Below are positions 1 through 64,000 of a DNA stretch of 64,000 nt, piece after piece. The translations under genes were made by a program, and so were the position numbers. The DNA lies in the NCBI GenBank assembly GCA_023251455.1, contig JAHEYT010000038.1:1-64000 (forward strand), given 5' to 3'. This stretch comes from Bacteroidota bacterium. GTDB lineage: Bacteria; Bacteroidota; Bacteroidia; Bacteroidales; Prolixibacteraceae. How positions within the stretch are numbered: position 1 is the stretch's first letter; the number at the start of each line of letters is the position of its first letter. The notes under the pieces are model-generated. The model ran no database searches. It saw nothing but the letters and a program-made list of their open reading frames with translations, and was not told the origin of the DNA.

Positions 1-872
1 CCACTTGCATGGTTCGACAAAGCCAGTTTTAAGGATAATTTTGCTACAGAACTATCTGGAAGATTTGGTAAATCGGTGATCAGTTGTGGCTGTTTAATGG
101 TCACATCACCCGAAGTGCGCAGAATGACTGGCTGCCAGATACCAATGTTTCGGTCGCGTACTGGTGGAACCCAGTCCCAGCCTACCGAACAAAGCATGGT
201 TACATTTTTGCCAATATCCCCGGTTGGACCGCCATTCAGGAAAAAATCGTCCATTGCTTTTAATTGTTCAGTATCAGGTAATCCCGGTACGTCGAGCGGA
301 TAAATTTTCACTGCCAGTCCGTTTTCTTTTCCGGACTGAACGAGTTTGCTGATATCGAAACTGTATTCAGCAAACATACCAGCCATTTGGGTAGAGTCGG
401 CGATTTGTTTTCCGTTTACCCAAACGGCAGCACGGTAATTAATCCCTTTAAAGATCAATTGGAAATGACGTCCCTGATCGGTTGCCGGAACTTTAAATGT
501 TGTGCGGTACCAGTATGGTTTTTTCCATGGATTGGCCACGTTTGGAATATGGCTGTACTGTTCGAGATTGTACCTTTTATTGAATTCATCCGAAGCATCG
601 GGAATCAGCATGTTGTTCATTCCTGAATAAGGATCAGGATAAACCCGGTTGGCAACAAGCCCTGTCAAAACAGTTGAAGGAACGTTCACCGGAAACCAAT
701 AAACGTTGGAACGGTAATCAGCTGAAGATAGTTTTTCACCTGTTTCGCTTATTAATTCAGATGACTGCAACTCAAACTTAACCAATTTTTCCTGCTTGAT
801 GCTTTTGTTCTGGGCATTCGAAAATTGCACGACTGCTAAAAGCAGAAAGGATAAAGAGACAATGAATTTCAC
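1..872 (-). CDS. Glycoside hydrolase family 2 protein (3' truncated by window edge)
   Basis: The reading frame stays open from a GTG at 872 to base 1, giving 290 residues. An in-frame TAA lies 18 bases upstream of the GTG and there is no ATG between, so GTG is the only sensible start. Residues 1-20 form a signal peptide (hydrophobic core, cut near SNAQ). The rest is the sugar-binding jelly-roll domain of GH2: WVNGKQIADS at 151-160 and GWDWVPPVRDRNIGIW at 231-246 match the exo-beta-glucosaminidase / beta-mannosidase branch of GH2. The catalytic barrel lies outside the window. Periplasmic or surface polysaccharide breakdown is inferred. It may be co-transcribed with the propeller gene 168 bases upstream. 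Confidence 0.85.
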   Translation of the reverse strand, partial: MKFIVSLSFLLLAVVQFSNAQNKSIKQEKLVKFELQSSELISETGEKLSSADYRSNVYWFPVNVPSTVLTGLVANRVYPDPYSGMNNMLIPDASDEFNKRYNLEQYSHIPNVANPWKKPYWYRTTFKVPATDQGRHFQLIFKGINYRAAVWVNGKQIADSTQMAGMFAEYSFDISKLVQSGKENGLAVKIYPLDVPGLPDTEQLKAMDDFFLNGGPTGDIGKNVTMLCSVGWDWVPPVRDRNIGIWQPVILRTSGDVTIKQPQLITDLPNLPDSSVAKLSLKLALSNHAS

Positions 873-1040
873 GTGAATATATTTTAGTTAATAAATTGAA
901 TATTTGTGCTTTCACGTGGAACTCTCATGCCTGGAGATTTCCACATGAACTAAATTTTATAGTCTACTTAAGCAGCCATGCAAAAAACATTTCACTGGCA
1001 TGCTCGTTTCATTTAATAAGATTTTAATAACTACAATTAT

Positions 1041-2564
1041 TTACTTCTTTCCTGAATTGCTGACAAAAGCAATGTGCTTGCTGTCGGGCGACCAGGAAGG
1101 TACATTGATGGTACCTTGTCCGCCGTAAAGGTAAGCAATTACTTTAGGCGCACCTCCCGAAACAGGCATCAATCGTAGCATTACTCTTTTGTATGAAGGA
1201 TGCGAATTGAATTCTATATCCTCTTCAAACGTGATAAAGGCGATCCATTTGCCATCTGGAGAAATGTGCGGAAACCAGTTATTGTATTGGTCGAAAGTGA
1301 GTTGTTCTTTTTCAGTCCCATCGGGTTTCATTCGCCACAATTGCATAGAACCCGACTGGCTGCCATTGTAATAAATGTACTTGCCATCTGGCGAATATTC
1401 GCAACCATCAACGTGTTCTTTTTCCTTGTTGTTGGTCAAAGCCACTTCGTTTCCGCCTTTAATCGAATTTTTATAAATGTTATAAATTTTACTTCCATTG
1501 CGTAGAGCCACATAAACTACTTCTTTGTTGTTGGGTGCCCAGCCATGCAGGTAGGAGGGAGTCTCTTCTGTTACCAATTGCGGAGTTCCTCCTTCAAGCG
1601 GTAAAACATAAACGGTTGAGCCACCGCCATTCAAACCATCGCGGTGACTGCTGATCCCAAGCATTTTTCCATCGAACGAAATAACATGATCGTTGTTGCT
1701 GCGGTTGATATTTCCAGTATTTAGTTTTTCAAGTTCGCCACCTTCAACCGGCATCTTATAAATATTTCCCTCCATGTTAAATAATAATTTTTTCCCATCG
1801 GGCATCCAGTTTGGCGCTTCAAAACGGCCATCTTTTTCCAGAATTACTTTGCGTTTGCCATCAAAAACATTTAAAATTTCCATTCGGCAACCTATCCATC
1901 CGTCTTTATTTGGGTTATACGAAGTGGCTACAGGCTGGTCTATTCGTACATTCCATATTTTAGCTGTTTCAACGACATCCGGATTGTGTGAACAGATAAA
2001 TAAACCAGCCAGTACTTCATCCGGAAGGCCTTCCATCACTTGGCTACCGATTACCTGCAAAGGTTCGCCCGGATGGGCTGCCCTGAAAATAATTGTTTTG
2101 CCTGAACGCTCTATCTGAAGGATGGAGTAGTTTGGTTTGGGAGCGAAAATTTCATCTTCCGGATCGCGCATGAATGCACCGCGGAGAACGCGCCACTGCA
2201 AAACAGTCAATCCATCGCCATGTAAGACAGCTGAAGAATGAACTGCATTAGCATCTTCAGAGGCACGAACCATCCACCCGATTTTGCGGTGAGGATCTTT
2301 TCCGGCACCTTCAAATGCAAAGTTGGCAGTCAGGATAAAATCACCTTTTAGTTTGTTGTACAGGTAGTTAAATTCATCGCGTTCGAACCAGATGTTGTAT
2401 CCTGAACCGCTTATGGTATAGGTTTGGGTACTTTCGTCATACGAAGCAGAACCTGGCATTTTTGGCGAGCCAATATCTTTGTTCGATTGAAAGATGCCAA
2501 TGGGTTTCTGAGCCAATGAGCTGATTGTCAATAGGCAGAAAAGTAAAATCAATGATTGTTTCAT
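1041..2564 (-). CDS. Secreted TolB-like (PD40) propeller protein with N-terminal lectin-like domain
   Basis: A 507-residue protein with a signal peptide (MKQSLILLFCLLTISSLAQ). Roughly residues 30-210 resemble the concanavalin-like DUF1349/LamG fold, with regular Trp/Arg/Asp-rich beta strands. Residues 220-505 carry at least five WD40-like PD40 repeats, each with the pattern SPDGK or APNNK followed by I-Y-Y/A-F (for example SPDGKYIYY and SPDGKWIAF). Such proteins are often labelled TolB-like or biopolymer transporter TolR in Bacteroidetes, but no TolR transmembrane anchor is present. It lies directly upstream of the GH2 gene on the same strand. Binding of glycans or proteins outside the cytoplasm is inferred; no catalytic site is visible. 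Confidence 0.75.
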   Translation of the reverse strand: MKQSLILLFCLLTISSLAQKPIGIFQSNKDIGSPKMPGSASYDESTQTYTISGSGYNIWFERDEFNYLYNKLKGDFILTANFAFEGAGKDPHRKIGWMVRASEDANAVHSSAVLHGDGLTVLQWRVLRGAFMRDPEDEIFAPKPNYSILQIERSGKTIIFRAAHPGEPLQVIGSQVMEGLPDEVLAGLFICSHNPDVVETAKIWNVRIDQPVATSYNPNKDGWIGCRMEILNVFDGKRKVILEKDGRFEAPNWMPDGKKLLFNMEGNIYKMPVEGGELEKLNTGNINRSNNDHVISFDGKMLGISSHRDGLNGGGSTVYVLPLEGGTPQLVTEETPSYLHGWAPNNKEVVYVALRNGSKIYNIYKNSIKGGNEVALTNNKEKEHVDGCEYSPDGKYIYYNGSQSGSMQLWRMKPDGTEKEQLTFDQYNNWFPHISPDGKWIAFITFEEDIEFNSHPSYKRVMLRLMPVSGGAPKVIAYLYGGQGTINVPSWSPDSKHIAFVSNSGKK

Positions 2565-2720
2565 AATGCGTGGATTTGGTTTATTGTCTGGGTTAATTTG
2601 ATCCGAAGATAAATATTCCGGATTAAAAAGTGGGACCCATTTTGTTTTTTCTACACTAAGATTGAAGGAGAAATTACCCGACCTCCGGTAACGATTGAAT
2701 CTGATTTTCTGTATTCAAAC

Positions 2721-3182
2721 TCATTCGTAGAATTCAAAAATGTAACGTTCATCATATTCCATTTCAAATTTTCTCAATATCTCCATATATTCTTCTCTGA
2801 ATGTCTGAGCCTTATGATGGTTCTCCTGATTCATAATGTATTGGATGACATTATTTCTTTGGCTTTTAGAATATGTGAACCCACTGTATCCACGTTGCCA
2901 TTCAAACCGACCTTTAACACCGTGATTTGAATTGATCCATTTGGAAGAATTTGATTTGACGGCCTCTAAAACATTTGCTAATGATGTGTCTGGGTTCAAT
3001 TCAAAGAAAACATGAACATGATCTTTGTATCCATTGATTGCTAGTGGATATTGTTTACTGTTTCTCAAAATGCCAGCGATGTATTCAAATAATTGGTTTC
3101 TGAAGTTCGAGGTAAGAATATTATCCCTTCCTTTTACTGCAAAGACGGTTTGTACGTTGAGCTGCGTGTATGTGTTAGCCAT
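2721..3182 (-). CDS. RAYT-like IS200/IS605 Y1 transposase
   Basis: A 153-residue Y1_Tnp family protein. The HUH pair is present as DHVHVFF (His55 and His57) and the nucleophilic tyrosine is probably Tyr115 in NNVIQYIMNQE. An EWQRGY motif near residue 94 is also typical. The length fits single-domain IS200 or REP-associated (RAYT) transposases. No accompanying tnpB is present. Hairpins of the form CCGC-TAC-GCGG start 78 bases beyond its 5' end, which favours a domesticated RAYT over an autonomous IS200. The family cuts and joins single-stranded DNA at hairpins; activity here is inferred. Start ATG at 3182 is clear. Confidence 0.85.
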   Translation of the reverse strand: MANTYTQLNVQTVFAVKGRDNILTSNFRNQLFEYIAGILRNSKQYPLAINGYKDHVHVFFELNPDTSLANVLEAVKSNSSKWINSNHGVKGRFEWQRGYSGFTYSKSQRNNVIQYIMNQENHHKAQTFREEYMEILRKFEMEYDERYIFEFYE

Positions 3183-3260
3183 AAGTGATTTTAAAATTGG
3201 TTTATTGCTAAATTTACAAAAAACTATAGAATTTTTTTATCAGATTTTCATTGAAAAAGT

Positions 3261-3519
3261 GCCACCGCTACGCGGCTAAAAGGTTCTACTGTCATGAATA
3301 CGTGCTACCATACTATCAGTGCTACGCACCGAATAAGCCGCATGGCGGCGACAGTATGGTAGAAATCATAAAGTAAGAAAGGGGAGTTATAGCCGCGTAG
3401 CGGTGACAGAACTGCTTTGGATGAATTTGATAATGATATTTTGTGTCACCGCTACGCGGCTAAAGAAACAACGACAATCGATTTGCTACCATACTTTCAC
3501 CTCTACGCGGCTCAAAACT
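3261..3519. repeat. Cluster of REP-like hairpins next to the RAYT transposase
   Basis: The 409 bases between the transposase and rlmD hold a family of small palindromes. CCGCTACGCGG occurs at 3265-3275 and 3449-3459. It appears inverted (CCGCGTAGCGG) at 3393-3403 and degenerate (CCTCTACGCGG) at 3500-3510. Each is preceded on the relevant strand by TCAC or CCAC and followed by GGCTAAA or GGCTCAAA. Two relatives, GTGC-TAC-GCAC (3320-3330) and GCCGC-ATG-GCGGC (3338-3350), sit inside a larger stem formed by CTACCATACTATC (3305-3317) and GACAGTATGGTAG (3350-3362). GCTACCATACT recurs at 3485-3495. The arrangement is as expected for REP/BIME elements mobilised by a RAYT. Confidence 0.8.
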
Positions 3520-3591
3520 GATTTTTCTCTGAATAATCCTCTGGCTTCGCCTTCTGATAATTTAATTACTTTTGCTGAAAATTTGAAAATC

Positions 3592-5007
3592 ATGGGAAGA
3601 GGCCGGAAAGTTAAGCCGTTTTTAGAAGGTGTTTTAATTACTGATATTGGTGCCGAAGGAAAAGCTATCGGACGGGTGGACGATGTTGTGGTGTTTACTA
3701 CGCATGTGATTCCGGGCGATGTGGTTGATTTGCAGGTGACGAAGATGCGCACCAAATACATGGAAGCTATAGTAAAACGGGTTATCACTGAATCTCCCGA
3801 CCGTGTTCCTGCTTTTTGTGAACACTTTGAAGTATGCGGTGGCTGCAAATGGCAGTTTCTTCCATACGAAAAGCAGCTTTTTTACAAGCAGAAACAAGTA
3901 GTAGATCAATTGCGCCGTATTGGCCGTATTGAACTTCCTGAAATTACCCCAATTCTGGGATCAGCAAAAACCACTTTTTACCGCAATAAACTTGAATTCG
4001 GATTCTCCAATAAACGTTGGCTAACCTACGAAGAGATTGGCACCGAAGGCGACGATATGAATAAGAATGCACTCGGATTCCATGTTCCGGGCATGTTCGA
4101 TAAAATTATCAACATCAATAAATGCTGGCTTCAAGGCGAACCTTCGAACGAAATCCGCAATTTCATTAAGAATTATGCCGACGAAAATGGGCTTGAATTT
4201 TTCGACCGCCGCATTCAGTCTGGTTTACTCCGGAACATTATTGTCCGAAGTTCGACGACTGGCGATTTAATGCTGATTGTTTGCTTCTTCTCTGAGCAGA
4301 AGGAAAATCGTGAAAAGCTACTGGCAGCTATTGCCGCTGAATTTCCGCAGATTACTTCGCTGATGTATGTGATCAATGGAAAAGGAAACGATACGATTAC
4401 TGACCAGGAAATATTGGTTTACAAAGGGAATAACCATATTCTGGAAGAAATGGAAGGTTTGAGATTCAAGATCGGACCAAAGAGTTTCTACCAGACCAAC
4501 TCTGAACAGGCTTACGAATTGTACAAAGTTACCCGCGAATTTGCCGGATTGAAAGGAAACGAAATAGTGTACGATTTATATACCGGAACCGGCACCATTG
4601 CTAATTTCATTGCCCGGAATGTTCAGAAAGTTGTTGGCATCGAGTATGTTCCTGAAGCTATTCTGGATGCACATGTAAATTCTGAACTCAACGGAATTAC
4701 GAATACCAGCTTTTTTGCCGGTGACATGAAGAAAATTCTGACCAGCGATTTTATCGCCCGGAATGGACAGCCTGATTTAATTATTACCGATCCACCACGT
4801 GCCGGAATGGACGAAGATGTGGTGAAAACCATCCTTGAAGCTGCTCCCGAAAAAGTGGTGTATGTAAGCTGTAACCCGGCTACTCAGGCCCGCGACCTGG
4901 CTTTAATGGACGAAATGTACAAAGTAACCCGGATACAACCAGTCGATATGTTCCCTCATACTCACCATGTTGAGAATGTGGTGCTGCTGGAAAAGAGAGA
5001 GGTTTAA
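3592..5007 (+). CDS. rlmD: 23S rRNA (uracil-5-)-methyltransferase RlmD/RumA family
   Basis: A 471-residue enzyme that makes m5U in 23S rRNA (family knowledge; U1939 for E. coli RlmD). Order: TRAM domain (about 5-62), Fe-S cysteines Cys76, Cys82 and Cys85 in AFCEHFEVCGGCKWQ plus a fourth cysteine near 166 (INKCWLQ), then the SAM fold with DLYTGTGTIANF, DPPRAGMD and the catalytic VSCNPATQARDL. The frame is open back to 3403, but that stretch reads through REP hairpins and would add 63 unrelated residues. ATG 3592 gives the normal family N-terminus (MGRGRKVKPFLEG), so it is chosen. Bacteroidetes often have more than one RumA-type paralogue, so the exact target uridine is uncertain. Confidence 0.9.
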   Translation: MGRGRKVKPFLEGVLITDIGAEGKAIGRVDDVVVFTTHVIPGDVVDLQVTKMRTKYMEAIVKRVITESPDRVPAFCEHFEVCGGCKWQFLPYEKQLFYKQKQVVDQLRRIGRIELPEITPILGSAKTTFYRNKLEFGFSNKRWLTYEEIGTEGDDMNKNALGFHVPGMFDKIININKCWLQGEPSNEIRNFIKNYADENGLEFFDRRIQSGLLRNIIVRSSTTGDLMLIVCFFSEQKENREKLLAAIAAEFPQITSLMYVINGKGNDTITDQEILVYKGNNHILEEMEGLRFKIGPKSFYQTNSEQAYELYKVTREFAGLKGNEIVYDLYTGTGTIANFIARNVQKVVGIEYVPEAILDAHVNSELNGITNTSFFAGDMKKILTSDFIARNGQPDLIITDPPRAGMDEDVVKTILEAAPEKVVYVSCNPATQARDLALMDEMYKVTRIQPVDMFPHTHHVENVVLLEKREV

Positions 5008-5016
5008 TTTGAAATC

Positions 5017-5049
5017 ACAGATCCGATGACTCGAAGTGATCGGATCTGT
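5017..5049. terminator. Inverted repeat between convergent rlmD and the DUF2339-like gene
   Basis: ACAGATCCGAT and ATCGGATCTGT form a perfect 11-bp stem around an 11-base loop, placed 9 bases after the rlmD stop and just before the end of the convergent gene. There is no long T-run, so a bidirectional terminator is likely but not certain. Confidence 0.6.
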
Positions 5050-5058
5050 TGTTCTAAA

Positions 5059-6714
5059 CTATTCCTTTTTTCTGATCAGAAACTTAGTGTACAGTACCGA
5101 CACTGTAATAGAAATGATGGCCAATAGCAGGAATATTAAAACCCGGAATCCAATATCCAGATCAGATAAGTCGGCAAAAATGAGCTTAATACCCGATGAA
5201 ACCAAGGCTGCAATGGCCAGCCAGCGATATTTAATATTTCGGAGCAGTCGACTAAGCAGAAAGAATAACATAGCTGCCAGAATCCAGGAAACAGTGATGT
5301 ACGATGCGGGGAAGGCATGATAAAAAGCAACTAGGGTCATGATGAATCCAGCGAGCAGGTATGTGTTACGGATTAGTTCAGTTTTAATATTTAGCCGTTC
5401 TTTTTTCCAGTTGATGACACGGGCTGTAATAAAAGCCACCAGCATAAACGAGAAGTTGATGGAGTTATAGCTTGTTTTATCGGATAAATAAAAGGCTAAT
5501 AGGACCATAAAGAGTATGGTATTCATCACAACGATAAACCTGGAACGAAACCACAGTGCCATGGAAACCACCAATAAACTTTGGATCGAGAACAGCATAT
5601 AAGCACTTGGGAAAAGTAAAATTCCGTAAAATACTACCGACATTCCCAGAAAACCATACAGGGCATACATCGATGCCATAATCTTCAGGTTGGAGCGCGA
5701 TTGAAGGATAACAGAAAAGATCAGACAAAAGATTGAAATTGCAGAAAATGCAGGCACATAATTTTTACTCAGGTAGGTTACCGTAATGATGGCAAAAACT
5801 GAACTGAATCCCAGGCCGTTCCATACTACAGAAGCCGTTAAGAAATCGTTCGGTATTTCTTCTTTTTTTTGAATCAGTGCCAGCAAGGAAAAGGTAAAAC
5901 CACTGCCAATAAAAAACAGATTTAGCAATCCGGAGGCCTGAATAAACCCGGGACTATTACCTCCCAGTGGATTGTTCAGCAGTAAGTTTAGGTACGAAAA
6001 GTAAGTCAGGAGTATGTAGATGAAAACTAGCCTGAGCCATCCAAAGCGGTAATATAGTGTCATTGAAAGTACAGCGACAGCCAAAATCATTGCCGAACCA
6101 AACCCAACTGAATTGCTGATTACTCCGGAAATCAGGATCATGAACAAAACCATACCGGCCATCAGTTGCGACTTCCGGCGAAACGAAAGGTAGAAAAGGA
6201 CAGAAAGGGAAACCAACAGAAAAAACAAGCCCAGGAATTCACTTTTAATCAGTGGCTCAGTCTGAAAAAAGTGAAGACGTAAAGTCCAGTAAAATAGCAG
6301 AATGTGTCCATTGTAAGCAAACAGTTTCGAAAGATACGAATAGGTGTTTCTGGTAAAATAGCAAACAGCATATATTCCTGTAATTGAAATTAATCCGGTG
6401 AAAGCAGCGAGTAACTGATACTGCGAATGCTGCAGGTATTGAATGAGAAATGCGATTCCGAAAAGAAGAACTATATTGCCAAACCACGCCATGCCATATT
6501 CGCCAATGCGAAATTCGATTGAATCATTGGTTTTAACGTTAAAATTCAACTGAAAGTCATCATCTTCCTGATCCATGTCAGCTTTTGTGGGCTGAGCCGC
6601 TTGCCCTTTCAGTAGACCCAGCGAAGACTCGATTTTAGTAATCCGTGCATTTAATTGACTGATTTCGCTTCGGAGCATTTTTATTTCATTGGCATCAGTG
6701 TTCTCCATTTCCAT
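5059..6714 (-). CDS. DUF2339-like polytopic membrane protein
   Basis: A 551-residue protein. Residues 1-35 are a heptad-like coiled coil (EIKMLRSEISQLNARITKIE), residues 40-75 an acidic linker, and from about 80 to the end there are roughly 15 hydrophobic segments. This matches the DUF2339 architecture of a cytosolic coiled coil followed by many membrane helices. It begins 44 bases after the NrfD-like gene ends and is on the same strand, so it may be transcribed with the electron-transfer genes. No enzymatic motif is visible. Function is unknown. Confidence 0.7.
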   Translation of the reverse strand: MEMENTDANEIKMLRSEISQLNARITKIESSLGLLKGQAAQPTKADMDQEDDDFQLNFNVKTNDSIEFRIGEYGMAWFGNIVLLFGIAFLIQYLQHSQYQLLAAFTGLISITGIYAVCYFTRNTYSYLSKLFAYNGHILLFYWTLRLHFFQTEPLIKSEFLGLFFLLVSLSVLFYLSFRRKSQLMAGMVLFMILISGVISNSVGFGSAMILAVAVLSMTLYYRFGWLRLVFIYILLTYFSYLNLLLNNPLGGNSPGFIQASGLLNLFFIGSGFTFSLLALIQKKEEIPNDFLTASVVWNGLGFSSVFAIITVTYLSKNYVPAFSAISIFCLIFSVILQSRSNLKIMASMYALYGFLGMSVVFYGILLFPSAYMLFSIQSLLVVSMALWFRSRFIVVMNTILFMVLLAFYLSDKTSYNSINFSFMLVAFITARVINWKKERLNIKTELIRNTYLLAGFIMTLVAFYHAFPASYITVSWILAAMLFFLLSRLLRNIKYRWLAIAALVSSGIKLIFADLSDLDIGFRVLIFLLLAIISITVSVLYTKFLIRKKE

Positions 6715-6758
6715 AATGATTCTCCATTTTTACTTAAAATTTGAATCCCGCTTGAGAT

Positions 6759-7952
6759 TTATAACACGTGTTCTTCATCTGCATGTTTTTTCCATGGTGG
6801 AAATAGCCACAGAAAAACCGACAGTATGAGAAAAGGAAGAATGAACCAGACGATGGCCATAAGGAATCCCTCGGTGCCTATCATTCCGAGTTTAAAGCTG
6901 GTAAAACCGAGGAAACTTTTTGAAAACAATTGACCTCCGATAACTACATTCCAACGCATGAAAAATACCCCGAAGAGCACCAGAAGGCTGGTGATCAGGT
7001 AAACCGGTCTGCGTATTTTTTCGCTTGGTTTGTCAATCCTGAAAATGCCAAGCAGGGTAATCGGAATAATTGTTCCCATTAATCCCTGAAAGATGAAGAG
7101 TGTGATATTTATTTTTCCGTTGACAAGCATATGCAATATTTCGAACGATTCTTCCGCTTCATAAATTCGGTGGATTTGATCGAGCGATTCCATGGTGAAA
7201 TCTAGAACAAGCACGTAGAACAAGTATTTCCCAACTTCATCGAGACAAGCCATGTCAATTTTTACTTTCCGGAAACGGGTAACCATCATGTACAAAAACA
7301 TGACAAGGGCAATACCCGAAACCATGGCCGAAAGCAGAAAAATGACTGGCATCAGCACAGTTGACCACCATGGATTGGCTTTGATAGAGCCAAAGATAAA
7401 ACCCACATACCCGTGAAGAAGAAATGCCGATGGAATGCCAACTACGGTAATAAAATAGCCAAGCTTTTCGTCCCATGCCAAAGTCTTTGGAGAAAGATCG
7501 GTAACACCGAGGGATAAAATCTGGTAAATTTTCTTTTTGATTCCCTTGGATTGGATAGCCCAAATAACAAGGTCGCGACGGTAATCGAACCAGATTTCCA
7601 GAAGCAAAACAACCATTAAATACCAAAGGTATACAAAGCCGAATATTGCCATGGCTGATTGCAAGTGCGGCGTAGTCATAATTTCATAAGCCCGGAACGG
7701 ATGCCCCAGATGCGTAACAAGTGGTAAGATTGCTACCATTAAAAATGCAAGGGCAGTTAGCAGTGCCAGGTGATACGTTGGACGGAGAACGGTTACCTTA
7801 AAAACACGTTCGAGCGATGCCAGAATGAAGGCTCCGGCAACCAGCCCGGTTATATAAGGATAAAGAACAATCAGGATTCCCCAGTGCAGTTCAATTTCGT
7901 TGGGATAAATGTATCCGTCAACTTTGCCGAGCATTTCGTACAGATGTTCCAT
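6759..7952 (-). CDS. NrfD/PsrC-type polytopic membrane subunit
   Basis: A 397-residue protein with about ten hydrophobic helices, of the NrfD/PsrC/HmcC family. It would anchor an extracytoplasmic Fe-S/cytochrome module and exchange electrons with the menaquinone pool (family knowledge). Near-N-terminal IELHWGILIVLYPYITGLVAGAF and the HLGHPFRAYEIMTTPHLQSAM segment (around residues 80-100) are typical quinone-side features. The start is one base after the upstream ferredoxin gene ends, so the two are translationally linked. Function as the quinone-reacting anchor of the three-gene module is a confident inference; its electron partner is not in the window. Confidence 0.88.
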   Translation of the reverse strand: MEHLYEMLGKVDGYIYPNEIELHWGILIVLYPYITGLVAGAFILASLERVFKVTVLRPTYHLALLTALAFLMVAILPLVTHLGHPFRAYEIMTTPHLQSAMAIFGFVYLWYLMVVLLLEIWFDYRRDLVIWAIQSKGIKKKIYQILSLGVTDLSPKTLAWDEKLGYFITVVGIPSAFLLHGYVGFIFGSIKANPWWSTVLMPVIFLLSAMVSGIALVMFLYMMVTRFRKVKIDMACLDEVGKYLFYVLVLDFTMESLDQIHRIYEAEESFEILHMLVNGKINITLFIFQGLMGTIIPITLLGIFRIDKPSEKIRRPVYLITSLLVLFGVFFMRWNVVIGGQLFSKSFLGFTSFKLGMIGTEGFLMAIVWFILPFLILSVFLWLFPPWKKHADEEHVL

Positions 7953-7953
7953 A

Positions 7954-8721
7954 TTATCTTACCTCCGTGCTTAATCCGTTATAAAAAAGTTTTGAACCGG
8001 TGTTCAACTGTGGTTTCAGCACATGGCAATTGTGTACTTTCAGGAATTGATGGATTTTGTCCTCCTTGTTGTTTAAGTCACCGTAGATTCGGGCGCCGGT
8101 TGGGCACACTTCAAAACAAGCCGGAGCCATTCCTTTTTTCAGGCGATGATAACATAGAGTACATTTATCAACCGTTTGCTTTACCGGATGCAGGTATCGG
8201 CAGCCGTAAGGGCAGGCCTGAATACAGTATCGACATCCGATGCAATATTTTTCGTCGACCAACACCACGCCTTCCGGACTTTCGTAAGTTGCCCCAACCG
8301 GACATACCTGCACGCATGGCGATTTTGCGCAATGATTGCACATTTTCGGTACAAAGAAAGACTTGAAAATTTCACTTTCTGGAACCGTTTGTGTAAAGCC
8401 GTCAATTCCGCCATTTGGTGATTGAACGCTAAGTGTGCCGTCATTTTTAATGGTATACTGTTCTACCCACGAACGATAGTAAAATGGTTCCTGCGGTACG
8501 TCGTTTTCAAGTTTGCAGGCTTTGGCGCACATGCCGCAACCGATGCATTTTTCGATATCAATGCCAATGGCGTACCAGGGTTTGGTTTTGTCGGGCTCGT
8601 TGGCGGCAAAAAGCAGAGCGGTAAATGGCTGCGTTGCCGAGCCGGCCAGCAACGTTCCGGCCAGTACAGCCGACTTTCGTAAGAAGTCGCGTCTTGATGC
8701 GCTTAATCTTTCAGTTCCCAT
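7954..8721 (-). CDS. Tat-exported 4x[4Fe-4S] ferredoxin subunit (NrfC/HmcB/DmsB type)
   Basis: A 255-residue protein with a twin-arginine signal (SRRDFLRK at 9-16 followed by a hydrophobic stretch to about 40). Four cysteine clusters follow: CIGCGMCAKAC from 59, CNHCAKSPCVQVCP from 128, CIGCRYCIQACPYGC from 160, and CTLCYHRLKKGMAPACFEVC from 187. This is the standard 16-cysteine pattern of electron-wiring subunits in molybdoenzyme, Nrf and Hmc complexes. Its start overlaps the end of the cytochrome gene by 19 bases. It would pass electrons between the NrfD-like subunit and the heme protein on the periplasmic face. Confidence 0.92.
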   Translation of the reverse strand: MGTERLSASRRDFLRKSAVLAGTLLAGSATQPFTALLFAANEPDKTKPWYAIGIDIEKCIGCGMCAKACKLENDVPQEPFYYRSWVEQYTIKNDGTLSVQSPNGGIDGFTQTVPESEIFKSFFVPKMCNHCAKSPCVQVCPVGATYESPEGVVLVDEKYCIGCRYCIQACPYGCRYLHPVKQTVDKCTLCYHRLKKGMAPACFEVCPTGARIYGDLNNKEDKIHQFLKVHNCHVLKPQLNTGSKLFYNGLSTEVR

Positions 8722-9158
8722 ACGGCATGAGGATTATGGCAATCGATACAATTTGTATGTTCGGGATTGTGCTCCTTGATATCGATCTGGTGAATAATTT
8801 CGGTTCGACGTGCAGGATTGATGCTGTGGCATCTTCCGCAAAACTCGCGGGTGCCGGATTGAATCAGCTTGTTTTTCTCCGGATCGTCGGCATGTTGGGC
8901 TCCGGGACCATGGCAGACTTCGCAACTCAATCCGGCATGTTTATCGGATGCCAGTTTGGCGGCCTCGGTGTCGTGGCAGTCCACGCAGTTGGCTTTACCC
9001 GCGTAATGGGTAGGGAGTGCCTCGGTTTCGGTCATCGAATTGGCACGGTAATGCCCGTATTTGCCAAACGACTCAGGAATAAGAAAATAACGTGCGACCA
9101 GAAAAATGCAAATGAAAACAGCCAGAAACGGCAGCAGAGTTTTGAGCTGTGGAGGCAT
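8703..9158 (-). CDS. Membrane-anchored tetraheme cytochrome c
   Basis: A 151-residue protein with one N-terminal hydrophobic anchor (residues 7-27) and four CxxCH heme motifs: CVDCH 58-62, CEVCH 79-83, CGRCH 107-111 and CIDCH 137-141. Further histidines (His51, His74, His89, His123, His130, His134) can serve as distal ligands. It resembles the small NapC/NrfH-like or cytochrome c3-like donors found with NrfC and NrfD. First gene of the cytochrome, ferredoxin, NrfD operon; no nitrite reductase, molybdopterin or hydrogenase subunit is adjacent, so the terminal partner is unknown. Confidence 0.9.
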   Translation of the reverse strand: MPPQLKTLLPFLAVFICIFLVARYFLIPESFGKYGHYRANSMTETEALPTHYAGKANCVDCHDTEAAKLASDKHAGLSCEVCHGPGAQHADDPEKNKLIQSGTREFCGRCHSINPARRTEIIHQIDIKEHNPEHTNCIDCHNPHAVWELKD

Positions 9159-9384
9159 AGTTCCGTTTTAGAGGTTTGAATATGCCTGTTTACGCAGCCT
9201 AACTTTCTTTTATTCAGAAACGTGAATGATATAAATCAATGATATTGAAGATATTTGGTAAGCGGGGTGGTTGGTCATTCTTAATTGTACAGAAAAGTTC
9301 AGCGATGTTATGAGCAACGCTTTCATTATTTAATGAAAGGGAGAGAAACGAAAAAGGAAGCCAATATCATTTTATATCGAGTTT

Positions 9385-9625
9385 CCTGGCAAAAAGTGGA
9401 GGCGTGTACTTTGTACATTGGTTCCCTGACAAAAAGTGAGGCCGTGTAGTTTGTACATTGGTCTGCTGGCAAAATGTGGGGCCGTGTACTTTGTACATTC
9501 ATTCCCTGGCAAAAAATGAAGCAATGTACTTTGTACATTCATTCCCTCGCCAAAAGTGGAGCCGTGTACTTTGTACATTTGCTCGTCAGTCAAAAAGTGA
9601 GGCCGTGTACTTTGTACATTGCATT
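9385..9625. repeat. Six tandem copies of a 40-bp unit with a TGTAC-TTT-GTACA core
   Basis: Units begin at 9385, 9425, 9465, 9505, 9545 and 9586, so the period is 40 except for one 41-base step. Each carries CCTGGCAAAAAGTGRAG near its start, then a near-perfect palindrome TGTACTTTGTACA and a variable tail ATTSRTTC. Unit 2 has one change in the palindrome (TGTAGTTTGTACA). The units diverge by a few bases each, so the array is not fresh. It lies in the 598-base interval between the cytochrome operon and the DUF3795 remnant. The remaining part of that interval (9159-9384 and 9626-9756) shows only a weak TTTCATTATTTAATGAAA hairpin at about 9330. Confidence 0.9.
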
Positions 9626-9756
9626 AAAGTCAACATGATGTATGTCGCCCGATCGGTTTGTTGGTATTGAATTAAAGTAAAGCATCCCGAATCTACAACC
9701 GGGAGGCGCCGGGAAATTCAGGAAATTCGTTATCAATCGGTGAAATCAGTGAATAC

Positions 9757-9963
9757 CTAGTTCAGCGATTTCAGAATCAGTAAAGCTTCAGGTAAAAACT
9801 GGTGCAGACTTTTCACTGTTTCGCAAGTGTCGAGCTGATCGCACGTAGCGCAGGTATTAAAGCCTTTGGCATCGGCACATTTGCGGATTTCGCATTGACT
9901 GCAATGAGCAAATTCTGGACCTTCCTCACGGCAACCGGTGCAATTACTATTCCCATAGTATTT
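9757..9963 (-). pseudogene. 5'-truncated DUF3795-like cysteine-rich protein
   Basis: Reading from 9960 toward the TAG at 9759-9757 gives about 67 residues with cysteine spacing typical of the C-terminal half of DUF3795 proteins: NCTGCREEGPEF, HCSQCEIRKCADAKG, TCATCDQLDTC, then a helical tail. The usual N-terminal CGxYCxxC part is missing. An in-frame TAA lies at 9966-9964 and no ATG, GTG or TTG start precedes the first cysteine. An ATG at this spot is in a different frame and gives a cysteine-free nonsense peptide. A decayed remnant is the simplest reading; a frameshift in the assembly or a rare ATT-type start cannot be excluded. Confidence 0.6.
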
Positions 9964-10143
9964 TTATTTTGAGGTTGTTGATATTTAAATTTACACAAGA
10001 AAAACAAAAAAATGTCGGTTTTTCCTTGCTGATAATATCAAATGATACTATCAAAGCGAACTTTAATCCTGTTTTGCAATACGGGTTTTATGCAACCGAT
10101 AAGATAACTTGAGTTCATCGGTTCAATACTTCTCAATTTACGA

Positions 10144-10578
10144 TCATCCGTTTCTTTTCTCCAACGCTTTTTGCACAATCTCCAAATCACTTGCACCCCT
10201 GAATCCGCTAAAACCAACTGCTAATTTGGTTCCGTCGCTAAGAGCGATGGGTTGCCCGCCAAGCCATCCAACCAAATCGGGCAGTTTAATTCCAAATTTC
10301 TGCGGATCGATTTGGTCTGCAAATACCATTTTTTCGTATTCGTTAGTTTTGAAGCCGGTTATCCAAACCTGGCTGGCTTTTGTCCATGCAATCCGAAACG
10401 AATCGCGGCCCCTGAGTTTATCGTTTCCAAATACCTTTCCATAGATACGGCCATCTTCGTCGATGATACAAAGCGATGCCACACCATTTGATTTGGCGTA
10501 ATCTTCCGGAATAGCCATATAAACCGGGACAAGCTCTTCGATATTTGAGATTAGTTTTTCAATTTCTGTTTCGGGCAT
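10144..10578 (-). CDS. GlcG/HbpS-like heme-degrading domain protein
   Basis: A 144-residue single-domain protein of the GlcG/HbpS (DUF336) type. Supporting features are the buried LCIIDEDGRIYG strand pair, the RDSFRIAWTKASQVWITG helix region and the GGQPIALSDGTKLAVGFSGFRGASDLEI segment, which corresponds to the conserved GG-P--- and G-SG----D motif of the family. No signal peptide, so a cytosolic location is expected. Members bind heme, cobalamin or flavin-like ligands; the ligand here is unknown. It stands alone, divergent from the rhamnosidase. Confidence 0.75.
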   Translation of the reverse strand: MPETEIEKLISNIEELVPVYMAIPEDYAKSNGVASLCIIDEDGRIYGKVFGNDKLRGRDSFRIAWTKASQVWITGFKTNEYEKMVFADQIDPQKFGIKLPDLVGWLGGQPIALSDGTKLAVGFSGFRGASDLEIVQKALEKRNG

Positions 10579-10655
10579 ATTGATGTTTTTTAAATTTTGA
10601 ATTTGGAGAGTCGTTAAAATAATGGACTAAAGTTAAACAATAATCTGTGTTTAGT

Positions 10656-10663
10656 TATCTTTG
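10656..10663 (+). promoter_or_regulatory. Bacteroidetes -7 box before the GH78 gene
   Basis: TATCTTTG fits the Bacteroidetes -7 consensus TAnnTTTG and sits 25 bases before the ATG at 10689. The -33 position shows only a weak TTAA instead of TTTG. Prediction from consensus only. Confidence 0.35.
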
Positions 10664-10688
10664 GAGGATCAACCTAAACCAACATTTC

Positions 10689-13370
10689 ATGAAATTGATA
10701 CAATTATTTAGCTTTTTGCTGGTTCTACTTATTGCCTTTCAAACACAGGCTCAGCAGAGCCAGGTCTCTAATTTAAAATGCGAATATCTCATTAATCCAA
10801 TCGGAATTGATGCCACAGCTCCTCGTTTGCATTGGCAAATGACCGATAGTCGCGAAGGTGCACTTCAATCGGCTTATCAGGTGATTGTAGGAACCGATTC
10901 TGTTCAGGTAGCCATTGGAAAAGGAAACTGCTGGGACACCGGAAAAGTTTCAGGTTCGAACATGCTGGTTTCTTATCAGGGAAAAGCTTTGCAGCCATTT
11001 GCCAAATACTACTGGTCGGTGACTTTATGGGACAAAGAGCAGCAAAAATCTATACAAGCTGCTGTTGCCAGTTTCGAAACCGGAATGATGCAAATCAGCA
11101 ATTGGAAAGGCGAATGGATTTCAGATTCGAAAGACATTGCACTGAAACCGGCTCCGTACTTCCGGAAACAGTTTCAGCCTTCAGGAAAGATAAAAAGTGC
11201 CCGTATTTATATGGCTGCTGCTGGTTTGTACGAACTTTCAATCAATGGACAACGTGTGGGCAATCACCGGCTCGACCCGATGTACACCCGTTTCGACCGC
11301 CGTACTTTGTATGTGACTTACGATGTCACTTCGCTGGTCGGTGCCAAAGAAGTAGCGTTGGGCGTTTTGCTCGGAAATGGATGGTACAACCACCAGTCAA
11401 CGGCTGTTTGGTATTTTCACGAAGCTCCGTGGCGCGACCGTCCCAAATTTTGTCTCGATTTGCGAATCACTTATCAGGATGGCCGCGAAGAAGTTATTTC
11501 CTCGGGAACCGAATGGAAAACCTCGCTGAGTCCGATTATTTTCAATAGCATTTATACAGCAGAACACCATGATGCGCGGCTCAGTCAGCCCGATTGGGAT
11601 AAAGCTGGATTCGACGATTCGAAGTGGAAAAACGTTATTCCGGTGAATGCACCTTCGCAAAACATCGTGGCACAGCAACTGCACCCGATTCGTTTTGTAG
11701 AAGAAATTACTCCGGTTAGTGTGAATAAAATGAACGAACTGAAGTCGGTTTATAATTTGGGGCGTAACATTGCCGGAATCAGCCGCATCAGCGTTAAAGG
11801 CGAGCGTGGAACTGTCATTCGCCTAAAACATGCAGAAATGATTTTCAAAGATGGAAATGTGAATATGTCGAACATCGATGTGCATTACCGCCCGACGGAC
11901 GACACCGATCCTTTCCAGACCGATATTTACATTTTGAGTGGCGAAGGCGTGGAAACGTTCTGGCCACATTTTAACTACAAAGGTTTTCAGTATATTGAAG
12001 TTACCAGTGATCGTCCGGTTGAAATCCAGAGCCTGACCGGAATTTTCATGCACAGCGATGTTCCTCCGGTTGGTCAGGTAAGCACCTCGAACGAAACGCT
12101 GAATAAAATCTGGAAAGCAACCAATGTTTCCTATTTATCGAACCTGTATGGTTATCCAACCGATTGCCCACAGCGCGAAAAGAACGGTTGGACAGGCGAT
12201 GCGCACATTGCCAGTGAAACCGGCCTGTACAGTTTTGACGGGATTACCGTTTACGAAAAATGGCTGGCCGATCACCGCGATGAGCAGCAACCGAACGGAG
12301 TGTTACCTGCCATTATTCCAACGAGCGGTTGGGGCTACACCTGGGCAAACGGACCCGACTGGACTAGTACCATTGCCATTATACCCTGGAACATTTACCT
12401 GTTTTACGGCGATTCGAAGCTGCTGGCTGACAATTACGACAACCTTAAAAGATATGTGGATCACATTACCGATATCAGTCCGAATGGAATTACCGACTGG
12501 GGTTTGGGCGACTGGGTGCCGGTGAAATCAGTAACTCCGAAAGAACTGACTTCGTCGATTTATTATTTTGTGGATGCTGATATTCTGGCTAAATCGGCCA
12601 AATTATTTGGTAAGGAAGATGATTTTAGGAAATACTCAGCTTTGGCCAGGAAGATTTCCGATGCCATCAATACTAAATACCTGAACAGGGAAGCCGGAAT
12701 TTACGGTACGGGCTTGCAAACCGAATTAAGCGCACCACTTTTCTGGGGAATTGTTCCTGAAAATCTGAAATCGAAAGTGGCTGAAAATCTTGCCAATCGG
12801 GTGATTGCCGACAACAAACATCTGGATGTGGGTTTGCTGGGAACGAAAACCATCCTGAATGCCCTGAGCGAAAATGGCTATGCTGATCTGGCTTATGAAG
12901 TGGCGTCTCAGGAGACATTTTCGTCGTGGGGATGGTGGATTGTGAACGGTGCAACCTCGCTTTACGAAAACTGGCCAATTGATGCCACCCGCGATATTTC
13001 GCTCAATCACATCATGTTTGGCGAAATAGGAGCGTGGTATTACAAAGCTCTGGGTGGAATGAAACCTGATCAGGAAAAGCCAGGGTTCAAAAATGTATTG
13101 CTCGAACCTCATTTTGTAAAAGGCCTCAATTCGTTTCAAGCCAGTCATGACGGACCTTATGGCAGAATTCAATCGAGTTGGAAACGAATCAAGAATACTG
13201 TAAATTATCTGGTAATCGTTCCGGCCAACAGCACGGCAATGTTAAAACTCACCGGAAAGAAGATCAGCCATAATGGAAAGCTGGTTTTTACTCAGGTGTC
13301 AAAAAATACTGTTAATGCGTTTACTATTAGTCTGGGTGCCGGAACCTATGAATTCAGCATTAGTGAGTAG
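10689..13370 (+). CDS. Secreted GH78 alpha-L-rhamnosidase
   Basis: An 893-residue enzyme releasing terminal alpha-L-rhamnose from glycans (family knowledge). A signal peptide (KLIQLFSFLLVLLIAFQTQAQQ) supports ATG 10689 rather than the in-frame ATG 42 bases earlier, which would put 14 extra residues before it. Domain order is as in GH78: N-terminal beta-sandwich (IDATAPRLHWQM), a Bac_rhamnosid_N region with LYELSINGQRVGNHRLDP, a concanavalin-like domain, then the (alpha/alpha)6 barrel. The barrel holds the hallmark DCPQREKNGWTGDA, containing the conserved acidic residues, and WGLGDWVP. A C-terminal beta domain ends near residue 890. Monocistronic, with its own promoter and a strong terminator. 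Confidence 0.93.
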   Translation: MKLIQLFSFLLVLLIAFQTQAQQSQVSNLKCEYLINPIGIDATAPRLHWQMTDSREGALQSAYQVIVGTDSVQVAIGKGNCWDTGKVSGSNMLVSYQGKALQPFAKYYWSVTLWDKEQQKSIQAAVASFETGMMQISNWKGEWISDSKDIALKPAPYFRKQFQPSGKIKSARIYMAAAGLYELSINGQRVGNHRLDPMYTRFDRRTLYVTYDVTSLVGAKEVALGVLLGNGWYNHQSTAVWYFHEAPWRDRPKFCLDLRITYQDGREEVISSGTEWKTSLSPIIFNSIYTAEHHDARLSQPDWDKAGFDDSKWKNVIPVNAPSQNIVAQQLHPIRFVEEITPVSVNKMNELKSVYNLGRNIAGISRISVKGERGTVIRLKHAEMIFKDGNVNMSNIDVHYRPTDDTDPFQTDIYILSGEGVETFWPHFNYKGFQYIEVTSDRPVEIQSLTGIFMHSDVPPVGQVSTSNETLNKIWKATNVSYLSNLYGYPTDCPQREKNGWTGDAHIASETGLYSFDGITVYEKWLADHRDEQQPNGVLPAIIPTSGWGYTWANGPDWTSTIAIIPWNIYLFYGDSKLLADNYDNLKRYVDHITDISPNGITDWGLGDWVPVKSVTPKELTSSIYYFVDADILAKSAKLFGKEDDFRKYSALARKISDAINTKYLNREAGIYGTGLQTELSAPLFWGIVPENLKSKVAENLANRVIADNKHLDVGLLGTKTILNALSENGYADLAYEVASQETFSSWGWWIVNGATSLYENWPIDATRDISLNHIMFGEIGAWYYKALGGMKPDQEKPGFKNVLLEPHFVKGLNSFQASHDGPYGRIQSSWKRIKNTVNYLVIVPANSTAMLKLTGKKISHNGKLVFTQVSKNTVNAFTISLGAGTYEFSISE

Positions 13371-13394
13371 ATAGAATTTTCTGAAATAAAATTT

Positions 13395-13437
13395 AAAGCA
13401 GGCAAAAGTGATTCGTCATTTTTGTCTGCTTTTTTTT
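13395..13437 (+). terminator. Rho-independent terminator of the GH78 gene
   Basis: AAAGCAGGCAAAAGTGA pairs with TCATTTTTGTCTGCTTT over about 16 bp around a TTCG tetraloop and runs into eight or more T residues. It lies 25 bases after the stop codon. Confidence 0.9.
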
Positions 13438-13567
13438 CTGCTATAGTGAACTTCAATTTGTTTATGAGGCGTGAATCTTTCATCGTCTGGATTTTTAATT
13501 TTCGGGCAAGAACAAAATAAAGACTTTTTTGTCTTATATTCGGACGTTAACTTTAAAATCGAGGCGT

Positions 13568-13909
13568 ATGAAAAATAAGATTATGATTTCTATTTGCCTT
13601 ATGTTGGTTTCAACTTTTTGTTTTGCCCAAAAAAGTAAACCAGTCGCCGAATTACCAGCAAAAGGAACGCTTCAGCAAACCTCTGTTTCAGAAAAAAGTG
13701 CGACCGACGATACTGCAAAAGATAAAGCCGCTGCAGTAACCGAAGGAAAAAAAGGTTTAAATGCTGTGAATGTAAAGCATGCCAAACAAGCTGAACCAAA
13801 CGCCAGTTCTCATCCTGCAAGTCCTCCTGAATCGGGCTCAACGGGGAATATACCGGAAACCAAACATGCTATAAACACCAAAGGTACGGGCGCCACCAGA
13901 AATAAATAG
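13568..13909 (+). CDS. Small secreted Lys/Ala-rich low-complexity protein
   Basis: A 113-residue product starting at ATG 13568, where a signal peptide begins (MKNKIMISICLMLVSTFCFAQ). The mature part has no predicted fold: it is rich in Lys, Ala, Thr, Pro and Ser, with short runs such as DTAKDKAAAVTEGKKG and an Asn/Ser/Pro-rich tail. The stop is 6 bases before the ATG of the SET-domain gene, so the two are co-transcribed. Histone-H1-like composition is notable next to a lysine methyltransferase, but the signal peptide argues against a cytosolic substrate. No family recognised. Confidence 0.65.
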   Translation: MKNKIMISICLMLVSTFCFAQKSKPVAELPAKGTLQQTSVSEKSATDDTAKDKAAAVTEGKKGLNAVNVKHAKQAEPNASSHPASPPESGSTGNIPETKHAINTKGTGATRNK

Positions 13910-13915
13910 TTGCCA

Positions 13916-14377
13916 ATGAACACGGTTGCTACAGACAGAGACTTTACCATGGTGAGATCGTCGCAGGTACACGGACGAGGCGTATTTGCAAAGAAAACCA
14001 TTCCAAAGGGAACCCGGATTTTTGAATATGCCGGAGAGCGGGTTTTGAAAGTCAATCTGGCTAAAGATTTGGCTGATGGCCTTACCAGCCTTGTTTATGT
14101 GATGAACCTCAATGAAATTTTGGCGATTGACGGAGAGCGTGGAGGAAACGATTCCCGGTATATCAATCACAGTTGCGACCCCAATTGCGAGGTGCTTTAT
14201 TTTAACGAAAAGCCATACATCTATGCCATTCAGGAGATTGCTGAAGGCAACGAACTCAATTTCGATTATAAATACGGAAGTGAAGCTGATGTGGAGATTA
14301 CCCAAGAACAAAAGCGGGAATGGTTTCCATGTAACTGTGGTGCCCCGAATTGCAGGGGAACTTTGCTCGATAACTAA
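13916..14377 (+). CDS. SET-domain protein-lysine methyltransferase
   Basis: A 153-residue protein consisting almost only of a SET domain. Motifs in order are HGRGVFAKKTIPKGTRIFEYAGE (start of the domain, about 22-44), YINHSCDPNCEVLYF with the knot-forming NHSC (about 83-97), NELNFDYKYG (about 117-126), and the post-SET zinc motif CNCGAPNCRG near the C-terminus, which pairs with the inner Cys. All core SAM and lysine-channel residues (N-H-S-C, the late Tyr) are present, so it should be active on a lysine. TTG 13910 is possible but ATG 13916 is preferred. Bacterial SET proteins are widespread but mostly without known substrates. Confidence 0.9.
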   Translation: MNTVATDRDFTMVRSSQVHGRGVFAKKTIPKGTRIFEYAGERVLKVNLAKDLADGLTSLVYVMNLNEILAIDGERGGNDSRYINHSCDPNCEVLYFNEKPYIYAIQEIAEGNELNFDYKYGSEADVEITQEQKREWFPCNCGAPNCRGTLLDN

Positions 14378-14414
14378 TTGCCGATCAATAAAGAACAAAC
14401 TAAAACTGTTTAAA

Positions 14415-14942
14415 ATGGAAAAATCAGGAAAAAAGTCAAATGTTTCAGCAAGAATGATGCTTTCAACGGCTGCAATTCTTGCTGTTCAGGCCATGCCGGC
14501 AACCGCTTATGCCCAAACTCCTGTGCAGGGAAAAATGGTACAGCAGGCGGCTCGTGGAGCATCGTCCATTTTCATTAAAATCAGGAATGTTGATTCGAAA
14601 AATACCATTGTTGGTTTTGAGAATGGGAGTCCTGTTTTTAAGAATGCGAAAGGCGAATTCTTTACGGTAAACGAAAAAACTGGCGATCTGAACTACATCA
14701 AACCCGAGGAGTTTGCCAAATTTTATTGCTGTATTAAAATCAGGAATACCGGGAAAATGGCGGCTTCTGGCGAAGGAATGGCCAGCGGTAAACGTCTTTC
14801 GCACATTAAAATGGAGTCTGAAATTACTGATGTAAATGTTTTGGGAGTGGATAAAGATGGACACACCATTCAGAAAAACAGCCGCGGCGAAACCTTTTAC
14901 CTCGATCCGGTTACCGGAGATATGATTTTTGTGAAAATATAA
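14415..14942 (+). CDS. Secreted protein with an internal duplication
   Basis: A 175-residue protein. ATG 14415 gives a signal-like N-terminus (basic KSGKKSNVSARM, then LSTAAILAVQAMPATAYAQ). Two halves are related. IKIRN followed by VGFENGSPVFKNAKGEF and TGDLNYIK in the first half corresponds to IKIRN followed by LGVDKDGHTIQKNSRGETF and TGDMIFVK in the second. A CC pair (FYCCIKIRN) separates them. The frame extends upstream to 14112 but only as a shadow of the SET gene. It follows the SET gene by 37 bases on the same strand. No family or catalytic motif recognised. Confidence 0.7.
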   Translation: MEKSGKKSNVSARMMLSTAAILAVQAMPATAYAQTPVQGKMVQQAARGASSIFIKIRNVDSKNTIVGFENGSPVFKNAKGEFFTVNEKTGDLNYIKPEEFAKFYCCIKIRNTGKMAASGEGMASGKRLSHIKMESEITDVNVLGVDKDGHTIQKNSRGETFYLDPVTGDMIFVKI

Positions 14943-15038
14943 AAATCGTCCCATTGAAAGATGAGAGTTCGTTCTCATTAATTAAGATGAATTATCAAAA
15001 TAGATTGACTGACTAGTTTCTAACCAAATCTAATTTTA

Positions 15039-15884
15039 ATGGAAAATGATGAAAAAAAACTTTTAGCTAGCTTAAAGAGGGCTACAATTTTTTCAGGTAT
15101 TGGTTTGGGATTGTTGCTGGGACTGATAATGGGCTTGTCGGTTTCGGAAACGGTGAAAATAGTTATGGGTGCTCTCACAGCGGTTCTGGGTGCTTTTCTC
15201 GGATTCGACCGACGGAGTTTCTCAGGAATAAGCTCGGAAGAATTTCAAAAGGAGAACCAAAATGCTCATTTTACTGCGCTGCGGGCCGGATGGTTTGGAT
15301 TTGCTGTAATTGTCGGAATATTATTGGGGATGTGGATTCGGACGCATGAAGTTTTTTCACTTTCGCTTGAAAAAAGCATTAAACAATGGACCGATGCTGG
15401 TTATGAACCTGATTACGCAAGGAAACTGGTAGTTTTTCAACGGCTTGCTATTAATCCACAGACCGGCGAAGTGGGTGCCATTACTGAAACACAGCGTGTT
15501 CATAGTTCAAGTTTGTTCAGTGAGGAACAGGAGGAAAGCCTTTGTGCTACAATCGATCCCGATAATTTTAATAACGAATGGAGTATTGCCAAAGATAAAA
15601 TTTCCAGGCTTGACAATGCTTCTTTAAACTCCTTGCTCGGTGTCATAGAAACCAATGTTCCTGAAAATCAGCGCTTCGATTTCTTGCGTGGGCTTCGTTA
15701 TCTGGTTTGCTCCATGAAAGGAAGTGATACTGCTATTAATAAATTTGGTACCGACCTTGCAAAATGGCAAAACTACGATGCCAGTTCAAGAATCGCTGTC
15801 GAAGTCGGCAAATTACCGCCAGAAAATCAACGAATAATAATGGAAGCCCTGCATGATCTGGTAGTTCAACTTGAAAAAAATTAA
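15039..15884 (+). CDS. Membrane protein of unknown function preceding the protease
   Basis: A 281-residue protein with three hydrophobic helices (about 15-33, 37-53 and 86-103) followed by a soluble, helix-rich domain of about 180 residues with no recognisable motif. The third helix ends in WIRTHEVFSLSLEKSIKQW. It ends 21 bases before the secreted protease, so the pair is probably an operon. A role in anchoring or sensing for the protease is possible but unsupported. Confidence 0.6.
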   Translation: MENDEKKLLASLKRATIFSGIGLGLLLGLIMGLSVSETVKIVMGALTAVLGAFLGFDRRSFSGISSEEFQKENQNAHFTALRAGWFGFAVIVGILLGMWIRTHEVFSLSLEKSIKQWTDAGYEPDYARKLVVFQRLAINPQTGEVGAITETQRVHSSSLFSEEQEESLCATIDPDNFNNEWSIAKDKISRLDNASLNSLLGVIETNVPENQRFDFLRGLRYLVCSMKGSDTAINKFGTDLAKWQNYDASSRIAVEVGKLPPENQRIIMEALHDLVVQLEKN

Positions 15885-15905
15885 TCCAACCTAAAACGAA
15901 ACCTC

Positions 15906-17345
15906 ATGAAAGCCTATTTCAGATTCCTACTTTTAGCTCTGGTATTATCATTCCCAAAATCCGAACTTTTTGCTCAAACTGACAAGGAAGGAGCAAAATC
16001 AGTGGTAAAAATAACAACCTCATTCATTACAACAGAGAATGGTAAAACGGTTAAAAAAATAAGTAATGCTTCTGGTTGGTGCTGGAAAGACTCCCGGCAC
16101 ATCATAACTGACTTACATGTTGTTGCCGGCATTCCTAATGAAAATATCAGGATATCTACCAATAAAGGTGTAAAAGAGTGTGGTGCAAAAGTCGAGAAGG
16201 TGTTGTACGAAGCTGATCTTGCCCTGCTTTTGCTTGATGCAGATCTTGGCCTTGTACCGCTTGATATTCAGGATACAGACCCGAATTCTAAAAATGAATT
16301 CAGTGTTTGGGGATTTCCGCATGGGATTGATGATATGTCTGGAGACGAGATTCGCTTTTCCCGAAGTCTTACATCAACACCTACTTTAAACAGTATTGTC
16401 AATGGCAATGAGCTGAAATTTACCTTGGAGAAGCAAGGCTATCCGCTACCGAAGGCAAATATTTTGCGGATAAGTTCAACCATTCAGCCAGGTCATTCGG
16501 GCGCTCCGATTTTTGCCGAAAACGGTAAAGTCGTAGGCATTGCCGACGGTGGCCTTCGCGAAGGTACCGCGCGCCTTAATTGGGCCATGCCTGCAGCGAA
16601 ATACGTTCCTCTTCTCCTTAATTCAAATGAAACCAAACCAAATACACGTTCAGTACAAGTAAACCTTTACGCCACCACGACTACTGTTGCCGTTGATGCC
16701 ACTGAAGCTGAACAAAATATGGAAATGGGAAAAGATGCAGCAGCGAATACCATCGTTAACGGAGATATGTCGATTTCTAAAACCTGGACTGCAAGTTACG
16801 ATGAGATTATTGAAACCATGGCGGAAGAGGATGTCGCTGAGCTTAAAGCCCTGACAAATAAGGCTAATATCGATATGGCAGACACCCGGTATGATATATA
16901 TGAAGATTTCAGCACTGGTGCAACAATAACCATTCCCTCCGGTGAATATTTTTCGGTTTCAGACGGATGGTTCTATACCAACAATGCAGACTCAACGCTT
17001 TTTTATGACGCGATGCCTTTCGATTTTGAGACCTTTGAAGATGCAAAAAATGAAGTTTTAGCAGTTTTTAACGATAGTTTTGATGAAAATGATTGGGCTA
17101 TTGATCCCGACTCTCCTGATACCAGTGAAGTAAATGCCTTAGATAAAGTTGCAACATATCAATTCAGTCGCATGTCGAAAAACGAAGATGGACAAATGTT
17201 AAATTACTATGCTGAAGTTGATGGTTCTTCTGTACTGGTCACTTATCTGATATACGATATAAACCAGCTTAAAAACATCGAATATCTAAAGACGTTTCTG
17301 CATTATGCAATAGCCATGAAGATGGCAACTTTTTCAGAATATTAA
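15906..17345 (+). CDS. Exported trypsin-like (S1) serine protease with extra C-terminal domain
   Basis: A 479-residue protein with a signal peptide (cut near FAQ at 22-24). A chymotrypsin-like fold spans about 28-235 with a complete triad: His71 in DLHVVAG, Asp104 in YEADLALL and Ser198 in PGHSGAPIF, where GHSGAP is the oxyanion-hole motif. Residues 260-479 form a separate acidic alpha/beta region with no PDZ pattern and no recognised family; repeated acidic patches (SFDENDWAIDPDSPDTSE) suggest a secreted fold. The gene is convergent with topB. A protein quality-control or processing role is inferred. Confidence 0.82.
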   Translation: MKAYFRFLLLALVLSFPKSELFAQTDKEGAKSVVKITTSFITTENGKTVKKISNASGWCWKDSRHIITDLHVVAGIPNENIRISTNKGVKECGAKVEKVLYEADLALLLLDADLGLVPLDIQDTDPNSKNEFSVWGFPHGIDDMSGDEIRFSRSLTSTPTLNSIVNGNELKFTLEKQGYPLPKANILRISSTIQPGHSGAPIFAENGKVVGIADGGLREGTARLNWAMPAAKYVPLLLNSNETKPNTRSVQVNLYATTTTVAVDATEAEQNMEMGKDAAANTIVNGDMSISKTWTASYDEIIETMAEEDVAELKALTNKANIDMADTRYDIYEDFSTGATITIPSGEYFSVSDGWFYTNNADSTLFYDAMPFDFETFEDAKNEVLAVFNDSFDENDWAIDPDSPDTSEVNALDKVATYQFSRMSKNEDGQMLNYYAEVDGSSVLVTYLIYDINQLKNIEYLKTFLHYAIAMKMATFSEY

Positions 17346-17401
17346 TACTACCTGTTATCCGTTAGTAGTGGATATTTTAAGAATTCTACTTCTGATTAAA
17401 G

Positions 17402-19753
17402 TTATTTCTCCTGAAACTTCACCTGGTATCCGGAATCAAACCGAAACATCCCGGTTGTTTTTTTATCGTTTTCCTGAGAGGTAAATGTACGGGTCTGGCC
17501 TTTTAAAACCAGTTGACTGACCTGGCTTTCAGTGAGTTTTTTACCTTGGATTTCAAAAGTGATGCGCAGTTTGCAGCCACCTCTGAAATTGCTGCAACCC
17601 CATGCAGTGTTTCCTTTTACTATTTCACCGACTTTGCATGATGGGCAAACCAGTTTTTCAGGTTCTGCCTCTAAAAATGAGATTTTAAAATCCACAGTCA
17701 GTTCCAGAAAACCATCCACAGAATCCTCGTCCTGTTTGAAACCTTTGATCAGTGCGGTTTTTCCTTTCTCAGCCAATCGCTTGATCTGAGCATCTGTGAG
17801 TTTCTTACCCATAAACTCAAAAGGAATAATAAACCGGCAGCCCTCTTTCCAATCGGAGCAACCCCATGCATTTTTGCCCTTCTTCAAAGTTCCTTTTTTG
17901 CAGGCCGGACAAGTAGTTTCAGTTGGTTCTGCCGGAGCTGCTTTTTCTTTTTTCTGCGGAATGACTGGTTCTTCTGGTACAAAAGTAAATACTTTTCGGG
18001 GCGACCGTTTCACCTGATTAACCACATCGGTAACCATCTGCTTCATCTCGTCCATAAAGAGAGTCACATCGTACTGGCCCAATTCAATCATCCGGAGCTT
18101 TTTTTCCCATTGCCCGGTTAGCTCTGCCGATTTTAGCAGTTCATTTTCAATACTGTCGATCAGGTCGATCCCGGTTTGAGTGGCAACCAACCGTTTGCCT
18201 TCTTTCTTCACGTATTTTCTCCGGAACAGCGTTTCGATGATGTTCGCACGAGTTGAAGGACGCCCGATGCCGTTGTCCTTCATCAGTTCGCGGAGTTCTT
18301 CGTCGTCCACGCTTTTCCCGGCGGTTTCCATCGCACGTAGAAGTGTTGCTTCAGTATGGTATTTCGGTGGTTGTGTCGATTTTTCGAGCAATCCGGGTTC
18401 GTGTGGACCATGTTCGCCGGTCACAAAAATCGGTAGGATATTTTCATCGCTTTGAACAGGATTCTTCTCATTCATATACACAGTGCGCCATCCGGGCGAA
18501 AGAATTTGTTTTCCGGTAGCCTTGAAATCGTGTGATCCAACTTTGGCCTCGACGGTGGTATTGGCCACTTTACAATCGGGATAAAACACCGAAATAAACC
18601 GTTTGGCCACCATATCGAATACCTGCTTTTCGGTCTGGTTCAGATCGGCACGATATTGTCCGGTGGGGATAATAGCATGGTGATCGGTAATCTTTTTGTT
18701 GTCGAAAACCTTGTTCGACTTGCGTATTTTCTCCTGAAGCAGAGGTGCAGTAAGCGTTTCGTAGCCTTTTAGGTTTTTCAGGATGCCGGGAACTTTTGGG
18801 TAAATATCATCCGACAGATAAGTGGTGTCTACGCGCGGATAAGTGGTCAGTTTCTTTTCGTACAGCGACTGAATGGTTTTCAACGTGTCTTCGGCACCCA
18901 TGTTGAACTTGCGGTTGCAATCAACCTGCAATGAGGTTAAATCGAACAAACGTAACGGTGCTTCTGTGCTGTTTTTGGTTTCAATTTTGCCGATAACCAG
19001 TTCAAAACGACTGATTTCTTCCAGAACCTGAGCTGCATCTTCTCGGTTTTGGAAACGTCCGGAGGCAGCAGAAAACGTGGCTTCGCGGTAAATGGTTTTG
19101 ATTTCGAAATACGGTTCAGGCTTAAAAGCGTCAATCTCTTTTTGGCGATTGACGATGATTGCCAAGGTAGGGGTTTGCACCCTTCCAATGGACAAAACCT
19201 GTTTATCCCGACCGTATTTGAGGGTGTAAAGCCGTGTGGCATTCATTCCCAAAAGCCAGTCGCCAATGGCTCTGGCACTTCCGGCGGCATAAAGATTATC
19301 GAACTTTCCACCGGGCTGTAAATGATTAAAACCTTCGCGGATAGCTTCTTCTGTAAGCGATGAAATCCACAAACGTTTAACCGGGGCGGTGCATTTGGCT
19401 TTCGACATCACCCATCGCTGGATCAATTCTCCTTCCTGGCCCGCGTCACCACAGTTGATCACCTCTTCGGCGGCCAGCATCAGTTTTTCGATGGTCGCAA
19501 ATTGCTTTTTTACACCGTCATCTTCAATAAGCTTGATGCCAAATTTCTGAGGAATCATGGGCAGCGACCGGAAATTCCATGATTTCCATTGCTCGGTGTA
19601 GTCGTTGGGTTCTTTGAGGGTACACAAATGCCCGAATGTCCAGGTCACCTGGTATCCGTTTCCTTCAAAATAACCGTCGCGACGGCTGTTGGCGCCAATG
19701 ATCTGGGCAAGTTCTTTAGCCACGCTGGGCTTTTCGGCAATACAAACTTTCAT
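17402..19753 (-). CDS. topB: DNA topoisomerase III (type IA)
   Basis: A 783-residue enzyme that relaxes and decatenates single-stranded DNA. The Toprim domain starts at residue 1 (MKVCIAEKPSVAKELAQIIG, with the catalytic Glu) and includes NCGDAGQEGELIQRW. The active-site tyrosine is in TTYPRVDTTYLSDD (about residue 315). The C-terminal extension carries two similar zinc-ribbon-like modules, each with CPxC then WGCS-and-C and an IKRLAEKGKT/VSQLVLKGQT tail, at about 650-710 and 725-780. The length is above the family norm of about 650 because of this repeat, which is usual in Bacteroidetes. Confidence 0.95.
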   Translation of the reverse strand: MKVCIAEKPSVAKELAQIIGANSRRDGYFEGNGYQVTWTFGHLCTLKEPNDYTEQWKSWNFRSLPMIPQKFGIKLIEDDGVKKQFATIEKLMLAAEEVINCGDAGQEGELIQRWVMSKAKCTAPVKRLWISSLTEEAIREGFNHLQPGGKFDNLYAAGSARAIGDWLLGMNATRLYTLKYGRDKQVLSIGRVQTPTLAIIVNRQKEIDAFKPEPYFEIKTIYREATFSAASGRFQNREDAAQVLEEISRFELVIGKIETKNSTEAPLRLFDLTSLQVDCNRKFNMGAEDTLKTIQSLYEKKLTTYPRVDTTYLSDDIYPKVPGILKNLKGYETLTAPLLQEKIRKSNKVFDNKKITDHHAIIPTGQYRADLNQTEKQVFDMVAKRFISVFYPDCKVANTTVEAKVGSHDFKATGKQILSPGWRTVYMNEKNPVQSDENILPIFVTGEHGPHEPGLLEKSTQPPKYHTEATLLRAMETAGKSVDDEELRELMKDNGIGRPSTRANIIETLFRRKYVKKEGKRLVATQTGIDLIDSIENELLKSAELTGQWEKKLRMIELGQYDVTLFMDEMKQMVTDVVNQVKRSPRKVFTFVPEEPVIPQKKEKAAPAEPTETTCPACKKGTLKKGKNAWGCSDWKEGCRFIIPFEFMGKKLTDAQIKRLAEKGKTALIKGFKQDEDSVDGFLELTVDFKISFLEAEPEKLVCPSCKVGEIVKGNTAWGCSNFRGGCKLRITFEIQGKKLTESQVSQLVLKGQTRTFTSQENDKKTTGMFRFDSGYQVKFQEK

Positions 19754-19760
19754 GAAATCA

Positions 19761-19788
19761 GTTCAAAGTTTCAAGTTCAAAGTTTCAG
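19761..19788. repeat. Short 14-bp tandem repeat
   Basis: GTTCAAAGTTTCA occurs twice in a row with a 14-base period in the 53 bases between topB and the next gene. Two copies only; no function is visible. Confidence 0.6.
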
Positions 19789-19806
19789 GTCAAGCCTTGA
19801 AATTGG

Positions 19807-20628
19807 TTATTGATTGTTGGAAGCTGGGTATTTCTTTACAATCCAAATATCCTGAGGAAGCCATTTACCTTGTTCAGCTTTAGTTTCAACATGTTCCAGA
19901 ATTTGAACATTCGCGAATAAATGTTCCATAAAACCTTTGGGCTGAAATGCTGAAAACGTCCGGTGACCTTCTTTGACGTTTCCGCGGACAACAAGCTTGT
20001 TTTGATTGTATGCTTCGATTTCGCTATCAGTTAGTTTGATTTTAAAATTATCTCCCTGAGTGGTCAGAAACATGATCCCCTGTGGTTTGATTATCCTGAA
20101 TAGCTCTTTGTACCAATCGAAATGCATTTGTTCCGACAAATGAGTAAAGATTGAAATGCCATAGATCACATCAAAGAAGTTATCGGAATATGGCAATTTG
20201 GCATCCAGCGAATTGGTGTTGAAATGTACGCCTGGAATGTTTTCAGAGCACCATTCGATTGATTTAGAGTTGTAATCTGTGCCATAAAATTCACATCCAT
20301 TACCAATTACTTTTGGCAGGTGGCGTATGACTCTCCCAGGACCACACCCCCAGTCGAGTATCTTTTTGTCTTTTAATTCGATGTGTTTTTTAAAATAATC
20401 AGCAAGCCATTGAGCGGAATCAATGCTATCGGTATAGTATTTCTGATAATTGATCTGAAAAGATTCATAGATCAGGTAATCTGGCGGCAATTTAACGTCG
20501 GGGTTGTTTTTCCTGAAATCGCGATTGATCTTTCTGTTTTGATAACTCTGGATATAAAAACGTAGCCAATCGGTCAAATAAATTAGTCCAAATTGCCGCA
20601 ATAAATTCGAAATCTGTCCGCGTTTCAT
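19807..20628 (-). CDS. Class I SAM-dependent methyltransferase
   Basis: A 273-residue protein. The SAM-binding motif I is ILDWGCGPGRVIRHLP (about 95-110). Motif II is EFYGTDYNSKSIEW, and LPYSDNFFDVIYGISIFTHL with a late GIMFLTTQGD fits a Methyltransf_11/25 small-molecule or sugar methyltransferase. The first 60 residues are basic and helical (LLRQFGLIYLTDWLRFYIQS), possibly substrate- or membrane-facing. It lies 8 bases after the CvfB-like gene and 53 bases before topB on the same strand. Substrate unknown. Confidence 0.8.
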   Translation of the reverse strand: MKRGQISNLLRQFGLIYLTDWLRFYIQSYQNRKINRDFRKNNPDVKLPPDYLIYESFQINYQKYYTDSIDSAQWLADYFKKHIELKDKKILDWGCGPGRVIRHLPKVIGNGCEFYGTDYNSKSIEWCSENIPGVHFNTNSLDAKLPYSDNFFDVIYGISIFTHLSEQMHFDWYKELFRIIKPQGIMFLTTQGDNFKIKLTDSEIEAYNQNKLVVRGNVKEGHRTFSAFQPKGFMEHLFANVQILEHVETKAEQGKWLPQDIWIVKKYPASNNQ

Positions 20629-20636
20629 GTTCCTTT

Positions 20637-21476
20637 CTATTTAAAAGTTAACAGTCTGATTCCGTTTTCCTCGAGCGCGATGAACCTTTTTTTATAAAGG
20701 GCCCCAATTGCAGCCTTGAAATTTTTCTTGCTTATTTTGAATGTTTTGTAAATTTCTTCAGGAGAACTTTTGTCGGTTAATGGCAAAAATCCATTGTTCT
20801 TTTGTAATTCAACAATAATCCGGTCGACAAAAGAGCTGATCTTTTCGTATCCGGCTTTTTGCAGGCAAAGGTCAATTTTGCCATCAGTCCTGATCTTTTT
20901 AATGAAGCCCTGTACTTTGTCTCCCGGGTTAAGGGGCTGAAAAACCTCATTTTTAAAGATCACGCCGAGGTGACTGTAGTCGATAATTGCATTGTAGCCC
21001 AAATCGGTTTCGTTCACAATGATCAGGTCAACCTCTTCGTCAATATCGTAATCAACCGGAATGTTATCGAGGTATTGCTCTATTTTTGACGAGGCGGCAA
21101 TTCGTTTGGTATTGGTATCCACATACACATATACCAGGTATTTTTTGCCTTCCTCCATCTGCTGGCGTTGCTCACGGAACGGCACAAACAAATCTTTGGG
21201 TAATCCCCAGTTCAGGAAAGCACCGACTGGCGTGACCGAAACAACCTGAAGCAAGGCAAATTCTTCGACCATAGCCAATGGTTTTTCAGTGGTTGCCACC
21301 AGGCGGTCTTCCGAATCGAGGTAGATAAATGCATCCAGATGATCTCCGGGCATTGTTCCTTCCGGAACGTAGCGTTTGGGCATCAGGATTTCACCCAGAT
21401 CGCCACCATCGAGGTAAATACCAAAGTCAACTTCTTTAACTACCTCTAAATGATTTATTTTTCCTATTTCAGTCAT
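20637..21476 (-). CDS. CvfB-like S1-domain RNA-binding protein
   Basis: A 279-residue protein. Tandem S1-like OB folds are recognisable from YLDGGDLGEILMPKRYVPEG at 20-39, GAFLNWGLPKDLFVPFREQ near 100, and the third unit around VQGFIKKIRTDGKIDLCLQ. A C-terminal winged helix covers about 225-279 (KISKKNFKAAIGALYKKRF). The frame is open to 21533 but ATG 21476 (MTEIGKINHLEVV) gives the family N-terminus. Related proteins bind RNA and affect virulence gene expression in Firmicutes; the role here is inferred only at family level. Confidence 0.85.
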   Translation of the reverse strand: MTEIGKINHLEVVKEVDFGIYLDGGDLGEILMPKRYVPEGTMPGDHLDAFIYLDSEDRLVATTEKPLAMVEEFALLQVVSVTPVGAFLNWGLPKDLFVPFREQRQQMEEGKKYLVYVYVDTNTKRIAASSKIEQYLDNIPVDYDIDEEVDLIIVNETDLGYNAIIDYSHLGVIFKNEVFQPLNPGDKVQGFIKKIRTDGKIDLCLQKAGYEKISSFVDRIIVELQKNNGFLPLTDKSSPEEIYKTFKISKKNFKAAIGALYKKRFIALEENGIRLLTFK

Positions 21477-21526
21477 AATGCGTTGCGAGTTACGGGTTAC
21501 AAGTTTCGTGTTGTGCGCTGATAAGA

Positions 21527-21555
21527 GCGTCATGCTGAACTTGTTTCAGCATCTT
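21527..21555. repeat. Intergenic hairpin repeat of the GTCATGCTGAAC type
   Basis: ATGCTGAA (21532-21539) and TTCAGCAT (21545-21552) form an 8-bp stem inside GCGTCATGCTGAACTTGTTT and its mirror. The motif is familiar from intergenic regions of many Bacteroidetes genomes (from memory, not searched). It lies between the LutA-like stop and the CvfB-like start and is preceded by another repeat-like stretch of the GAGTTACGGGTTAC type. Confidence 0.55.
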
Positions 21556-21572
21556 ATTGTTTAATTGTTCAT

Positions 21573-22298
21573 TTATTCCCAACCCGAAGCCAGAATGTCG
21601 GCTATGTGAATCGGTTTGATGGGTAAATTATTTTTCAGGATGTATCCTTCAATGTTCATGATACACGACGATTCGGTGGAAATGATGTATTCGGCTCCGG
21701 TTTTCAAGGCATGCTCCACTTTCTGTTCGGTCATTGCCGATGAGATGGCAGTGAATTTAGCCGAGAAAGTACCACCAAATCCGCAGCAGGTTTCGGTATC
21801 TTCCATTTCAACCAATTCCAGACCTTTTACTTTCGAGAGCAAAAGGCGCGGTTCCTTGCGGATTCCGTATTCGCGCAAAGCGGTACAGGCATCGTGGTAG
21901 CAAACTTTATGTGGAAACTCGGCTCCAAAATCGGTGAAATTTAAATGATTCACCAGGTAATCGGTTAGCTCAAATATATTTCGGTTCAGTCGCTGATAAT
22001 CTTCAAAACCAGCCTGACCCGCTTTAAATAAATCAGGATAGTAGTTTTTAATGAACCCTGTGCACGAAGCCGATGGACTGACGATGTGCCTATCGTTCGG
22101 GAAATCGCGAATGAATTTTTTTGCCAATGTTTTGGTTTCGTCCCAGTAGCCGCTGTTGAAAGCGGGCTGTCCACAGCAGGTTTGCTCTGGATTGTAATTC
22201 ACTTCCAGTCCGGCTTTACGAAGCAGTTTCACCGTATTAAAAGCCGTATCAGGATAAATCTGATCGATAAAACAAGGGATAAAAAGATCGACAGTCAT
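21573..22298 (-). CDS. LutA/GlpC-like CCG-domain Fe-S protein
   Basis: A 241-residue protein with the two cysteine-rich CCG motifs of this family: TCCGQPAFNSGYW near residue 44 and TCCGFGGTFSAKF near 185. Single cysteines precede each (FIPCFID, CYHDAC). Length and start (MTVDLFIPCFIDQIYP at ATG 22298) match LutA of the lactate-oxidation LutABC system and the GlcF/GlpC family. No LutB or LutC lies next to it here, so the pathway is unclear. An alternative ATG at 22304 adds two residues. The frame runs upstream into the tRNA gene, which makes longer starts unlikely. Confidence 0.85.
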   Translation of the reverse strand: MTVDLFIPCFIDQIYPDTAFNTVKLLRKAGLEVNYNPEQTCCGQPAFNSGYWDETKTLAKKFIRDFPNDRHIVSPSASCTGFIKNYYPDLFKAGQAGFEDYQRLNRNIFELTDYLVNHLNFTDFGAEFPHKVCYHDACTALREYGIRKEPRLLLSKVKGLELVEMEDTETCCGFGGTFSAKFTAISSAMTEQKVEHALKTGAEYIISTESSCIMNIEGYILKNNLPIKPIHIADILASGWE

Positions 22299-22346
22299 AA
22301 CCATTTGTATTTGGGTTGAAGTTACCAAAGACTTTTCGTAAAACAA

Positions 22347-22372
22347 AAAAGCTGCCCGAAAGAGCAGCTTTT
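22347..22372 (-). terminator. Rho-independent terminator of tRNA-Trp
   Basis: On the minus strand AAAAGCTGC pairs with GCAGCTTTT around an 8-base TCTTTCGG loop, followed by a T-run. It begins 2 bases after the tRNA 3' end. Confidence 0.85.
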
Positions 22373-22373
22373 G

Positions 22374-22446
22374 CACGGGAGGAGCGACTCGAACGCCCGA
22401 CACCTGGTTTTGGAGACCAGTGCTCTACCAACTGAGCTACACCCGT
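22374..22446 (-). tRNA. tRNA-Trp (anticodon CCA)
   Basis: The 73-base minus-strand sequence folds as a cloverleaf. The D arm is GTAGCTCAGTTGGTAGAGCAC; the anticodon arm ACTGGTCTCCAAAACCAGGT shows CCA in the loop; the T arm is GGGCGTTCGAGTCGCTC. The acceptor stem ACGGGTG/CTCCCGT has one T-T mismatch at the sixth pair, and G is the discriminator. CCA is not encoded. It is followed by its own terminator and stands upstream of the LutA-like gene. Confidence 0.93.
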
Positions 22447-22698
22447 ATCATTTTGCGATGGCAAATATAGTAATTACTTTTTTACAACCTAGAGAAAATA
22501 ACTCCCTCCGGATAAAATTTCTACCAGATGCAAGGCTTTTGGCTGCCCGAATGGAGCTGACTTTTTCATAATCAACAAAATAAAGCAGGAAGAAAATATT
22601 GTGATTTATCGGAATAAAAGCTGAATTTGAACCGGAGAATCAGATTCAGGTAAACTTTTTTTACCTTTCAGGATCGATTTATCCAAAATATCACTGTT

Positions 22699-23880
22699 AT
22701 GGTTGATCAGCGAACTTTTAGTATCGAAAAAAACATGATCATTATCTTTGGAGTTACCCTGATTGCAGTGATGGGTATTGCCAGTATTACTCCAGCTTTT
22801 CCGGGAATCATCCAGTATTTTGGTATTTCAACACAACAGGTGGGCTGGCTAATCGCGGCATTCACACTTCCCGGAATATTTTTAACACCAGTATCAGGTA
22901 TTTTGGCCGATCGATTTGGTCGGAAACTGGTGTTGGTGCCTTCATTGTTTATCTTCGGAATTGCCGGTTTTTTGTGCTCTTTTATGCGCGACTTTCATTC
23001 ACTTTTAGTATTTCTATTTATTGAAGGGATTGGTGCTGCCGGACTTTCTAGCATCAATATCACACTGATCGGCGATTTGTATACAGGCGAAAAGCGCACT
23101 ACGCTGATGGGCTACAATGCCAGTATTTTGAGTATCGGAACGGCAGCATATCCGGCTGTGGGTGGATTCATCGCAGTTTTTGGATGGCAATACATTTTTT
23201 ACCTTCCGCTTCTTGCCCTTCCACTTGGCATCTATGTTATTTTTGGCCTGAATAATCCAGAACCAAAAGATCATCGGGGAATTGGTGAGTATTTCCGCCG
23301 AATTTGGAAAAATATCAATCAGCGAAGCGTTTGGGGACTTTTTCTAGTCAATATGTTAGTGTTTGTTCTGCTTTATGGTTCTTATCTGACGTATTTTCCG
23401 ATTTTGCTTTCCGAGCGGTTGCAGGCATCCTCTGTTCAAATTGGCTTAATGATGTCTATCATGTCGCTGATTACGGCGGGTACTTCCTCACAATTGGGAC
23501 GAATCAATAGGCGGTTTCAATCTAAGACAATCCTGTTATTTGGAACCAGTTTCTATTTTCTATCCATGCTTTCACTGCTCATTAGTCAAAGCTGGACTCA
23601 GGTTGTCGTTTCTGTGATTGTGTTCGGGCTTGGGCATGGTTTGCTGGTTCCTTCCATTCAGAACTTACTGGTCGGATTTGCTTCTATCAAAGAAAGGGCT
23701 GCATTTATGTCTGTCAATAGTATGGTTCTGCGCATTGGCCAAACCATTGGTCCGTTGCTTATTGGTGTATTTTATGCCATCGGCAGCCTGCAAGCTACGT
23801 TTATAGCCGGAGCAGTTGTGGCAATGATGATGTCTGGAGTGATTACGGGGATGATCAAGGTTTCAAATCCAAACGACTAG
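22699..23880 (+). CDS. MFS drug-efflux-type transporter
   Basis: A 393-residue protein with 12 hydrophobic helices in two groups of six. The signature loop GILADRFGRKLVLVPSLF (about 74-91) is motif A of major facilitator exporters, and GIGAAGLSSINITLIGDLY resembles motif C of drug/H+ antiporters. The length fits 12-TM DHA1 exporters. A hairpin AGGTAAACTTTTTTTACCT lies about 40 bases upstream of the ATG and may overlap its promoter. Substrate cannot be told from the sequence. Followed by a small gene after 23 bases. Confidence 0.87.
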   Translation: MVDQRTFSIEKNMIIIFGVTLIAVMGIASITPAFPGIIQYFGISTQQVGWLIAAFTLPGIFLTPVSGILADRFGRKLVLVPSLFIFGIAGFLCSFMRDFHSLLVFLFIEGIGAAGLSSINITLIGDLYTGEKRTTLMGYNASILSIGTAAYPAVGGFIAVFGWQYIFYLPLLALPLGIYVIFGLNNPEPKDHRGIGEYFRRIWKNINQRSVWGLFLVNMLVFVLLYGSYLTYFPILLSERLQASSVQIGLMMSIMSLITAGTSSQLGRINRRFQSKTILLFGTSFYFLSMLSLLISQSWTQVVVSVIVFGLGHGLLVPSIQNLLVGFASIKERAAFMSVNSMVLRIGQTIGPLLIGVFYAIGSLQATFIAGAVVAMMMSGVITGMIKVSNPND

Positions 23881-23903
23881 GTTATATCCTAAAAACTGAT
23901 GAA

Positions 23904-24374
23904 ATGAAGAGTAATCCGACGATAAAGCTTGATTTATTGCCCGTTGAACGAAAATGTTTACGGTTGAATAAAATCAGAATCAGAGATTTAATAAAATACC
24001 AAGTTGAGGAATTGCAGTTGTTGCTTAATGTTCAGGCAATAAGGGCAATGGAGATACGCGCGTTGGTTGAATTTCAAAGTGTTCCCTCAATCGGGATAAA
24101 GTTTGCGCGCGACCTGATTTCTCTGGGATACTATTCTTTGGACGAATTGAAAGCTAAAGACGGTGCAAAACTATTGGATGAACTGGAGCTCTCAATAGGA
24201 ATCTGGATTGATCCGTGTGTTGAAGATCAGTGCAGGTTAGTGGTTCATTATGCCAACGACAGGAATGATCAATTAAACTGGTGGGATTTTACCGAAGAAC
24301 GAAAACAATACCGGATTAAGAATGGTTATCCGGCAAATCGGCCAAAGAAGGCTTGGTATGAATTGGAGAAATAG
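23904..24374 (+). CDS. Cdd1-like helix-hairpin-helix protein
   Basis: A 156-residue protein of the pathogenicity-locus Cdd1 type. It has a helix-hairpin-helix segment VEFQSVPSIGIKFARDLISLG (about 52-72) and the conserved WIDPCVEDQCRLVVHYAN and WWDFTEERKQYR stretches (about 112-145). Such proteins are found singly in many bacteria; binding of DNA through the HhH motif is likely but untested. It may be co-transcribed with the MFS gene. Confidence 0.8.
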   Translation: MKSNPTIKLDLLPVERKCLRLNKIRIRDLIKYQVEELQLLLNVQAIRAMEIRALVEFQSVPSIGIKFARDLISLGYYSLDELKAKDGAKLLDELELSIGIWIDPCVEDQCRLVVHYANDRNDQLNWWDFTEERKQYRIKNGYPANRPKKAWYELEK

Positions 24375-24420
24375 CAGAAAAACAGTAAATGATTTACATC
24401 GATGGTCAAAATCAGTAATG

Positions 24421-24456
24421 AAAAAAGCAAATACCTCATTCAAAGTATTTGCTTTT
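24421..24456. terminator. Bidirectional terminator between the Cdd1-like gene and speA
   Basis: AAAAGCAAATAC and GTATTTGCTTTT form a 12-bp stem around a 10-base loop. Poly-A on the left and poly-T on the right make it usable on both strands. It lies between two convergent genes. Confidence 0.88.
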
Positions 24457-24480
24457 CAGTTATATAGAATATGTAAAATC

Positions 24481-26373
24481 TTATTCCAAATAAGTGTATC
24501 CGTACAAACCAGAGCGGTAGTTCGATAAAAACTCTTTTCCTTCTTCAGCGGTGATAATTCCTGATTTTACAGACGAAGTTACCCAGGTTTCGACAGTACG
24601 AACCAACTTTTTTGCGTTGTACTGAACGTAGTCCAGTACTTCAGCAACCGTTTCGCCGTCAATAATCTGGTCGATGCTGTATCCTTTGCTGTCGACCGAA
24701 ATATGCACGGCATTGGTATCGCCAAACAAGTTGTGCAAATCGCCCAAAATTTCCTGATATGCCCCAACCAAAAAGACGCCCATGTAATATGGCTCTTTCG
24801 CTTTTAGCGCATGAACCGGTAAATAATAGGAGAAATTACGGGTTGAAATGAAGTTGTCAATTTTTCCATCTGAGTCGCAGGTAATGTCCTGAATGGTTGC
24901 TGAGCGATCTGGCTTCTCGTCCAACCGTTGAATCGGAATGATTGGGAAAATCTGGTCGATCGCCCATGAATCGGGTAGCGACTGAAACAATGAAAAGTTA
25001 CAGAAATATTTATCAGACAATAATTTAGGTAAGTATAGTAATTCTTCAGGAATGTGTTTTAACTCGCCGGTCATCTGGTGAATTTCTTTGGTAATCGACC
25101 AGAATAAACGTTCAATTTGTGCACGGGTTTTCAGATCGAGGTGGCCTAAACTGAACAAGTCGAGCGCTTCTTCGCGGATTTGCTGTGCATCGTGCCAGGT
25201 TTCGAGCATTTTCGATTGGTTGAGCTGTTCCCACAACGAAAACAGTTCACGAACCAGTTCATGGTCGTCGTCTTTCGATACCTCTTCTTCGCCCATGGTG
25301 GGCAGTGTCGAAGTTTCGAGCACTTCAAAAATCAATACAGAATGGTGTGCGGTTAATGACCGGCCTGATTCGGTGATGATATTGGGATGTGGAATGTTAT
25401 TTTTATCGCTAACATCCACCATGGTAAATATGGCGTCGTTCACGTATTCCTGAATGCTGTAATTCACGCTGCTTTCGCTGCTCGATGAGCGGGTTCCGTC
25501 GTAATCAACGCCCAAACCACCACCGATATCTACAAATTCAACGTTAAATCCTTTCAGGTAAAGCTGCACGTAAAATTGCGATGCTTCGCGCATAGCCAAC
25601 TTGATGCGGCGTATTTTGGTAACTTGACTTCCGATGTGAAAATGCACCAGTTTCAGGCAATCTTTCATTTCCTTTTTCTCCAGAATATCAAGCGCTTCGA
25701 GCAACTCGCTTGATGTCAGACCAAACTTACTAGCGTCACCGCCCGAATCTTCCCATTTGCCACTTCCGGAGCTGGCCAACTTGATGCGAATGCCAAGGTT
25801 TGGTTTAACTTTCAGGCGATGCGCTATCTTGATAATCAATTTCAACTCATTGAGTTTTTCAACTACCAGATATATCCGTCTTCCCATTTTCTGAGCCAAC
25901 AGAGCCAATTCGATGTAATCTTCATCTTTGTAGCCGTTACAGATAATCAGCGAATCGTTGTCGGTATTGATGGCAATTACTGCATGCAATTCAGGCTTTG
26001 ATCCGGCTTCCAGTCCAATGTTGAATTTTTTACCGTGACCAACAATTTCCTCGACCACGGGTCGCATCTGGTTAACCTTGATCGGGTATATGATAAAGTT
26101 TTGAGCTTTGTAATCGTACTCTTCGGCAGCAGCTTTAAAACAGCTTGCCATTTTTTCAATCCGGTTGTCCAGAATGTCGGGGAAACGAAGCAACATCGGG
26201 GCCGAAACGTCCCGAAGCTGAAGTTCTTCAACCAATTCGTGCAGGTCTACCTGTATTCCGTTTTTCTTTGGAGTTACAGTGACATGACCTTTTTCGTTGA
26301 TGGAAAAAAAGTTGATCCCCCAACCATTGATGTTGTAGAGTTCAGCTGAGTCTTCAATACGCCATTTTCTCAT
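24481..26373 (-). CDS. speA: Biosynthetic arginine decarboxylase
   Basis: A 630-residue PLP enzyme converting arginine to agmatine for polyamine synthesis. The PLP-binding lysine is Lys99 in FIIYPIKVNQMRPV. The alanine-racemase-like barrel shows GLEAGSKPELHA, HFHIGSQVTKI and EFVDIGGGLGVDYDG. The C-terminal domain carries the GRSLTAHHSVLIFEV and HLFGDTNAVHISV motifs of the SpeA family. Length is normal for SpeA. It stands alone, with 320 bases of non-coding DNA upstream. Confidence 0.95.
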   Translation of the reverse strand: MRKWRIEDSAELYNINGWGINFFSINEKGHVTVTPKKNGIQVDLHELVEELQLRDVSAPMLLRFPDILDNRIEKMASCFKAAAEEYDYKAQNFIIYPIKVNQMRPVVEEIVGHGKKFNIGLEAGSKPELHAVIAINTDNDSLIICNGYKDEDYIELALLAQKMGRRIYLVVEKLNELKLIIKIAHRLKVKPNLGIRIKLASSGSGKWEDSGGDASKFGLTSSELLEALDILEKKEMKDCLKLVHFHIGSQVTKIRRIKLAMREASQFYVQLYLKGFNVEFVDIGGGLGVDYDGTRSSSSESSVNYSIQEYVNDAIFTMVDVSDKNNIPHPNIITESGRSLTAHHSVLIFEVLETSTLPTMGEEEVSKDDDHELVRELFSLWEQLNQSKMLETWHDAQQIREEALDLFSLGHLDLKTRAQIERLFWSITKEIHQMTGELKHIPEELLYLPKLLSDKYFCNFSLFQSLPDSWAIDQIFPIIPIQRLDEKPDRSATIQDITCDSDGKIDNFISTRNFSYYLPVHALKAKEPYYMGVFLVGAYQEILGDLHNLFGDTNAVHISVDSKGYSIDQIIDGETVAEVLDYVQYNAKKLVRTVETWVTSSVKSGIITAEEGKEFLSNYRSGLYGYTYLE

Positions 26374-26693
26374 TAAGGAAAAGTTAATTGTTTGTTTATA
26401 CTTATTTTATCTGCCTGAAAAAGACAATTTGCTTCTGATTTTGCCTGAAAAAACCGAATCCGGAAATTTGAATCGATGGGGTAGGTTTTGTTCTCGGTAT
26501 TGATGAAATATTATGAATCATCAAATCCTGCTGTAAACCGCGCCAGTTCTAATTGTCCAAAGGTTTTTCAAACGTGGTAAATGTAATAAAATATTGAAAG
26601 TGATTTTGTTTTTTTTGAATGGTTTAAAGAAGTTCACGAATTGATAGGCCTGAACACTTTTTGCCTTTCTGCTTTCGCCCTTTTACTTGACTT
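26374..26693. other. 320-base interval between speA and the ABC exporter
   Basis: No open frame with coding character, RNA fold or repeat is visible on either strand. It should hold the speA promoter, but no TAnnTTTG box could be located with confidence. Confidence 0.5.
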
Positions 26694-28514
26694 TTAAAAC
26701 ATCTGCATACTGTGCAGACGCTTGTAGCGGCCATCAAGTTTGATCAGTTCGTCATGCGTTCCACGTTCTACGATTTCACCTTCATGGAATACACAGATCA
26801 GATCGGCATTTCTGACGGTAGACAAGCGGTGGGCAATCACTATGGAAGTGCGATTTTTCATCAGGTTCTCCAAGGCATCCTGAACCAGTCGTTCCGATTC
26901 GGTGTCGAGTGCTGATGTGGCTTCGTCGAGAATTAGAATTGGAGGGTTTTTCAGAATTGCCCGTGCAATGCTCAATCGCTGGCGCTGCCCTCCTGAAAGT
27001 TTGCTTCCACGGTCGCCAATCACCGTGTCGTAGCCATGTTCGGTTTCGATAATAAAATCGTGTGCATTGGCCACTTTGGCTGCGGCAATCACTTCAGGCA
27101 TTGAAGTATTCTCGACCCCAAAAGCGATGTTGTTGAAAATGCTGTCGTTAAAAAGAATAGCTTCCTGATTCACATTTCCCATCAGATCGCGTAATTCGTG
27201 CAGTTTCAGATCGCGAAGATCAACGCCATCAATCAAAATCTGTCCTCCAATTACATCGTAGAATCTTGGCAGCAAATCAACAAAAGTTGTTTTTCCGCTT
27301 CCTGATTGACCAACCAAGGCAATGGTTTTTCCTTTTGGAATTGTTAGCGAAACGTTATTCAGAACCACTTTATCTTCATAGGCAAAAGTAACATTCCGGT
27401 ATTCAACTGTGTTTTTAAGGGTGCTGACTGTTTGAGCATTTTCAGCTTCAGGAATGGTCACATCGGCTTTAAGAATTTTATCGATACGATCCATAGAAGC
27501 CAGTCCTTTCTGAATGCTATATAAAGCAGTAGTAAAGGCTTTAGCCGGATTGATGATCTGGTAAAAGATGGCAAGATAGGCGATAAATTCGGGTCCTGAA
27601 AGTTCACTGTTCTTATTCAGGATTAAGGTTCCGCCATACCAAACCACGATAATTATTACGATGGTGCCAAGTAATTCGCTGAGTGGGTGAGCCAGTTCGC
27701 GGCGGCGCATCAGCCGGTTCATAATGTGCCGGTAATCATATAGTTCGGAGTTAAAACGGGCATTCATTTTGTTTTCGGCATTGAAGGCTTTAATGATCCG
27801 CAGTCCGCCCAATGCTTCTTCAACAACCGTAAGTATTTCACCCATTTTGTCCTGACCTTCGCGCGACACTTTTTTAAGCGAACGGCCAACACGACCGATG
27901 ATGAACCCAGCTATGGGCAATACCAGGAATATGAAAAGTGTCATGCTCGGACTCATTATCAGCATGGAAATGAGCAAAACCAGGATGATGATTGGATTCT
28001 TCAGGAACATGTCTAACGACGACATGATGGAATTTTCGACCTCAGTAACGTCGCCGGTGATACGCGAAATGATGTCGCCTTTTCGTTCTTCTGAAAAGAA
28101 AGGAAGAGCCAGCTTAAGAATCTTACTGAAAATTTGTTCGCGCATGTCTTTGACCACACCATTCCTGATATATATGGCTTCAAAAGCTCCCAGATAGTAA
28201 AATCCAACTTTCAGTAAAGTGGCAACTATGACAAAAAGCCCAACAAACAACAAAGTGAAACCTGCGCCATTTGCATTTTTAAATGCCGTAATGTAAAAGT
28301 AGGCATTGTGCTTAATGGCTCCCAGATTCATTGCCCATGGCATTAATTCGTTAACATCTTTTGAAAGTCCGAATAGGATTTCCAGAATCGGAATCATCAT
28401 GGTTACCGAAAAAACGGTAAACAAAGCAGAAAGCAGGTTAAACAGAAAATTAAGTAATAACTGTTTCTTATATGGTGGGATAAATCGCCTTAAAATCTGA
28501 AAAAAATCTTTCAT
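26694..28514 (-). CDS. MsbA-like ABC exporter (fused permease and ATPase)
   Basis: A 606-residue half-transporter. Six membrane helices fill about 20-330. The nucleotide-binding domain follows with Walker A GQSGSGKTTFVDLL, Q-loop NQEAILFND, signature LSGGQRQRLSIARA, Walker B PILILDEATSALD and the H-loop IAHRLSTVRNAD. The pattern fits lipid-flippase or multidrug exporters (MsbA family), working as a homodimer. No neighbouring outer-membrane partner. Substrate not determinable. Confidence 0.92.
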   Translation of the reverse strand: MKDFFQILRRFIPPYKKQLLLNFLFNLLSALFTVFSVTMMIPILEILFGLSKDVNELMPWAMNLGAIKHNAYFYITAFKNANGAGFTLLFVGLFVIVATLLKVGFYYLGAFEAIYIRNGVVKDMREQIFSKILKLALPFFSEERKGDIISRITGDVTEVENSIMSSLDMFLKNPIIILVLLISMLIMSPSMTLFIFLVLPIAGFIIGRVGRSLKKVSREGQDKMGEILTVVEEALGGLRIIKAFNAENKMNARFNSELYDYRHIMNRLMRRRELAHPLSELLGTIVIIIVVWYGGTLILNKNSELSGPEFIAYLAIFYQIINPAKAFTTALYSIQKGLASMDRIDKILKADVTIPEAENAQTVSTLKNTVEYRNVTFAYEDKVVLNNVSLTIPKGKTIALVGQSGSGKTTFVDLLPRFYDVIGGQILIDGVDLRDLKLHELRDLMGNVNQEAILFNDSIFNNIAFGVENTSMPEVIAAAKVANAHDFIIETEHGYDTVIGDRGSKLSGGQRQRLSIARAILKNPPILILDEATSALDTESERLVQDALENLMKNRTSIVIAHRLSTVRNADLICVFHEGEIVERGTHDELIKLDGRYKRLHSMQMF

Positions 28515-28582
28515 TGAATAGTAGAATGATCAGTAGATATGACTGTACCTAAAACTTTAAATTTGAGTTGTTTATTGTATGA

Positions 28583-29929
28583 TCAGAAAATTCCGGTGTA
28601 ATTCTGCGGAGTAATCATTTTCAACTCGGTTTTCAACGCATCTGTAATTTCAAGCGAGTCGATAAATTCGTGAATCACTTCCTGATCGATCTTGCGGTTG
28701 ACGCGGGTTAGGTTGCGAAGTGCTTCGTATGGATTTGGATAGCCTTCGCGTCGCAGTATGGTTTGGATGGCTTCGGCCACTACCGGCCAGTTTTTTTCCA
28801 GATCGGCGTTGATGGCTTCCTCGTTCAGAAGTAACTTGTTTAAGCCGCGCATGGTTGAATTGATTGAAATCAGCGAATGGGCAAACGGAACGCCAATGTT
28901 ACGCAAAACGGTTGAGTCGGTGAGGTCGCGTTGAAGGCGCGAAACCGGTAGTTTGTTTGCCAAATGCTCGAACAAAGCGTTGGCCAGCCCAATATTTCCT
29001 TCCGAATTTTCGAAATCGATAGGGTTTACTTTGTGTGGCATGGCCGATGAACCTACTTCGCCAGCTTTAATTTTTTGCTTGAAATATTCCATCGAAATGT
29101 AGGTCCACATATCGCGGTTCAAATCCATGATGATGTTGTTGACCCGTTTCATAGCATCGAAAATCGCTGCATGGTTGTCGTAATTAGCTATTTGTGTGGT
29201 GTATTGTGAACGTTCCAAACCTAAATATTTTTTCAGGAAATGATTGCCAAAGGCTTTCCAGCTGATTTCGGGATAAGCAATTTGGTGTGCGTTGAAATTG
29301 CCGGTAGCGCCGCCAAATTTAGCATCGCACGAAAGGTCTTTCAATTGCTCCAGCTGGCCTTTCAAACGCTCTGAGAATACGCGGATTTCTTTGCCCAGAT
29401 TAGTCGGTGAAGCCGGTTGCCCGTGTGTTTTGGCTAGCATGGGTATGTTTTTCCACTCGTCGGCCATTTCGTCCAACTTGTCAACCAAATCGTTAATCGC
29501 CGGAAAGTATTCGTTATCCAAAGCATCGTGAATCGATTTGGGAACAGCTGTATTGTTGATATCCTGAGAAGTCAATCCGAAATGGATAAACTCTTTATAG
29601 GCCTGAATATTCAGTTTGTCGAACTCTTCTTTCAGAAAATACTCTACAGCTTTTACGTCGTGGTTGGTCACGTTCTCAATGTCTTTAATGCGTTGGGCAT
29701 CTTCCAGCGAAAAGTTGGCAACAATTTTCCGGAGCGATCCGAACAAATTGGTATCGAAAGCTGCCAATTGCGGTAAAGGCAATTCGCATAGGGCGATGAA
29801 GTATTCAACTTCAACGAGTACACGATATTTGATCAACGCAAATTCAGAAAAATAGAGCTGAAGGTTTTCAACTTTCGAACGGTAACGGCCATCAATGGGC
29901 GATATAGCTGTGAGTAAATTTAATTCCAT
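28583..29929 (-). CDS. purB: Adenylosuccinate lyase
   Basis: A 448-residue enzyme of purine biosynthesis, cleaving SAICAR and adenylosuccinate to release fumarate. The fumarase/aspartase signature SSAMPHKVNPIDFENSEGN lies near residue 300 and contains the catalytic Ser in the flexible loop. KTHGQPASPTNLGKE and TSQDINNTAVPK provide the other active-site segments with their conserved His and Thr. Length and start (MELNLLTAISPIDGRYRSK) match the E. coli-type PurB. Upstream lies a 33-bp palindrome in a divergent promoter region. Confidence 0.95.
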   Translation of the reverse strand: MELNLLTAISPIDGRYRSKVENLQLYFSEFALIKYRVLVEVEYFIALCELPLPQLAAFDTNLFGSLRKIVANFSLEDAQRIKDIENVTNHDVKAVEYFLKEEFDKLNIQAYKEFIHFGLTSQDINNTAVPKSIHDALDNEYFPAINDLVDKLDEMADEWKNIPMLAKTHGQPASPTNLGKEIRVFSERLKGQLEQLKDLSCDAKFGGATGNFNAHQIAYPEISWKAFGNHFLKKYLGLERSQYTTQIANYDNHAAIFDAMKRVNNIIMDLNRDMWTYISMEYFKQKIKAGEVGSSAMPHKVNPIDFENSEGNIGLANALFEHLANKLPVSRLQRDLTDSTVLRNIGVPFAHSLISINSTMRGLNKLLLNEEAINADLEKNWPVVAEAIQTILRREGYPNPYEALRNLTRVNRKIDQEVIHEFIDSLEITDALKTELKMITPQNYTGIF

Positions 29930-29993
29930 GTCTTGATTTTTTTTCGAGCCGTAAAGGTATGAAAATTTGTGATTGGGGAGAAGTAATCGTTTT

Positions 29994-30026
29994 ACTCACA
30001 GGTTGACTTTAAGTCAACCTGTGAGT
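29994..30026. promoter_or_regulatory. 33-bp perfect palindrome in the purB/lipocalin divergent region
   Basis: ACTCACAGGTTGACTT and AAGTCAACCTGTGAGT are exact inverted copies separated by a single T. Both flanking genes point away, so a terminator makes little sense here. It lies 64 bases upstream of purB and 95 bases upstream of the lipocalin start. It could be an operator for a dimeric regulator, or a mobile hairpin. Confidence 0.6.
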
Positions 30027-30091
30027 ATTTATCCCGATATTGATTTCAAAAGATTATTTGAGCAAACGGTCGAGGTCTGTTGTTTATTAAG

Positions 30092-30099
30092 TAAATTTG
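30092..30099 (+). promoter_or_regulatory. Bacteroidetes -7 box before the lipocalin gene
   Basis: TAAATTTG matches TAnnTTTG and lies 22 bases before the ATG at 30122. No TTTG at the -33 distance. Consensus-based only. Confidence 0.35.
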
Positions 30100-30121
30100 A
30101 ACGAACCCAAAACAAAGACGC

Positions 30122-30658
30122 ATGAGAAATTTATGCTTGTTGCTGACATTTAGTTTTCTATTTGTTTTAAGTTGTACTGATACCAATAGCCAGATGCTTG
30201 ATAAAACTACTGTTAAGGAACTTGACCTGAACCGTTACCTTGGAACGTGGTACGAAATTGCCCGGTTCCCGCATTCGTTCGAGAAAAATCTGGTTGGAGT
30301 TACGGCCACCTATAGCTTAAGGGATGACGGTAAAATCAAAGTTCTGAATCAGGGTTATAAAAATACCCTGAATGGAGAACTTTCTGTTGCGGAAGGAAAA
30401 GCCAAAATCCCGAATAAATTGGAACCTGCAAAGCTAAAAGTTTCCTTTTTCTGGATCTTTTATGGCGATTACAACGTGTTGGAACTAGACGAGAATTACC
30501 AGTATGTGATGATTGGCAGTTCAACCGATAAATACTTCTGGATTTTGAGCCGTACCCCGCAAATGGAACCCGCTACCTACGAAATGCTGTTGGAGAAAGC
30601 CCGCAAACGTGGCTATAATCTGGAAAAGTTGGAGAACGTTTTACAGCCAATAAATTAA
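30122..30658 (+). CDS. Outer-membrane lipocalin (Blc-like lipoprotein)
   Basis: A 178-residue protein. The N-terminus is a lipoprotein signal (hydrophobic LLLTFSFLFVLSC, with Cys18 as the likely lipidated residue). The lipocalin motif GxW is in YLGTWYEIARFPHSFEK (about 40-56), and YNVLELDENYQYVMIGSSTDKYFWILSR is the second conserved motif. Bacterial Blc proteins bind lysophospholipids and are induced under membrane stress (family knowledge). The gene is followed closely by an AT-rich unknown gene and NfeD. Confidence 0.9.
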   Translation: MRNLCLLLTFSFLFVLSCTDTNSQMLDKTTVKELDLNRYLGTWYEIARFPHSFEKNLVGVTATYSLRDDGKIKVLNQGYKNTLNGELSVAEGKAKIPNKLEPAKLKVSFFWIFYGDYNVLELDENYQYVMIGSSTDKYFWILSRTPQMEPATYEMLLEKARKRGYNLEKLENVLQPIN

Positions 30659-30711
30659 TTTTTCAAGACGGTTTTTAACTTCCTTAATTAAGTGAATTTA
30701 AAGATATTCTA

Positions 30712-31284
30712 ATGACGACAAGTGATTATATAGCAACTGGGTCATTACTAATTGCATGTGCAGCATTTATTTATAGTTATTTGACAAATACGAAGAAGTA
30801 TGAGTTGAAGAGTCAGTATAGACTTGAAATATTAGCTTGGTATTCAGATACTATTGATATTTTGATACGTTTGAAAATAGAGGCAAAAGATGATTTTAAC
30901 AATCAGGAACTTAAAAAGGATTTGTTGTCAAGATTATCCGCTAAAATTGAAATTGGAAGATTTTACTTTCCTAATGTTGATAAAGGAGATCGTTTCGGTG
31001 AAGAAAAACCATTAGCATATAAAGGTTATCGAAATTTATTACTTGATTTTTTAGTATTTTCATATCAGGTTTATGAAAGACCTAATTCCAAAAAGTATTT
31101 AAAACACGTAGAAAAATTTCAACAACATTTTACATCTCACCTTTTTGAGATACTTGATCCAAAAGCTTTCTTGAAGGAAACGAAAAAGCATACGAATAAA
31201 ACCTTCTCAAATGAACTTATTTTTGAGGATCTTATTCAAAAAGATCCTGATACAATTGATTACTATCTACAAAATTTGACTTAA
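30712..31284 (+). CDS. Single-pass membrane protein of unknown function, AT-rich
   Basis: A 190-residue protein. One hydrophobic helix at about 8-26 (IATGSLLIACAAFIYSYL) is followed by a basic, helical cytosolic domain with many Lys, Tyr and Phe residues and no recognised motif (KYLKHVEKFQQHF near residue 125). The base composition is much more AT-rich than the genes on either side, and the gene ends one base before the NfeD gene. Such small membrane-anchored proteins often come from mobile or defence contexts, but nothing here proves it. No family recognised. Confidence 0.6.
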   Translation: MTTSDYIATGSLLIACAAFIYSYLTNTKKYELKSQYRLEILAWYSDTIDILIRLKIEAKDDFNNQELKKDLLSRLSAKIEIGRFYFPNVDKGDRFGEEKPLAYKGYRNLLLDFLVFSYQVYERPNSKKYLKHVEKFQQHFTSHLFEILDPKAFLKETKKHTNKTFSNELIFEDLIQKDPDTIDYYLQNLT

Positions 31285-31285
31285 T

Positions 31286-32692
31286 ATGAGCTCACGAATA
31301 ATCATCGCTGTCATTTTCTGTCTTTTCCTCAATCTTCCTGAAGCTTTTTCTCAGGAATCAAAACCGAACAGTGAAAAGTTGGTTTACAAATTCAATGTCA
31401 AAGAAAATATAGCCCCAGCCATTTGGCGGCAAACCAAACAGGCATTTGCTGAAGCCGACAGTTTGAAAGCTGACCTATTCCTGATCCACATGAATACCTA
31501 TGGCGGAACAGTGGTCGATGCCGATTCGATCCGCACCCGCATTCTGAACAGTAAAATTCCGGTAGTGGTTTTCGTAGACAACAACGCAGCTTCGGCTGGT
31601 GCACTCATTTCGCTGGCCTGCGACCGTATCTACATGCGTTCAGGAGCTTCAATTGGAGCAGCAACCGTGGTGAATCAGACCGGACAGAAAATGCCCGATA
31701 AATATCAGTCATATATGCGCTCGACGATGCGCTCCACGGCCGAATCACATGGAAAAGATACCATCATTTCCGGACAAGATACCACCTTCCGCTGGAAACG
31801 CGATCCACAGATTGCTGAAGCGATGGTTGATGAGCGGGTTTACATTCCGGGGGTAATTGATTCAGGCAAAATACTGACGTTTACACCTGCCGAAGCCATG
31901 AAAAACGGCTACTGCGAAGGAATTTGCGAAAGTGTGGATGAAGTGCTGAAATTGAATAAAATGGAGAGTGCACGGATTGTGGAATACAAGCCAACTAAAT
32001 TGGAGCTGTTTATCGGGTTCATGGTTAATCCGGTTGTTTCGGGAATTCTGATCATGCTGATTTTGGGCGGAATTTATTTTGAAATGCAGGCTCCCGGAAT
32101 CGGGTTTCCGCTTGGAGTCGCTGTTGTAGCTGCTGTTTTGTATTTTTCGCCGCTTTACCTCGAAGGTTTGGCTGCCAATTGGGAAATTTTGATGTTTATC
32201 GTCGGCTTAATCCTGATCGCGCTTGAGATATTTGTGGTTCCGGGTTTTGGCATTACTGGTATCTCAGGAATTACACTGGCTTTCTCCGGATTGGTTTTGA
32301 GCCTGATCAAAAATGTAGATTTTTCATTTGATGAGGTGCACGCCAACGATTTGCTTATTGCACTGGGAACTGTTTTTATTGGAACCATTGGTGGAATTGG
32401 TTTGGCGATTTATCTGAGTCAAAAACTGTTTACTGCCGAAACTGGCCGGTTCTCCCACATGTCGTTACATGAAGTGATGAGCAAAGAAGAAGGGTATCTG
32501 GGTGTCGATCCTGAGCTGTTACTGCTAAAAGGAAAGAACGGCGTGGCAATTACGACTTTACGGCCTTCAGGAAAAATTGTGATTGATGGACAAACTTACG
32601 ATGCAATGGCCGTATCAGGAATGATTGACAAGGGAGCAAATATTGTGGTAATCAAAGTTGAAGCAGCACAGTTGTATGTTGAGATCGTGTAG
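31286..32692 (+). CDS. NfeD-family membrane serine protease
   Basis: A 468-residue protein: signal peptide (1-22), a ClpP-like protease domain (about 30-225), about four to five membrane helices (230-365), and a C-terminal OB-fold NfeD domain (about 395-468, with GKNGVAITTLRPSGKIVIDG). The nucleophile Ser is in DNNAASAGALISLACDRIYM. GASIGAATVVN and the following Lys region fit the Ser-Lys dyad of NfeD1b. The family acts on stomatin-like membrane proteins; no stomatin gene is adjacent. Convergent with the SIMPL gene. Confidence 0.9.
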   Translation: MSSRIIIAVIFCLFLNLPEAFSQESKPNSEKLVYKFNVKENIAPAIWRQTKQAFAEADSLKADLFLIHMNTYGGTVVDADSIRTRILNSKIPVVVFVDNNAASAGALISLACDRIYMRSGASIGAATVVNQTGQKMPDKYQSYMRSTMRSTAESHGKDTIISGQDTTFRWKRDPQIAEAMVDERVYIPGVIDSGKILTFTPAEAMKNGYCEGICESVDEVLKLNKMESARIVEYKPTKLELFIGFMVNPVVSGILIMLILGGIYFEMQAPGIGFPLGVAVVAAVLYFSPLYLEGLAANWEILMFIVGLILIALEIFVVPGFGITGISGITLAFSGLVLSLIKNVDFSFDEVHANDLLIALGTVFIGTIGGIGLAIYLSQKLFTAETGRFSHMSLHEVMSKEEGYLGVDPELLLLKGKNGVAITTLRPSGKIVIDGQTYDAMAVSGMIDKGANIVVIKVEAAQLYVEIV

Positions 32693-32704
32693 AAATCTAA
32701 TGAA

Positions 32705-33451
32705 CTAATCGATAGAGTATTCCGCAGAAATTACGACCCTTACTTTTTTGAATAAATCGTTGGTTCCTGAAGCAAAACCGCCCTCGCCTCCGGAAAGTGA
32801 TGCGGTGCGATCGACAATGGAGAACAAGCCCTGATTGGCTTTTTTCAACCGGCCCAGTTTTGAATCGTTTTCAACAGCAAATTGTTGAGCAGCTTTTCGG
32901 GCATTTTGTGTTGCTTCGGTTATCATTTCAGGTTTGATTTCGTTCAGCTTGGTAAAATAGAACTGAAGCGGATTTCCATAATCGTTGTGCGAGAAAAATA
33001 CGCCAACCTGAAGCAATTCGCCGGTCATCCTGCTCACTTTTTGTATTAAATCAACATTATTGCTCCTAATCTGAAAGTTCTGGGTAATCAGATACCGGAA
33101 AGCGTTGCCCTGTTGAAAATTATCGTACTGTTGTGCCTTTTTGTCGGTTACCCCAATTCCTTCAACAATAATTTCGTCTTGTTTAATTTGGTTCTGAAGC
33201 ATGAACGCGATTACCTTATTTTTGGCCTCTTCCATGGACTTGCTGCCTTCCATCAAATCGTTGTTTGCCATTCGCGTTTGAATGATCCAGACAGCAAGGT
33301 CGGCTTTAACTTCCCGTTCAGAAAAACCTTTGACGCTCACACTGCGGTCTTCCGCCTTAAAACGTTGCAGCGACCGCCCGATAAGGAGGGCGTTGATTCC
33401 GAAACTAACGATAATGGCGATGGCGGCTATCCAAATGTGTGAGGTTTTCAT
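32705..33451 (-). CDS. SIMPL-domain (DUF541) protein
   Basis: A 248-residue protein with one N-terminal membrane helix (HIWIAAIAIIVSFGINALLIG). Its DUF541 fold is recognised from SVSVKGFSEREVKADLAVW at about 38-56, the IVEGIGVTDKKAQQYD segment, and the repeated FFSHNDYGNPLQFYFTKLNEIKPEMI region. Family members are oligomeric periplasmic or membrane-anchored proteins (BP26, SIMPL). Function in this organism is unknown. Confidence 0.88.
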   Translation of the reverse strand: MKTSHIWIAAIAIIVSFGINALLIGRSLQRFKAEDRSVSVKGFSEREVKADLAVWIIQTRMANNDLMEGSKSMEEAKNKVIAFMLQNQIKQDEIIVEGIGVTDKKAQQYDNFQQGNAFRYLITQNFQIRSNNVDLIQKVSRMTGELLQVGVFFSHNDYGNPLQFYFTKLNEIKPEMITEATQNARKAAQQFAVENDSKLGRLKKANQGLFSIVDRTASLSGGEGGFASGTNDLFKKVRVVISAEYSID

Positions 33452-33522
33452 TGATTTCTATTTTGATTGTTGAGTGCTTGCGTTGAGTCACATTTCATGC
33501 CAAAAACCGTCGTTTTTACATT

Positions 33523-34242
33523 TTAATTTGTTCCGAAGCGTTTGATTGCATCTTCAATGATGGTGATTGTTGCAGTTGCCCCACATCTGGAACATCCGGC
33601 AGCCTGAACGGCAAGCAATTGATTGAGTGTACGCACTCCACCGGCGGCCTTAACTTTGACCTTTGGCCCAACATTCTTTTTCATTAATTCCAGAATTGGA
33701 ACAGTTGCGCCAACATAATTGTAATCGCCGTTGGGCTGTTTTACAAAACCAAATCCTGATGAGGTTTTTACATAGTCGGCGCCCGTTTCAGTACAAATCT
33801 GGCAAAGCTTCACGATGTCGGCTTCATTGGTTACATAGTCGGTTTCGAAAATCACTTTCACGATGGCTCCATTGTGGTGGCAAGCTTCTGTAACCGATTT
33901 AATTTCATCGGTAATGTAGTCCCAATCGCACTGCAAAGCCTTGCCAATGTTGATAACCATGTCAATTTCAACTGCACCATCATTGCAGGCAGTTTCGGCC
34001 TCAATAACTTTTACTGCAATGGTTGAGTTTCCCGCCGGGAAGCCAATCACACAGCCAACCAGCACATCGCTTCCTTTCAGGATTTCAACTGCTTGTTTTA
34101 CAGCGTAAGGTTTTACACAAACAGAAGCCACATTGTATTTTCGGGCCACTTCACATTCCCGTTTCAAATCTGCATCAGTCATTGTTGGGTGAAGGATCGA
34201 GTGGTCGATCATTTTTGCCAGTTTATATACTACTTCGTTCAT
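33523..34242 (-). CDS. deoC: Deoxyribose-phosphate aldolase
   Basis: A 239-residue enzyme splitting 2-deoxyribose-5-phosphate into glyceraldehyde-3-phosphate and acetaldehyde. The Schiff-base lysine is in GAIVKVIFETDYV and the second catalytic lysine in KVKAAGGVRTLNQLL. EIDMVINIGKA supplies the catalytic Asp. The start is 14 bases after the end of the HAD gene on the same strand, suggesting a nucleotide-salvage operon with a phosphatase. Confidence 0.95.
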   Translation of the reverse strand: MNEVVYKLAKMIDHSILHPTMTDADLKRECEVARKYNVASVCVKPYAVKQAVEILKGSDVLVGCVIGFPAGNSTIAVKVIEAETACNDGAVEIDMVINIGKALQCDWDYITDEIKSVTEACHHNGAIVKVIFETDYVTNEADIVKLCQICTETGADYVKTSSGFGFVKQPNGDYNYVGATVPILELMKKNVGPKVKVKAAGGVRTLNQLLAVQAAGCSRCGATATITIIEDAIKRFGTN

Positions 34243-34256
34243 GGGATATGTGGTTT

Positions 34257-34946
34257 TTACAGTAATTTTAAAATTTCCGAAATCTCAGTGACCGTAATGA
34301 AGTCAGACGTTTCAGTTGATTCTTGATGGGTCTCGTGTTGCCAGGTAACTTCGAACGGAACATGAATCGCTTTTGCACCGATGTTTACAACAGGCAGAAT
34401 ATCTGATTTTACTGAATTTCCAACCATCAAAAATTCGTCGGGTAGAATGTCGAGGTGGGAGAGAAGCTTCCGGTAATTATTCTCATGCTTGTCGCTCATG
34501 ATTTCAATGTGGTGGAAATAACCAATCAATCCCGACTTTTGCAGTTTCCGCTCCTGATCGAGCAAGTCGCCTTTGGTTGCAAGTATCAATTTGTATTTTC
34601 CCTGAAGTTTTTGCAATACATTTTCAGTGCCGTCGAGCAACTGGATCGGCATATTTAAAAGGGTTTTCCCTACATCAATAATCCGACAAATTTCTTCCGC
34701 AGTAATCCTACTATTTGTTGTCCGGAGTGCTGTTTCAATCATCGCCAAAATGAATCCTTTGGCGCCGTATCCATAAATTTCCAGATTCTGCATTTCAGTT
34801 TTGAACAGCTCTTTGGATGTTTCAGCTTCTTCAAGATGGGGCTTCATGATCTGGCAGAACTCTTTCTCTACATCCTGATAGAATGGCTCGTTTACCCAAA
34901 GGGTATCGTCAGCATCGAATCCAATGACTTTAATTGCCTGAAACAT
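34257..34946 (-). CDS. HAD-superfamily phosphatase
   Basis: A 229-residue protein. Motif I is IGFDADDTLWVNE (D10 and D12). Motif II is KLILATKGDLLDQERKLQKSG (Thr), and the motif III/IV region is EFLMVGNSVKSDILPVVNIGAKAIHV with its paired acidic Ser-Asp. A helical cap (residues 20-100) fits class C1 enzymes of the phosphoglycolate/nucleotidase type. It lies between a PAP2 gene and deoC (15 and 14 bases apart). Substrate unknown. Confidence 0.88.
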   Translation of the reverse strand: MFQAIKVIGFDADDTLWVNEPFYQDVEKEFCQIMKPHLEEAETSKELFKTEMQNLEIYGYGAKGFILAMIETALRTTNSRITAEEICRIIDVGKTLLNMPIQLLDGTENVLQKLQGKYKLILATKGDLLDQERKLQKSGLIGYFHHIEIMSDKHENNYRKLLSHLDILPDEFLMVGNSVKSDILPVVNIGAKAIHVPFEVTWQHETHQESTETSDFITVTEISEILKLL

Positions 34947-34961
34947 TGGTTGATCGTGTAA

Positions 34962-35558
34962 TTAGATATTAGTTTGAGTATCCAGTTTACCTTTTTTTTC
35001 AAGGTAAGCGTTTGTTTTGAAATATACTTTTGCCATTAAATAACCATAGGCAACCCCAATGAATGAGCCGACCAGCACATCGCCCGGATAGTGTACTCCA
35101 TTGTAAATGCGACTGTAACCAACTAAAATAGCCCATAAAAATAACCAGTATTTCAGTATTTTAAATTTTTTGTTGAGGACAAAATAAAGGAAGGTGGCTA
35201 GCCCAAAAACATTGGCAGCATGTGACGAAGCAAAACCATACAAGCCGCCTGTCCCGGCTTTGCTTAAGTGGATCAAACCGGCTAAAGCCGGTTCATGCGA
35301 AGGACGCAATCGCTGAACTGTATTTTTCAAAAAACCTGAAGCCGTTTGGTCGCAAAGTGCAATTACTATTCCAATGAAAAGCAGCATCAGAACCCCTCTC
35401 ATCTTGTAACGCCTGATCATTACGAAAATGATCAGCAAATACATAGGAATCCAGATTAATTTATCGCTTAGCCAAAACATGATGGGATCGAAAAAAGCGT
35501 TGTGGCTTCCATTGATCAGCATAAATAATTGGGTATCTAATTGATTCATGTATTCCAT
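34962..35558 (-). CDS. PAP2-family membrane phosphatase
   Basis: A 198-residue protein with five or six membrane helices and the three phosphatase signatures: KNTVQRLRPSHEP (Kx6RP), YGFASSHAANVFG (a PSGH variant) and SRIYNGVHYPGDVLVG (SRx5Hx3D). The family dephosphorylates undecaprenyl pyrophosphate or lipid-linked phosphates in the periplasm. The first gene of a likely PAP2-HAD-deoC transcript. Confidence 0.9.
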   Translation of the reverse strand: MEYMNQLDTQLFMLINGSHNAFFDPIMFWLSDKLIWIPMYLLIIFVMIRRYKMRGVLMLLFIGIVIALCDQTASGFLKNTVQRLRPSHEPALAGLIHLSKAGTGGLYGFASSHAANVFGLATFLYFVLNKKFKILKYWLFLWAILVGYSRIYNGVHYPGDVLVGSFIGVAYGYLMAKVYFKTNAYLEKKGKLDTQTNI

Positions 35559-35627
35559 TGTGTTTTGTCTTTTAATTTAAGCCAATTCATACTATTCCAA
35601 AAATATGAAAAATACAATTGAATCCGA

Positions 35628-36071
35628 TTATTTTGGTTGAAAGGTCAGATCATGTAATATTCCGACAACGTCACTTACAATCTTTCTGCAAATGATTTTA
35701 TGGTGTTTTCGTTCAGTTACATCAGCCTCGGTTGCATGTTTTTTTAGCAATTCAGCACAAACGCTTGTCCCATGAATATCTTCAAACAGATGATTCAGCT
35801 CACGAACCTTTTTGTACGAAGCTAGTTTGGTGTCCATGTCTTTTGGATCCGAATTTCCGTAGGCCAGGCCAAGCACCATAAAGCCGCCGGTAACTGCACC
35901 GCATTTTTGGCGCAAACGCCCCATTCCACCACCGAATGTCGATGAAATTAATTTGGCTGTATTTTCGTTTAAATCCAATTCTTCAGCAAATGCCAGAAGT
36001 ACAGATTGTGAACAGGCATAGCCTTCGTCGAAATAGGAGAGGGCTTTGGAAATAGTCTCGTTCTTTGTCAT
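35628..36071 (-). CDS. C_GCAxxG_C_C redox-type protein
   Basis: A 147-residue protein of the C_GCAxxG_C_C family. The conserved cysteines are in GYACSQSVLL (about 20), QKCGAVTGGFMVLGLAYG (about 65), VCAELL and IICRKIVSD. Such proteins are membrane-linked or cytosolic redox candidates of unknown mechanism in anaerobes. It begins 6 bases after the end of the dehydrogenase gene, so it is probably its partner. Confidence 0.85.
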   Translation of the reverse strand: MTKNETISKALSYFDEGYACSQSVLLAFAEELDLNENTAKLISSTFGGGMGRLRQKCGAVTGGFMVLGLAYGNSDPKDMDTKLASYKKVRELNHLFEDIHGTSVCAELLKKHATEADVTERKHHKIICRKIVSDVVGILHDLTFQPK

Positions 36072-36077
36072 AATTTG

Positions 36078-37139
36078 TTAATCGGAATATTCCGATCTGA
36101 AATCGAGTAAAATCTTTATATTTTCGGCCGGGTTTTCGTCAAGAATCTCAAAACCACGCTGGGTTTGCGATCCATGTAGCTTTTGCGAAATCAATGCCTC
36201 AGGTTTGAATCGTCCGTTTTTCAGGTGTTCAATCGCTTCGGCAAATTCGCCATGGCTAACCCGCGACGATACAATTTTTGCCTCTTTCCAGATTAATTCC
36301 TTGAATACGATTGGTGCGGGTTCGTTCCCCAGACCAAGAACGCAGATTGTTCCACCGCCACAAACACTTTGAATACATCCGCGAACCGGATTTACCAAAC
36401 CTTCAATTTCGTAGGCATGTCCAACTGCCTCAAAAGCAATGTCAACTCCTTTTCCTTCGGTTTCAGCTTTAATACGCTCAACCGGATTTTCTTTGGAGGC
36501 ATCAATTGCAACAACATTTTTGTAGTATTTCGGTCCAATAGCCAAACGAGGTTCTAAAATATCGACCATAAAGACTGTATTGTCGGTAACCGTGCGCACT
36601 GCCTCCAGAATGCAAAGACCAACTTTTCCTGATCCCCAGATAACAATGGTATCGTTTTTTTTTACGTTAGCGCGGTTTTTTGCATGGCAGCCAATACTTA
36701 GAACTTCGACCAATGCGACATGTTCATCCGGAATATCCTTCGGAACTTTATACAACATAGAAGGTGGAAGGGAAATGAATTGGGCAAATCCGCCATCGGA
36801 ATCAATGCCAATCAGTTTTAAGCTGGTACATGCCGGATAATGACCTTTTAGACATGCCGGGCATTTTCCGCACCAAATGATTGGATCGGGAGCAACCTTA
36901 TCGCCAACGGTCCATCCTTCAACATCTACGCCCACCTCGACAACCAATCCGCCAAATTCATGGCCTATAATCATTGGGGTTTTGGTTCGCGGATGAAATT
37001 CTCCCTTGTGAATGTGTTGATCACTTCCGCAGATACAACCATAATTAACCTGAATCAGCACTTCTCCTGGTTTGCATGAAGGTTTTTCAACATCCAACCA
37101 TTCAACCTTATTGTATTCAGTTAATATCGCTGCTTTCAT
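36078..37139 (-). CDS. Zinc-dependent MDR alcohol/polyol dehydrogenase
   Basis: A 353-residue protein. Catalytic zinc ligands: Cys36 in GCICGSDQHIHKGEF and His in PMIIGHEFGGLVVEVG with the following Glu. The structural zinc lobe is CGKCPACLKGHYPAC. The NAD site is VIWGSGKVGLCILEAV with an acidic residue in MVDILEPR, so NAD use is likely. The length is normal for sorbitol/threonine-dehydrogenase-type enzymes. The substrate cannot be told. Confidence 0.88.
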   Translation of the reverse strand: MKAAILTEYNKVEWLDVEKPSCKPGEVLIQVNYGCICGSDQHIHKGEFHPRTKTPMIIGHEFGGLVVEVGVDVEGWTVGDKVAPDPIIWCGKCPACLKGHYPACTSLKLIGIDSDGGFAQFISLPPSMLYKVPKDIPDEHVALVEVLSIGCHAKNRANVKKNDTIVIWGSGKVGLCILEAVRTVTDNTVFMVDILEPRLAIGPKYYKNVVAIDASKENPVERIKAETEGKGVDIAFEAVGHAYEIEGLVNPVRGCIQSVCGGGTICVLGLGNEPAPIVFKELIWKEAKIVSSRVSHGEFAEAIEHLKNGRFKPEALISQKLHGSQTQRGFEILDENPAENIKILLDFRSEYSD

Positions 37140-37162
37140 GAATTTGATTTTTGTTGTTTAGG

Positions 37163-37170
37163 CAAAGATA
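37163..37170 (-). promoter_or_regulatory. Bacteroidetes -7 box before the dehydrogenase gene
   Basis: On the minus strand TATCTTTG fits TAnnTTTG and lies 23 bases upstream of the ATG at 37139. The -33 box is not visible. Confidence 0.35.
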
Positions 37171-37254
37171 ATGATGTGTCTGAGACCACTGTCATTAGGA
37201 ATATAGTTTTGTAGGGGATTATTGAGAAAATCCCAAATCGTTAAATTTTGGACA

Positions 37255-37290
37255 TAAAAAAGCCCCAACTTCATACAAAGCGGGGCTTTC
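37255..37290 (-). terminator. Rho-independent terminator after the GGGtGRT gene
   Basis: On the minus strand AAAGCCCC pairs with GGGGCTTT around a 15-base spacer and continues into a run of six T residues. It lies 18 bases after the GGGtGRT stop codon. Confidence 0.88.
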
Positions 37291-37308
37291 AAATATTGAA
37301 TGATTTTA

Positions 37309-38301
37309 TTATGCCTGCGAAATAGCAACAGCTACAGCAACCGAAGCACCAACCATTGGGTTGTTACCCATTCCGATTAATCCCATCATTTCAACGTGAG
37401 CAGGAACTGATGATGAACCTGCAAACTGAGCGTCAGAGTGCATACGTCCCATCGTGTCAGTCATACCGTAAGAGGCAGGACCAGCGCCCATGTTATCAGG
37501 ATGCAAAGTACGACCAGTACCACCACCTGAAGCAACTGAGAAATATTTCTTGCCTTGTTCGATACATTCTTTTTTGTATGTACCTGCAACCGGGTGCTGG
37601 AAACGCGTTGGGTTGGTTGAATTTCCAGTAATAGAAACATCAACTCCTTCGCTGTGCATAATGGCAACACCTTCGCGTACATCGTTAGCACCATAACAAT
37701 TAACTTTTGCTTTGTCGCCTTTTGAGTAAGCAATGCGTTGTACTTCTTTCAGCTCACTTGTATAATAATCGAAATCAGTTTCAACGTAAGTAAAGCCGTT
37801 GATACGGGCGATGATTTTTGCAGCATCTTTACCCAAACCATTCAGGATAACACGCAATGGCTCTGTACGTACACGGTTTGCCGATTTAGCAATACCAATA
37901 GCACCTTCAGCAGCAGCAAACGATTCGTGACCAGCAAGGAAAGCGAAACATTTGGTTTCTTCTTTCAGCAACATGGCTGCAAGATTACCGTGTCCGATAC
38001 CTACTTTACGATCGTCAGCAACTGATCCTGGAATACAGAAAGCCTGCAGGCCAATTCCTAAAGTTGCAGCAATATCCGCAGCTTTGGTCTGACCCAATTT
38101 AATGGCAATTGCACCACCTACAATGTATGACCACATTGCGTTTTCGAACGCGATAGGTTGAATGTCTTTTACAACTTTGTAAACATCCACGCCTTTGTCG
38201 TCGCATATTTTTTTGGCTTCTTCAAGCGAAGAAATGCCGTAAGAATTCAACACTTCATTAATCTTGTTGATCCTTCTGTCGTAACTTTCAAATAATGGCA
38301 T
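37309..38301 (-). CDS. GGGtGRT protein of unknown function
   Basis: A 330-residue protein of a family named after its motif, here SVASGGGTGRTLHPDNMGAG (near residue 255). The N-terminal part runs MPLFESYDRRINKINEVLN; the middle holds GHESFAAAEGAIGIAKSANRVRTEPLRVI and NGFTYVETDFDYYTSELKEVQRIAYS. The family is nearly always paired with the IscU/NifU-like scaffold gene just upstream, here with a 12-base gap. It appears in anaerobes. Reaction and cofactor are not known; a link to Fe-S cluster assembly is inferred from the pairing. Confidence 0.9.
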   Translation of the reverse strand: MPLFESYDRRINKINEVLNSYGISSLEEAKKICDDKGVDVYKVVKDIQPIAFENAMWSYIVGGAIAIKLGQTKAADIAATLGIGLQAFCIPGSVADDRKVGIGHGNLAAMLLKEETKCFAFLAGHESFAAAEGAIGIAKSANRVRTEPLRVILNGLGKDAAKIIARINGFTYVETDFDYYTSELKEVQRIAYSKGDKAKVNCYGANDVREGVAIMHSEGVDVSITGNSTNPTRFQHPVAGTYKKECIEQGKKYFSVASGGGTGRTLHPDNMGAGPASYGMTDTMGRMHSDAQFAGSSSVPAHVEMMGLIGMGNNPMVGASVAVAVAISQA

Positions 38302-38313
38302 ATCTGTTTTCTC

Positions 38314-39006
38314 CTATTCTTTACGTGGGTCAATTACTTTCACTGCATCTTCCATACGGCCATATTTGCCTGAAGCTTTTTGAAGGGCTTCGCCAGCATC
38401 CATACCGGTTTTGATCATGTCCATCATACGACCAAGGCTTACGAATTCGTAACCAATGATTTCGCTTGATTCGCTTAAACCGATTTTGGTGATATAACCT
38501 TCTGCCATTTCAAGGTAACGAGGACCTTTGGCAACCGTTCCGTACAATGTACCGGTTACACCGCGAAGACCTTTACCCAAATCTTCCAGACCGGCGCCAA
38601 TTGGTAATCCGCCTTCAGAAAAAGCTGTTTGTGTACGACCGTAAACAATTTGTAAGAACAGTTCGCGCATGGCAACGTTGATTGCATCGCAAACTAAGTC
38701 AGTGTTTAAGGCTTCGAGGATTGTTTTTCCCGGAAGGATTTCAGCAGCCATCGCAGCTGAGTGGGTCATACCGGTGCATCCGATTGTTTCAACCAATGCT
38801 TCCTGAATGATACCTTCTTTCACGTTCAAGGTAAGCTTACAAGCTCCTTGTTGTGGGGCACACCAACCAACTCCGTGGGTCAGGCCCGAGATGTCTTTTA
38901 CTTCTTTGGCTTTTACCCAACGTCCTTCTTCAGGAATTGGAGCCGGGCCATGATTCGCTCCCTGAGCGACACAAATCATGCCTGCAACTTCATGTGTAAA
39001 ACTCAT
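38314..39006 (-). CDS. IscU/NifU-like Fe-S scaffold protein paired with GGGtGRT
   Basis: A 230-residue protein. GVGWCAPQQGACKLTLNVK and ETIGCTGMTHSAAMAAEIL (about 62-80) match the first and second cysteine regions of IscU scaffolds, and TDLVCDAINVAMREL supplies the third. The C-terminal 80 residues are an extension not seen in standard IscU and are typical of the GGGtGRT-associated subtype. Start ATG 39006 is clear. It follows the DUF190 gene by 43 bases, so the fluoride genes and this pair could share a transcript. Confidence 0.88.
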   Translation of the reverse strand: MSFTHEVAGMICVAQGANHGPAPIPEEGRWVKAKEVKDISGLTHGVGWCAPQQGACKLTLNVKEGIIQEALVETIGCTGMTHSAAMAAEILPGKTILEALNTDLVCDAINVAMRELFLQIVYGRTQTAFSEGGLPIGAGLEDLGKGLRGVTGTLYGTVAKGPRYLEMAEGYITKIGLSESSEIIGYEFVSLGRMMDMIKTGMDAGEALQKASGKYGRMEDAVKVIDPRKE

Positions 39007-39049
39007 ATAGTCTAATTTTTAATTTGAAATATATTGAGAACTCAATTTT

Positions 39050-39415
39050 TTAAACATCAAACATCTTTTTCTGACCTGATTTGTAAAGCAACACTGTTGT
39101 CTTCTCCAATGTCACCAAACATCCATATTTCATATCTTCGAGCTGTGGACGAAGGATTTCGTAAAACGAACGAATTTCATCTTTTTCGTCAACCAATTCA
39201 ACCATCAACGGTACTTTGTCGCTTACTTCCCAAAATTTATAGGAATGAATCACCGAACTTGCACCAAATCCCATGATGCCTCTAATTACGGTAGCGCCAG
39301 CAATTCCTTTCTTTTTTGCCTGAAGAACAATGTATTCATACAACGGAGTTTGATTAACCTGGTCAGTAGATCCAATAAAAATCCGTAAAACCCATGCTTC
39401 TGAATTATTTTCCAT
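39050..39415 (-). CDS. DUF190 protein linked to fluoride channel
   Basis: A 121-residue ferredoxin-like-fold protein with RIFIGSTDQVNQTPLYEYIV, GIAGATVIRGIMGFGASSVIH and LMVELVDEKDEIRSFYEI, the DUF190 core. The family is frequently fused to or encoded with CrcB/Fluc. ATG 39415 lies 2 bases after the crcB stop; a TTG at 39421 would give a 4-base overlap. A cytosolic regulator or partner of the channel is inferred from the linkage. Confidence 0.88.
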   Translation of the reverse strand: MENNSEAWVLRIFIGSTDQVNQTPLYEYIVLQAKKKGIAGATVIRGIMGFGASSVIHSYKFWEVSDKVPLMVELVDEKDEIRSFYEILRPQLEDMKYGCLVTLEKTTVLLYKSGQKKMFDV

Positions 39416-39417
39416 TT

Positions 39418-39795
39418 TCAAATCAATTTAATGATGAAACGTCCAACATAAACAGCCATCAGGCCAATAAAAATACTTAGAGAAGTATAAAGTGCGAAGC
39501 GCATCCATTCTAACTCACGAATGAGCAAAAAGGAATCGTTTGAAAAGGTTGAAAACGTAGTAAAACCGCCACAAATTCCAACGGTGAGGAAGAGGCGTAT
39601 TTCTGGATTTAAAAAGTCTCCTTTTTCGGAAATGCCATAAATTAAGCCGATTAACAAACAACCGACAATATTTACAATGAATGTACTCCAGGGAAACACG
39701 GATGTAACATTAACCTGAAAATATCGGGAGATTAAAAAGCGGGCAACCGTACCGATGAATCCACCCAGTCCAACAATCATGATCGATTTTACCAT
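39418..39795 (-). CDS. crcB: Fluoride ion channel CrcB/Fluc
   Basis: A 125-residue dual-topology membrane protein with four helices. The family signature is GGFIGTVARFLISRYFQ (start), FPWSTFIVNIVGCLLIGLI (Asn of the central filter) and TVGICGGFTTFSTFSNDS, containing the Phe-box and GGxTTFSTF. It works as a dimer to export fluoride. Preceded at a 30-base distance by a fluoride riboswitch, which fixes the identity. Confidence 0.97.
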   Translation of the reverse strand: MVKSIMIVGLGGFIGTVARFLISRYFQVNVTSVFPWSTFIVNIVGCLLIGLIYGISEKGDFLNPEIRLFLTVGICGGFTTFSTFSNDSFLLIRELEWMRFALYTSLSIFIGLMAVYVGRFIIKLI

Positions 39796-39824
39796 AAAAA
39801 TTACGTTTTAAATAATTTATCAGT

Positions 39825-39886
39825 TGGTAGATGTCATCAGCCTGAACTTGTGGACAGGCGGTTAAAGGCAGACCTCATTGCCGGCT
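39825..39886 (-). promoter_or_regulatory. Fluoride riboswitch (crcB motif)
   Basis: Minus-strand GGCAATGAGGTCTGCC, then TTTAACCGCCTG, then CAGGCTGATGACATCTACC, follow the order and conserved bases of the crcB motif: P1 GGCRATGA, AACYGCC, GGCTGATGACNNCTAC with pseudoknot. It resembles the Thermotoga petrophila crystal-structure RNA in every conserved block. Fluoride binding should turn on crcB and DUF190. Confidence 0.92.
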
Positions 39887-39887
39887 A

Positions 39888-39895
39888 CAAATATA
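39888..39895 (-). promoter_or_regulatory. -7 box of the crcB transcript
   Basis: TATATTTG on the minus strand fits TAnnTTTG and ends 2 bases before the riboswitch 5' end. This places the start of transcription at the first bases of the riboswitch. Confidence 0.55.
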
Positions 39896-40433
39896 ATTAT
39901 TCAGTAAGATTAGGTCGGATAGGATATGTAAAAATACGAAGGAATCGAATAAGAATTGATAATGAATTCATATTCATTAATGGAGTATTTTTAATTAGTA
40001 AACAGATTGATTTTTCAGAGGCTGTGTATTCCTGAATAAACTTCTGAGTGCAAAATCAATTGTTGTTTCTCAATTCCGAATCTATTATTTTAGGTGTTTT
40101 CTTTTATGCTTCATAAGCGTTTAGTTTTAGGATACTGTTTAAAATCAGCACAATACTATTATAATAAGTACTTGAATTTAGGATGTTAAATGCTCTTGCA
40201 GTTTCTAGATTTCTTGCTAATATAATGTTGAATAACCGATAGTTTATCTTATTTTTGATTGGCCTTCATTTCGATAAAACTAGATTTTTGTAAGGTTCGA
40301 AAAATTGAATTAAGCAGAATTCGATATGAATAGCTGGTTTTAGTGCCAAGTGGTTTAAATTAAAGTTGCTAATTAATACTTTGATGTATTTTTAGAAAAT
40401 TAGATAGGAGTTCGAATTTATTATTCTCAAGAT
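39896..40433. other. AT-rich gene-free interval at a composition boundary
   Basis: No gene, RNA or repeat is supported in these 538 bases. Short frames lack coding character. From here on the DNA is clearly more AT-rich than the left part of the window. Confidence 0.5.
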
Positions 40434-41192
40434 ATGGATTCAAAAAATATTATAGATGATCGGGGAATCAGTCGTGAAGAATTGAAATTGGTTCGTTTTT
40501 CGAAATTCAATGAACTGGAATATTCAAGGATAATTAGTGCGATTTCACATGACATAAGCAATCCTGTAGCTACTTTGAAATCGAATATTCAATTATTAAG
40601 AAATAACCTCAGTAGCAATGAAAAAGAACACAATGCTGAAATTTTGTGCATGTGCGATGAATCCACAGAGGAATTGGTTCGATTTCTTGATAATATCCGA
40701 TTAGTAAATTCAGTAATCAAATCCAGTAATAAACCGAAAATTTCATTTTTTGAAATAGAAACAATACTAAGTACTTTGTTTCTCGATCTGGAAAGTCTGA
40801 GTTTGGACCATAGAAGAATTACAGTTCAGACGAATCTTGAATTCAAGGAGTTTTCTTCTGATTTAGATTCTATTCGTCGGATAATATTGAATTTATTGGG
40901 AAATGCACTTAAATTTTCAAGAGGCGAGGTTGTACTCAGAATTTCGACTGTTCAATCTAATCTGGAATTCGTCATTTCTGATTTTGGTATTGGAATCCCT
41001 GAAGATGAAATTGATCAAATATTTAGTCCGTTTTATCGGGGCACTAATGTAAAAAATACCCCTGGAATGGGATTGGGTTTGTCAATTGTTATAGTTTTAA
41101 TTGAAACCCTGGGAGGTCAGTTGTATTTGCATAGTTCGATAGGTCAAGGAACAATTATTCGTATTGTTATACCCAATGAATGCACAAACTAA
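40434..41192 (+). CDS. Cytosolic sensor histidine kinase without sensing domain
   Basis: A 252-residue kinase. The HisKA phosphoacceptor is His39 in AISHDISNPVATLKSN. The ATPase domain carries NLLGNALKFSRG (N box), DFGIGIPEDEID (G1) and GMGLGLSIVIVLIE (G2). There are no membrane helices, and only about 30 residues precede the HisKA region, so input must come through another protein. Its 3' end overlaps the response regulator by 17 bases, so the pair is co-translated. Confidence 0.9.
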   Translation: MDSKNIIDDRGISREELKLVRFSKFNELEYSRIISAISHDISNPVATLKSNIQLLRNNLSSNEKEHNAEILCMCDESTEELVRFLDNIRLVNSVIKSSNKPKISFFEIETILSTLFLDLESLSLDHRRITVQTNLEFKEFSSDLDSIRRIILNLLGNALKFSRGEVVLRISTVQSNLEFVISDFGIGIPEDEIDQIFSPFYRGTNVKNTPGMGLGLSIVIVLIETLGGQLYLHSSIGQGTIIRIVIPNECTN

Positions 41193-42255
41193 TATTTTAC
41201 TAATTGATGATGATCAACGTTTGGGAAGAACAATAGAAAATGTTCTAAAATCGAACGGTTACGACGTCTGTTATGCAAACAATGGAGCATTGGGGATTCA
41301 AAAAGCTTTTGAGTATAATCCTGATCTGATTTTGTGTGATGTAAATATGCATCCAATTGATGGATGTCAGGTATATAATGTATTGAAAGAGAGTTCGTTA
41401 ATTGATCGTGTTCCTTTTATTTTTATAACTGGAAATTCTGATCTTCAGGATATTCGGTTTGGTTTGAATTTAGGCGTTGATGATTACTTTGTAAAACCAT
41501 TTGAGAATAACAATCTAATAAGTTCCATAGAAAAGCGATTGTCAAAATATCGAAGACTGAAAGAAATTGGCAAAAATGAATTTAAGACATTATTTAAGTT
41601 AAGCCCTTATGGAATCTTCTTGTTTGAGGGAAACCAGATTATTGATGCAAATCCTGTATTGATTAAAATGGTTGAACTGTACGAAAAAAAAATCTCATCA
41701 TATTCACTTGATGAGATTTTTGATACAGATTCGCTTCTTTCTGTTAAAGAAAGAATTGATAAATGCTCTAAAGGTTTGTTTAGTTCATTTAGCCAGAATG
41801 TAATTCTTGTATCTAAGAATGGTCAAAAAATACAAGCCCTGTTTTCAGTTTCTGCAAATGAAAAATATTCAAATCGTTCATTAATGATTGGCTTGGTACA
41901 ATTGAATCCAACCAATAATGATATTGAAAATGATATCTATGTTTCAGAAATTCTACAAATTTTTAAGAAGGAAAACATTATGGTGACTGAGCAAATGGGT
42001 AAGAAACTTACAGATATTTTCAAAATTCATAATATCAAAGTAAAAAATCAACTTAATGGTATCTTCTCCGATCGTGAAAATCAGGTACTCCACCTATCGA
42101 TGGAAGGACTTCCAATAAAAACTATTGCTGACAGACTATCTATTTCAGATCGAACTGTCGAGAAACATCGTTCAAGCATGATGGCAAAAACTAATTCAAA
42201 TAACATGATCGAAGTGATTATCTATGCTCTTCGAAACAATTTAATCGACATATGA
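41176..42255 (+). CDS. Response regulator: receiver, PAS, LuxR-type HTH
   Basis: A 359-residue protein. The receiver domain has the acidic DDD pocket at 11-13, the phospho-Asp at 55 in LILCDVNMHPIDG, and later GVDDYFVKP with the conserved Lys. A PAS domain follows (about 140-260, LSPYGIFLFEGNQIIDANP). A C-terminal LuxR/NarL HTH (about 295-355) reads SDRENQVLHLSMEGLPIKTIADRLSI and DRTVEKHRSSMM. ATG 41176 is chosen; TTG 41164 is only slightly longer. It is the partner of the kinase upstream. A PAS between receiver and HTH is uncommon. Confidence 0.9.
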   Translation: MNAQTNILLIDDDQRLGRTIENVLKSNGYDVCYANNGALGIQKAFEYNPDLILCDVNMHPIDGCQVYNVLKESSLIDRVPFIFITGNSDLQDIRFGLNLGVDDYFVKPFENNNLISSIEKRLSKYRRLKEIGKNEFKTLFKLSPYGIFLFEGNQIIDANPVLIKMVELYEKKISSYSLDEIFDTDSLLSVKERIDKCSKGLFSSFSQNVILVSKNGQKIQALFSVSANEKYSNRSLMIGLVQLNPTNNDIENDIYVSEILQIFKKENIMVTEQMGKKLTDIFKIHNIKVKNQLNGIFSDRENQVLHLSMEGLPIKTIADRLSISDRTVEKHRSSMMAKTNSNNMIEVIIYALRNNLIDI

Positions 42256-42302
42256 ATTTTACAATCTTCTGATGAGATAATTGCAAATATAGCAGAATTT
42301 GA

Positions 42303-42461
42303 TTATAATTTCTTTGCGCCAATCCTAGCTAAATAACGACTTCTGGCTTCTTTTGGGTCAGCTCCAACGGCAATGTATATTCTTGTTTTGACATCGATTA
42401 TAACTTCTTGTAATTTTGTCAAATCTGGAGTAGTAAAACTTGGTTGTTTCTTTTCAAACAT
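42303..42461 (-). CDS. Small hypothetical protein
   Basis: A 52-residue reading frame starting MFEKKQPSFTTPDLTKLQ, with a central segment DVKTRIYIAVGADPKEARSRYLARIG. The basic, amphipathic C-terminus is striking and the downstream end is compact. Longer starts (TTG 42575) would add low-quality sequence. It is on the strand opposite to the kinase/regulator genes and 47 bases beyond their end. No family recognised. Confidence 0.5.
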   Translation of the reverse strand: MFEKKQPSFTTPDLTKLQEVIIDVKTRIYIAVGADPKEARSRYLARIGAKKL

Positions 42462-42777
42462 TTTGATTTCCTTTCTATTATATAAAAAATTAACTGGTTC
42501 AGTATTAGACTTAAACTTATTTTTCAGACCAGCAATTGAAAAATAAGGTTTGTTACCAATTTTGTTGGTATTCAAATAATGAAGTATTTATCTTTAACAA
42601 AAGCTCTTGTGATAAGATCTAAATTCACAAACGTGAAAACTTCAGAAAAGTTGTAAAAAAACAAAGATACCATTATAAATGATGTTATCTTCCTTTAAAT
42701 TGTAAATACAACAATCTATTGATATACAATTAGAAATTGAATTTTAATAGGCTGAAGTAGATTGTCAATATGGGGCT
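42462..42777. other. Gene-free interval upstream of the small protein
   Basis: No coding frame, RNA fold or repeat is supported. It would contain the promoter of the small protein, but no consensus box was found with confidence. Confidence 0.4.
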
Positions 42778-42817
42778 AAAACAAAACAGGGAATCCGTGG
42801 ACTCCCTGTTTTGTTTT
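42778..42817. terminator. Strong hairpin terminator
   Basis: AAAACAAAACAGGGA and TCCCTGTTTTGTTTT form a perfect 15-bp stem around a 10-base loop, with A and T-rich flanks suited to both strands. It lies 84 bases beyond the stop of the NtrC-like gene on the minus strand. Confidence 0.85.
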
Positions 42818-42900
42818 GATAATGTTGTATTTGACTCTTATTCAGTAACTTTGATAAAGTTATCGCTTCGTTTTTTTTGCGACCTTAAATTTAAGGTTTG

Positions 42901-44331
42901 TTAAGGTTCGAAGTTTTCACTTTTTGCGACCTGAATGCCATATTTTTTTAATCGCCTAATCAATGAATCGCGCGTAATTCCTAATAATTCAGCTGTCTTG
43001 TTTTGGTTGTAATTCTTTTCTTTTAGTGCAAGTCTTATAAGACTTAATTCATTCTCCTCAAGATTGTAATTAATTTTTGTTTGTTGTGATTCAATTTTAA
43101 TGGGGGCAGTGGTCATGAAATCACTCTCAGACAGCGATTCATTTTTACAAAGAATGAGAGCTCTCTCAACCATATTCTTAAGCTCTCTTACATTTCCTGG
43201 AAAAGAATAGTTTTTTAAGAAATTTATAGTTTCCCTTTCTATTTTGGGTGTTGGTTTATTCAGTTTTCTAGCAAATTCTGACGCGAAATGTTTGAGAAGT
43301 GGTTCAATATCAGCAATGCGTTCGCGTAAAGGCGGAATTTTGATGTGAATGGTATTTAAACGATGCAATAAGTCGAGTCTGAATTTTTTTTCTTGGATCA
43401 ATTGGTCGATGTTGTGATTTGTTGCCGCAATAATTCTAAAATCTGTTGCAATAGGTTCAGTTTCTCCTACTCTGGTTATTGTTTTCTCCTCAATAGCTCT
43501 TAATATTTTGGCCTGAAGATTAATTGGCATATCTGCGATTTCATCTAAAAACAAAGTGCCTTGGTTGCTAACTTCAAAAAAGCCTTTTTTGTCAGCAATT
43601 GCACCAGTAAATGACCCTTTCTTGTGGCCGAAAAATTCGCTTTCCAAAAGTGAATCTGTAATGGCACTGCTATTAACTGCACAAAATATATTATCCTTGC
43701 GGCTACTTTCATAATGAATTATACGGGCAATGTTTTCCTTCCCAGTTCCACTTTCTCCAGTAATTAATACACTGGTATCTCTATATTTGGCTGCCGTCAT
43801 GGCCAAATCCAGAATATCTTTAATTTGTTGACTTTCACCAATAAAATCGCGCTTTATTTTGTCCTGCAGATTTTTTGAAATGAGGGAGGTTCTTTCCTCC
43901 ATATTCTTTATTACTCGTTGAAGATCCAGAAATTTACGGGTTCTTTGAATCGCAATCTGAATATCGGTATGGCGAAATGGTTTTTTTAAATAATCAATGG
44001 CCCCATTTCGTAATGCAGTGATTACCGTTTCCATATCTCCATGAGCTGAAACAATGATAACCTCTACTTTTGGATAATCTTGCTTTACTTCTTTCAAAAT
44101 ATCAAGGCCACTGACTCCTTTTAGCCGAACGTCTAATATGAGCAAGTCAATATCCTGATTTTTTAATATTGCACGACCTTTATGCACATTGTTGGCAGTA
44201 AATGAGATATATCCCTGATTGAGAAGGAATTCTTCAATCTCTTCAGTAAAATTGATCTCGTCATCAATAACAAGCACTTTCAATTGAGCATTTAATTGAT
44301 GATTTTCGGGTTTCCCATTATTATTGAACAT
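42901..44331 (-). CDS. NtrC-type sigma-54-dependent response regulator
   Basis: A 476-residue protein: receiver (about 15-130, phospho-Asp in DLLILDVRLKGVSG), AAA+ sigma-54 activator (about 165-395) and Fis-type HTH (about 430-470, KNYNQNKTAELLGITRDSLI). The AAA part has Walker A GESGTGKENIARII, the loop GSFTGA in place of GAFTGA, Walker B GTLFLDEIADMPI and RAIEEKTITRVG. The Phe-Thr of the loop that contacts sigma-54 is intact. The start overlaps the end of the hybrid kinase by 11 bases, so they form a pair. Confidence 0.93.
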   Translation of the reverse strand: MFNNNGKPENHQLNAQLKVLVIDDEINFTEEIEEFLLNQGYISFTANNVHKGRAILKNQDIDLLILDVRLKGVSGLDILKEVKQDYPKVEVIIVSAHGDMETVITALRNGAIDYLKKPFRHTDIQIAIQRTRKFLDLQRVIKNMEERTSLISKNLQDKIKRDFIGESQQIKDILDLAMTAAKYRDTSVLITGESGTGKENIARIIHYESSRKDNIFCAVNSSAITDSLLESEFFGHKKGSFTGAIADKKGFFEVSNQGTLFLDEIADMPINLQAKILRAIEEKTITRVGETEPIATDFRIIAATNHNIDQLIQEKKFRLDLLHRLNTIHIKIPPLRERIADIEPLLKHFASEFARKLNKPTPKIERETINFLKNYSFPGNVRELKNMVERALILCKNESLSESDFMTTAPIKIESQQTKINYNLEENELSLIRLALKEKNYNQNKTAELLGITRDSLIRRLKKYGIQVAKSENFEP

Positions 44332-46327
44332 GGCTGAAAGTGTATTTTTTATGATTGAAGTTTTGAACTGGAATTTTTATTAAAATAGTTGTTCCTGATT
44401 TAGGATTGCTTTGTATCTCGATTTCACCACCTAATTCCTTTATAATACCATATGAGATAGATAGTCCTAATCCAGTACCCTGGCCAGGTGCCTTGGTGGT
44501 AAAGAAGGGAAGTAGGACTTTATCAATAACTCCTGGGGCTATGCCTATCCCATTATCTTTGATCTCAACGGTAATATATTTGTTTTGTAGTACGGTGGAA
44601 ATTTCAATTTTCTTTTTGAATTTGCCACAACTTCTTTTTTTCTTTTCTTCAATTGCATCTTTAGCATTGATCAGCATATTTAGTATTACCTGTTCAAATC
44701 GGTAGGCATTTCCAATCAGAGGAGGTATCTGTTTATCCGGATGAAAAGAAAGTTCAATTTCTTTATGCGCGAATTGCTCAGAAATCATTGATATACTGTT
44801 TTGAATGCTTGTGTTAACTTCAAAGTCAGATTGAACAAAATCATCCTGATCTCTTGAAAATGTCCGTACATGATCTATTATTTTCTTAATTCTGGTAATA
44901 TTGTCAAAAACCTTATCGATTTTCGTTTTTAGATAATTTTCAGTTATAGTTTTGGTATCAATGGAGTAAACAATATTGTCAACAATCATTGAAATGGTAT
45001 TTAATGGTTGGTTTATTTCATGTGCCATTCCAGTTGCTAATTCTCCTATTCCGGTCATTCTTTCCGAATGTCTGAGCTGCTTTTCAAATAGTTTTCTTTC
45101 CGATATATCTCTAATTACTGACATAAATGCATTTATTTCCCCATTGTTTCCCCTAATTTGAGACGAACTTATTTCGCTTATAAATTCGGTATTATCAATT
45201 TTTTTTAGTTTAATTTCAAAGTTTTGTACCATTCCCTCCCGAATGGTAGAGTTAATAATTTTAACCAAGTCTTTTTTAGATGATTTTGGAATAAAATTCA
45301 TAAAATGTAGTCCTTCAATCACCTGACTATTTGTAATTCCTAATAATTGAATTGCGATGTCAGAAGCTTCAGTAATTCGCCCGTCCAAATCAGTAATTAT
45401 AATTCCGTCTGGAGATGTTCTAAGTAATGAATGGTATAATTCTTCGGAAGCCTTAAGTGCGATTTGTGCCTCTTTTCTTTCAGTAATATCAGCCATCGAA
45501 AGCAAACAAGTTTGTCTCTCATCGATTATTGCACCTTCCAGATAAACAAAAATGGATTTTTCATTGATTGGTTTTAACTGTAACTCACAGCCCGATTGTG
45601 TTTTTTTCTCAAATACCTGCTCAAGAAAATTTTTAAAATCGGATTGGGAATCAGAACTAATTAGTTCATTAAAATCAAAATTTATCAAAAGAAAAGGTTC
45701 AATTCCGAATAATCGGGCACCTTTAATATTAATCTCGTTAATTCGTCCCTCCCTGTTTATCGTAAAAAAGCCGGTGGGAGCAAAATCATATAACTTAATA
45801 TATTTCTTACGGGACTCTTCAGATTCTTTTTGTGCTTTTTGTAATGCAATATTTTGCAACTTCATTTGCTCCTGTTTCTGTTCAAGTTCGAGCTTTGACT
45901 TCAGCAATGATTCTTTGCTCGCAATCAATTTTCTTTTTTGTTGATCTAATTCAAGAAAGATTTTTACCTTACTAAGAAGTACTGTTTTATTTACTGGTTT
46001 CATCAGATAGTCAATGGCTCCATTATCATACCCTTTAAACATCTGAATTTCATCCGAAGAAGAGGCTGTCAGAAAAATTATGGGCAATAAATCACGGTCC
46101 TGCAAATTTTTAATGCGAAGGGCCAGTTCAAAACCATCCATTTCTGGCATTTGTATATCAAGAATGGCAAGCGCAAAATCATTTCCATTTAAAAGCGATA
46201 ATGCTTCTTCTCCTGAGTTTGCCAAGTAAACGTTAGCGTCAACATCTTTTAAAATTGTTTTTAATACCAATAGATAAAAGGAGTTGTCATCAACAATTAA
46301 AATTTTAGAAATTTTGTTATTTGCCAT
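44321..46327 (-). CDS. Soluble hybrid histidine kinase: receiver, coiled coil, PAS, PAS, kinase
   Basis: A 668-residue kinase. The receiver comes first (ILIVDDNSFYLLVLKTIL; phospho-Asp in ALAILDIQMPEMDGFE), then a long coiled coil (about 130-185), two PAS domains (about 190-430; KKYIKLYDFAPTGFFTI and SLLRTSPDGIIITDLDG), HisKA with MAHEINQPLNTISMIV, and the ATPase domain with EVILNMLINAKDAI, DNGIGIAPG and TGLGLSISYG. No membrane helix, so it senses an internal or shared signal. ATG 46327 is used; 46360 would add 11 residues of poor quality. Confidence 0.9.
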   Translation of the reverse strand: MANNKISKILIVDDNSFYLLVLKTILKDVDANVYLANSGEEALSLLNGNDFALAILDIQMPEMDGFELALRIKNLQDRDLLPIIFLTASSSDEIQMFKGYDNGAIDYLMKPVNKTVLLSKVKIFLELDQQKRKLIASKESLLKSKLELEQKQEQMKLQNIALQKAQKESEESRKKYIKLYDFAPTGFFTINREGRINEINIKGARLFGIEPFLLINFDFNELISSDSQSDFKNFLEQVFEKKTQSGCELQLKPINEKSIFVYLEGAIIDERQTCLLSMADITERKEAQIALKASEELYHSLLRTSPDGIIITDLDGRITEASDIAIQLLGITNSQVIEGLHFMNFIPKSSKKDLVKIINSTIREGMVQNFEIKLKKIDNTEFISEISSSQIRGNNGEINAFMSVIRDISERKLFEKQLRHSERMTGIGELATGMAHEINQPLNTISMIVDNIVYSIDTKTITENYLKTKIDKVFDNITRIKKIIDHVRTFSRDQDDFVQSDFEVNTSIQNSISMISEQFAHKEIELSFHPDKQIPPLIGNAYRFEQVILNMLINAKDAIEEKKKRSCGKFKKKIEISTVLQNKYITVEIKDNGIGIAPGVIDKVLLPFFTTKAPGQGTGLGLSISYGIIKELGGEIEIQSNPKSGTTILIKIPVQNFNHKKYTFSHVQ

Positions 46328-46584
46328 AGGATATTGTGTGCGAGTAGTTGGATTCTGCAATATTTAAATTATATGGTTCTGTGTTATTTTCAATCAGTGA
46401 AAAGACTCAAGTATTCTAACATTGTTAGTAATTACCCAAAACAGATTTACGCTACTTGCTATTTTAGTATTGTTGAAGGTAAAGATGTTGATTATTAATG
46501 GTCTGTGCCTGTTTTGAAATGTTATATTACCGACTTCTGTCAGGGTAATGTAATATGAATTGCTGCTATATAAACCAGAATGTG

Positions 46585-48201
46585 CTAGGGTTGAAAGGAG
46601 TTTGGTAGTGTAAAAAAGAACTTACTGCCCATGCCAAGTTCGCTTTCAACCCAAATTTTACCATTATGCTTTTCAATAAAATCTTTACACAAGATTAATC
46701 CCAATCCACTTCCCTTTTCGTTGGCAGTGCCCGGAGTTGAGCCTTGATGCTTCAAGTGGAAGAGCTTATTTTTAGTTTCTGCATTCATACCAATTCCATT
46801 GTCGGCTATCATGATTTCATTTTGATCGTTTAACGAATGAGCACTTATGGTAATAATTCCATGCGCATTTGAATATTTTATTGCATTACTTATTAAATTT
46901 TGAAAAATCGTGGTAAGCATTTTTGTGTCAGCGAAAATCTCAAATTCGTCTGGTATATCATAATTTAATTTTAGTTGTTTAAGATATATTGCAGAATCTA
47001 AATTTTTTGAAACATAATCAACAATTGGCAGCAGTTTTTGTTGTTGTGGTTGAAATGGCATTGTTCCAGCTTGTACTTTTGACCATTCCAATAAATCATC
47101 TAATAAATTAAGCGTTCTGTTGGCATCATCCTCGATGAGACTTAAATAGTTTTTTCGTTCATCATCATTAAATTCATCATACTGACTCAGCAATATCTCC
47201 AAAAACTCAATAATACTGCTGAATGGACTTCGTAAGTCATGGGCAATAATAGAAAAGAATTTGTTTTTTGTTTCAATCAATTCTTTCAGTCTGTTTTCTT
47301 TCTCTGATAAATTGTTGGTCAGCCTTTGGAATCTTACTCCGATTGCATTTAGAGCTTCTTCTGCTTTTTTTTGTGATGTAATGTCATTTACGATCATTTG
47401 AATTGCAGGAGAACCGTTATGTGTTGTTCTTATTAGTTTAACTTGAGCATCAAATTCATAGCCATTCATTCGAAGCATCTTTTCTTCGAACGTAGATTCA
47501 ATTTGGCCATGTATAACAGATTTCATTTTTTTATTGAAATTCATCCTTGATTTCAGAGGAATGAATTTGGAGATCCTCATTCCTTTAACTTGCAGTTGAG
47601 CATTTTCTTCAAGCATTCGAATTCCGGCACGATTAATAAATTCAAATCTGTCGTTCTGAATTATAGCGATTAATGAAGGAATGCTTTCAATCAAACTTTT
47701 AAATTTTTCTTCTTTTTGTCTGAAGTTTTCCTCTGCAAGTTTATATTTTGTGATGTCCAGAATAGTTCCATACGACCGAATTGGATTGCCTTCAGAATCA
47801 AAATCGGTACTGCAAATTTCATTGATCCATTTAATTCGCCCATCATTGAAAAGCAAACGATAATTGATTTCAATTGGCCTCTTATTCGTTTTTAAATCTT
47901 CGTGTATCTGATTTTTTATCTTGCGGTCATCTGGATGCACAACTTCAAGAAAATTATTAAAATTGGCTCCATATTTTCTTGGATTAATCTCGAGCAACTC
48001 GAAAATCCCATCTGACCATAACAGTTGATTGTATTCATGATCAAGAAACCAGCGAGCCATGTGGGCATTTATTTGTGCCCGTTTTAGAAAATTCAGATGA
48101 ATTTCTTCATCGCGCGGATCAGCGTAGATAATTTCGTATGGCTCATTCAATTTTTCATTGCCTATTTCCGAAATCGATAATTTTGATTCTATCTTTTTCA
48201 T
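46585..48201 (-). CDS. PAS-domain sensor histidine kinase
   Basis: A 538-residue soluble kinase. Two PAS/PAC units (about 40-165 and 170-290; the PAC signature is LLFNDGRIKWINEICSTDFD), HisKA with SIIAHDLRSPFSSIIEFLEI (about 320), and an ATPase domain with NLISNAIKYS, DNGIGMNAETK and GSGLGLILCKDF. No membrane helix and no receiver. It is on the same strand as the hybrid kinase and NtrC genes but separated by about 260 bases, so it may act with either. Confidence 0.9.
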   Translation of the reverse strand: MKKIESKLSISEIGNEKLNEPYEIIYADPRDEEIHLNFLKRAQINAHMARWFLDHEYNQLLWSDGIFELLEINPRKYGANFNNFLEVVHPDDRKIKNQIHEDLKTNKRPIEINYRLLFNDGRIKWINEICSTDFDSEGNPIRSYGTILDITKYKLAEENFRQKEEKFKSLIESIPSLIAIIQNDRFEFINRAGIRMLEENAQLQVKGMRISKFIPLKSRMNFNKKMKSVIHGQIESTFEEKMLRMNGYEFDAQVKLIRTTHNGSPAIQMIVNDITSQKKAEEALNAIGVRFQRLTNNLSEKENRLKELIETKNKFFSIIAHDLRSPFSSIIEFLEILLSQYDEFNDDERKNYLSLIEDDANRTLNLLDDLLEWSKVQAGTMPFQPQQQKLLPIVDYVSKNLDSAIYLKQLKLNYDIPDEFEIFADTKMLTTIFQNLISNAIKYSNAHGIITISAHSLNDQNEIMIADNGIGMNAETKNKLFHLKHQGSTPGTANEKGSGLGLILCKDFIEKHNGKIWVESELGMGSKFFFTLPNSFQP

Positions 48202-48318
48202 GACACTTTTTTTATCTGATACGCCTATTTTAGTGAAATAGATTCACTTGATTCTGTCAATTAACATTTGCATTTTAATAATATTTTTGCTGAAAATGAG
48301 AAAATTAAGTGATTGCAA

Positions 48319-49917
48319 TTATTTAGGTTTTGAACCAACAATTATTTTTTTTGTAGCAAAACTTGTTTCGTCAATAACAGTAACGAAGAATATATTGCCT
48401 GAAAATTGAGCAATGGACCATTCCGTATGAACGTCAAATACTCTTTCTTTAACCAATATCTGTCCTTGTGTATTTATAATTATTACTGTGACTCCAGCTG
48501 AAGTCATTTGATCTATTTGAAGCTGGATTTTGTCCTGAGTTGGATTTGGAAATAATTTGAAATGGGTCAGATTAGTCAGATTCTTAACAGAAACTGGATT
48601 TACGATTGTATATTTTTTCTGAATGGTACTTTGCGATTCATCAGACGCTTTGGCAATTACATTAATTGTACCTTGCGAAATTGTTGTTAATAATCCGTTT
48701 TCATCAATAATTGCTTTCCCGGTCAGATTTTCAACTGACCATATTATGGATTGATTAGTTGCGTTTGAGGGATTAATAGCAACTTTCAAAACCAGTTTTG
48801 TGCCAATTCCCTTAATTGTATCATTTGTCAGATTATCAATAATTGAAATATTCTCAATTAATATTTTTTGATTAGTAATTGTTATTTGCAGTTCACCTTT
48901 TACGCCTGAACCATCGGTTGCAGTTGCTACTACTTTTATAGTTCCATTTTTTGTAGCTTTAAGTAATCCAGATGAATTGATTGTTGCCTCACCTGTTAAA
49001 TTGACAACACTCCAGGTAACTGATTTCGATAAGGCGTCAATTGGCAAAATGGAAGTTTGCATCTGGAGACTCCCCTGATCAATTGTAATTTCCTTATCTC
49101 CATTTAGTGAATTTACTAATATGTTTGTGATGTAATAATTTGTGTTAAGTACATTAACAACAGTCTGAGCAAAAAGCGGTCCAATAGTTTGATAAGCTAA
49201 TGTATTTGGATGTGAATCATCAGAAGTATGACTTCCTTCATATTCATATTTAAGACAGTATTGTTTCCCATTAACCGGTTTTTCGGTCATTTCGGCAGCT
49301 AACGAATAAAAATCAAAGATGAAAATATTAGCATGTAGTTTTCCATCTTCAGTTAGCCATTGATCTTTTACCCATTTAACGAATTCATATGCTCGAGCAG
49401 CTTCTTCCGTTGTGGTTGCTAATCGATGGAGAGGAACCAAGGTACAAACCATAAACTTTTTATCTGACATACCATCCATTAATGTTCGGAGAGCCCTGTA
49501 TTGCAATTTGTAATTTTCAAGCGATTTCCTGCTTGAAGAGATACTCGGTATGCCTGTGTCTGGGTTAACACTGGCTCCTGGATAACAATGTTTAAAAATG
49601 ACTAAACCATAATTGTTGGCAATGGAAGAAAGACATTCGATATTTGGATTACTGTTATTACAGCTATTATCTACCCAGAGTTTCCAGTAATCGTATGGAT
49701 AGTTTTCCCAAGGCCAAGGAGTATCAGGATATGTTCTGGCTGTAACTTGAAAATTTGTATTATTTGTGAAATTATACGTTTTCACCCAGTCCGCAACTTT
49801 CCCCTGAGAATAAATACCATTGCCTGTTGAGTGTACTAGGAAAATAGCTTTATTTTTCTGTGAGAATCCGAATACGGTAATCCCACAAAGCAATAATGTG
49901 ATGATTCTTGTTTTCAT
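48319..49917 (-). CDS. Secreted protein with SGNH-like domain, two BIG2-type domains and T9SS sorting signal
   Basis: A 532-residue protein with a signal peptide (1-19). Residues 25-270 show a hydrolase-like domain with HSTGNGIYSQGK near the start and DDSHPNTLAYQTIGPLF near its end, resembling the C-terminal Asp-x-x-His of SGNH enzymes; the Ser nucleophile is not clear. Two Ig-like BIG2 domains follow (about 280-350 and 360-440, each with SVVNLTGEATINSSGLL or SVENLTGKAIIDENGLL). The last 75 residues are a T9SS type A sorting domain (LFPNPTQDKIQLQI). Surface attachment or secretion is inferred. Confidence 0.75.
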   Translation of the reverse strand: MKTRIITLLLCGITVFGFSQKNKAIFLVHSTGNGIYSQGKVADWVKTYNFTNNTNFQVTARTYPDTPWPWENYPYDYWKLWVDNSCNNSNPNIECLSSIANNYGLVIFKHCYPGASVNPDTGIPSISSSRKSLENYKLQYRALRTLMDGMSDKKFMVCTLVPLHRLATTTEEAARAYEFVKWVKDQWLTEDGKLHANIFIFDFYSLAAEMTEKPVNGKQYCLKYEYEGSHTSDDSHPNTLAYQTIGPLFAQTVVNVLNTNYYITNILVNSLNGDKEITIDQGSLQMQTSILPIDALSKSVTWSVVNLTGEATINSSGLLKATKNGTIKVVATATDGSGVKGELQITITNQKILIENISIIDNLTNDTIKGIGTKLVLKVAINPSNATNQSIIWSVENLTGKAIIDENGLLTTISQGTINVIAKASDESQSTIQKKYTIVNPVSVKNLTNLTHFKLFPNPTQDKIQLQIDQMTSAGVTVIIINTQGQILVKERVFDVHTEWSIAQFSGNIFFVTVIDETSFATKKIIVGSKPK

Positions 49918-50114
49918 CTGTTTATAATTTGTGTTCTAATTGTCAGGTGCCAGTCTGCCGGCAGAAAATGGAACTTCCAAATAATAATTTCTCTGTGTGA
50001 GAACGATTTTCTCATAGTAGTTTCAAATCAGTTAAATAGAGAATTTGATTTTTAACTTCTACAGCGCCAGATTTCAGGAACAAGAACAGGATGAAATGGT
50101 AAATCTCAAAATAG

Positions 50115-50156
50115 CGTAATCAAAGTTTTCAAGGTTCCTCTCAAAATGATTACGCA
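50115..50156 (-). terminator. Hairpin after the AsnB-type gene
   Basis: GCGTAATCA and TGATTACGC form a 9-bp stem with a 24-base loop, 27 bases after the AsnB-type stop codon, followed on the minus strand by GCTATTTTG. No clean T-run, so only a tentative terminator. Confidence 0.4.
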
Positions 50157-50182
50157 GAGAGTATTTTAATTGATACGCCTAA

Positions 50183-52168
50183 TTACAGAATAGTCAACTG
50201 ATCAATAATCCTATAATTTTTTAGATTTTCTTTATTGGCAATTATCGGTTCCTGTATAAACTTTTTATTTAGAATTTGTGTCGAAAGGATACCGGTAATT
50301 GCCATCTGATCAATTTCAGAAATTAACCCACCATTTTTAATTTTGGTAAGTAAGCTTTTTACTTTTTCAGGATTGAAAATCCCAGAATCATTTAACGACT
50401 TTTCTGAAAGAATATCTGATAAATAATCAGGAGCATTTTTTGAGAATAAGCTGCTTATTATTGGTGCACGATATGCTTGTTTTGATCTGCTGGTTATGGA
50501 ATCAGGAATCTTGCCTTCACTCAATTTCTTAAGAATGAATTTTTCATTTAGGCAGTTTAGCTTGTAATTATCAGGCATTTGATTACAAAATTCTATAACC
50601 CTGTAATCTAAAAATGGATATCTTCCTTCAACCGAATTTCCCATAGCCATTCTGTCGCCTTGAGAGGATAAAAGATACCCGGACATGAAAATATTTGCTT
50701 CAAGAAATTGTGATTTTGATAGACCACTCCAGTTCCCAAAATTATTCGGTAGATTATTGTTGATATCATTTAATGGATTGTTTCCATTCAATGAAGAGAA
50801 ATAATCATCTAAAAAAAAAGATTTTATTCTGCTCGTATTGTGCCACCGCAACAGATGAGAATAAAGTGGATCTTCTGTTTCATTCAGCTTATATCCAAAA
50901 AACATTTTTAATGCCATATCTGGTGAATCTTTCAGAAGTGGAATGTAAGGGTAAAGTTTTGTCAGTAATTTTGGTCGGGCAGTTGAATTTGGTTCATTTG
51001 CCCAAAATCTTCTGATTTTTGCTTCCTTAAAAATATTATACCCACCCAAAAATTCATCTGCGCCTTCACCAGTAATTACAACTTTGATGTTGCTTTCCTG
51101 TACCTTTTTTGACAACAAAAACATAGGGGTAGGAGAGGTCCTCAAAATTGGGAATTCAGTATGCCAGATAGTCTCTGCAAAATTCTCGGCAAGCTCTTCT
51201 GATGTACATGAAAACGCAGTGTGATTTGTTCCGAAAAATTTTGCCGCCTCTAGCTGATAAGCTGTCTCGTCGTATGTTTTATCGACAAATCCAATCGAAA
51301 AAGTATTTAATATATTGGCATTGACCTTTTTAATATACGCTGTTGTGACGCTTGAATCAAGTCCGCCACTTAAATATGCCCCAACCGGAACATCAGCTCT
51401 TAATCTAATCTTTACTGCATCATAAAGTAATTCATCAAGTTCTTCAATTGTATCAGATAAATTACTGCTTTTAATATCTTTTCTGGCAGGAAAATTCATG
51501 TTCCAATACTTTTGTATTTGAATTCCACCCGAATTTATTTTCATGAAATGACCAGGCTGTAATTCAACAATATTTTTGAATGGAGTTTTGGGCGTTAGGG
51601 TAGTCCAGAAAGTAAATATCTGCGAAATACTTTCTTTATCAAGAGAGCGTTCAATCTGATCAAGTGCAAAAAGCCCCTTTATTTCTGAGCAAAAGGCAAA
51701 TGACTCATTTTGATGCCAATAGAATAAGGGTCGGATTCCGACTCTGTCGCGGGCCAGAAACATTTCCTTTTTATTCCTATCCCAGATGCAAAAAGCAAAC
51801 TGACCATTAAATTGAGACAGGCAATCAGAACCATATTGGGCATACATTTGTAGCACAACCTCCGTGTCGCTGCTGGTTTTAAACCTGATTCCACTGTTCT
51901 CTAACTTTGACCTTAATTCAAGATAATTGAATATCTCACCGTTATAAACAATCCAATACCTTCCGGTATAATCGCTCATGGGTTGTTGCCCTGAGGAAAG
52001 GTCAATAATGCTTAAACGGACGTTTCCGATTCCCAGATTTTTATCCAGATAAACTCCACTTTCATCAGGTCCCCGATGGTTTATCATCGAAAGCATCTTC
52101 TTTACGTTTTGTTCGGTAGAAGGCTCTTTGGATGAATAATAATTATATATTCCAGCTATTCCGCACAT
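50183..52168 (-). CDS. Asparagine-synthetase-type amidotransferase (AsnB family)
   Basis: A 661-residue enzyme. The class II glutaminase domain starts with MCGIAGIYNYY (Cys2 nucleophile) and includes NHRGPDESGVYLD, VRLSIIDLSSGQQPM and WIVYNGEIFNY. The ATP domain carries the PP-loop YLSGGLDSSVTTAYI (about residue 265) and VITGEGADEFLGGYN. Length is usual. It is the last gene of an operon of carrier-protein enzymes, not the standard asparagine locus, so a different carboxylate is likely the amide acceptor. Gene symbol withheld for that reason. Confidence 0.88.
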   Translation of the reverse strand: MCGIAGIYNYYSSKEPSTEQNVKKMLSMINHRGPDESGVYLDKNLGIGNVRLSIIDLSSGQQPMSDYTGRYWIVYNGEIFNYLELRSKLENSGIRFKTSSDTEVVLQMYAQYGSDCLSQFNGQFAFCIWDRNKKEMFLARDRVGIRPLFYWHQNESFAFCSEIKGLFALDQIERSLDKESISQIFTFWTTLTPKTPFKNIVELQPGHFMKINSGGIQIQKYWNMNFPARKDIKSSNLSDTIEELDELLYDAVKIRLRADVPVGAYLSGGLDSSVTTAYIKKVNANILNTFSIGFVDKTYDETAYQLEAAKFFGTNHTAFSCTSEELAENFAETIWHTEFPILRTSPTPMFLLSKKVQESNIKVVITGEGADEFLGGYNIFKEAKIRRFWANEPNSTARPKLLTKLYPYIPLLKDSPDMALKMFFGYKLNETEDPLYSHLLRWHNTSRIKSFFLDDYFSSLNGNNPLNDINNNLPNNFGNWSGLSKSQFLEANIFMSGYLLSSQGDRMAMGNSVEGRYPFLDYRVIEFCNQMPDNYKLNCLNEKFILKKLSEGKIPDSITSRSKQAYRAPIISSLFSKNAPDYLSDILSEKSLNDSGIFNPEKVKSLLTKIKNGGLISEIDQMAITGILSTQILNKKFIQEPIIANKENLKNYRIIDQLTIL

Positions 52169-52191
52169 AGAAAATGAGTTTATATTATTAT

Positions 52192-53103
52192 TTAAAGGTC
52201 TTCACTTACCTTTCTAGCTTTTAATACTCGAATGTTGCCATGTTCATCGCAGATTTCAACTATTTCTCCATACTGTTTATTTAAACTAAGTCTTTTTGCA
52301 AGATATTCTCCTTGACCCAATCCACATTCAAAAATCAGGTATCCATTGTTACACAAATAATCTGGAGAAATGGAAATAAGTTTGTTAAAAATGGATAATC
52401 CAAATGGGCCGGCATCAAAAGCTTCAGAGGGTTCATGATCTGCAATTTCTTTTGTCATTTGTTTAACTTTTACTGTTGAAATATAAGGTGGAGCGCTAAC
52501 TATAACATCAACCTTATTCTTTATGCCTAAGGATTCAAATGGATTAAACATATCCGAATTATAAAAGGAAAGCTGATTTTCCAATTTAAAGTGTTTCGCA
52601 TTTATAATGGCAGCCTCAATTGCCGGTTTGTAAATATCCGATCCTAATACTATTGAATTTTTACAATAATTAGCAATGGCAATAGCAATCGTTCCAATTC
52701 CAGTGCACAAATCAATTACAGTAATCTTTGTTTCAGTCGAATATTCTTTTAATAATAATTCAATTGTAGTTCCAGCTAAAAGTTCAGTTTCTTTTCGAGG
52801 GATATAAAGACCTTTATTTAAAATATAATCCAAGCCCATGAAATTCTGTCTTTCAGTCAAATGTGCAAGAGGTACTCCAAGTAACCTACTAGCGATTAAC
52901 TCTTTGAGTGCACTGATTTGATTAGGTTTCAGATAAGGTAATTCAAGTTTATTTGCTTTAATAGGTGAAACCCGATTGCCCGAAGCTGTGTGCCATAAGG
53001 CACTTAGTGTATTATGCTCATTTTCCTCACTTTTATCAGCAAGAAAGCTTAATTTACCTTCTATTTTGTATAATAACTCCTGAAATATTGCTTTTTGCGG
53101 CAT
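52192..53103 (-). CDS. Second PrmC/HemK-like methyltransferase with altered NPPY motif
   Basis: A 303-residue protein that aligns along its length with the neighbouring HemK-like protein. Shared features are ASRLLGVPLAHLTERQNFMG, GLYIPRKETELLAG and the SAM motif DLCTGIGTIAIA. The catalytic NPPY of the PrmC family is replaced by APPY at 204-207 (VIVSAPPYIST). PrmC uses the Asn side chain to bind the substrate amide, so a changed substrate or loss of activity is expected. It lies 16 bases after the NTF2-like gene and 23 bases before the AsnB-type gene. Confidence 0.85.
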   Translation of the reverse strand: MPQKAIFQELLYKIEGKLSFLADKSEENEHNTLSALWHTASGNRVSPIKANKLELPYLKPNQISALKELIASRLLGVPLAHLTERQNFMGLDYILNKGLYIPRKETELLAGTTIELLLKEYSTETKITVIDLCTGIGTIAIAIANYCKNSIVLGSDIYKPAIEAAIINAKHFKLENQLSFYNSDMFNPFESLGIKNKVDVIVSAPPYISTVKVKQMTKEIADHEPSEAFDAGPFGLSIFNKLISISPDYLCNNGYLIFECGLGQGEYLAKRLSLNKQYGEIVEICDEHGNIRVLKARKVSEDL

Positions 53104-53119
53104 GTATTTTCCTTTCTTT

Positions 53120-53596
53120 TTATGTTAAAATTGATGATCCATCTATTTGGATAGTCGTTTTTGAATAGGAGTATTTCTGAATGATTTTTCCATTCTGAAA
53201 GTATAGAATATCAACACCGCGTCTTATCTCGTGTTTACCTTTATATTGTTCTAAGAAAGAAGGCCATTCAAGTCGCCACATAAATAGCATCTTTTGTTCG
53301 TTTTCATCAAAAAATAGATCTTCTTCAATAAATCTAAAATTTCCATGATTTAAGAACCAGGGAGTCCATGATTTTTTAAGTAAATCTTTTCCAACAATTC
53401 GTGTACAATTCCAGTTTTCGAAAACAATATTTTCGTGTAATAATTTCATAACTCCATTCAAATCATGTTCATTCCATGCAATGAGCCATTCATTAAATAA
53501 TATTATTATTTCTGCCTTTGAAAGATTTATTTCGCTCACTTTATTATTTGTTAAATCATAATATAAATCATTAAAGCTTTGATTGTGACGCTGCAA
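53120..53596 (-). CDS. NTF2-like (SnoaL-type) small protein
   Basis: A 158-residue protein whose core (about 30-140) shows the NTF2-like cone fold: AEIIILFNEWLIAWNEHDLNGVMKLLHE (first helix with the WNEHD motif), IVFENWNCTRIVGKD, and FMWRLEWPS with terminal ILYFQNGKIIQKYSY strands. Such proteins act as isomerases, cyclases or binding partners in small-molecule pathways. The only start upstream is TTG 53596, which overlaps the HemK-like gene by 26 bases; no ATG is near. Specific function unknown. Confidence 0.75.
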   Translation of the reverse strand: MQRHNQSFNDLYYDLTNNKVSEINLSKAEIIILFNEWLIAWNEHDLNGVMKLLHENIVFENWNCTRIVGKDLLKKSWTPWFLNHGNFRFIEEDLFFDENEQKMLFMWRLEWPSFLEQYKGKHEIRRGVDILYFQNGKIIQKYSYSKTTIQIDGSSILT

Positions 53597-54470
53597 TAAC
53601 TCTGATATTTTCAGTATTATCGGTATAAGATTTTATTTGGTTATAATAATTTGATTTTTCGCATAACTGAATAACAAAAGGACCTTGTCCGACCCCAACT
53701 TCAAAAATTAACCAACCACCTCTTGTCAGGAACTTTGGTGATTCCTGAATTAATTTCTGAATTATCTTCAATCCTACCATTCCACCATCGAAGGCCATGG
53801 CAGGCTCATTCGCTGCGATCTCGGAAGTCATCTGAGAAACTTTGGATGTTGAAATGTATGGAGGATTACAAACAATCAGGTCGATTTTACCCCAGTAATC
53901 AGCAGAATCGAATTTCAAGAATAAATCGCTTTGAGCAGCTTTTACCCTATGATTAAGCCCCAAAAATGAAATGTTTTCATTTGCAAGCTCTATGGCTTCG
54001 TGAGATAGATCAGATGAATGGATCATTGTATTTTCATGATGGCTTGCTATGGCCAATCCTAGATTTCCTGAACCACAACAAATATCTAGTATAGAGATAA
54101 CTGACTTCTCTTTGGCAATTTTCTCACAAAGATGCAGAGCTGCTTTGCCCAAAATTTCAGTTTCTTTTCTGGGAATAAGCGCTCTTTTATCGGTCAACAT
54201 TTCAATACCCATAAAGCTTTGACGACCAGTGATATGAGCTAGTGGCTCTCCGTTAAGTCGTTTTTCAACAAGTTGGTGCAATCTTGTTATTTGTTGATCA
54301 GAAAGTTCAACTAATGGAAGATTCGTAGCTTTTTCTGCTGACATGGCAATGCCAAGAGCTTTTTGCCAAAGGGCTTTGATCGTAGATTCGATCGTTTCCT
54401 CAGGCTTATCTTCAAGTAATCTAAGATTACTTTCTAATTTCAATTTTATGACGGCATATAAATCTTCCAA
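53571..54470 (-). CDS. PrmC/HemK-family methyltransferase (intact NPPY)
   Basis: A 299-residue protein. N-terminal helical domain 1-75 (MEDLYAVIKLKLESNLRLLEDK), then GEPLAHITGRQSFMG, ALIPRKETEILGKA, SAM motif DICCGSGNLGLAIA and the catalytic CNPPYIST at 201-208. PrmC methylates a glutamine side-chain amide of release factors, but this copy lies in a biosynthetic operon with a paralogue, so another amide substrate is likely. The start is TTG 54470 behind an AAGGG sequence; no ATG fits. It begins 2 bases after the AMP-ligase ends. Confidence 0.85.
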   Translation of the reverse strand: MEDLYAVIKLKLESNLRLLEDKPEETIESTIKALWQKALGIAMSAEKATNLPLVELSDQQITRLHQLVEKRLNGEPLAHITGRQSFMGIEMLTDKRALIPRKETEILGKAALHLCEKIAKEKSVISILDICCGSGNLGLAIASHHENTMIHSSDLSHEAIELANENISFLGLNHRVKAAQSDLFLKFDSADYWGKIDLIVCNPPYISTSKVSQMTSEIAANEPAMAFDGGMVGLKIIQKLIQESPKFLTRGGWLIFEVGVGQGPFVIQLCEKSNYYNQIKSYTDNTENIRVIAASQSKL

Positions 54471-54472
54471 TT

Positions 54473-56035
54473 TTACCCTTTTAAGCTATTTTTTAATTCT
54501 GCTTTGTCAATTTTCCCATTGCTGCTTTTAGGCATTTCAGGAAGTAAGATAATTTTTTGAGGAACCATAAAAGGCTCCAAATTAGCCATGCATTCTTTCA
54601 TGATTTCCCTTTCAAGAAGAGTTACCTTATCGTAAACCGTTATGAAAGCAACGATTGATTCGCCCAATATGACATCCGGAATTCCTATGACAGCTACCTC
54701 TTTAATCCCATCAATTTTATAAATGATGTTTTCAACTTCTACTGGACTTACTTTTTCGCCTCTGGTTTTAATGATGTCGTCATTTCTACCCATAAAATAT
54801 AGAAATCCCTCGTCATCCATTTTAAATAAATCATGTGCACATAAAATTCGTTCACCAGGTATTGAACCGGTTTTCAGCATTTTATTACTTAACTCTTCGT
54901 TGTTCCAATAGCCAGCCATAACATGAGGGCCTCTTACATGCAATATTCCAATCTCTCCCGGGCCAACCCTATTTCCTTCGGGCGATAACAGAAAAACTTC
55001 GGTGCCAGGGATAGCCTTACCTACTGAATTTGGCTTCACATCGTTTAATTCAGGTTCCAAATAGCAAACGCGCTTACATTCGGTTAAACCGTACATTTTA
55101 AATATAATCGCATTGGGAAATATTTTTTTCAGGTCGGCTACAAATTCTTCAGGAAGCGCTGCGGCCGTGTTGGTAATCGTTTGTATACAATCGAAGGTTA
55201 TCCCTGTTTTTTTATGGGTTGCAATCATCATTGCATAAATTGAAGGAACTCCTGGAAAAACTGTCGGTTTTAGTTGTTCAATCTTCCTGAATATCGTTGG
55301 TGGAAAATTAAATGAATGTTCAATTATTAGCGTTCCTCCGATGGTAATGGCCATTATTAACTGGTAAAGTCCATAATCAAACGCCAATGGTAAAATCAGC
55401 ATTATTCGCTCGTTCTCAGTTAACCTCAAATACTCGATAAGGCTCCATGATGTAAAAACCATGGATTGGTGGGTCATCATAACTCCTTTGGGAAACCCAG
55501 TGCTGCCCGATGTGTATATCAGTGCAGCCAAATCATTTGGAATTATCCTTGGCAGAATTGCGCTTTCAACCTTGGCAGTGATTTCTTCAAAGTTAATAAG
55601 ACTGATATCTAAATCAATTGGCAGGCTTGCTTCAGAAATAATAAGCTCTTTTATTTCATTCAATCCTTCAATTGCACGCAGCAATTCGGGCTGGAGATTA
55701 CCACTGGAGATTACCACCTTAGCTCCGCTATCGTTTAAAATGTAGTTTAGTTTATTTGCTTTCGTTTGTGGATTTACAACCAGAAAAACGCCGCCTGCAA
55801 GTGTAATTCCGTATATCGAAACGATACATTGCCAGGAGTTATTCATGTATATGGCTACCCGGTCCCCTTTTTCAATTCCAGCATTTATCAAATGATAGGC
55901 CAAATTTTCTGAACACTCTTTTAATTCGGTGTAGGAATACTCCTTTTCATTAAAAATGGCCGCTGTTTTTAATGGATGTCTTAGATAGGAGAATTCCAAG
56001 GCTTCTCCTAATAAACGTTGTGGTCTTGAATACAT
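54473..56035 (-). CDS. AMP-forming acyl/aminoacyl ligase
   Basis: A 520-residue enzyme of the ANL superfamily. A3 motif YTSGSTGFPKGVMMTH (about 170), A5 MYGLTECKRV, A7 DLFKMDDEGFLYFMGRNDDI, A8 KTRGEKVSPVEVE, and the A10 catalytic Lys in SSNGKIDKAELK. The order is complete, so adenylation and thioester transfer should be possible. ATG 56035 (MYSRPQRLLGEALEFSY) is preferred over TTG 56062. A discrete ACP gene is just upstream, so loading of a carrier protein is more likely than CoA. The activated acid is not predictable. Confidence 0.9.
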   Translation of the reverse strand: MYSRPQRLLGEALEFSYLRHPLKTAAIFNEKEYSYTELKECSENLAYHLINAGIEKGDRVAIYMNNSWQCIVSIYGITLAGGVFLVVNPQTKANKLNYILNDSGAKVVISSGNLQPELLRAIEGLNEIKELIISEASLPIDLDISLINFEEITAKVESAILPRIIPNDLAALIYTSGSTGFPKGVMMTHQSMVFTSWSLIEYLRLTENERIMLILPLAFDYGLYQLIMAITIGGTLIIEHSFNFPPTIFRKIEQLKPTVFPGVPSIYAMMIATHKKTGITFDCIQTITNTAAALPEEFVADLKKIFPNAIIFKMYGLTECKRVCYLEPELNDVKPNSVGKAIPGTEVFLLSPEGNRVGPGEIGILHVRGPHVMAGYWNNEELSNKMLKTGSIPGERILCAHDLFKMDDEGFLYFMGRNDDIIKTRGEKVSPVEVENIIYKIDGIKEVAVIGIPDVILGESIVAFITVYDKVTLLEREIMKECMANLEPFMVPQKIILLPEMPKSSNGKIDKAELKNSLKG

Positions 56036-56198
56036 AAGTATTGTATTTAGATTAAGACTCAAATGTTTGTGATGTAAATTGATTGTGTCAAGTCAATATC
56101 ATCCCAATTTATTTTGGAGATTGTATCCTAATTTCGGGATGTCGAAACACGTTCATTATGCCTAAGGTTAATATAGCTGGATAACACAGAATCGAAAG

Positions 56199-56465
56199 CT
56201 ATTCGTTTCCACTGGTATTTAACTTCCGGAAAACAAAATCAGAAATGGCATTAATCGACTCAAAGTTAGTTTCGAGAAGCTCATTGTCGGCTGTCGTGAT
56301 TGAGAAATTCTCTTCGATAAAGCCAATAATTGAAATAAAACCCATTGAATCCATTATTCCCTGAGCAAAAATGTATGTATCATTATTGACTTGATCGGCT
56401 GAAACGTATGAAGTTTTAAGAATGAACTGTTTAATTTGTTCCTGAATTTGAATTATATCTTTCAT
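56199..56465 (-). CDS. Discrete acyl carrier protein
   Basis: An 88-residue protein with the four-helix ACP pattern. The phosphopantetheine serine is Ser40 in GIMDSMGFISII. Acidic surface helix 2 (IGFIEENFSI) is typical of interaction with ANL ligases or other partners. It lies 64 bases downstream of the NadE-like gene and 163 bases upstream of the ligase ATG. It would carry the activated intermediate for amidation or methylation steps by neighbouring enzymes. Confidence 0.92.
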   Translation of the reverse strand: MKDIIQIQEQIKQFILKTSYVSADQVNNDTYIFAQGIMDSMGFISIIGFIEENFSITTADNELLETNFESINAISDFVFRKLNTSGNE

Positions 56466-56529
56466 TACTTATTTGTTTTAAAATGTTTCTAAAATATTTA
56501 ACAATTAGGTGAATTGAAAAGTTTGTATA

Positions 56530-57525
56530 TTATTTGATTTCATAGGTAATTGGAGCCATTCTTAAATATTCTGTTGTCTTTTTCTTCCTAATTAAATTGT
56601 TAAACACAAACTTAACATCTTCCGTTGTTTTGTTTAGAACTAATCCGGCGTCTTCTGCTGAGATTCCATTATCCATGGCATAAACAATTAAATCCATTTC
56701 TAAAAATGGCATTTGAAAGAAAAACTCTTCCTGAGTCTGCACGGCGGAATAGGTATCTGACGTTGGTGTACGTTTAATAATTTCTTCCGGAACTCCTAAA
56801 TATTCAGACAACTGGTAAACCTGTGATTTGTAGAGATGTGCTATTGGCATTACATCAGCTCCGCCATCGCCATTCTTTACAAAAAAACCTTGTTCCACTT
56901 CATGTTTGTTTGGGGTACCAATCATGGCAAAATGCAAACGTTCAGCATGGTAATACAACATTGACATCCGGCAACGCTGTTTGAAATTTGATGCTGCAAC
57001 AATTTGTAAATATTCTTTTATGGGGAGAATCTTGTGTTTTTCATTTCCGTCGTCATTAATTATCGTAAGTGAAAAAACAGGTGGCAGAAATTGATTCAGG
57101 CCGCTATGATTGATTCCAATTTTCATTTTATATTGGTCAGGGTTATACTCCGGGAAAATTGCTTTTACCGCTTCGTCCCTCCGCTGGTAGCAGCCGAATC
57201 CTTCCAGCGCTCCGGTGATGTCCTCTTCCAAGGTCATTACCTTAAATTTATCGGCTAGTTTTAATGCAAATTCTTTGCTTTCCGGACTCGAATCTTTTTC
57301 TGGCAGCATAATACCGAGCACATTTTCCGCTCCAAGAGCTTTAACTGTTAGTGCTAGGGTTACCGAAGAATCGATTCCTCCGCTAATACCAATAACGGCT
57401 CCTTTACGTTTCATTGCACCCAGAATGTCATCCTTTAATTTCCAAGAAATCCGTTGGACTTCTGCTTCCACATTTTTCATTTTCAAAATATCTTTTGAAA
57501 ATGGGGTTGTAAGTTTTGAATTCAT
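56530..57525 (-). CDS. NadE-like ATP-dependent amide ligase
   Basis: A 331-residue protein of the NAD synthetase / PP-loop family. The PP-loop is GISGGIDSSVTLALTV near residue 45. NFKQRCRMSMLYYHAE, GTPNKHEVEQGFFVKNGDGG and ADVMPIAHLYKSQVYQL match the NadE active site. An insertion (about 110-145) and the absence of a glutaminase domain make it an NH3-dependent type. ATG 57525 is chosen; ATG 57573 adds 16 residues, and ATG 57480 would shorten it. Placed first in an operon with ACP, ligase and AsnB-type genes, so a second substrate than NaAD is likely, but plain NAD synthesis is not excluded. Confidence 0.82.
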   Translation of the reverse strand: MNSKLTTPFSKDILKMKNVEAEVQRISWKLKDDILGAMKRKGAVIGISGGIDSSVTLALTVKALGAENVLGIMLPEKDSSPESKEFALKLADKFKVMTLEEDITGALEGFGCYQRRDEAVKAIFPEYNPDQYKMKIGINHSGLNQFLPPVFSLTIINDDGNEKHKILPIKEYLQIVAASNFKQRCRMSMLYYHAERLHFAMIGTPNKHEVEQGFFVKNGDGGADVMPIAHLYKSQVYQLSEYLGVPEEIIKRTPTSDTYSAVQTQEEFFFQMPFLEMDLIVYAMDNGISAEDAGLVLNKTTEDVKFVFNNLIRKKKTTEYLRMAPITYEIK

Positions 57526-57888
57526 ACTATTTAAACAATTAAGTTGAGTTGAAGATTTGAATTTTTCGCACATATGTGTGAAATAGCTGAGTCAAAAGTT
57601 CCTATGCCAAATGCTGCATAAAGAAATATTTTTTTATTGATTTTATTTTACTGATTTATGTGCTTGATTTACATGGTTATACATTGTTGTTTGATTCCAT
57701 TTTTCAATTAATTTTAAACTTTGGAATACGATTTGAAAATGTTGATCCGTTAACAACAATGTTGTTCTTTGCTTACTGAATGTATTCACTGTAATTTATT
57801 GATTAGTAATCAATAAGCTGTGAGTAAATAGGTGGAGATGAAAGTGCGAGGGAGAAGGTTTATTCAGTGATTTTAAAAAACAAGAGCG
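57526..57888. promoter_or_regulatory. Divergent promoter region with two palindromes
   Basis: This 363-base interval separates the divergently read NadE-like operon and the large beta-helix protein. Two inverted repeats are visible: AACAACA-A-TGTTGTT at 57752-57766 and TTATTGATT-AGT-AATCAATAA at 57796-57816. CACATATGTG at 57570-57579 is a third small one. They could bind dimeric regulators of either side. No consensus -7/-33 pair could be located. Confidence 0.5.
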
Positions 57889-60800
57889 ATGAAAAGTATT
57901 TACGAGAGATTTACAAAAAGAACATTACTGGCCATTTTAATTGTCCATTTTTCTATGTTGAGTTTTGCTGCGACCTACTATGTCAGTAGTACAGGCAATG
58001 ATTCCAATTCCGGGCTTGCAACAACTTTGGCCTGGAAAACTATGGCAAAAGTTAATTCAGCAACATTTAAGGCCGGGGATCAAATATTGTTTAATCGGGG
58101 AGAAATATTTTATGGTTCACTTACTATTTCGCAGTCAGGGGTGTCAGGTTCTCCAATTACTTTAGGAGCTTATGGTACAGGAGAGAATCCAATTATTACA
58201 GGATTTACAAGCGTTAGTGCATGGACAAATTTAGGTTCAAATATATGGGAAAGCACTTCTACAGTTTCATCTCTATCAACCTGTAATCTGGTTACTGTTA
58301 ATGATGTAAATACTGCGATGGGGCGTTATCCCAATGCTGATGCAACTTGGGGTGGTTACTTACCATTTCAATCACATTCGGGGTTAACCTCGATTACAAG
58401 TAGCAGCCTATCAGGTACTCCCAATTGGACAGGAGCAGAAATTAGGATAAGAACTTCTTCATGGTCTTTTGGTAAATCAATTATAACTTCTCAAAGTGGA
58501 AGTACTTTAAACTTTAATACACTCGATTCTTATACTCCTGTGGATCGTTGGGGATTCTTTATTCAGAATGATGTTAAAACTCTTGATGCTCAAAACGAAT
58601 GGTACTATAATCCTTCGACTAAGAAAATTCGAATTTATAGTACAAGTCAGCCTGCGAATGTAAAAGTTGCTTCAGTTGATAATTTATTGATAATTAACGG
58701 AGACTACATTACTATCGACGGAATAAATTTATTGGGAGCTAATGGAAACGTTATTTATACGGCTTCGACAACAGTTGACCATGTGAATATCCAGAACTGC
58801 TCTGTTTTATACGCAGGTAACGCAACATTGCAATTGAGATGTGCCTATTTTGATGTACAAAACAACACGATCGCATACGCAAATAATAAAGGTGTATCTC
58901 TTGATCGTTGCAGTAATGTTACATTTAAAAATAATAATATTCATGATATTTCCATTTTAGCCGGGATGGGCAATACCGGAAATAGTGCTTTCTCTGGATT
59001 GAATGGATATTTTCAGTCTAATGTTTTGATTGAAGCAAATACATTCACCAATTTTGGGGGAGCTGCTATAGAGGTTTATGGCGATAACGTAACGGTAAAA
59101 AACAATGTTGTAGATACATTTGGCTTTGTAATTGAGGATTTAGGAGGTATTTATTCCTATGTTGGAACTGGTACCCCATTTACAAAGGTTAAAATAGAAG
59201 GAAACGTTGTTTTAAACGGAATTGGTGCAATTAATGGAACATACTATGCTGCCGGACAAGAACAGGCAAATGGGATTTATCTGGATGATAACTCTAATAA
59301 CGTTGAAGTTTTAAATAATACAGTGGCAAATTGTTCCGCTTATGGATTATTTCTTCATAATATGCATGCAGTAAATGTTCAGAACAATACTGTGTATAAT
59401 AATAGACGAGGACAAATACAGATCAAAGATGATTCTAATGGCGGAGTGATTGAAAACAATATTTTGAGTGGTAATATATTCGTTTCCAGGTCTGCAGCTC
59501 AAAAAGTTCTTTACTGCAGAAGCTCTGATAATAATATTTCGACTTTTGGTGGTTTCTCAGACAATTACTATGCAAGGCCGATTGACGACAATTTAACTAT
59601 TACAGTAGATCAGCCTTCATTGGCGATGACAAATCAGACGCTCTCGGGATGGCAGACATTTTCTGGTCAGGATGCGAATTCAAAAAAATCACCACAAACC
59701 ATTGTCTCGGAATCTGATTTGCAGTTTGAATACAATGCTACTGCGGCTCCAAAAACAGTTACATTGAGTCGATCAATGATAGACGTAAAAGGTGTTAAAT
59801 ACAGTTCAAACATAACATTGCAGCCTTTCACTTCTGTTGTATTGATGAAAGACTTGAGTGCTACTTCTGCAGTTGCCCCTGGCGCTCCAACATCACCTGT
59901 TGCAACTGCCGGAAATGCGAGTGCATCAGTTACTTTTGTGGCTCCAACAAACAATGGAGGTTCAGCTATTACTGGATATACGGTTACTTCAATTCCTGCT
60001 GGAGGGGTGGATAGTAATGCCGGATCAACATCACTCACTCACAACATTACAGGATTAACCAATGGTACTTCTTATACATTTACCGTTAAAGCAACAAATT
60101 CAGCAGGAAGCTCAGTGGCTTCTGTTGCTTCAAATTCGGTAATCCCCAAAGCGCCTGCAGCTACTGGATTCTTATTCACCGGCCCATCTTCGGGAAGTAT
60201 AAATAGTGCTTCCTCAAACTTTACCGTTACTCCTAATAATCTATATACAGGAACTATTACGGTTACTCCTTCAGGCACCGGGAGTGCCGGACTTTCGGCC
60301 AAGGTATTTACATTCTCCAATTCTTCTGCGGCTCAAACTTTTACGATCACTCCAACTGTTGCCGGAAGTATTACTTTAATAGCAACAAATAATGGTATAT
60401 TAAGCAATCCTGCCAATTTAACTTACACCGTAAATGCAGTGGTGCCTAATGCTCCAACATCAGTTGTTGCTACTTCCGGAGATGCAAGTGTATCAGTTTC
60501 GTTTATGGCTCCGACCAATACTGGAGGTTCGGCTATCACTGGTTATACCATCACTTCAAATCCTGCGGGAGGAACCGATATCAATGCAGGATCAACTGCA
60601 CTAACTCACACCATCACTGGATTAACCAACGGTACATCTTATACATTTACAGTCAATGCAATCAACTCAGTTGGAAGCTCTATTGCTTCAGTTGCTTCAA
60701 ATCCGGTGATACCAGTAGCTGCCAGTGTGATTATTAAACAAGGTGAAATTATCCCTTCACATTTTATTACGGTATGGGAAGGATTAAACGGCTTAAACCA

Positions 60801-62343
60801 CATGAATATTAATATCGTATCTGCTGTTTTGGAGGATATTCCACTTTCGGTTGACGATGAAATAGCTGTATTTAGTGGCTCAGCCTGTGTTGGTACATCA
60901 AAATTGACCAAAGCAATTGTTCCTGGCGATAATTCTACATTCCTCACTATTCTGGCATCACAAAACGATGGTTCAGGCAATGGTTTTACCGATAATGATA
61001 CAATTGTCTTTAAAATTTGGAATAGTAAAACACAAAATGAATTGCAAGTCAACTCGGTGGTCTATCGCAATGATGTTTCTACCTGGAAAACAAACGGAAG
61101 ATATTCGCCAGGAGCAACTACGGTAGTTGAAATTGCATCTTATCAGGTCTATACTCAAAGTATTGAATTACTGAAAGGGTACAACATGATTTCTACCTAT
61201 GTCTCAGCTCAAAACCCCAATGTAAGCATTGTTACTAAAACACTTCTTGATCAGGGCAACTTGATCAAAATGCAGGATGAAACCGGTAATTCGTTCGAAA
61301 ATTGGGGCACTTTTGGCGGTTGGATCAATCAGCTTGGATCATTGGAAGAAACCGAAGGTTATAAAATTCAGGTTGCTAACAATTGTACCCTACAGGTAAC
61401 CGGAAGGCCAATCGCTATGCCTTTTGATATCTCGCTTAAAACAGGATGGAATATTATTTCATTTCCACGTACTGATGTGGTTAATGCCATTAATGTCGTT
61501 CAATCCTTGATTGATCAGAATAAACTGGTTAAAGTTCAGGATGAAGCTGGAAATTCAATCGAAAACTGGGGCTTATTTGGGGGATGGAAAAATGGAATTG
61601 GTAATTTTATTCCAGGCAAAGCCTACAAAATAAAAATGAGCGTTGATGCAATACTTACTTTTCAGGAAAGTTATCCAAAGTCTGCTTTAGTTGCTGCCAA
61701 GTCAGAACAAAGTGAATATTATAAATCAATGGTTGAAGGAAATGGTACAGATCATATGAATATTAATATCACTGGTCTAAATAATATCGATATTTCTGTT
61801 GGCGATGAACTCGCAGCGTTTGATGGTGCTATTTGCGTCGCAACGACCAAAATCACAGAGGCAAATCTACTGAGTGGTTCTGCCAGTTTAGCTTCTTCTA
61901 TTTCAACTGATGATCAGAGTCCAAATGGTTTCAAAGTGGGAAATCCAATTCGAATCACGACGTGGAGCAAACTTAGCGGTAATGAATCAATAGTCAATAC
62001 TGCAATTATCACCGGACAAATGAAATATGAAAAGAACGCCACTGTGCTTGTTGAGATGAAGTCGGCAACAATTGCAACAGGCATAGCCAATTTGGAAAAT
62101 GTAGTCAAAATTGATGTATTCCCAAATCCATGTCAAGGCAAAGTAACTGTTCGCTTTTCTGAAATCCCTGACGAAGATAGCCGGATTGAGATTTCGGATA
62201 TATCAGGAAGAAAGCTTATTTCGCGAGTTATTTCCGGAACGTCTGAAGAGTTTAATTTAGAGTCATTGACCCCAGGTTTATATGTAGTAAAATCAATTTT
62301 GGGTTCAAACGAATTTGTACAAAAGTTGATTGTTAATAAATAG
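57889..62343 (+). CDS. Giant secreted beta-helix protein with T9SS sorting domain
   Basis: A 1484-residue protein. Signal peptide 1-28; a right-handed parallel beta-helix (about 29-620) with many N-N-x-V and Ile/Val rungs, and YYVSSTGNDSNSGL at its start as in pectate-lyase-like and alginate-lyase-like proteins; FN3 at about 664-754; an Ig-like region at 758-851; a second near-identical FN3 at 855-943; then a nested duplication A1 (953-1086), B1 (1088-1174), B2 (1178-1259), A2 (1275-1398); and a T9SS type A sorting domain 1408-1484 (VFPNPCQGKVTVRF). Type IX export to the cell surface is expected. Polysaccharide binding or cleavage is possible; no catalytic set is evident. Confidence 0.88.
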   Translation: MKSIYERFTKRTLLAILIVHFSMLSFAATYYVSSTGNDSNSGLATTLAWKTMAKVNSATFKAGDQILFNRGEIFYGSLTISQSGVSGSPITLGAYGTGENPIITGFTSVSAWTNLGSNIWESTSTVSSLSTCNLVTVNDVNTAMGRYPNADATWGGYLPFQSHSGLTSITSSSLSGTPNWTGAEIRIRTSSWSFGKSIITSQSGSTLNFNTLDSYTPVDRWGFFIQNDVKTLDAQNEWYYNPSTKKIRIYSTSQPANVKVASVDNLLIINGDYITIDGINLLGANGNVIYTASTTVDHVNIQNCSVLYAGNATLQLRCAYFDVQNNTIAYANNKGVSLDRCSNVTFKNNNIHDISILAGMGNTGNSAFSGLNGYFQSNVLIEANTFTNFGGAAIEVYGDNVTVKNNVVDTFGFVIEDLGGIYSYVGTGTPFTKVKIEGNVVLNGIGAINGTYYAAGQEQANGIYLDDNSNNVEVLNNTVANCSAYGLFLHNMHAVNVQNNTVYNNRRGQIQIKDDSNGGVIENNILSGNIFVSRSAAQKVLYCRSSDNNISTFGGFSDNYYARPIDDNLTITVDQPSLAMTNQTLSGWQTFSGQDANSKKSPQTIVSESDLQFEYNATAAPKTVTLSRSMIDVKGVKYSSNITLQPFTSVVLMKDLSATSAVAPGAPTSPVATAGNASASVTFVAPTNNGGSAITGYTVTSIPAGGVDSNAGSTSLTHNITGLTNGTSYTFTVKATNSAGSSVASVASNSVIPKAPAATGFLFTGPSSGSINSASSNFTVTPNNLYTGTITVTPSGTGSAGLSAKVFTFSNSSAAQTFTITPTVAGSITLIATNNGILSNPANLTYTVNAVVPNAPTSVVATSGDASVSVSFMAPTNTGGSAITGYTITSNPAGGTDINAGSTALTHTITGLTNGTSYTFTVNAINSVGSSIASVASNPVIPVAASVIIKQGEIIPSHFITVWEGLNGLNHMNINIVSAVLEDIPLSVDDEIAVFSGSACVGTSKLTKAIVPGDNSTFLTILASQNDGSGNGFTDNDTIVFKIWNSKTQNELQVNSVVYRNDVSTWKTNGRYSPGATTVVEIASYQVYTQSIELLKGYNMISTYVSAQNPNVSIVTKTLLDQGNLIKMQDETGNSFENWGTFGGWINQLGSLEETEGYKIQVANNCTLQVTGRPIAMPFDISLKTGWNIISFPRTDVVNAINVVQSLIDQNKLVKVQDEAGNSIENWGLFGGWKNGIGNFIPGKAYKIKMSVDAILTFQESYPKSALVAAKSEQSEYYKSMVEGNGTDHMNINITGLNNIDISVGDELAAFDGAICVATTKITEANLLSGSASLASSISTDDQSPNGFKVGNPIRITTWSKLSGNESIVNTAIITGQMKYEKNATVLVEMKSATIATGIANLENVVKIDVFPNPCQGKVTVRFSEIPDEDSRIEISDISGRKLISRVISGTSEEFNLESLTPGLYVVKSILGSNEFVQKLIVNK

Positions 62344-62360
62344 TTTTGGTTCGATTCAGA

Positions 62361-62392
62361 GTCCCCGGTTCGTAAGGTTCCGGGGATTTTTT
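62361..62392 (+). terminator. Terminator of the giant secreted protein gene
   Basis: TCCCCGG and CCGGGGA form a GC-rich 7-bp stem around an 11-base loop, followed by six T residues, 18 bases after the stop codon. Confidence 0.88.
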
Positions 62393-62455
62393 GCGTATAA
62401 GATTATGTCCATTAATCTTATAGGCAATTCTTAAATTAATTTGTAATGATTTGTT

Positions 62456-63121
62456 TTATTGATAATTAGCAGGATTTCTCCTCATGATAACTTTGCACGG
62501 ATTACCAACTGCAATAGAATTTTCAGGAATATTATTAAAAACAACACTGTTTGCACCAATGACTGAATTTTTGCCGATCGTCACACCTTTTAAAATTACA
62601 CATTGAAGCCCAATAAATACGTTATCTTCAATGATGATTGGTCTTGATGGTATAATACCCATTTCTCTTTTTGTAGGATCCGCATGGTGTGCATCATTAT
62701 CCAAGATAGTGCAATTAGATCCAATAAGGACATTATTCCCTATAATGATTTTTGATCTCGCATGTATCTTTAAACCTGAAGCTCCGGAATTATTTCCAAA
62801 TAGAATTTCAGCATTTTCTCCTACCGTTACAAATGAACAAGGTTGGTGAAGTCCTATTGTCAAAGAATTTTTTGAAGAATTGAATCTACAATTGTCTCCA
62901 AAACTAATAGTTGAGTTTGGATACCTACGAATAAGTGGATTTCCGTTGAATACTATATTTTTACCAAGCTTTATTCCTTTGATTGAACAGCTATAATTAA
63001 TAAAGCGATTAAAAAATAGAATAGTGATGTTCCTCTTAATTAAATATAGTGCATGGAAGAAAATTCCGCTATAATCTAATTTTTTGTATTGCTTTATTTC
63101 TTTTTTTATTCTATTGATCAT
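62456..63121 (-). CDS. Hexapeptide-repeat (LbH) sugar acyltransferase
   Basis: A 221-residue protein. From about 50 to 205 it shows left-handed beta-helix repeats of the type I-G-x-N-V/C (IVFNGNP, ISFGDNCRFN, ILFGNNSGASG, IIIGNNVLIGSNC, IIIEDNVFIGLQC, VTIGKNSVIGANSVV). The catalytic His is in ILDNDAHHADPTKREMG, and the GNPCKVIMRRNP tail is typical of CysE/LacA/WcaB-type acetyltransferases of surface polysaccharides. A basic, membrane-near N-terminus (1-40) includes FFHALYLIKRNITILFF. Acetylation of a sugar in the neighbouring polysaccharide locus is likely. Confidence 0.88.
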   Translation of the reverse strand: MINRIKKEIKQYKKLDYSGIFFHALYLIKRNITILFFNRFINYSCSIKGIKLGKNIVFNGNPLIRRYPNSTISFGDNCRFNSSKNSLTIGLHQPCSFVTVGENAEILFGNNSGASGLKIHARSKIIIGNNVLIGSNCTILDNDAHHADPTKREMGIIPSRPIIIEDNVFIGLQCVILKGVTIGKNSVIGANSVVFNNIPENSIAVGNPCKVIMRRNPANYQ

Positions 63122-63326
63122 GGCTTAATTACTATTAAAAAATTAGTAATATTTTGTTATGTTTACTAATTATGCTGATTCAATTTTGAATATCAATGAG
63201 TAGATTTTGAGCAATGAAATACTGGATTGATTAAGATACAATCGATAAATATGTCAAATGTTGTAAATGATTTCAAAATATAAGATGATGTAAGTCAGTT
63301 TATTGTATGATATATTTTAAATCCGC

Positions 63327-64000
63327 TTACTTAGAGCTTGAATTCCTTTTTCCTCTTTTTTCTTTGATGATATAGCTAATAAACAGAACGTTTCCAATTA
63401 AATAACGTCGCCACATCCTTTTCGGTTCTTTGATGAGTCGATAAAGCCACTCCAAGCCCATCTTGATCATCCATTGAGGGGCACGATTTATAATGCCCCC
63501 ATAAAAATCGAAAACAGCGCCGATGCAGCAGATGTGCCCAACCTTCAATGAGTGGTAATGCAGGTATGCCCATTTTTCCTGCTTTGGGGCAGTCATTCCA
63601 ACCATCAATACATCCGGTTGAAAAGCATTGATAGCCTCCAATATGGCTGTATTTTCATTTAAATTAAATTCTGGTTTGAATGGGGGAGAATAACTTTGAA
63701 CAATAACATTGGGATATTGCATTGTTGACTTTTCTTTTATTTTTGCAAGAGTGGCTTCAGAACTTCCTAAAAAAAAACATTTTCCACCGATTTGATTAAG
63801 TCTCTCCATCTCATAAAAAAAAACATCTGCTCCTGCAATCTTTATAATTTTCTCGCCTGTTAACCAACGAATTGCCCATACCACACTGATACCATCAGGA
63901 ATCAAAATGTCACTGTTTATCAATGCTTTCTGATAAATAACATCCGTTTGAGCTAGATTATAGCTATGAGCATTAATAGTTGTGATCAATAATTTGCGAA
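63327..64000 (-). CDS. WecG/TagA/CpsF-family glycosyltransferase (5' truncated)
   Basis: The frame is open to the window edge; the TTG at 63989 is internal, since the family begins about 40 residues earlier. Visible motifs are TINAHSYNLAQTDVIYQKAL, LIPDGISVVWAIRWL, IAGADVFFYEM, CFFLGSSEATLAKI, LMVGMTAPKQEKWAY and CCIGAVFDFYGGIINRAPQW with the catalytic Asp-x-Phe region. Such enzymes add N-acetylmannosamine(-uronic acid) to lipid-linked carriers in ECA, teichoic acid or capsule assembly. It indicates that a surface-polysaccharide locus continues beyond 64 kb. Confidence 0.9.
   Translation of the reverse strand, partial: RKLLITTINAHSYNLAQTDVIYQKALINSDILIPDGISVVWAIRWLTGEKIIKIAGADVFFYEMERLNQIGGKCFFLGSSEATLAKIKEKSTMQYPNVIVQSYSPPFKPEFNLNENTAILEAINAFQPDVLMVGMTAPKQEKWAYLHYHSLKVGHICCIGAVFDFYGGIINRAPQWMIKMGLEWLYRLIKEPKRMWRRYLIGNVLFISYIIKEKRGKRNSSSK

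What the first reader, a model, noticed from the sequence alone, without database searches (positions are those of the whole stretch)
50183..57525. Carrier-protein operon with two amide ligases and two PrmC-like methyltransferases
Seen: seven close minus-strand genes, read as NadE-like, ACP, AMP-ligase, PrmC-like, NTF2-like, PrmC-like, AsnB-like, with gaps of 2-23 bases and one overlap in the last five. Known: AMP-ligases load ACPs, AsnB and NadE make amides, PrmC methylates an amide nitrogen of glutamine. Inferred: an acid bound to ACP is amidated and then N-methylated, maybe as a polysaccharide decoration or small molecule, since glycosyl- and acyltransferases flank it. I do not know a described pathway with this exact set.
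Basis: partly seen in the sequence, partly recalled or inferred. Interest (0 to 1): 0.8.

Follow-up and report, generated by a model that had tools for sequence, protein, structure and literature searches.

The report
Carrier-protein amide operon, methylated variant
A Bacteroidota genome carries an operon that appears to load a small acid onto a carrier protein, turn it into an amide and methylate it, probably to decorate a secreted sugar polymer; the same core genes occur in the alfalfa symbiont Sinorhizobium meliloti, where their product is not known.

Summary
In detail: seven consecutive minus-strand genes (NadE-like, ACP, AMP-ligase, PrmC-like, SnoaL/NTF2-like, PrmC-like, AsnB-like). The genome has a separate NadE, AsnB-type gene and PrmC, so these are not the housekeeping copies. 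The set lies at one end of an exopolysaccharide cluster. Four genes (NadE-like, AsnB-like, ACP, ligase) form a rare, patchy core, found here in Bacteroidota, one Anaerolineae MAG and alphaproteobacterial plasmids including S. meliloti pSymB. The pSymB pair is almost certainly SMb20650/SMb20651; a paper reports that this ligase acylates this ACP in E. coli. The PrmC-like methyltransferases are an add-on: in 31 of 31 ligase rows found without the methyltransferase as bait, they are present when the ligase reads FDYGLYQ (13) and absent otherwise (18). Their presence needs 2 changes on the ligase tree, 6 on the NadE tree and 5 on the AsnB tree. So the methyltransferase most likely acts on the acyl group chosen by the ligase, while the amide enzymes serve both kinds. 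A new variant of a known, functionally orphan operon.

The parts
56530..57573 (-). NadE-like (NF002048/PRK00876 subfamily) single-domain ammonia-type amide synthetase; inner ATG at 57525 possible
   Evidence: 432.9 bits, cut-off 313; P-loop and GDGGAD motif kept, C-terminal motif PTSDTYSAVQTQEEFFF shared by the subfamily with small changes; genome has another NadE
56199..56465 (-). acyl carrier protein, attachment Ser in DSM
   Evidence: Asp-Ser kept in 29 of 29 aligned ACPs, one of them a duplicate contig
54473..56062 (-). AMP-forming ligase, presumed to load the ACP; FDYGLYQ...YGLTECKR type
53571..54470 (-). PrmC/HemK-like methyltransferase Mt1, NPPY motif, PrmC_N-like N-terminal domain
53120..53596 (-). 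SnoaL/NTF2-like protein; start uncertain (GTG at 53539 possible)
   Evidence: in 4 of 119 relatives at E 1e-8, the same 4 that have the APPY Mt2
52192..53103 (-). PrmC/HemK-like methyltransferase Mt2, APPY in place of NPPY
50183..52168 (-). AsnB-like glutamine-dependent amide synthetase
   Evidence: begins MCGIAG; a separate AsnB-type gene exists
48319..49917 (-). secreted SGNH-type esterase or acyltransferase with Big_2 domains and T9SS tail; associated gene
   Evidence: model m3d3f4cbdb3a4 matches SGNH acylhydrolases, carbohydrate esterases and PatB at modest TM-scores; homologues in other core loci, next to AsnB in L047-L050
62456..63121 (-). hexapeptide acyltransferase of the exopolysaccharide cluster, candidate for the transfer step
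   Evidence: homologue 56% identical in L023
63327..63989 (-). WecG/TagA/CpsF glycosyltransferase of the exopolysaccharide cluster that runs on beyond the window
   Evidence: further genes

Best explanation
An acyl-decoration pathway of an exopolysaccharide cluster. (1) The AMP-ligase adenylates a small acid, probably a common alpha-amino acid such as aspartate or glutamate, and loads it on the ACP. (2) AsnB (ammonia from glutamine) and the NadE-like enzyme (free ammonia) turn carboxylates of the carrier-bound group into amides. (3) The PrmC-like enzymes methylate that group, most likely on the amide nitrogen as PrmC does on glutamine. (4) An acyltransferase (hexapeptide type here; MBOAT with SGNH, or GNAT type, elsewhere) moves it to a sugar. 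(5) The T9SS-exported SGNH enzyme edits it outside. Shown by computation: the operon, its not being housekeeping, the four-gene core, the match of methyltransferase presence to ligase type, the polysaccharide cluster around it in this genome. Reported in print for what is almost certainly the S. meliloti counterpart: the ligase acylates its ACP in E. coli. Inferred: the identity of the acid, the order of steps 2 and 3, the methylated atom, the transfer enzyme, the acceptor, the role of the SGNH enzyme.
For: Not housekeeping. Core recurs in Bacteroidota, an Anaerolineae MAG and alphaproteobacterial plasmids. MT present exactly with FDYGLYQ ligases: 13 with, 18 without, 0 exceptions among 31 rows found by NadE. 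MT needs 2 changes on the ligase tree, 6 on NadE and 5 on AsnB. G402/L052, same genus, has the other ligase type and no operon-type MT; L044 holds both ligases. MT found in 11 of 119 relatives, each with core genes. The ligase's nearest solved structure is linear gramicidin synthase, an amino-acid-activating enzyme, whose FD aligns with its FD. Mt1's NPPY aligns with that of E. coli PrmC/HemK. Ligase/ACP acylation in E. coli: PMC7232532, passage of its introduction. Polysaccharide genes in the own cluster; Wzc or Wza also in 11 of 32 relatives' loci, one a duplicate.
Against: No product is known. Two amide synthetases are more than one amide needs. The cluster also has a UDP-sugar dehydrogenase, so the amides could be on uronic acids. 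Mt2 has lost the Asn of NPPY. By the queries used, 21 of 32 relatives' loci show neither Wzc nor Wza within the stretch fetched. No MBOAT lies in this locus; the genome's only match is on another contig. The rhizobial GNAT has no relative in this genome. The amino-acid reading of FD rests on recalled A-domain knowledge, and L068 also has FD (FDYGLNQ) without an MT. Only 4 phylogenetically independent contrasts exist (4 of 4 agree, p 0.125).
Confidence: 0.45

Rival explanations
1. The amide synthetases act on the polymer, not on the acyl group: AsnB and NadE amidate uronic acids made by the cluster's UDP-sugar dehydrogenase, while ligase, ACP and methyltransferase make a separate acyl group.
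For: UDP-sugar dehydrogenase in the own cluster and in L044. AsnB-type enzymes amidating uronic acids are recalled from O-antigen work. NadE and AsnB do not follow the ligase type or the MT.
Against: NadE and AsnB sit beside ACP and ligase even where no sugar gene is annotated near (L096; that gene table is incomplete). Ligase and nadE reading frames overlap by 4 bases in S. meliloti and M. ciceri.
Confidence: 0.25
2. The methyltransferase methylates the alpha-amine (or a carboxylate) of a carrier-bound amino acid, not an amide nitrogen.
For: The MT-linked ligases read FD, the position that anchors an alpha-amine in A domains (with recalled knowledge). Mt2 has APPY.
Against: NPPY, kept in Mt1 and in the rhizobial enzymes, is the motif of enzymes that methylate planar nitrogens (recalled).
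Confidence: 0.2
3. A free secreted small molecule (a modified amino acid amide) rather than a polymer decoration.
For: The S. meliloti core lies near minCDE with no glycosyltransferase among the 24 annotated features. Neither Wzc nor Wza in 21 of 32 relatives' loci.
Against: Polysaccharide genes around the own operon, in 11 of 32 relatives' loci, and annotated beside the core in M. ciceri, Shinella and Azospirillum. The S. meliloti MT/GNAT pair is next to a lipopolysaccharide biosynthesis gene.
Confidence: 0.12
4. The PrmC-like enzymes are spare release-factor methyltransferases that merely moved into the operon.
For: Mt1 scores over the curated PrmC cut-off (214.5 against 199.1).
Against: Own PrmC elsewhere; match to ligase type; several rhizobial forms are 230-246 aa, and PF17827 (PrmC_N) is not among the families shown for the two scanned (25 of 26 and 25 of 27 shown).
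Confidence: 0.05

Closest known systems
S. meliloti pSymB asnB-ACP-ligase-nadE operon (ACP SMb20651, ligase SMb20650)
   Same: Same four core genes, same ligase type, PrmC-like MT on the same replicon about 11.6 kb away. The ligase acylates the ACP in E. coli (PMC7232532, passage seen).
   Different: There the MT is apart from the core and paired with a GNAT-like gene; no SnoaL and no second MT were found in the stretch. The link between locus tags and coordinates is inferred, because the 1021 record copy carries no annotation.
XrtA/PEP-CTERM (exosortase A) exopolysaccharide locus
   Same: TIGR03098 is the best NCBIfam match of the ligase, TIGR03108 the second of AsnB.
   Different: Both score far below the cut-offs (432.7 against 592.35; 414.6 against 816.9). 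I know of no NadE-like or PrmC-like gene in that locus (recalled).
Dlt-type D-alanylation (ligase, carrier, MBOAT, SGNH)
   Same: Ligase plus carrier; L026 has MBOAT and SGNH genes between MT and ACP.
   Different: No MBOAT in this locus; amide and methyl steps have no Dlt counterpart.
PrmC/HemK release-factor glutamine methyltransferase
   Same: Family, NPPY and, in Mt1, an N-terminal domain.
   Different: A separate PrmC exists in the genome; these follow a ligase type.

Membership tests
S. meliloti SMb20650/SMb20651-type core operon | NadE-like, AsnB-like, ACP and AMP-ligase together | tested here: met
S. meliloti SMb20650/SMb20651-type core operon | ligase acylates its ACP | not testable with these tools
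   reported for S. meliloti only (PMC7232532)
S. meliloti SMb20650/SMb20651-type core operon | ligase active-site type FDYGLYQ...YGLTECKR | tested here: met
Housekeeping NAD+ synthase | sole NadE of the genome | tested here: not met
   C76 copy scores 250.3 bits
Housekeeping NAD+ synthase | canonical C-terminal motif after the GDGxAD loop | tested here: inconclusive
   PTSDTYSAVQTQEEFFF differs from the four solved NadE sequences shown, but its role was not tested
PrmC release-factor methyltransferase | TIGR03534 cut-off 199.1 | tested here: inconclusive
   Mt1 214.5 over, Mt2 183.9 under
PrmC release-factor methyltransferase | NPPY motif | tested here: inconclusive
   Mt1 yes, Mt2 APPY
PrmC release-factor methyltransferase | only copy in the genome | tested here: not met
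XrtA/PEP-CTERM locus | TIGR03098 ligase and TIGR03108 amidotransferase over cut-off | tested here: not met
Dlt-type acylation system | MBOAT acyltransferase in the locus | tested here: not met
   only match is on contig C47

The most novel reading that the evidence does not exclude
The release-factor glutamine methyltransferase family has been re-used to N-methylate an amide on a carrier-protein-bound acyl group, giving an N-methylated amino-acid amide on a bacterial exopolysaccharide; in this genus a second form has lost the motif Asn (APPY) and works together with a SnoaL-like partner.
Probability: 0.3. Interest if true: 0.75.

Novelty: new variant of a known kind. Interest (0 to 1): 0.58.

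Why it matters
It turns an orphan operon of a model symbiont into a testable pathway. In the rows examined, across phyla, the ligase's active-site residues predict whether a PrmC-like enzyme is present, which points at the substrate of both. If the methylation is on a carrier-bound amide, it would be a new use of the PrmC family and a new type of polysaccharide substituent, and the names NAD+ synthase and release-factor methyltransferase that the family models give these genes would be wrong.

Tried and rejected
Housekeeping reading: rejected. Dlt-type system as such: rejected for this locus. XrtA membership: rejected on scores. Rhizobial GNAT as the transfer enzyme here: no relative in this genome at E 1e-5. 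SnoaL in a 21-genome phylum sample gave nothing beyond the own copy. Whether the operon methyltransferases are one clade against PrmC/PrmB is undecided: not rejected (p-AU 0.376), not shown (the quick tree is spoilt by long branches). Paper searches for the gene set: searches found no paper; two, which look unrelated by title and abstract; eight, forty (15 listed), sixteen (15 listed), of which I saw the listings only and none names this operon; (SMb tags) gave seven and two. Not followed: the Methanosarcina acetivorans copy of NF002048 (seen only as a named control).

Rows dropped or treated specially. L049 counts as MT+ because its genome G414 has an NPPY Mt2 on another contig. L053's MT is cut by the contig end. 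Of 116 plasmid records with the NadE-like protein I opened 11 found by it, chosen by hand to spread genera (10 in the count, L092 a second S. meliloti), plus L094 found by MT. Absence of an operon-type MT was checked genome-wide for the 13 Bacteroidota MT- rows: 2 have no match at E 1e-15, 11 have one match of 58.7-125.8 bits at 25-34% identity, which I take for the housekeeping PrmC. I looked closer only at the strongest (G795): it scores 141 bits to Mt1, 135 to S. meliloti PrmC and 129 to the own PrmC, so PrmC is likely but not proved. For the 5 plasmid MT- rows (L096, L098, L099, L100, L103) absence was checked only within the roughly 21-kb stretch and in the shown 60 of 168 records. Nine loci (L021-L029), L090 and L094 were found by MT query and are not in the 31-row count.
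Full report
What is there. The NadE-like protein belongs to the NF002048 subfamily (432.9 bits, cut-off 313). Mt1 exceeds the curated PrmC cut-off, Mt2 does not. The ACP is a weak but clear PP-binding match with a DSM attachment site.

Setting. The operon is at the end of an exopolysaccharide cluster that continues past the window: glycosyltransferases, a Wzx-like gene, FemAB-like and deacetylase genes, hexapeptide genes, then a UDP-sugar dehydrogenase, CotH, Wzc, Wza, an initiating sugar transferase and a NusG-like gene. Downstream of AsnB is a secreted protein with a T9SS tail. Its first 285 residues model as an SGNH enzyme at moderate confidence (pLDDT 71.4). The nine matches at E 0.001 or better are acylhydrolases, a carbohydrate esterase, PatB and four chains of designed scaffolds, with TM-scores of 0.33-0.58 by target length. 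Ser30 and His236 are invariant in the seven aligned; the Asp two places before the His is Asn in two of them.

A rare core. NF002048 occurs in 2 of 395 genomes of a class sample, 12 of 119 relatives and 13 of 395 of a phylum sample (which repeats the two). Around it I clustered 35 sequence sets (32 relatives' loci, two stretches of the own contig, and the window piece): ligase in 32, NadE in 31, ACP in 30, AsnB in 29, PrmC-like in 16, Wzc in 12, Wza in 11. These include nine loci found by methyltransferase query and one duplicate pair. Wzc or Wza is seen in 11 of the 32 relatives' loci, so the polysaccharide setting is plain in this genome but not shown for most relatives. In plasmid records the NadE-like protein has matches in 116 of 72,556, 76 of them Sinorhizobium. 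Of the twelve plasmid regions L092-L103, NadE, AsnB and ligase are present in each of the eleven that one search examined (L092 repeats L093 in another strain), and an ACP is annotated or found in all.

The methyltransferase follows the ligase. Classing ligases by the stretch FDYGLYQ, all 23 such rows have a PrmC-like gene and all 18 others have none. Keeping only rows found by NadE it is 13 and 18 of 31, with no exception (Fisher p 4.8e-9, not corrected for kinship). Corrected contrasts are few: 4 of 4 agree on both the NadE and the AsnB tree (p 0.125; with four it cannot be lower). MT presence needs 2 changes on the ligase tree (41 labelled rows), against 6 on the NadE tree (42 rows) and 5 on the AsnB tree (40 rows); these are quick trees. 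The clearest case is within the genus: L052 has NadE and AsnB 72% and 77% identical to the window's but a YCYGLSL ligase and no operon-type MT. In the rhizobial branch the Shinella/Nitratireductor ligases, sister to the Sinorhizobium ones, read FGYG and have no MT in the stretch. From the other side, MT was found in 11 of 119 relatives. In 10 it shares a locus with core genes, two of these on short contigs (G397, which I equate with L021 by its coordinates, and G421/L090); in G414 it is on another contig. The 3 of 12 NF002048 relatives without it (G402, G472, G504) have YCYGLSL ligases. Limits: absence was checked genome-wide for 13 of the 18 MT- rows only, and there a housekeeping PrmC was assumed from weak scores.

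What this implies. The MT acts, most simply, on what the ligase loads. The amide synthetases do not discriminate between ligase types, so they work either on a feature common to both acids (a second carboxylate) or on something else, such as uronic acids. The ligase's best solved relative is linear gramicidin synthase, with the query's FD aligned to its FD. That this Asp anchors an alpha-amine is recalled knowledge, and L068 shows that FD alone does not bring an MT. Several rhizobial MTs are only 230-246 aa (275 aa as annotated in an S. meliloti strain), and the two scanned show no PrmC_N domain among the families listed, which speaks against a release factor as target. The odds given to the explanations overlap, since the second rival is compatible with the rest of the best explanation.

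Link to known work. The pSymB region of S. meliloti 1021 (L093) holds AsnB, ACP, ligase and NadE. PMC7232532 (passages seen) says that SMb20650 is encoded on pSymB, is cotranscribed with the ACP SMb20651, gives acylated SMb20651 when expressed with it in E. coli, and does not replace FadD. PMC5686131 (passage seen) says that the function of SMb20651 needs further investigation. That these tags are the genes in L093 is inferred: it is the only NadE-like place in that replicon, and the record is unannotated here. The original paper (10.1099/mic.0.022079-0) is not held; I recall its abstract as naming asnB, smb20651, smb20650 and nadE1. Since acylation took place in E. coli with ligase, ACP and a phosphopantetheinyl transferase, the loaded acid should be an ordinary metabolite, and amidation and methylation should come later or be separate. 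I found no paper on the methylated set in the held library (listings, and passages of six papers).

Mt2 and SnoaL. In the 4 of 119 relatives that have the SnoaL gene, Mt2 reads APPY; G414 has an Mt2 relative with NPPY and no SnoaL match. In G405/L048 and G411/L050 the Mt2/SnoaL pair stands without Mt1, so it can serve alone. Why the Asn is lost together with a SnoaL partner is unexplained.

Transfer step. Candidates differ by lineage: MBOAT with SGNH inside the L026 operon, a GNAT-like family in rhizobia, Shinella, Nitratireductor and two Bacteroidota, and hexapeptide transferases elsewhere. In the window the hexapeptide gene at 62456-63121 is the nearest candidate. This is inference.

Verdict. 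Observation confirmed; interpretation partly supported; the core is already known as an orphan operon; the methylated variant and its tie to the ligase are not described in what I could search.

Noticed in passing
window 52192-53596; L047, L048, L050, L089: Loss of the NPPY Asn (to APPY) in Mt2 goes with a SnoaL-like neighbour in 4 of 4 genomes; the NPPY Mt2 of G414 has none.
   Followed up: partly
window 42901-48201; L046:2632-4620: Genes that read by eye as sensor kinases and an NtrC-type regulator lie downstream of the operon and the SGNH gene; a REC-PAS-kinase also sits beside AsnB in relative L046.
   Followed up: no
window 57889-62343: A 1484-aa protein that by eye looks secreted, with repeated fibronectin-like stretches, lies between the operon and the rest of the polysaccharide cluster; L027 and L028 have a pectate-lyase-like beta-helix protein near the core.
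   Followed up: partly
L019:4325-5776 (contig C7 67325-68776): A 483-aa protein with a weak glutamine-amidotransferase (GATase_7) match, a possible further AsnB-like amide enzyme in the same cluster.
   Followed up: no
L092, L094, L095, L096, L098, L099, L101, L102: A 369-373 aa GNAT-like family (384 with the start chosen in L102), hardly seen by Pfam, accompanies the core in these plasmids and also occurs in L067 and L068.
   Followed up: partly
control genome: Methanosarcina acetivorans also has an NF002048 protein over the cut-off, so the family reaches archaea.
   Followed up: no
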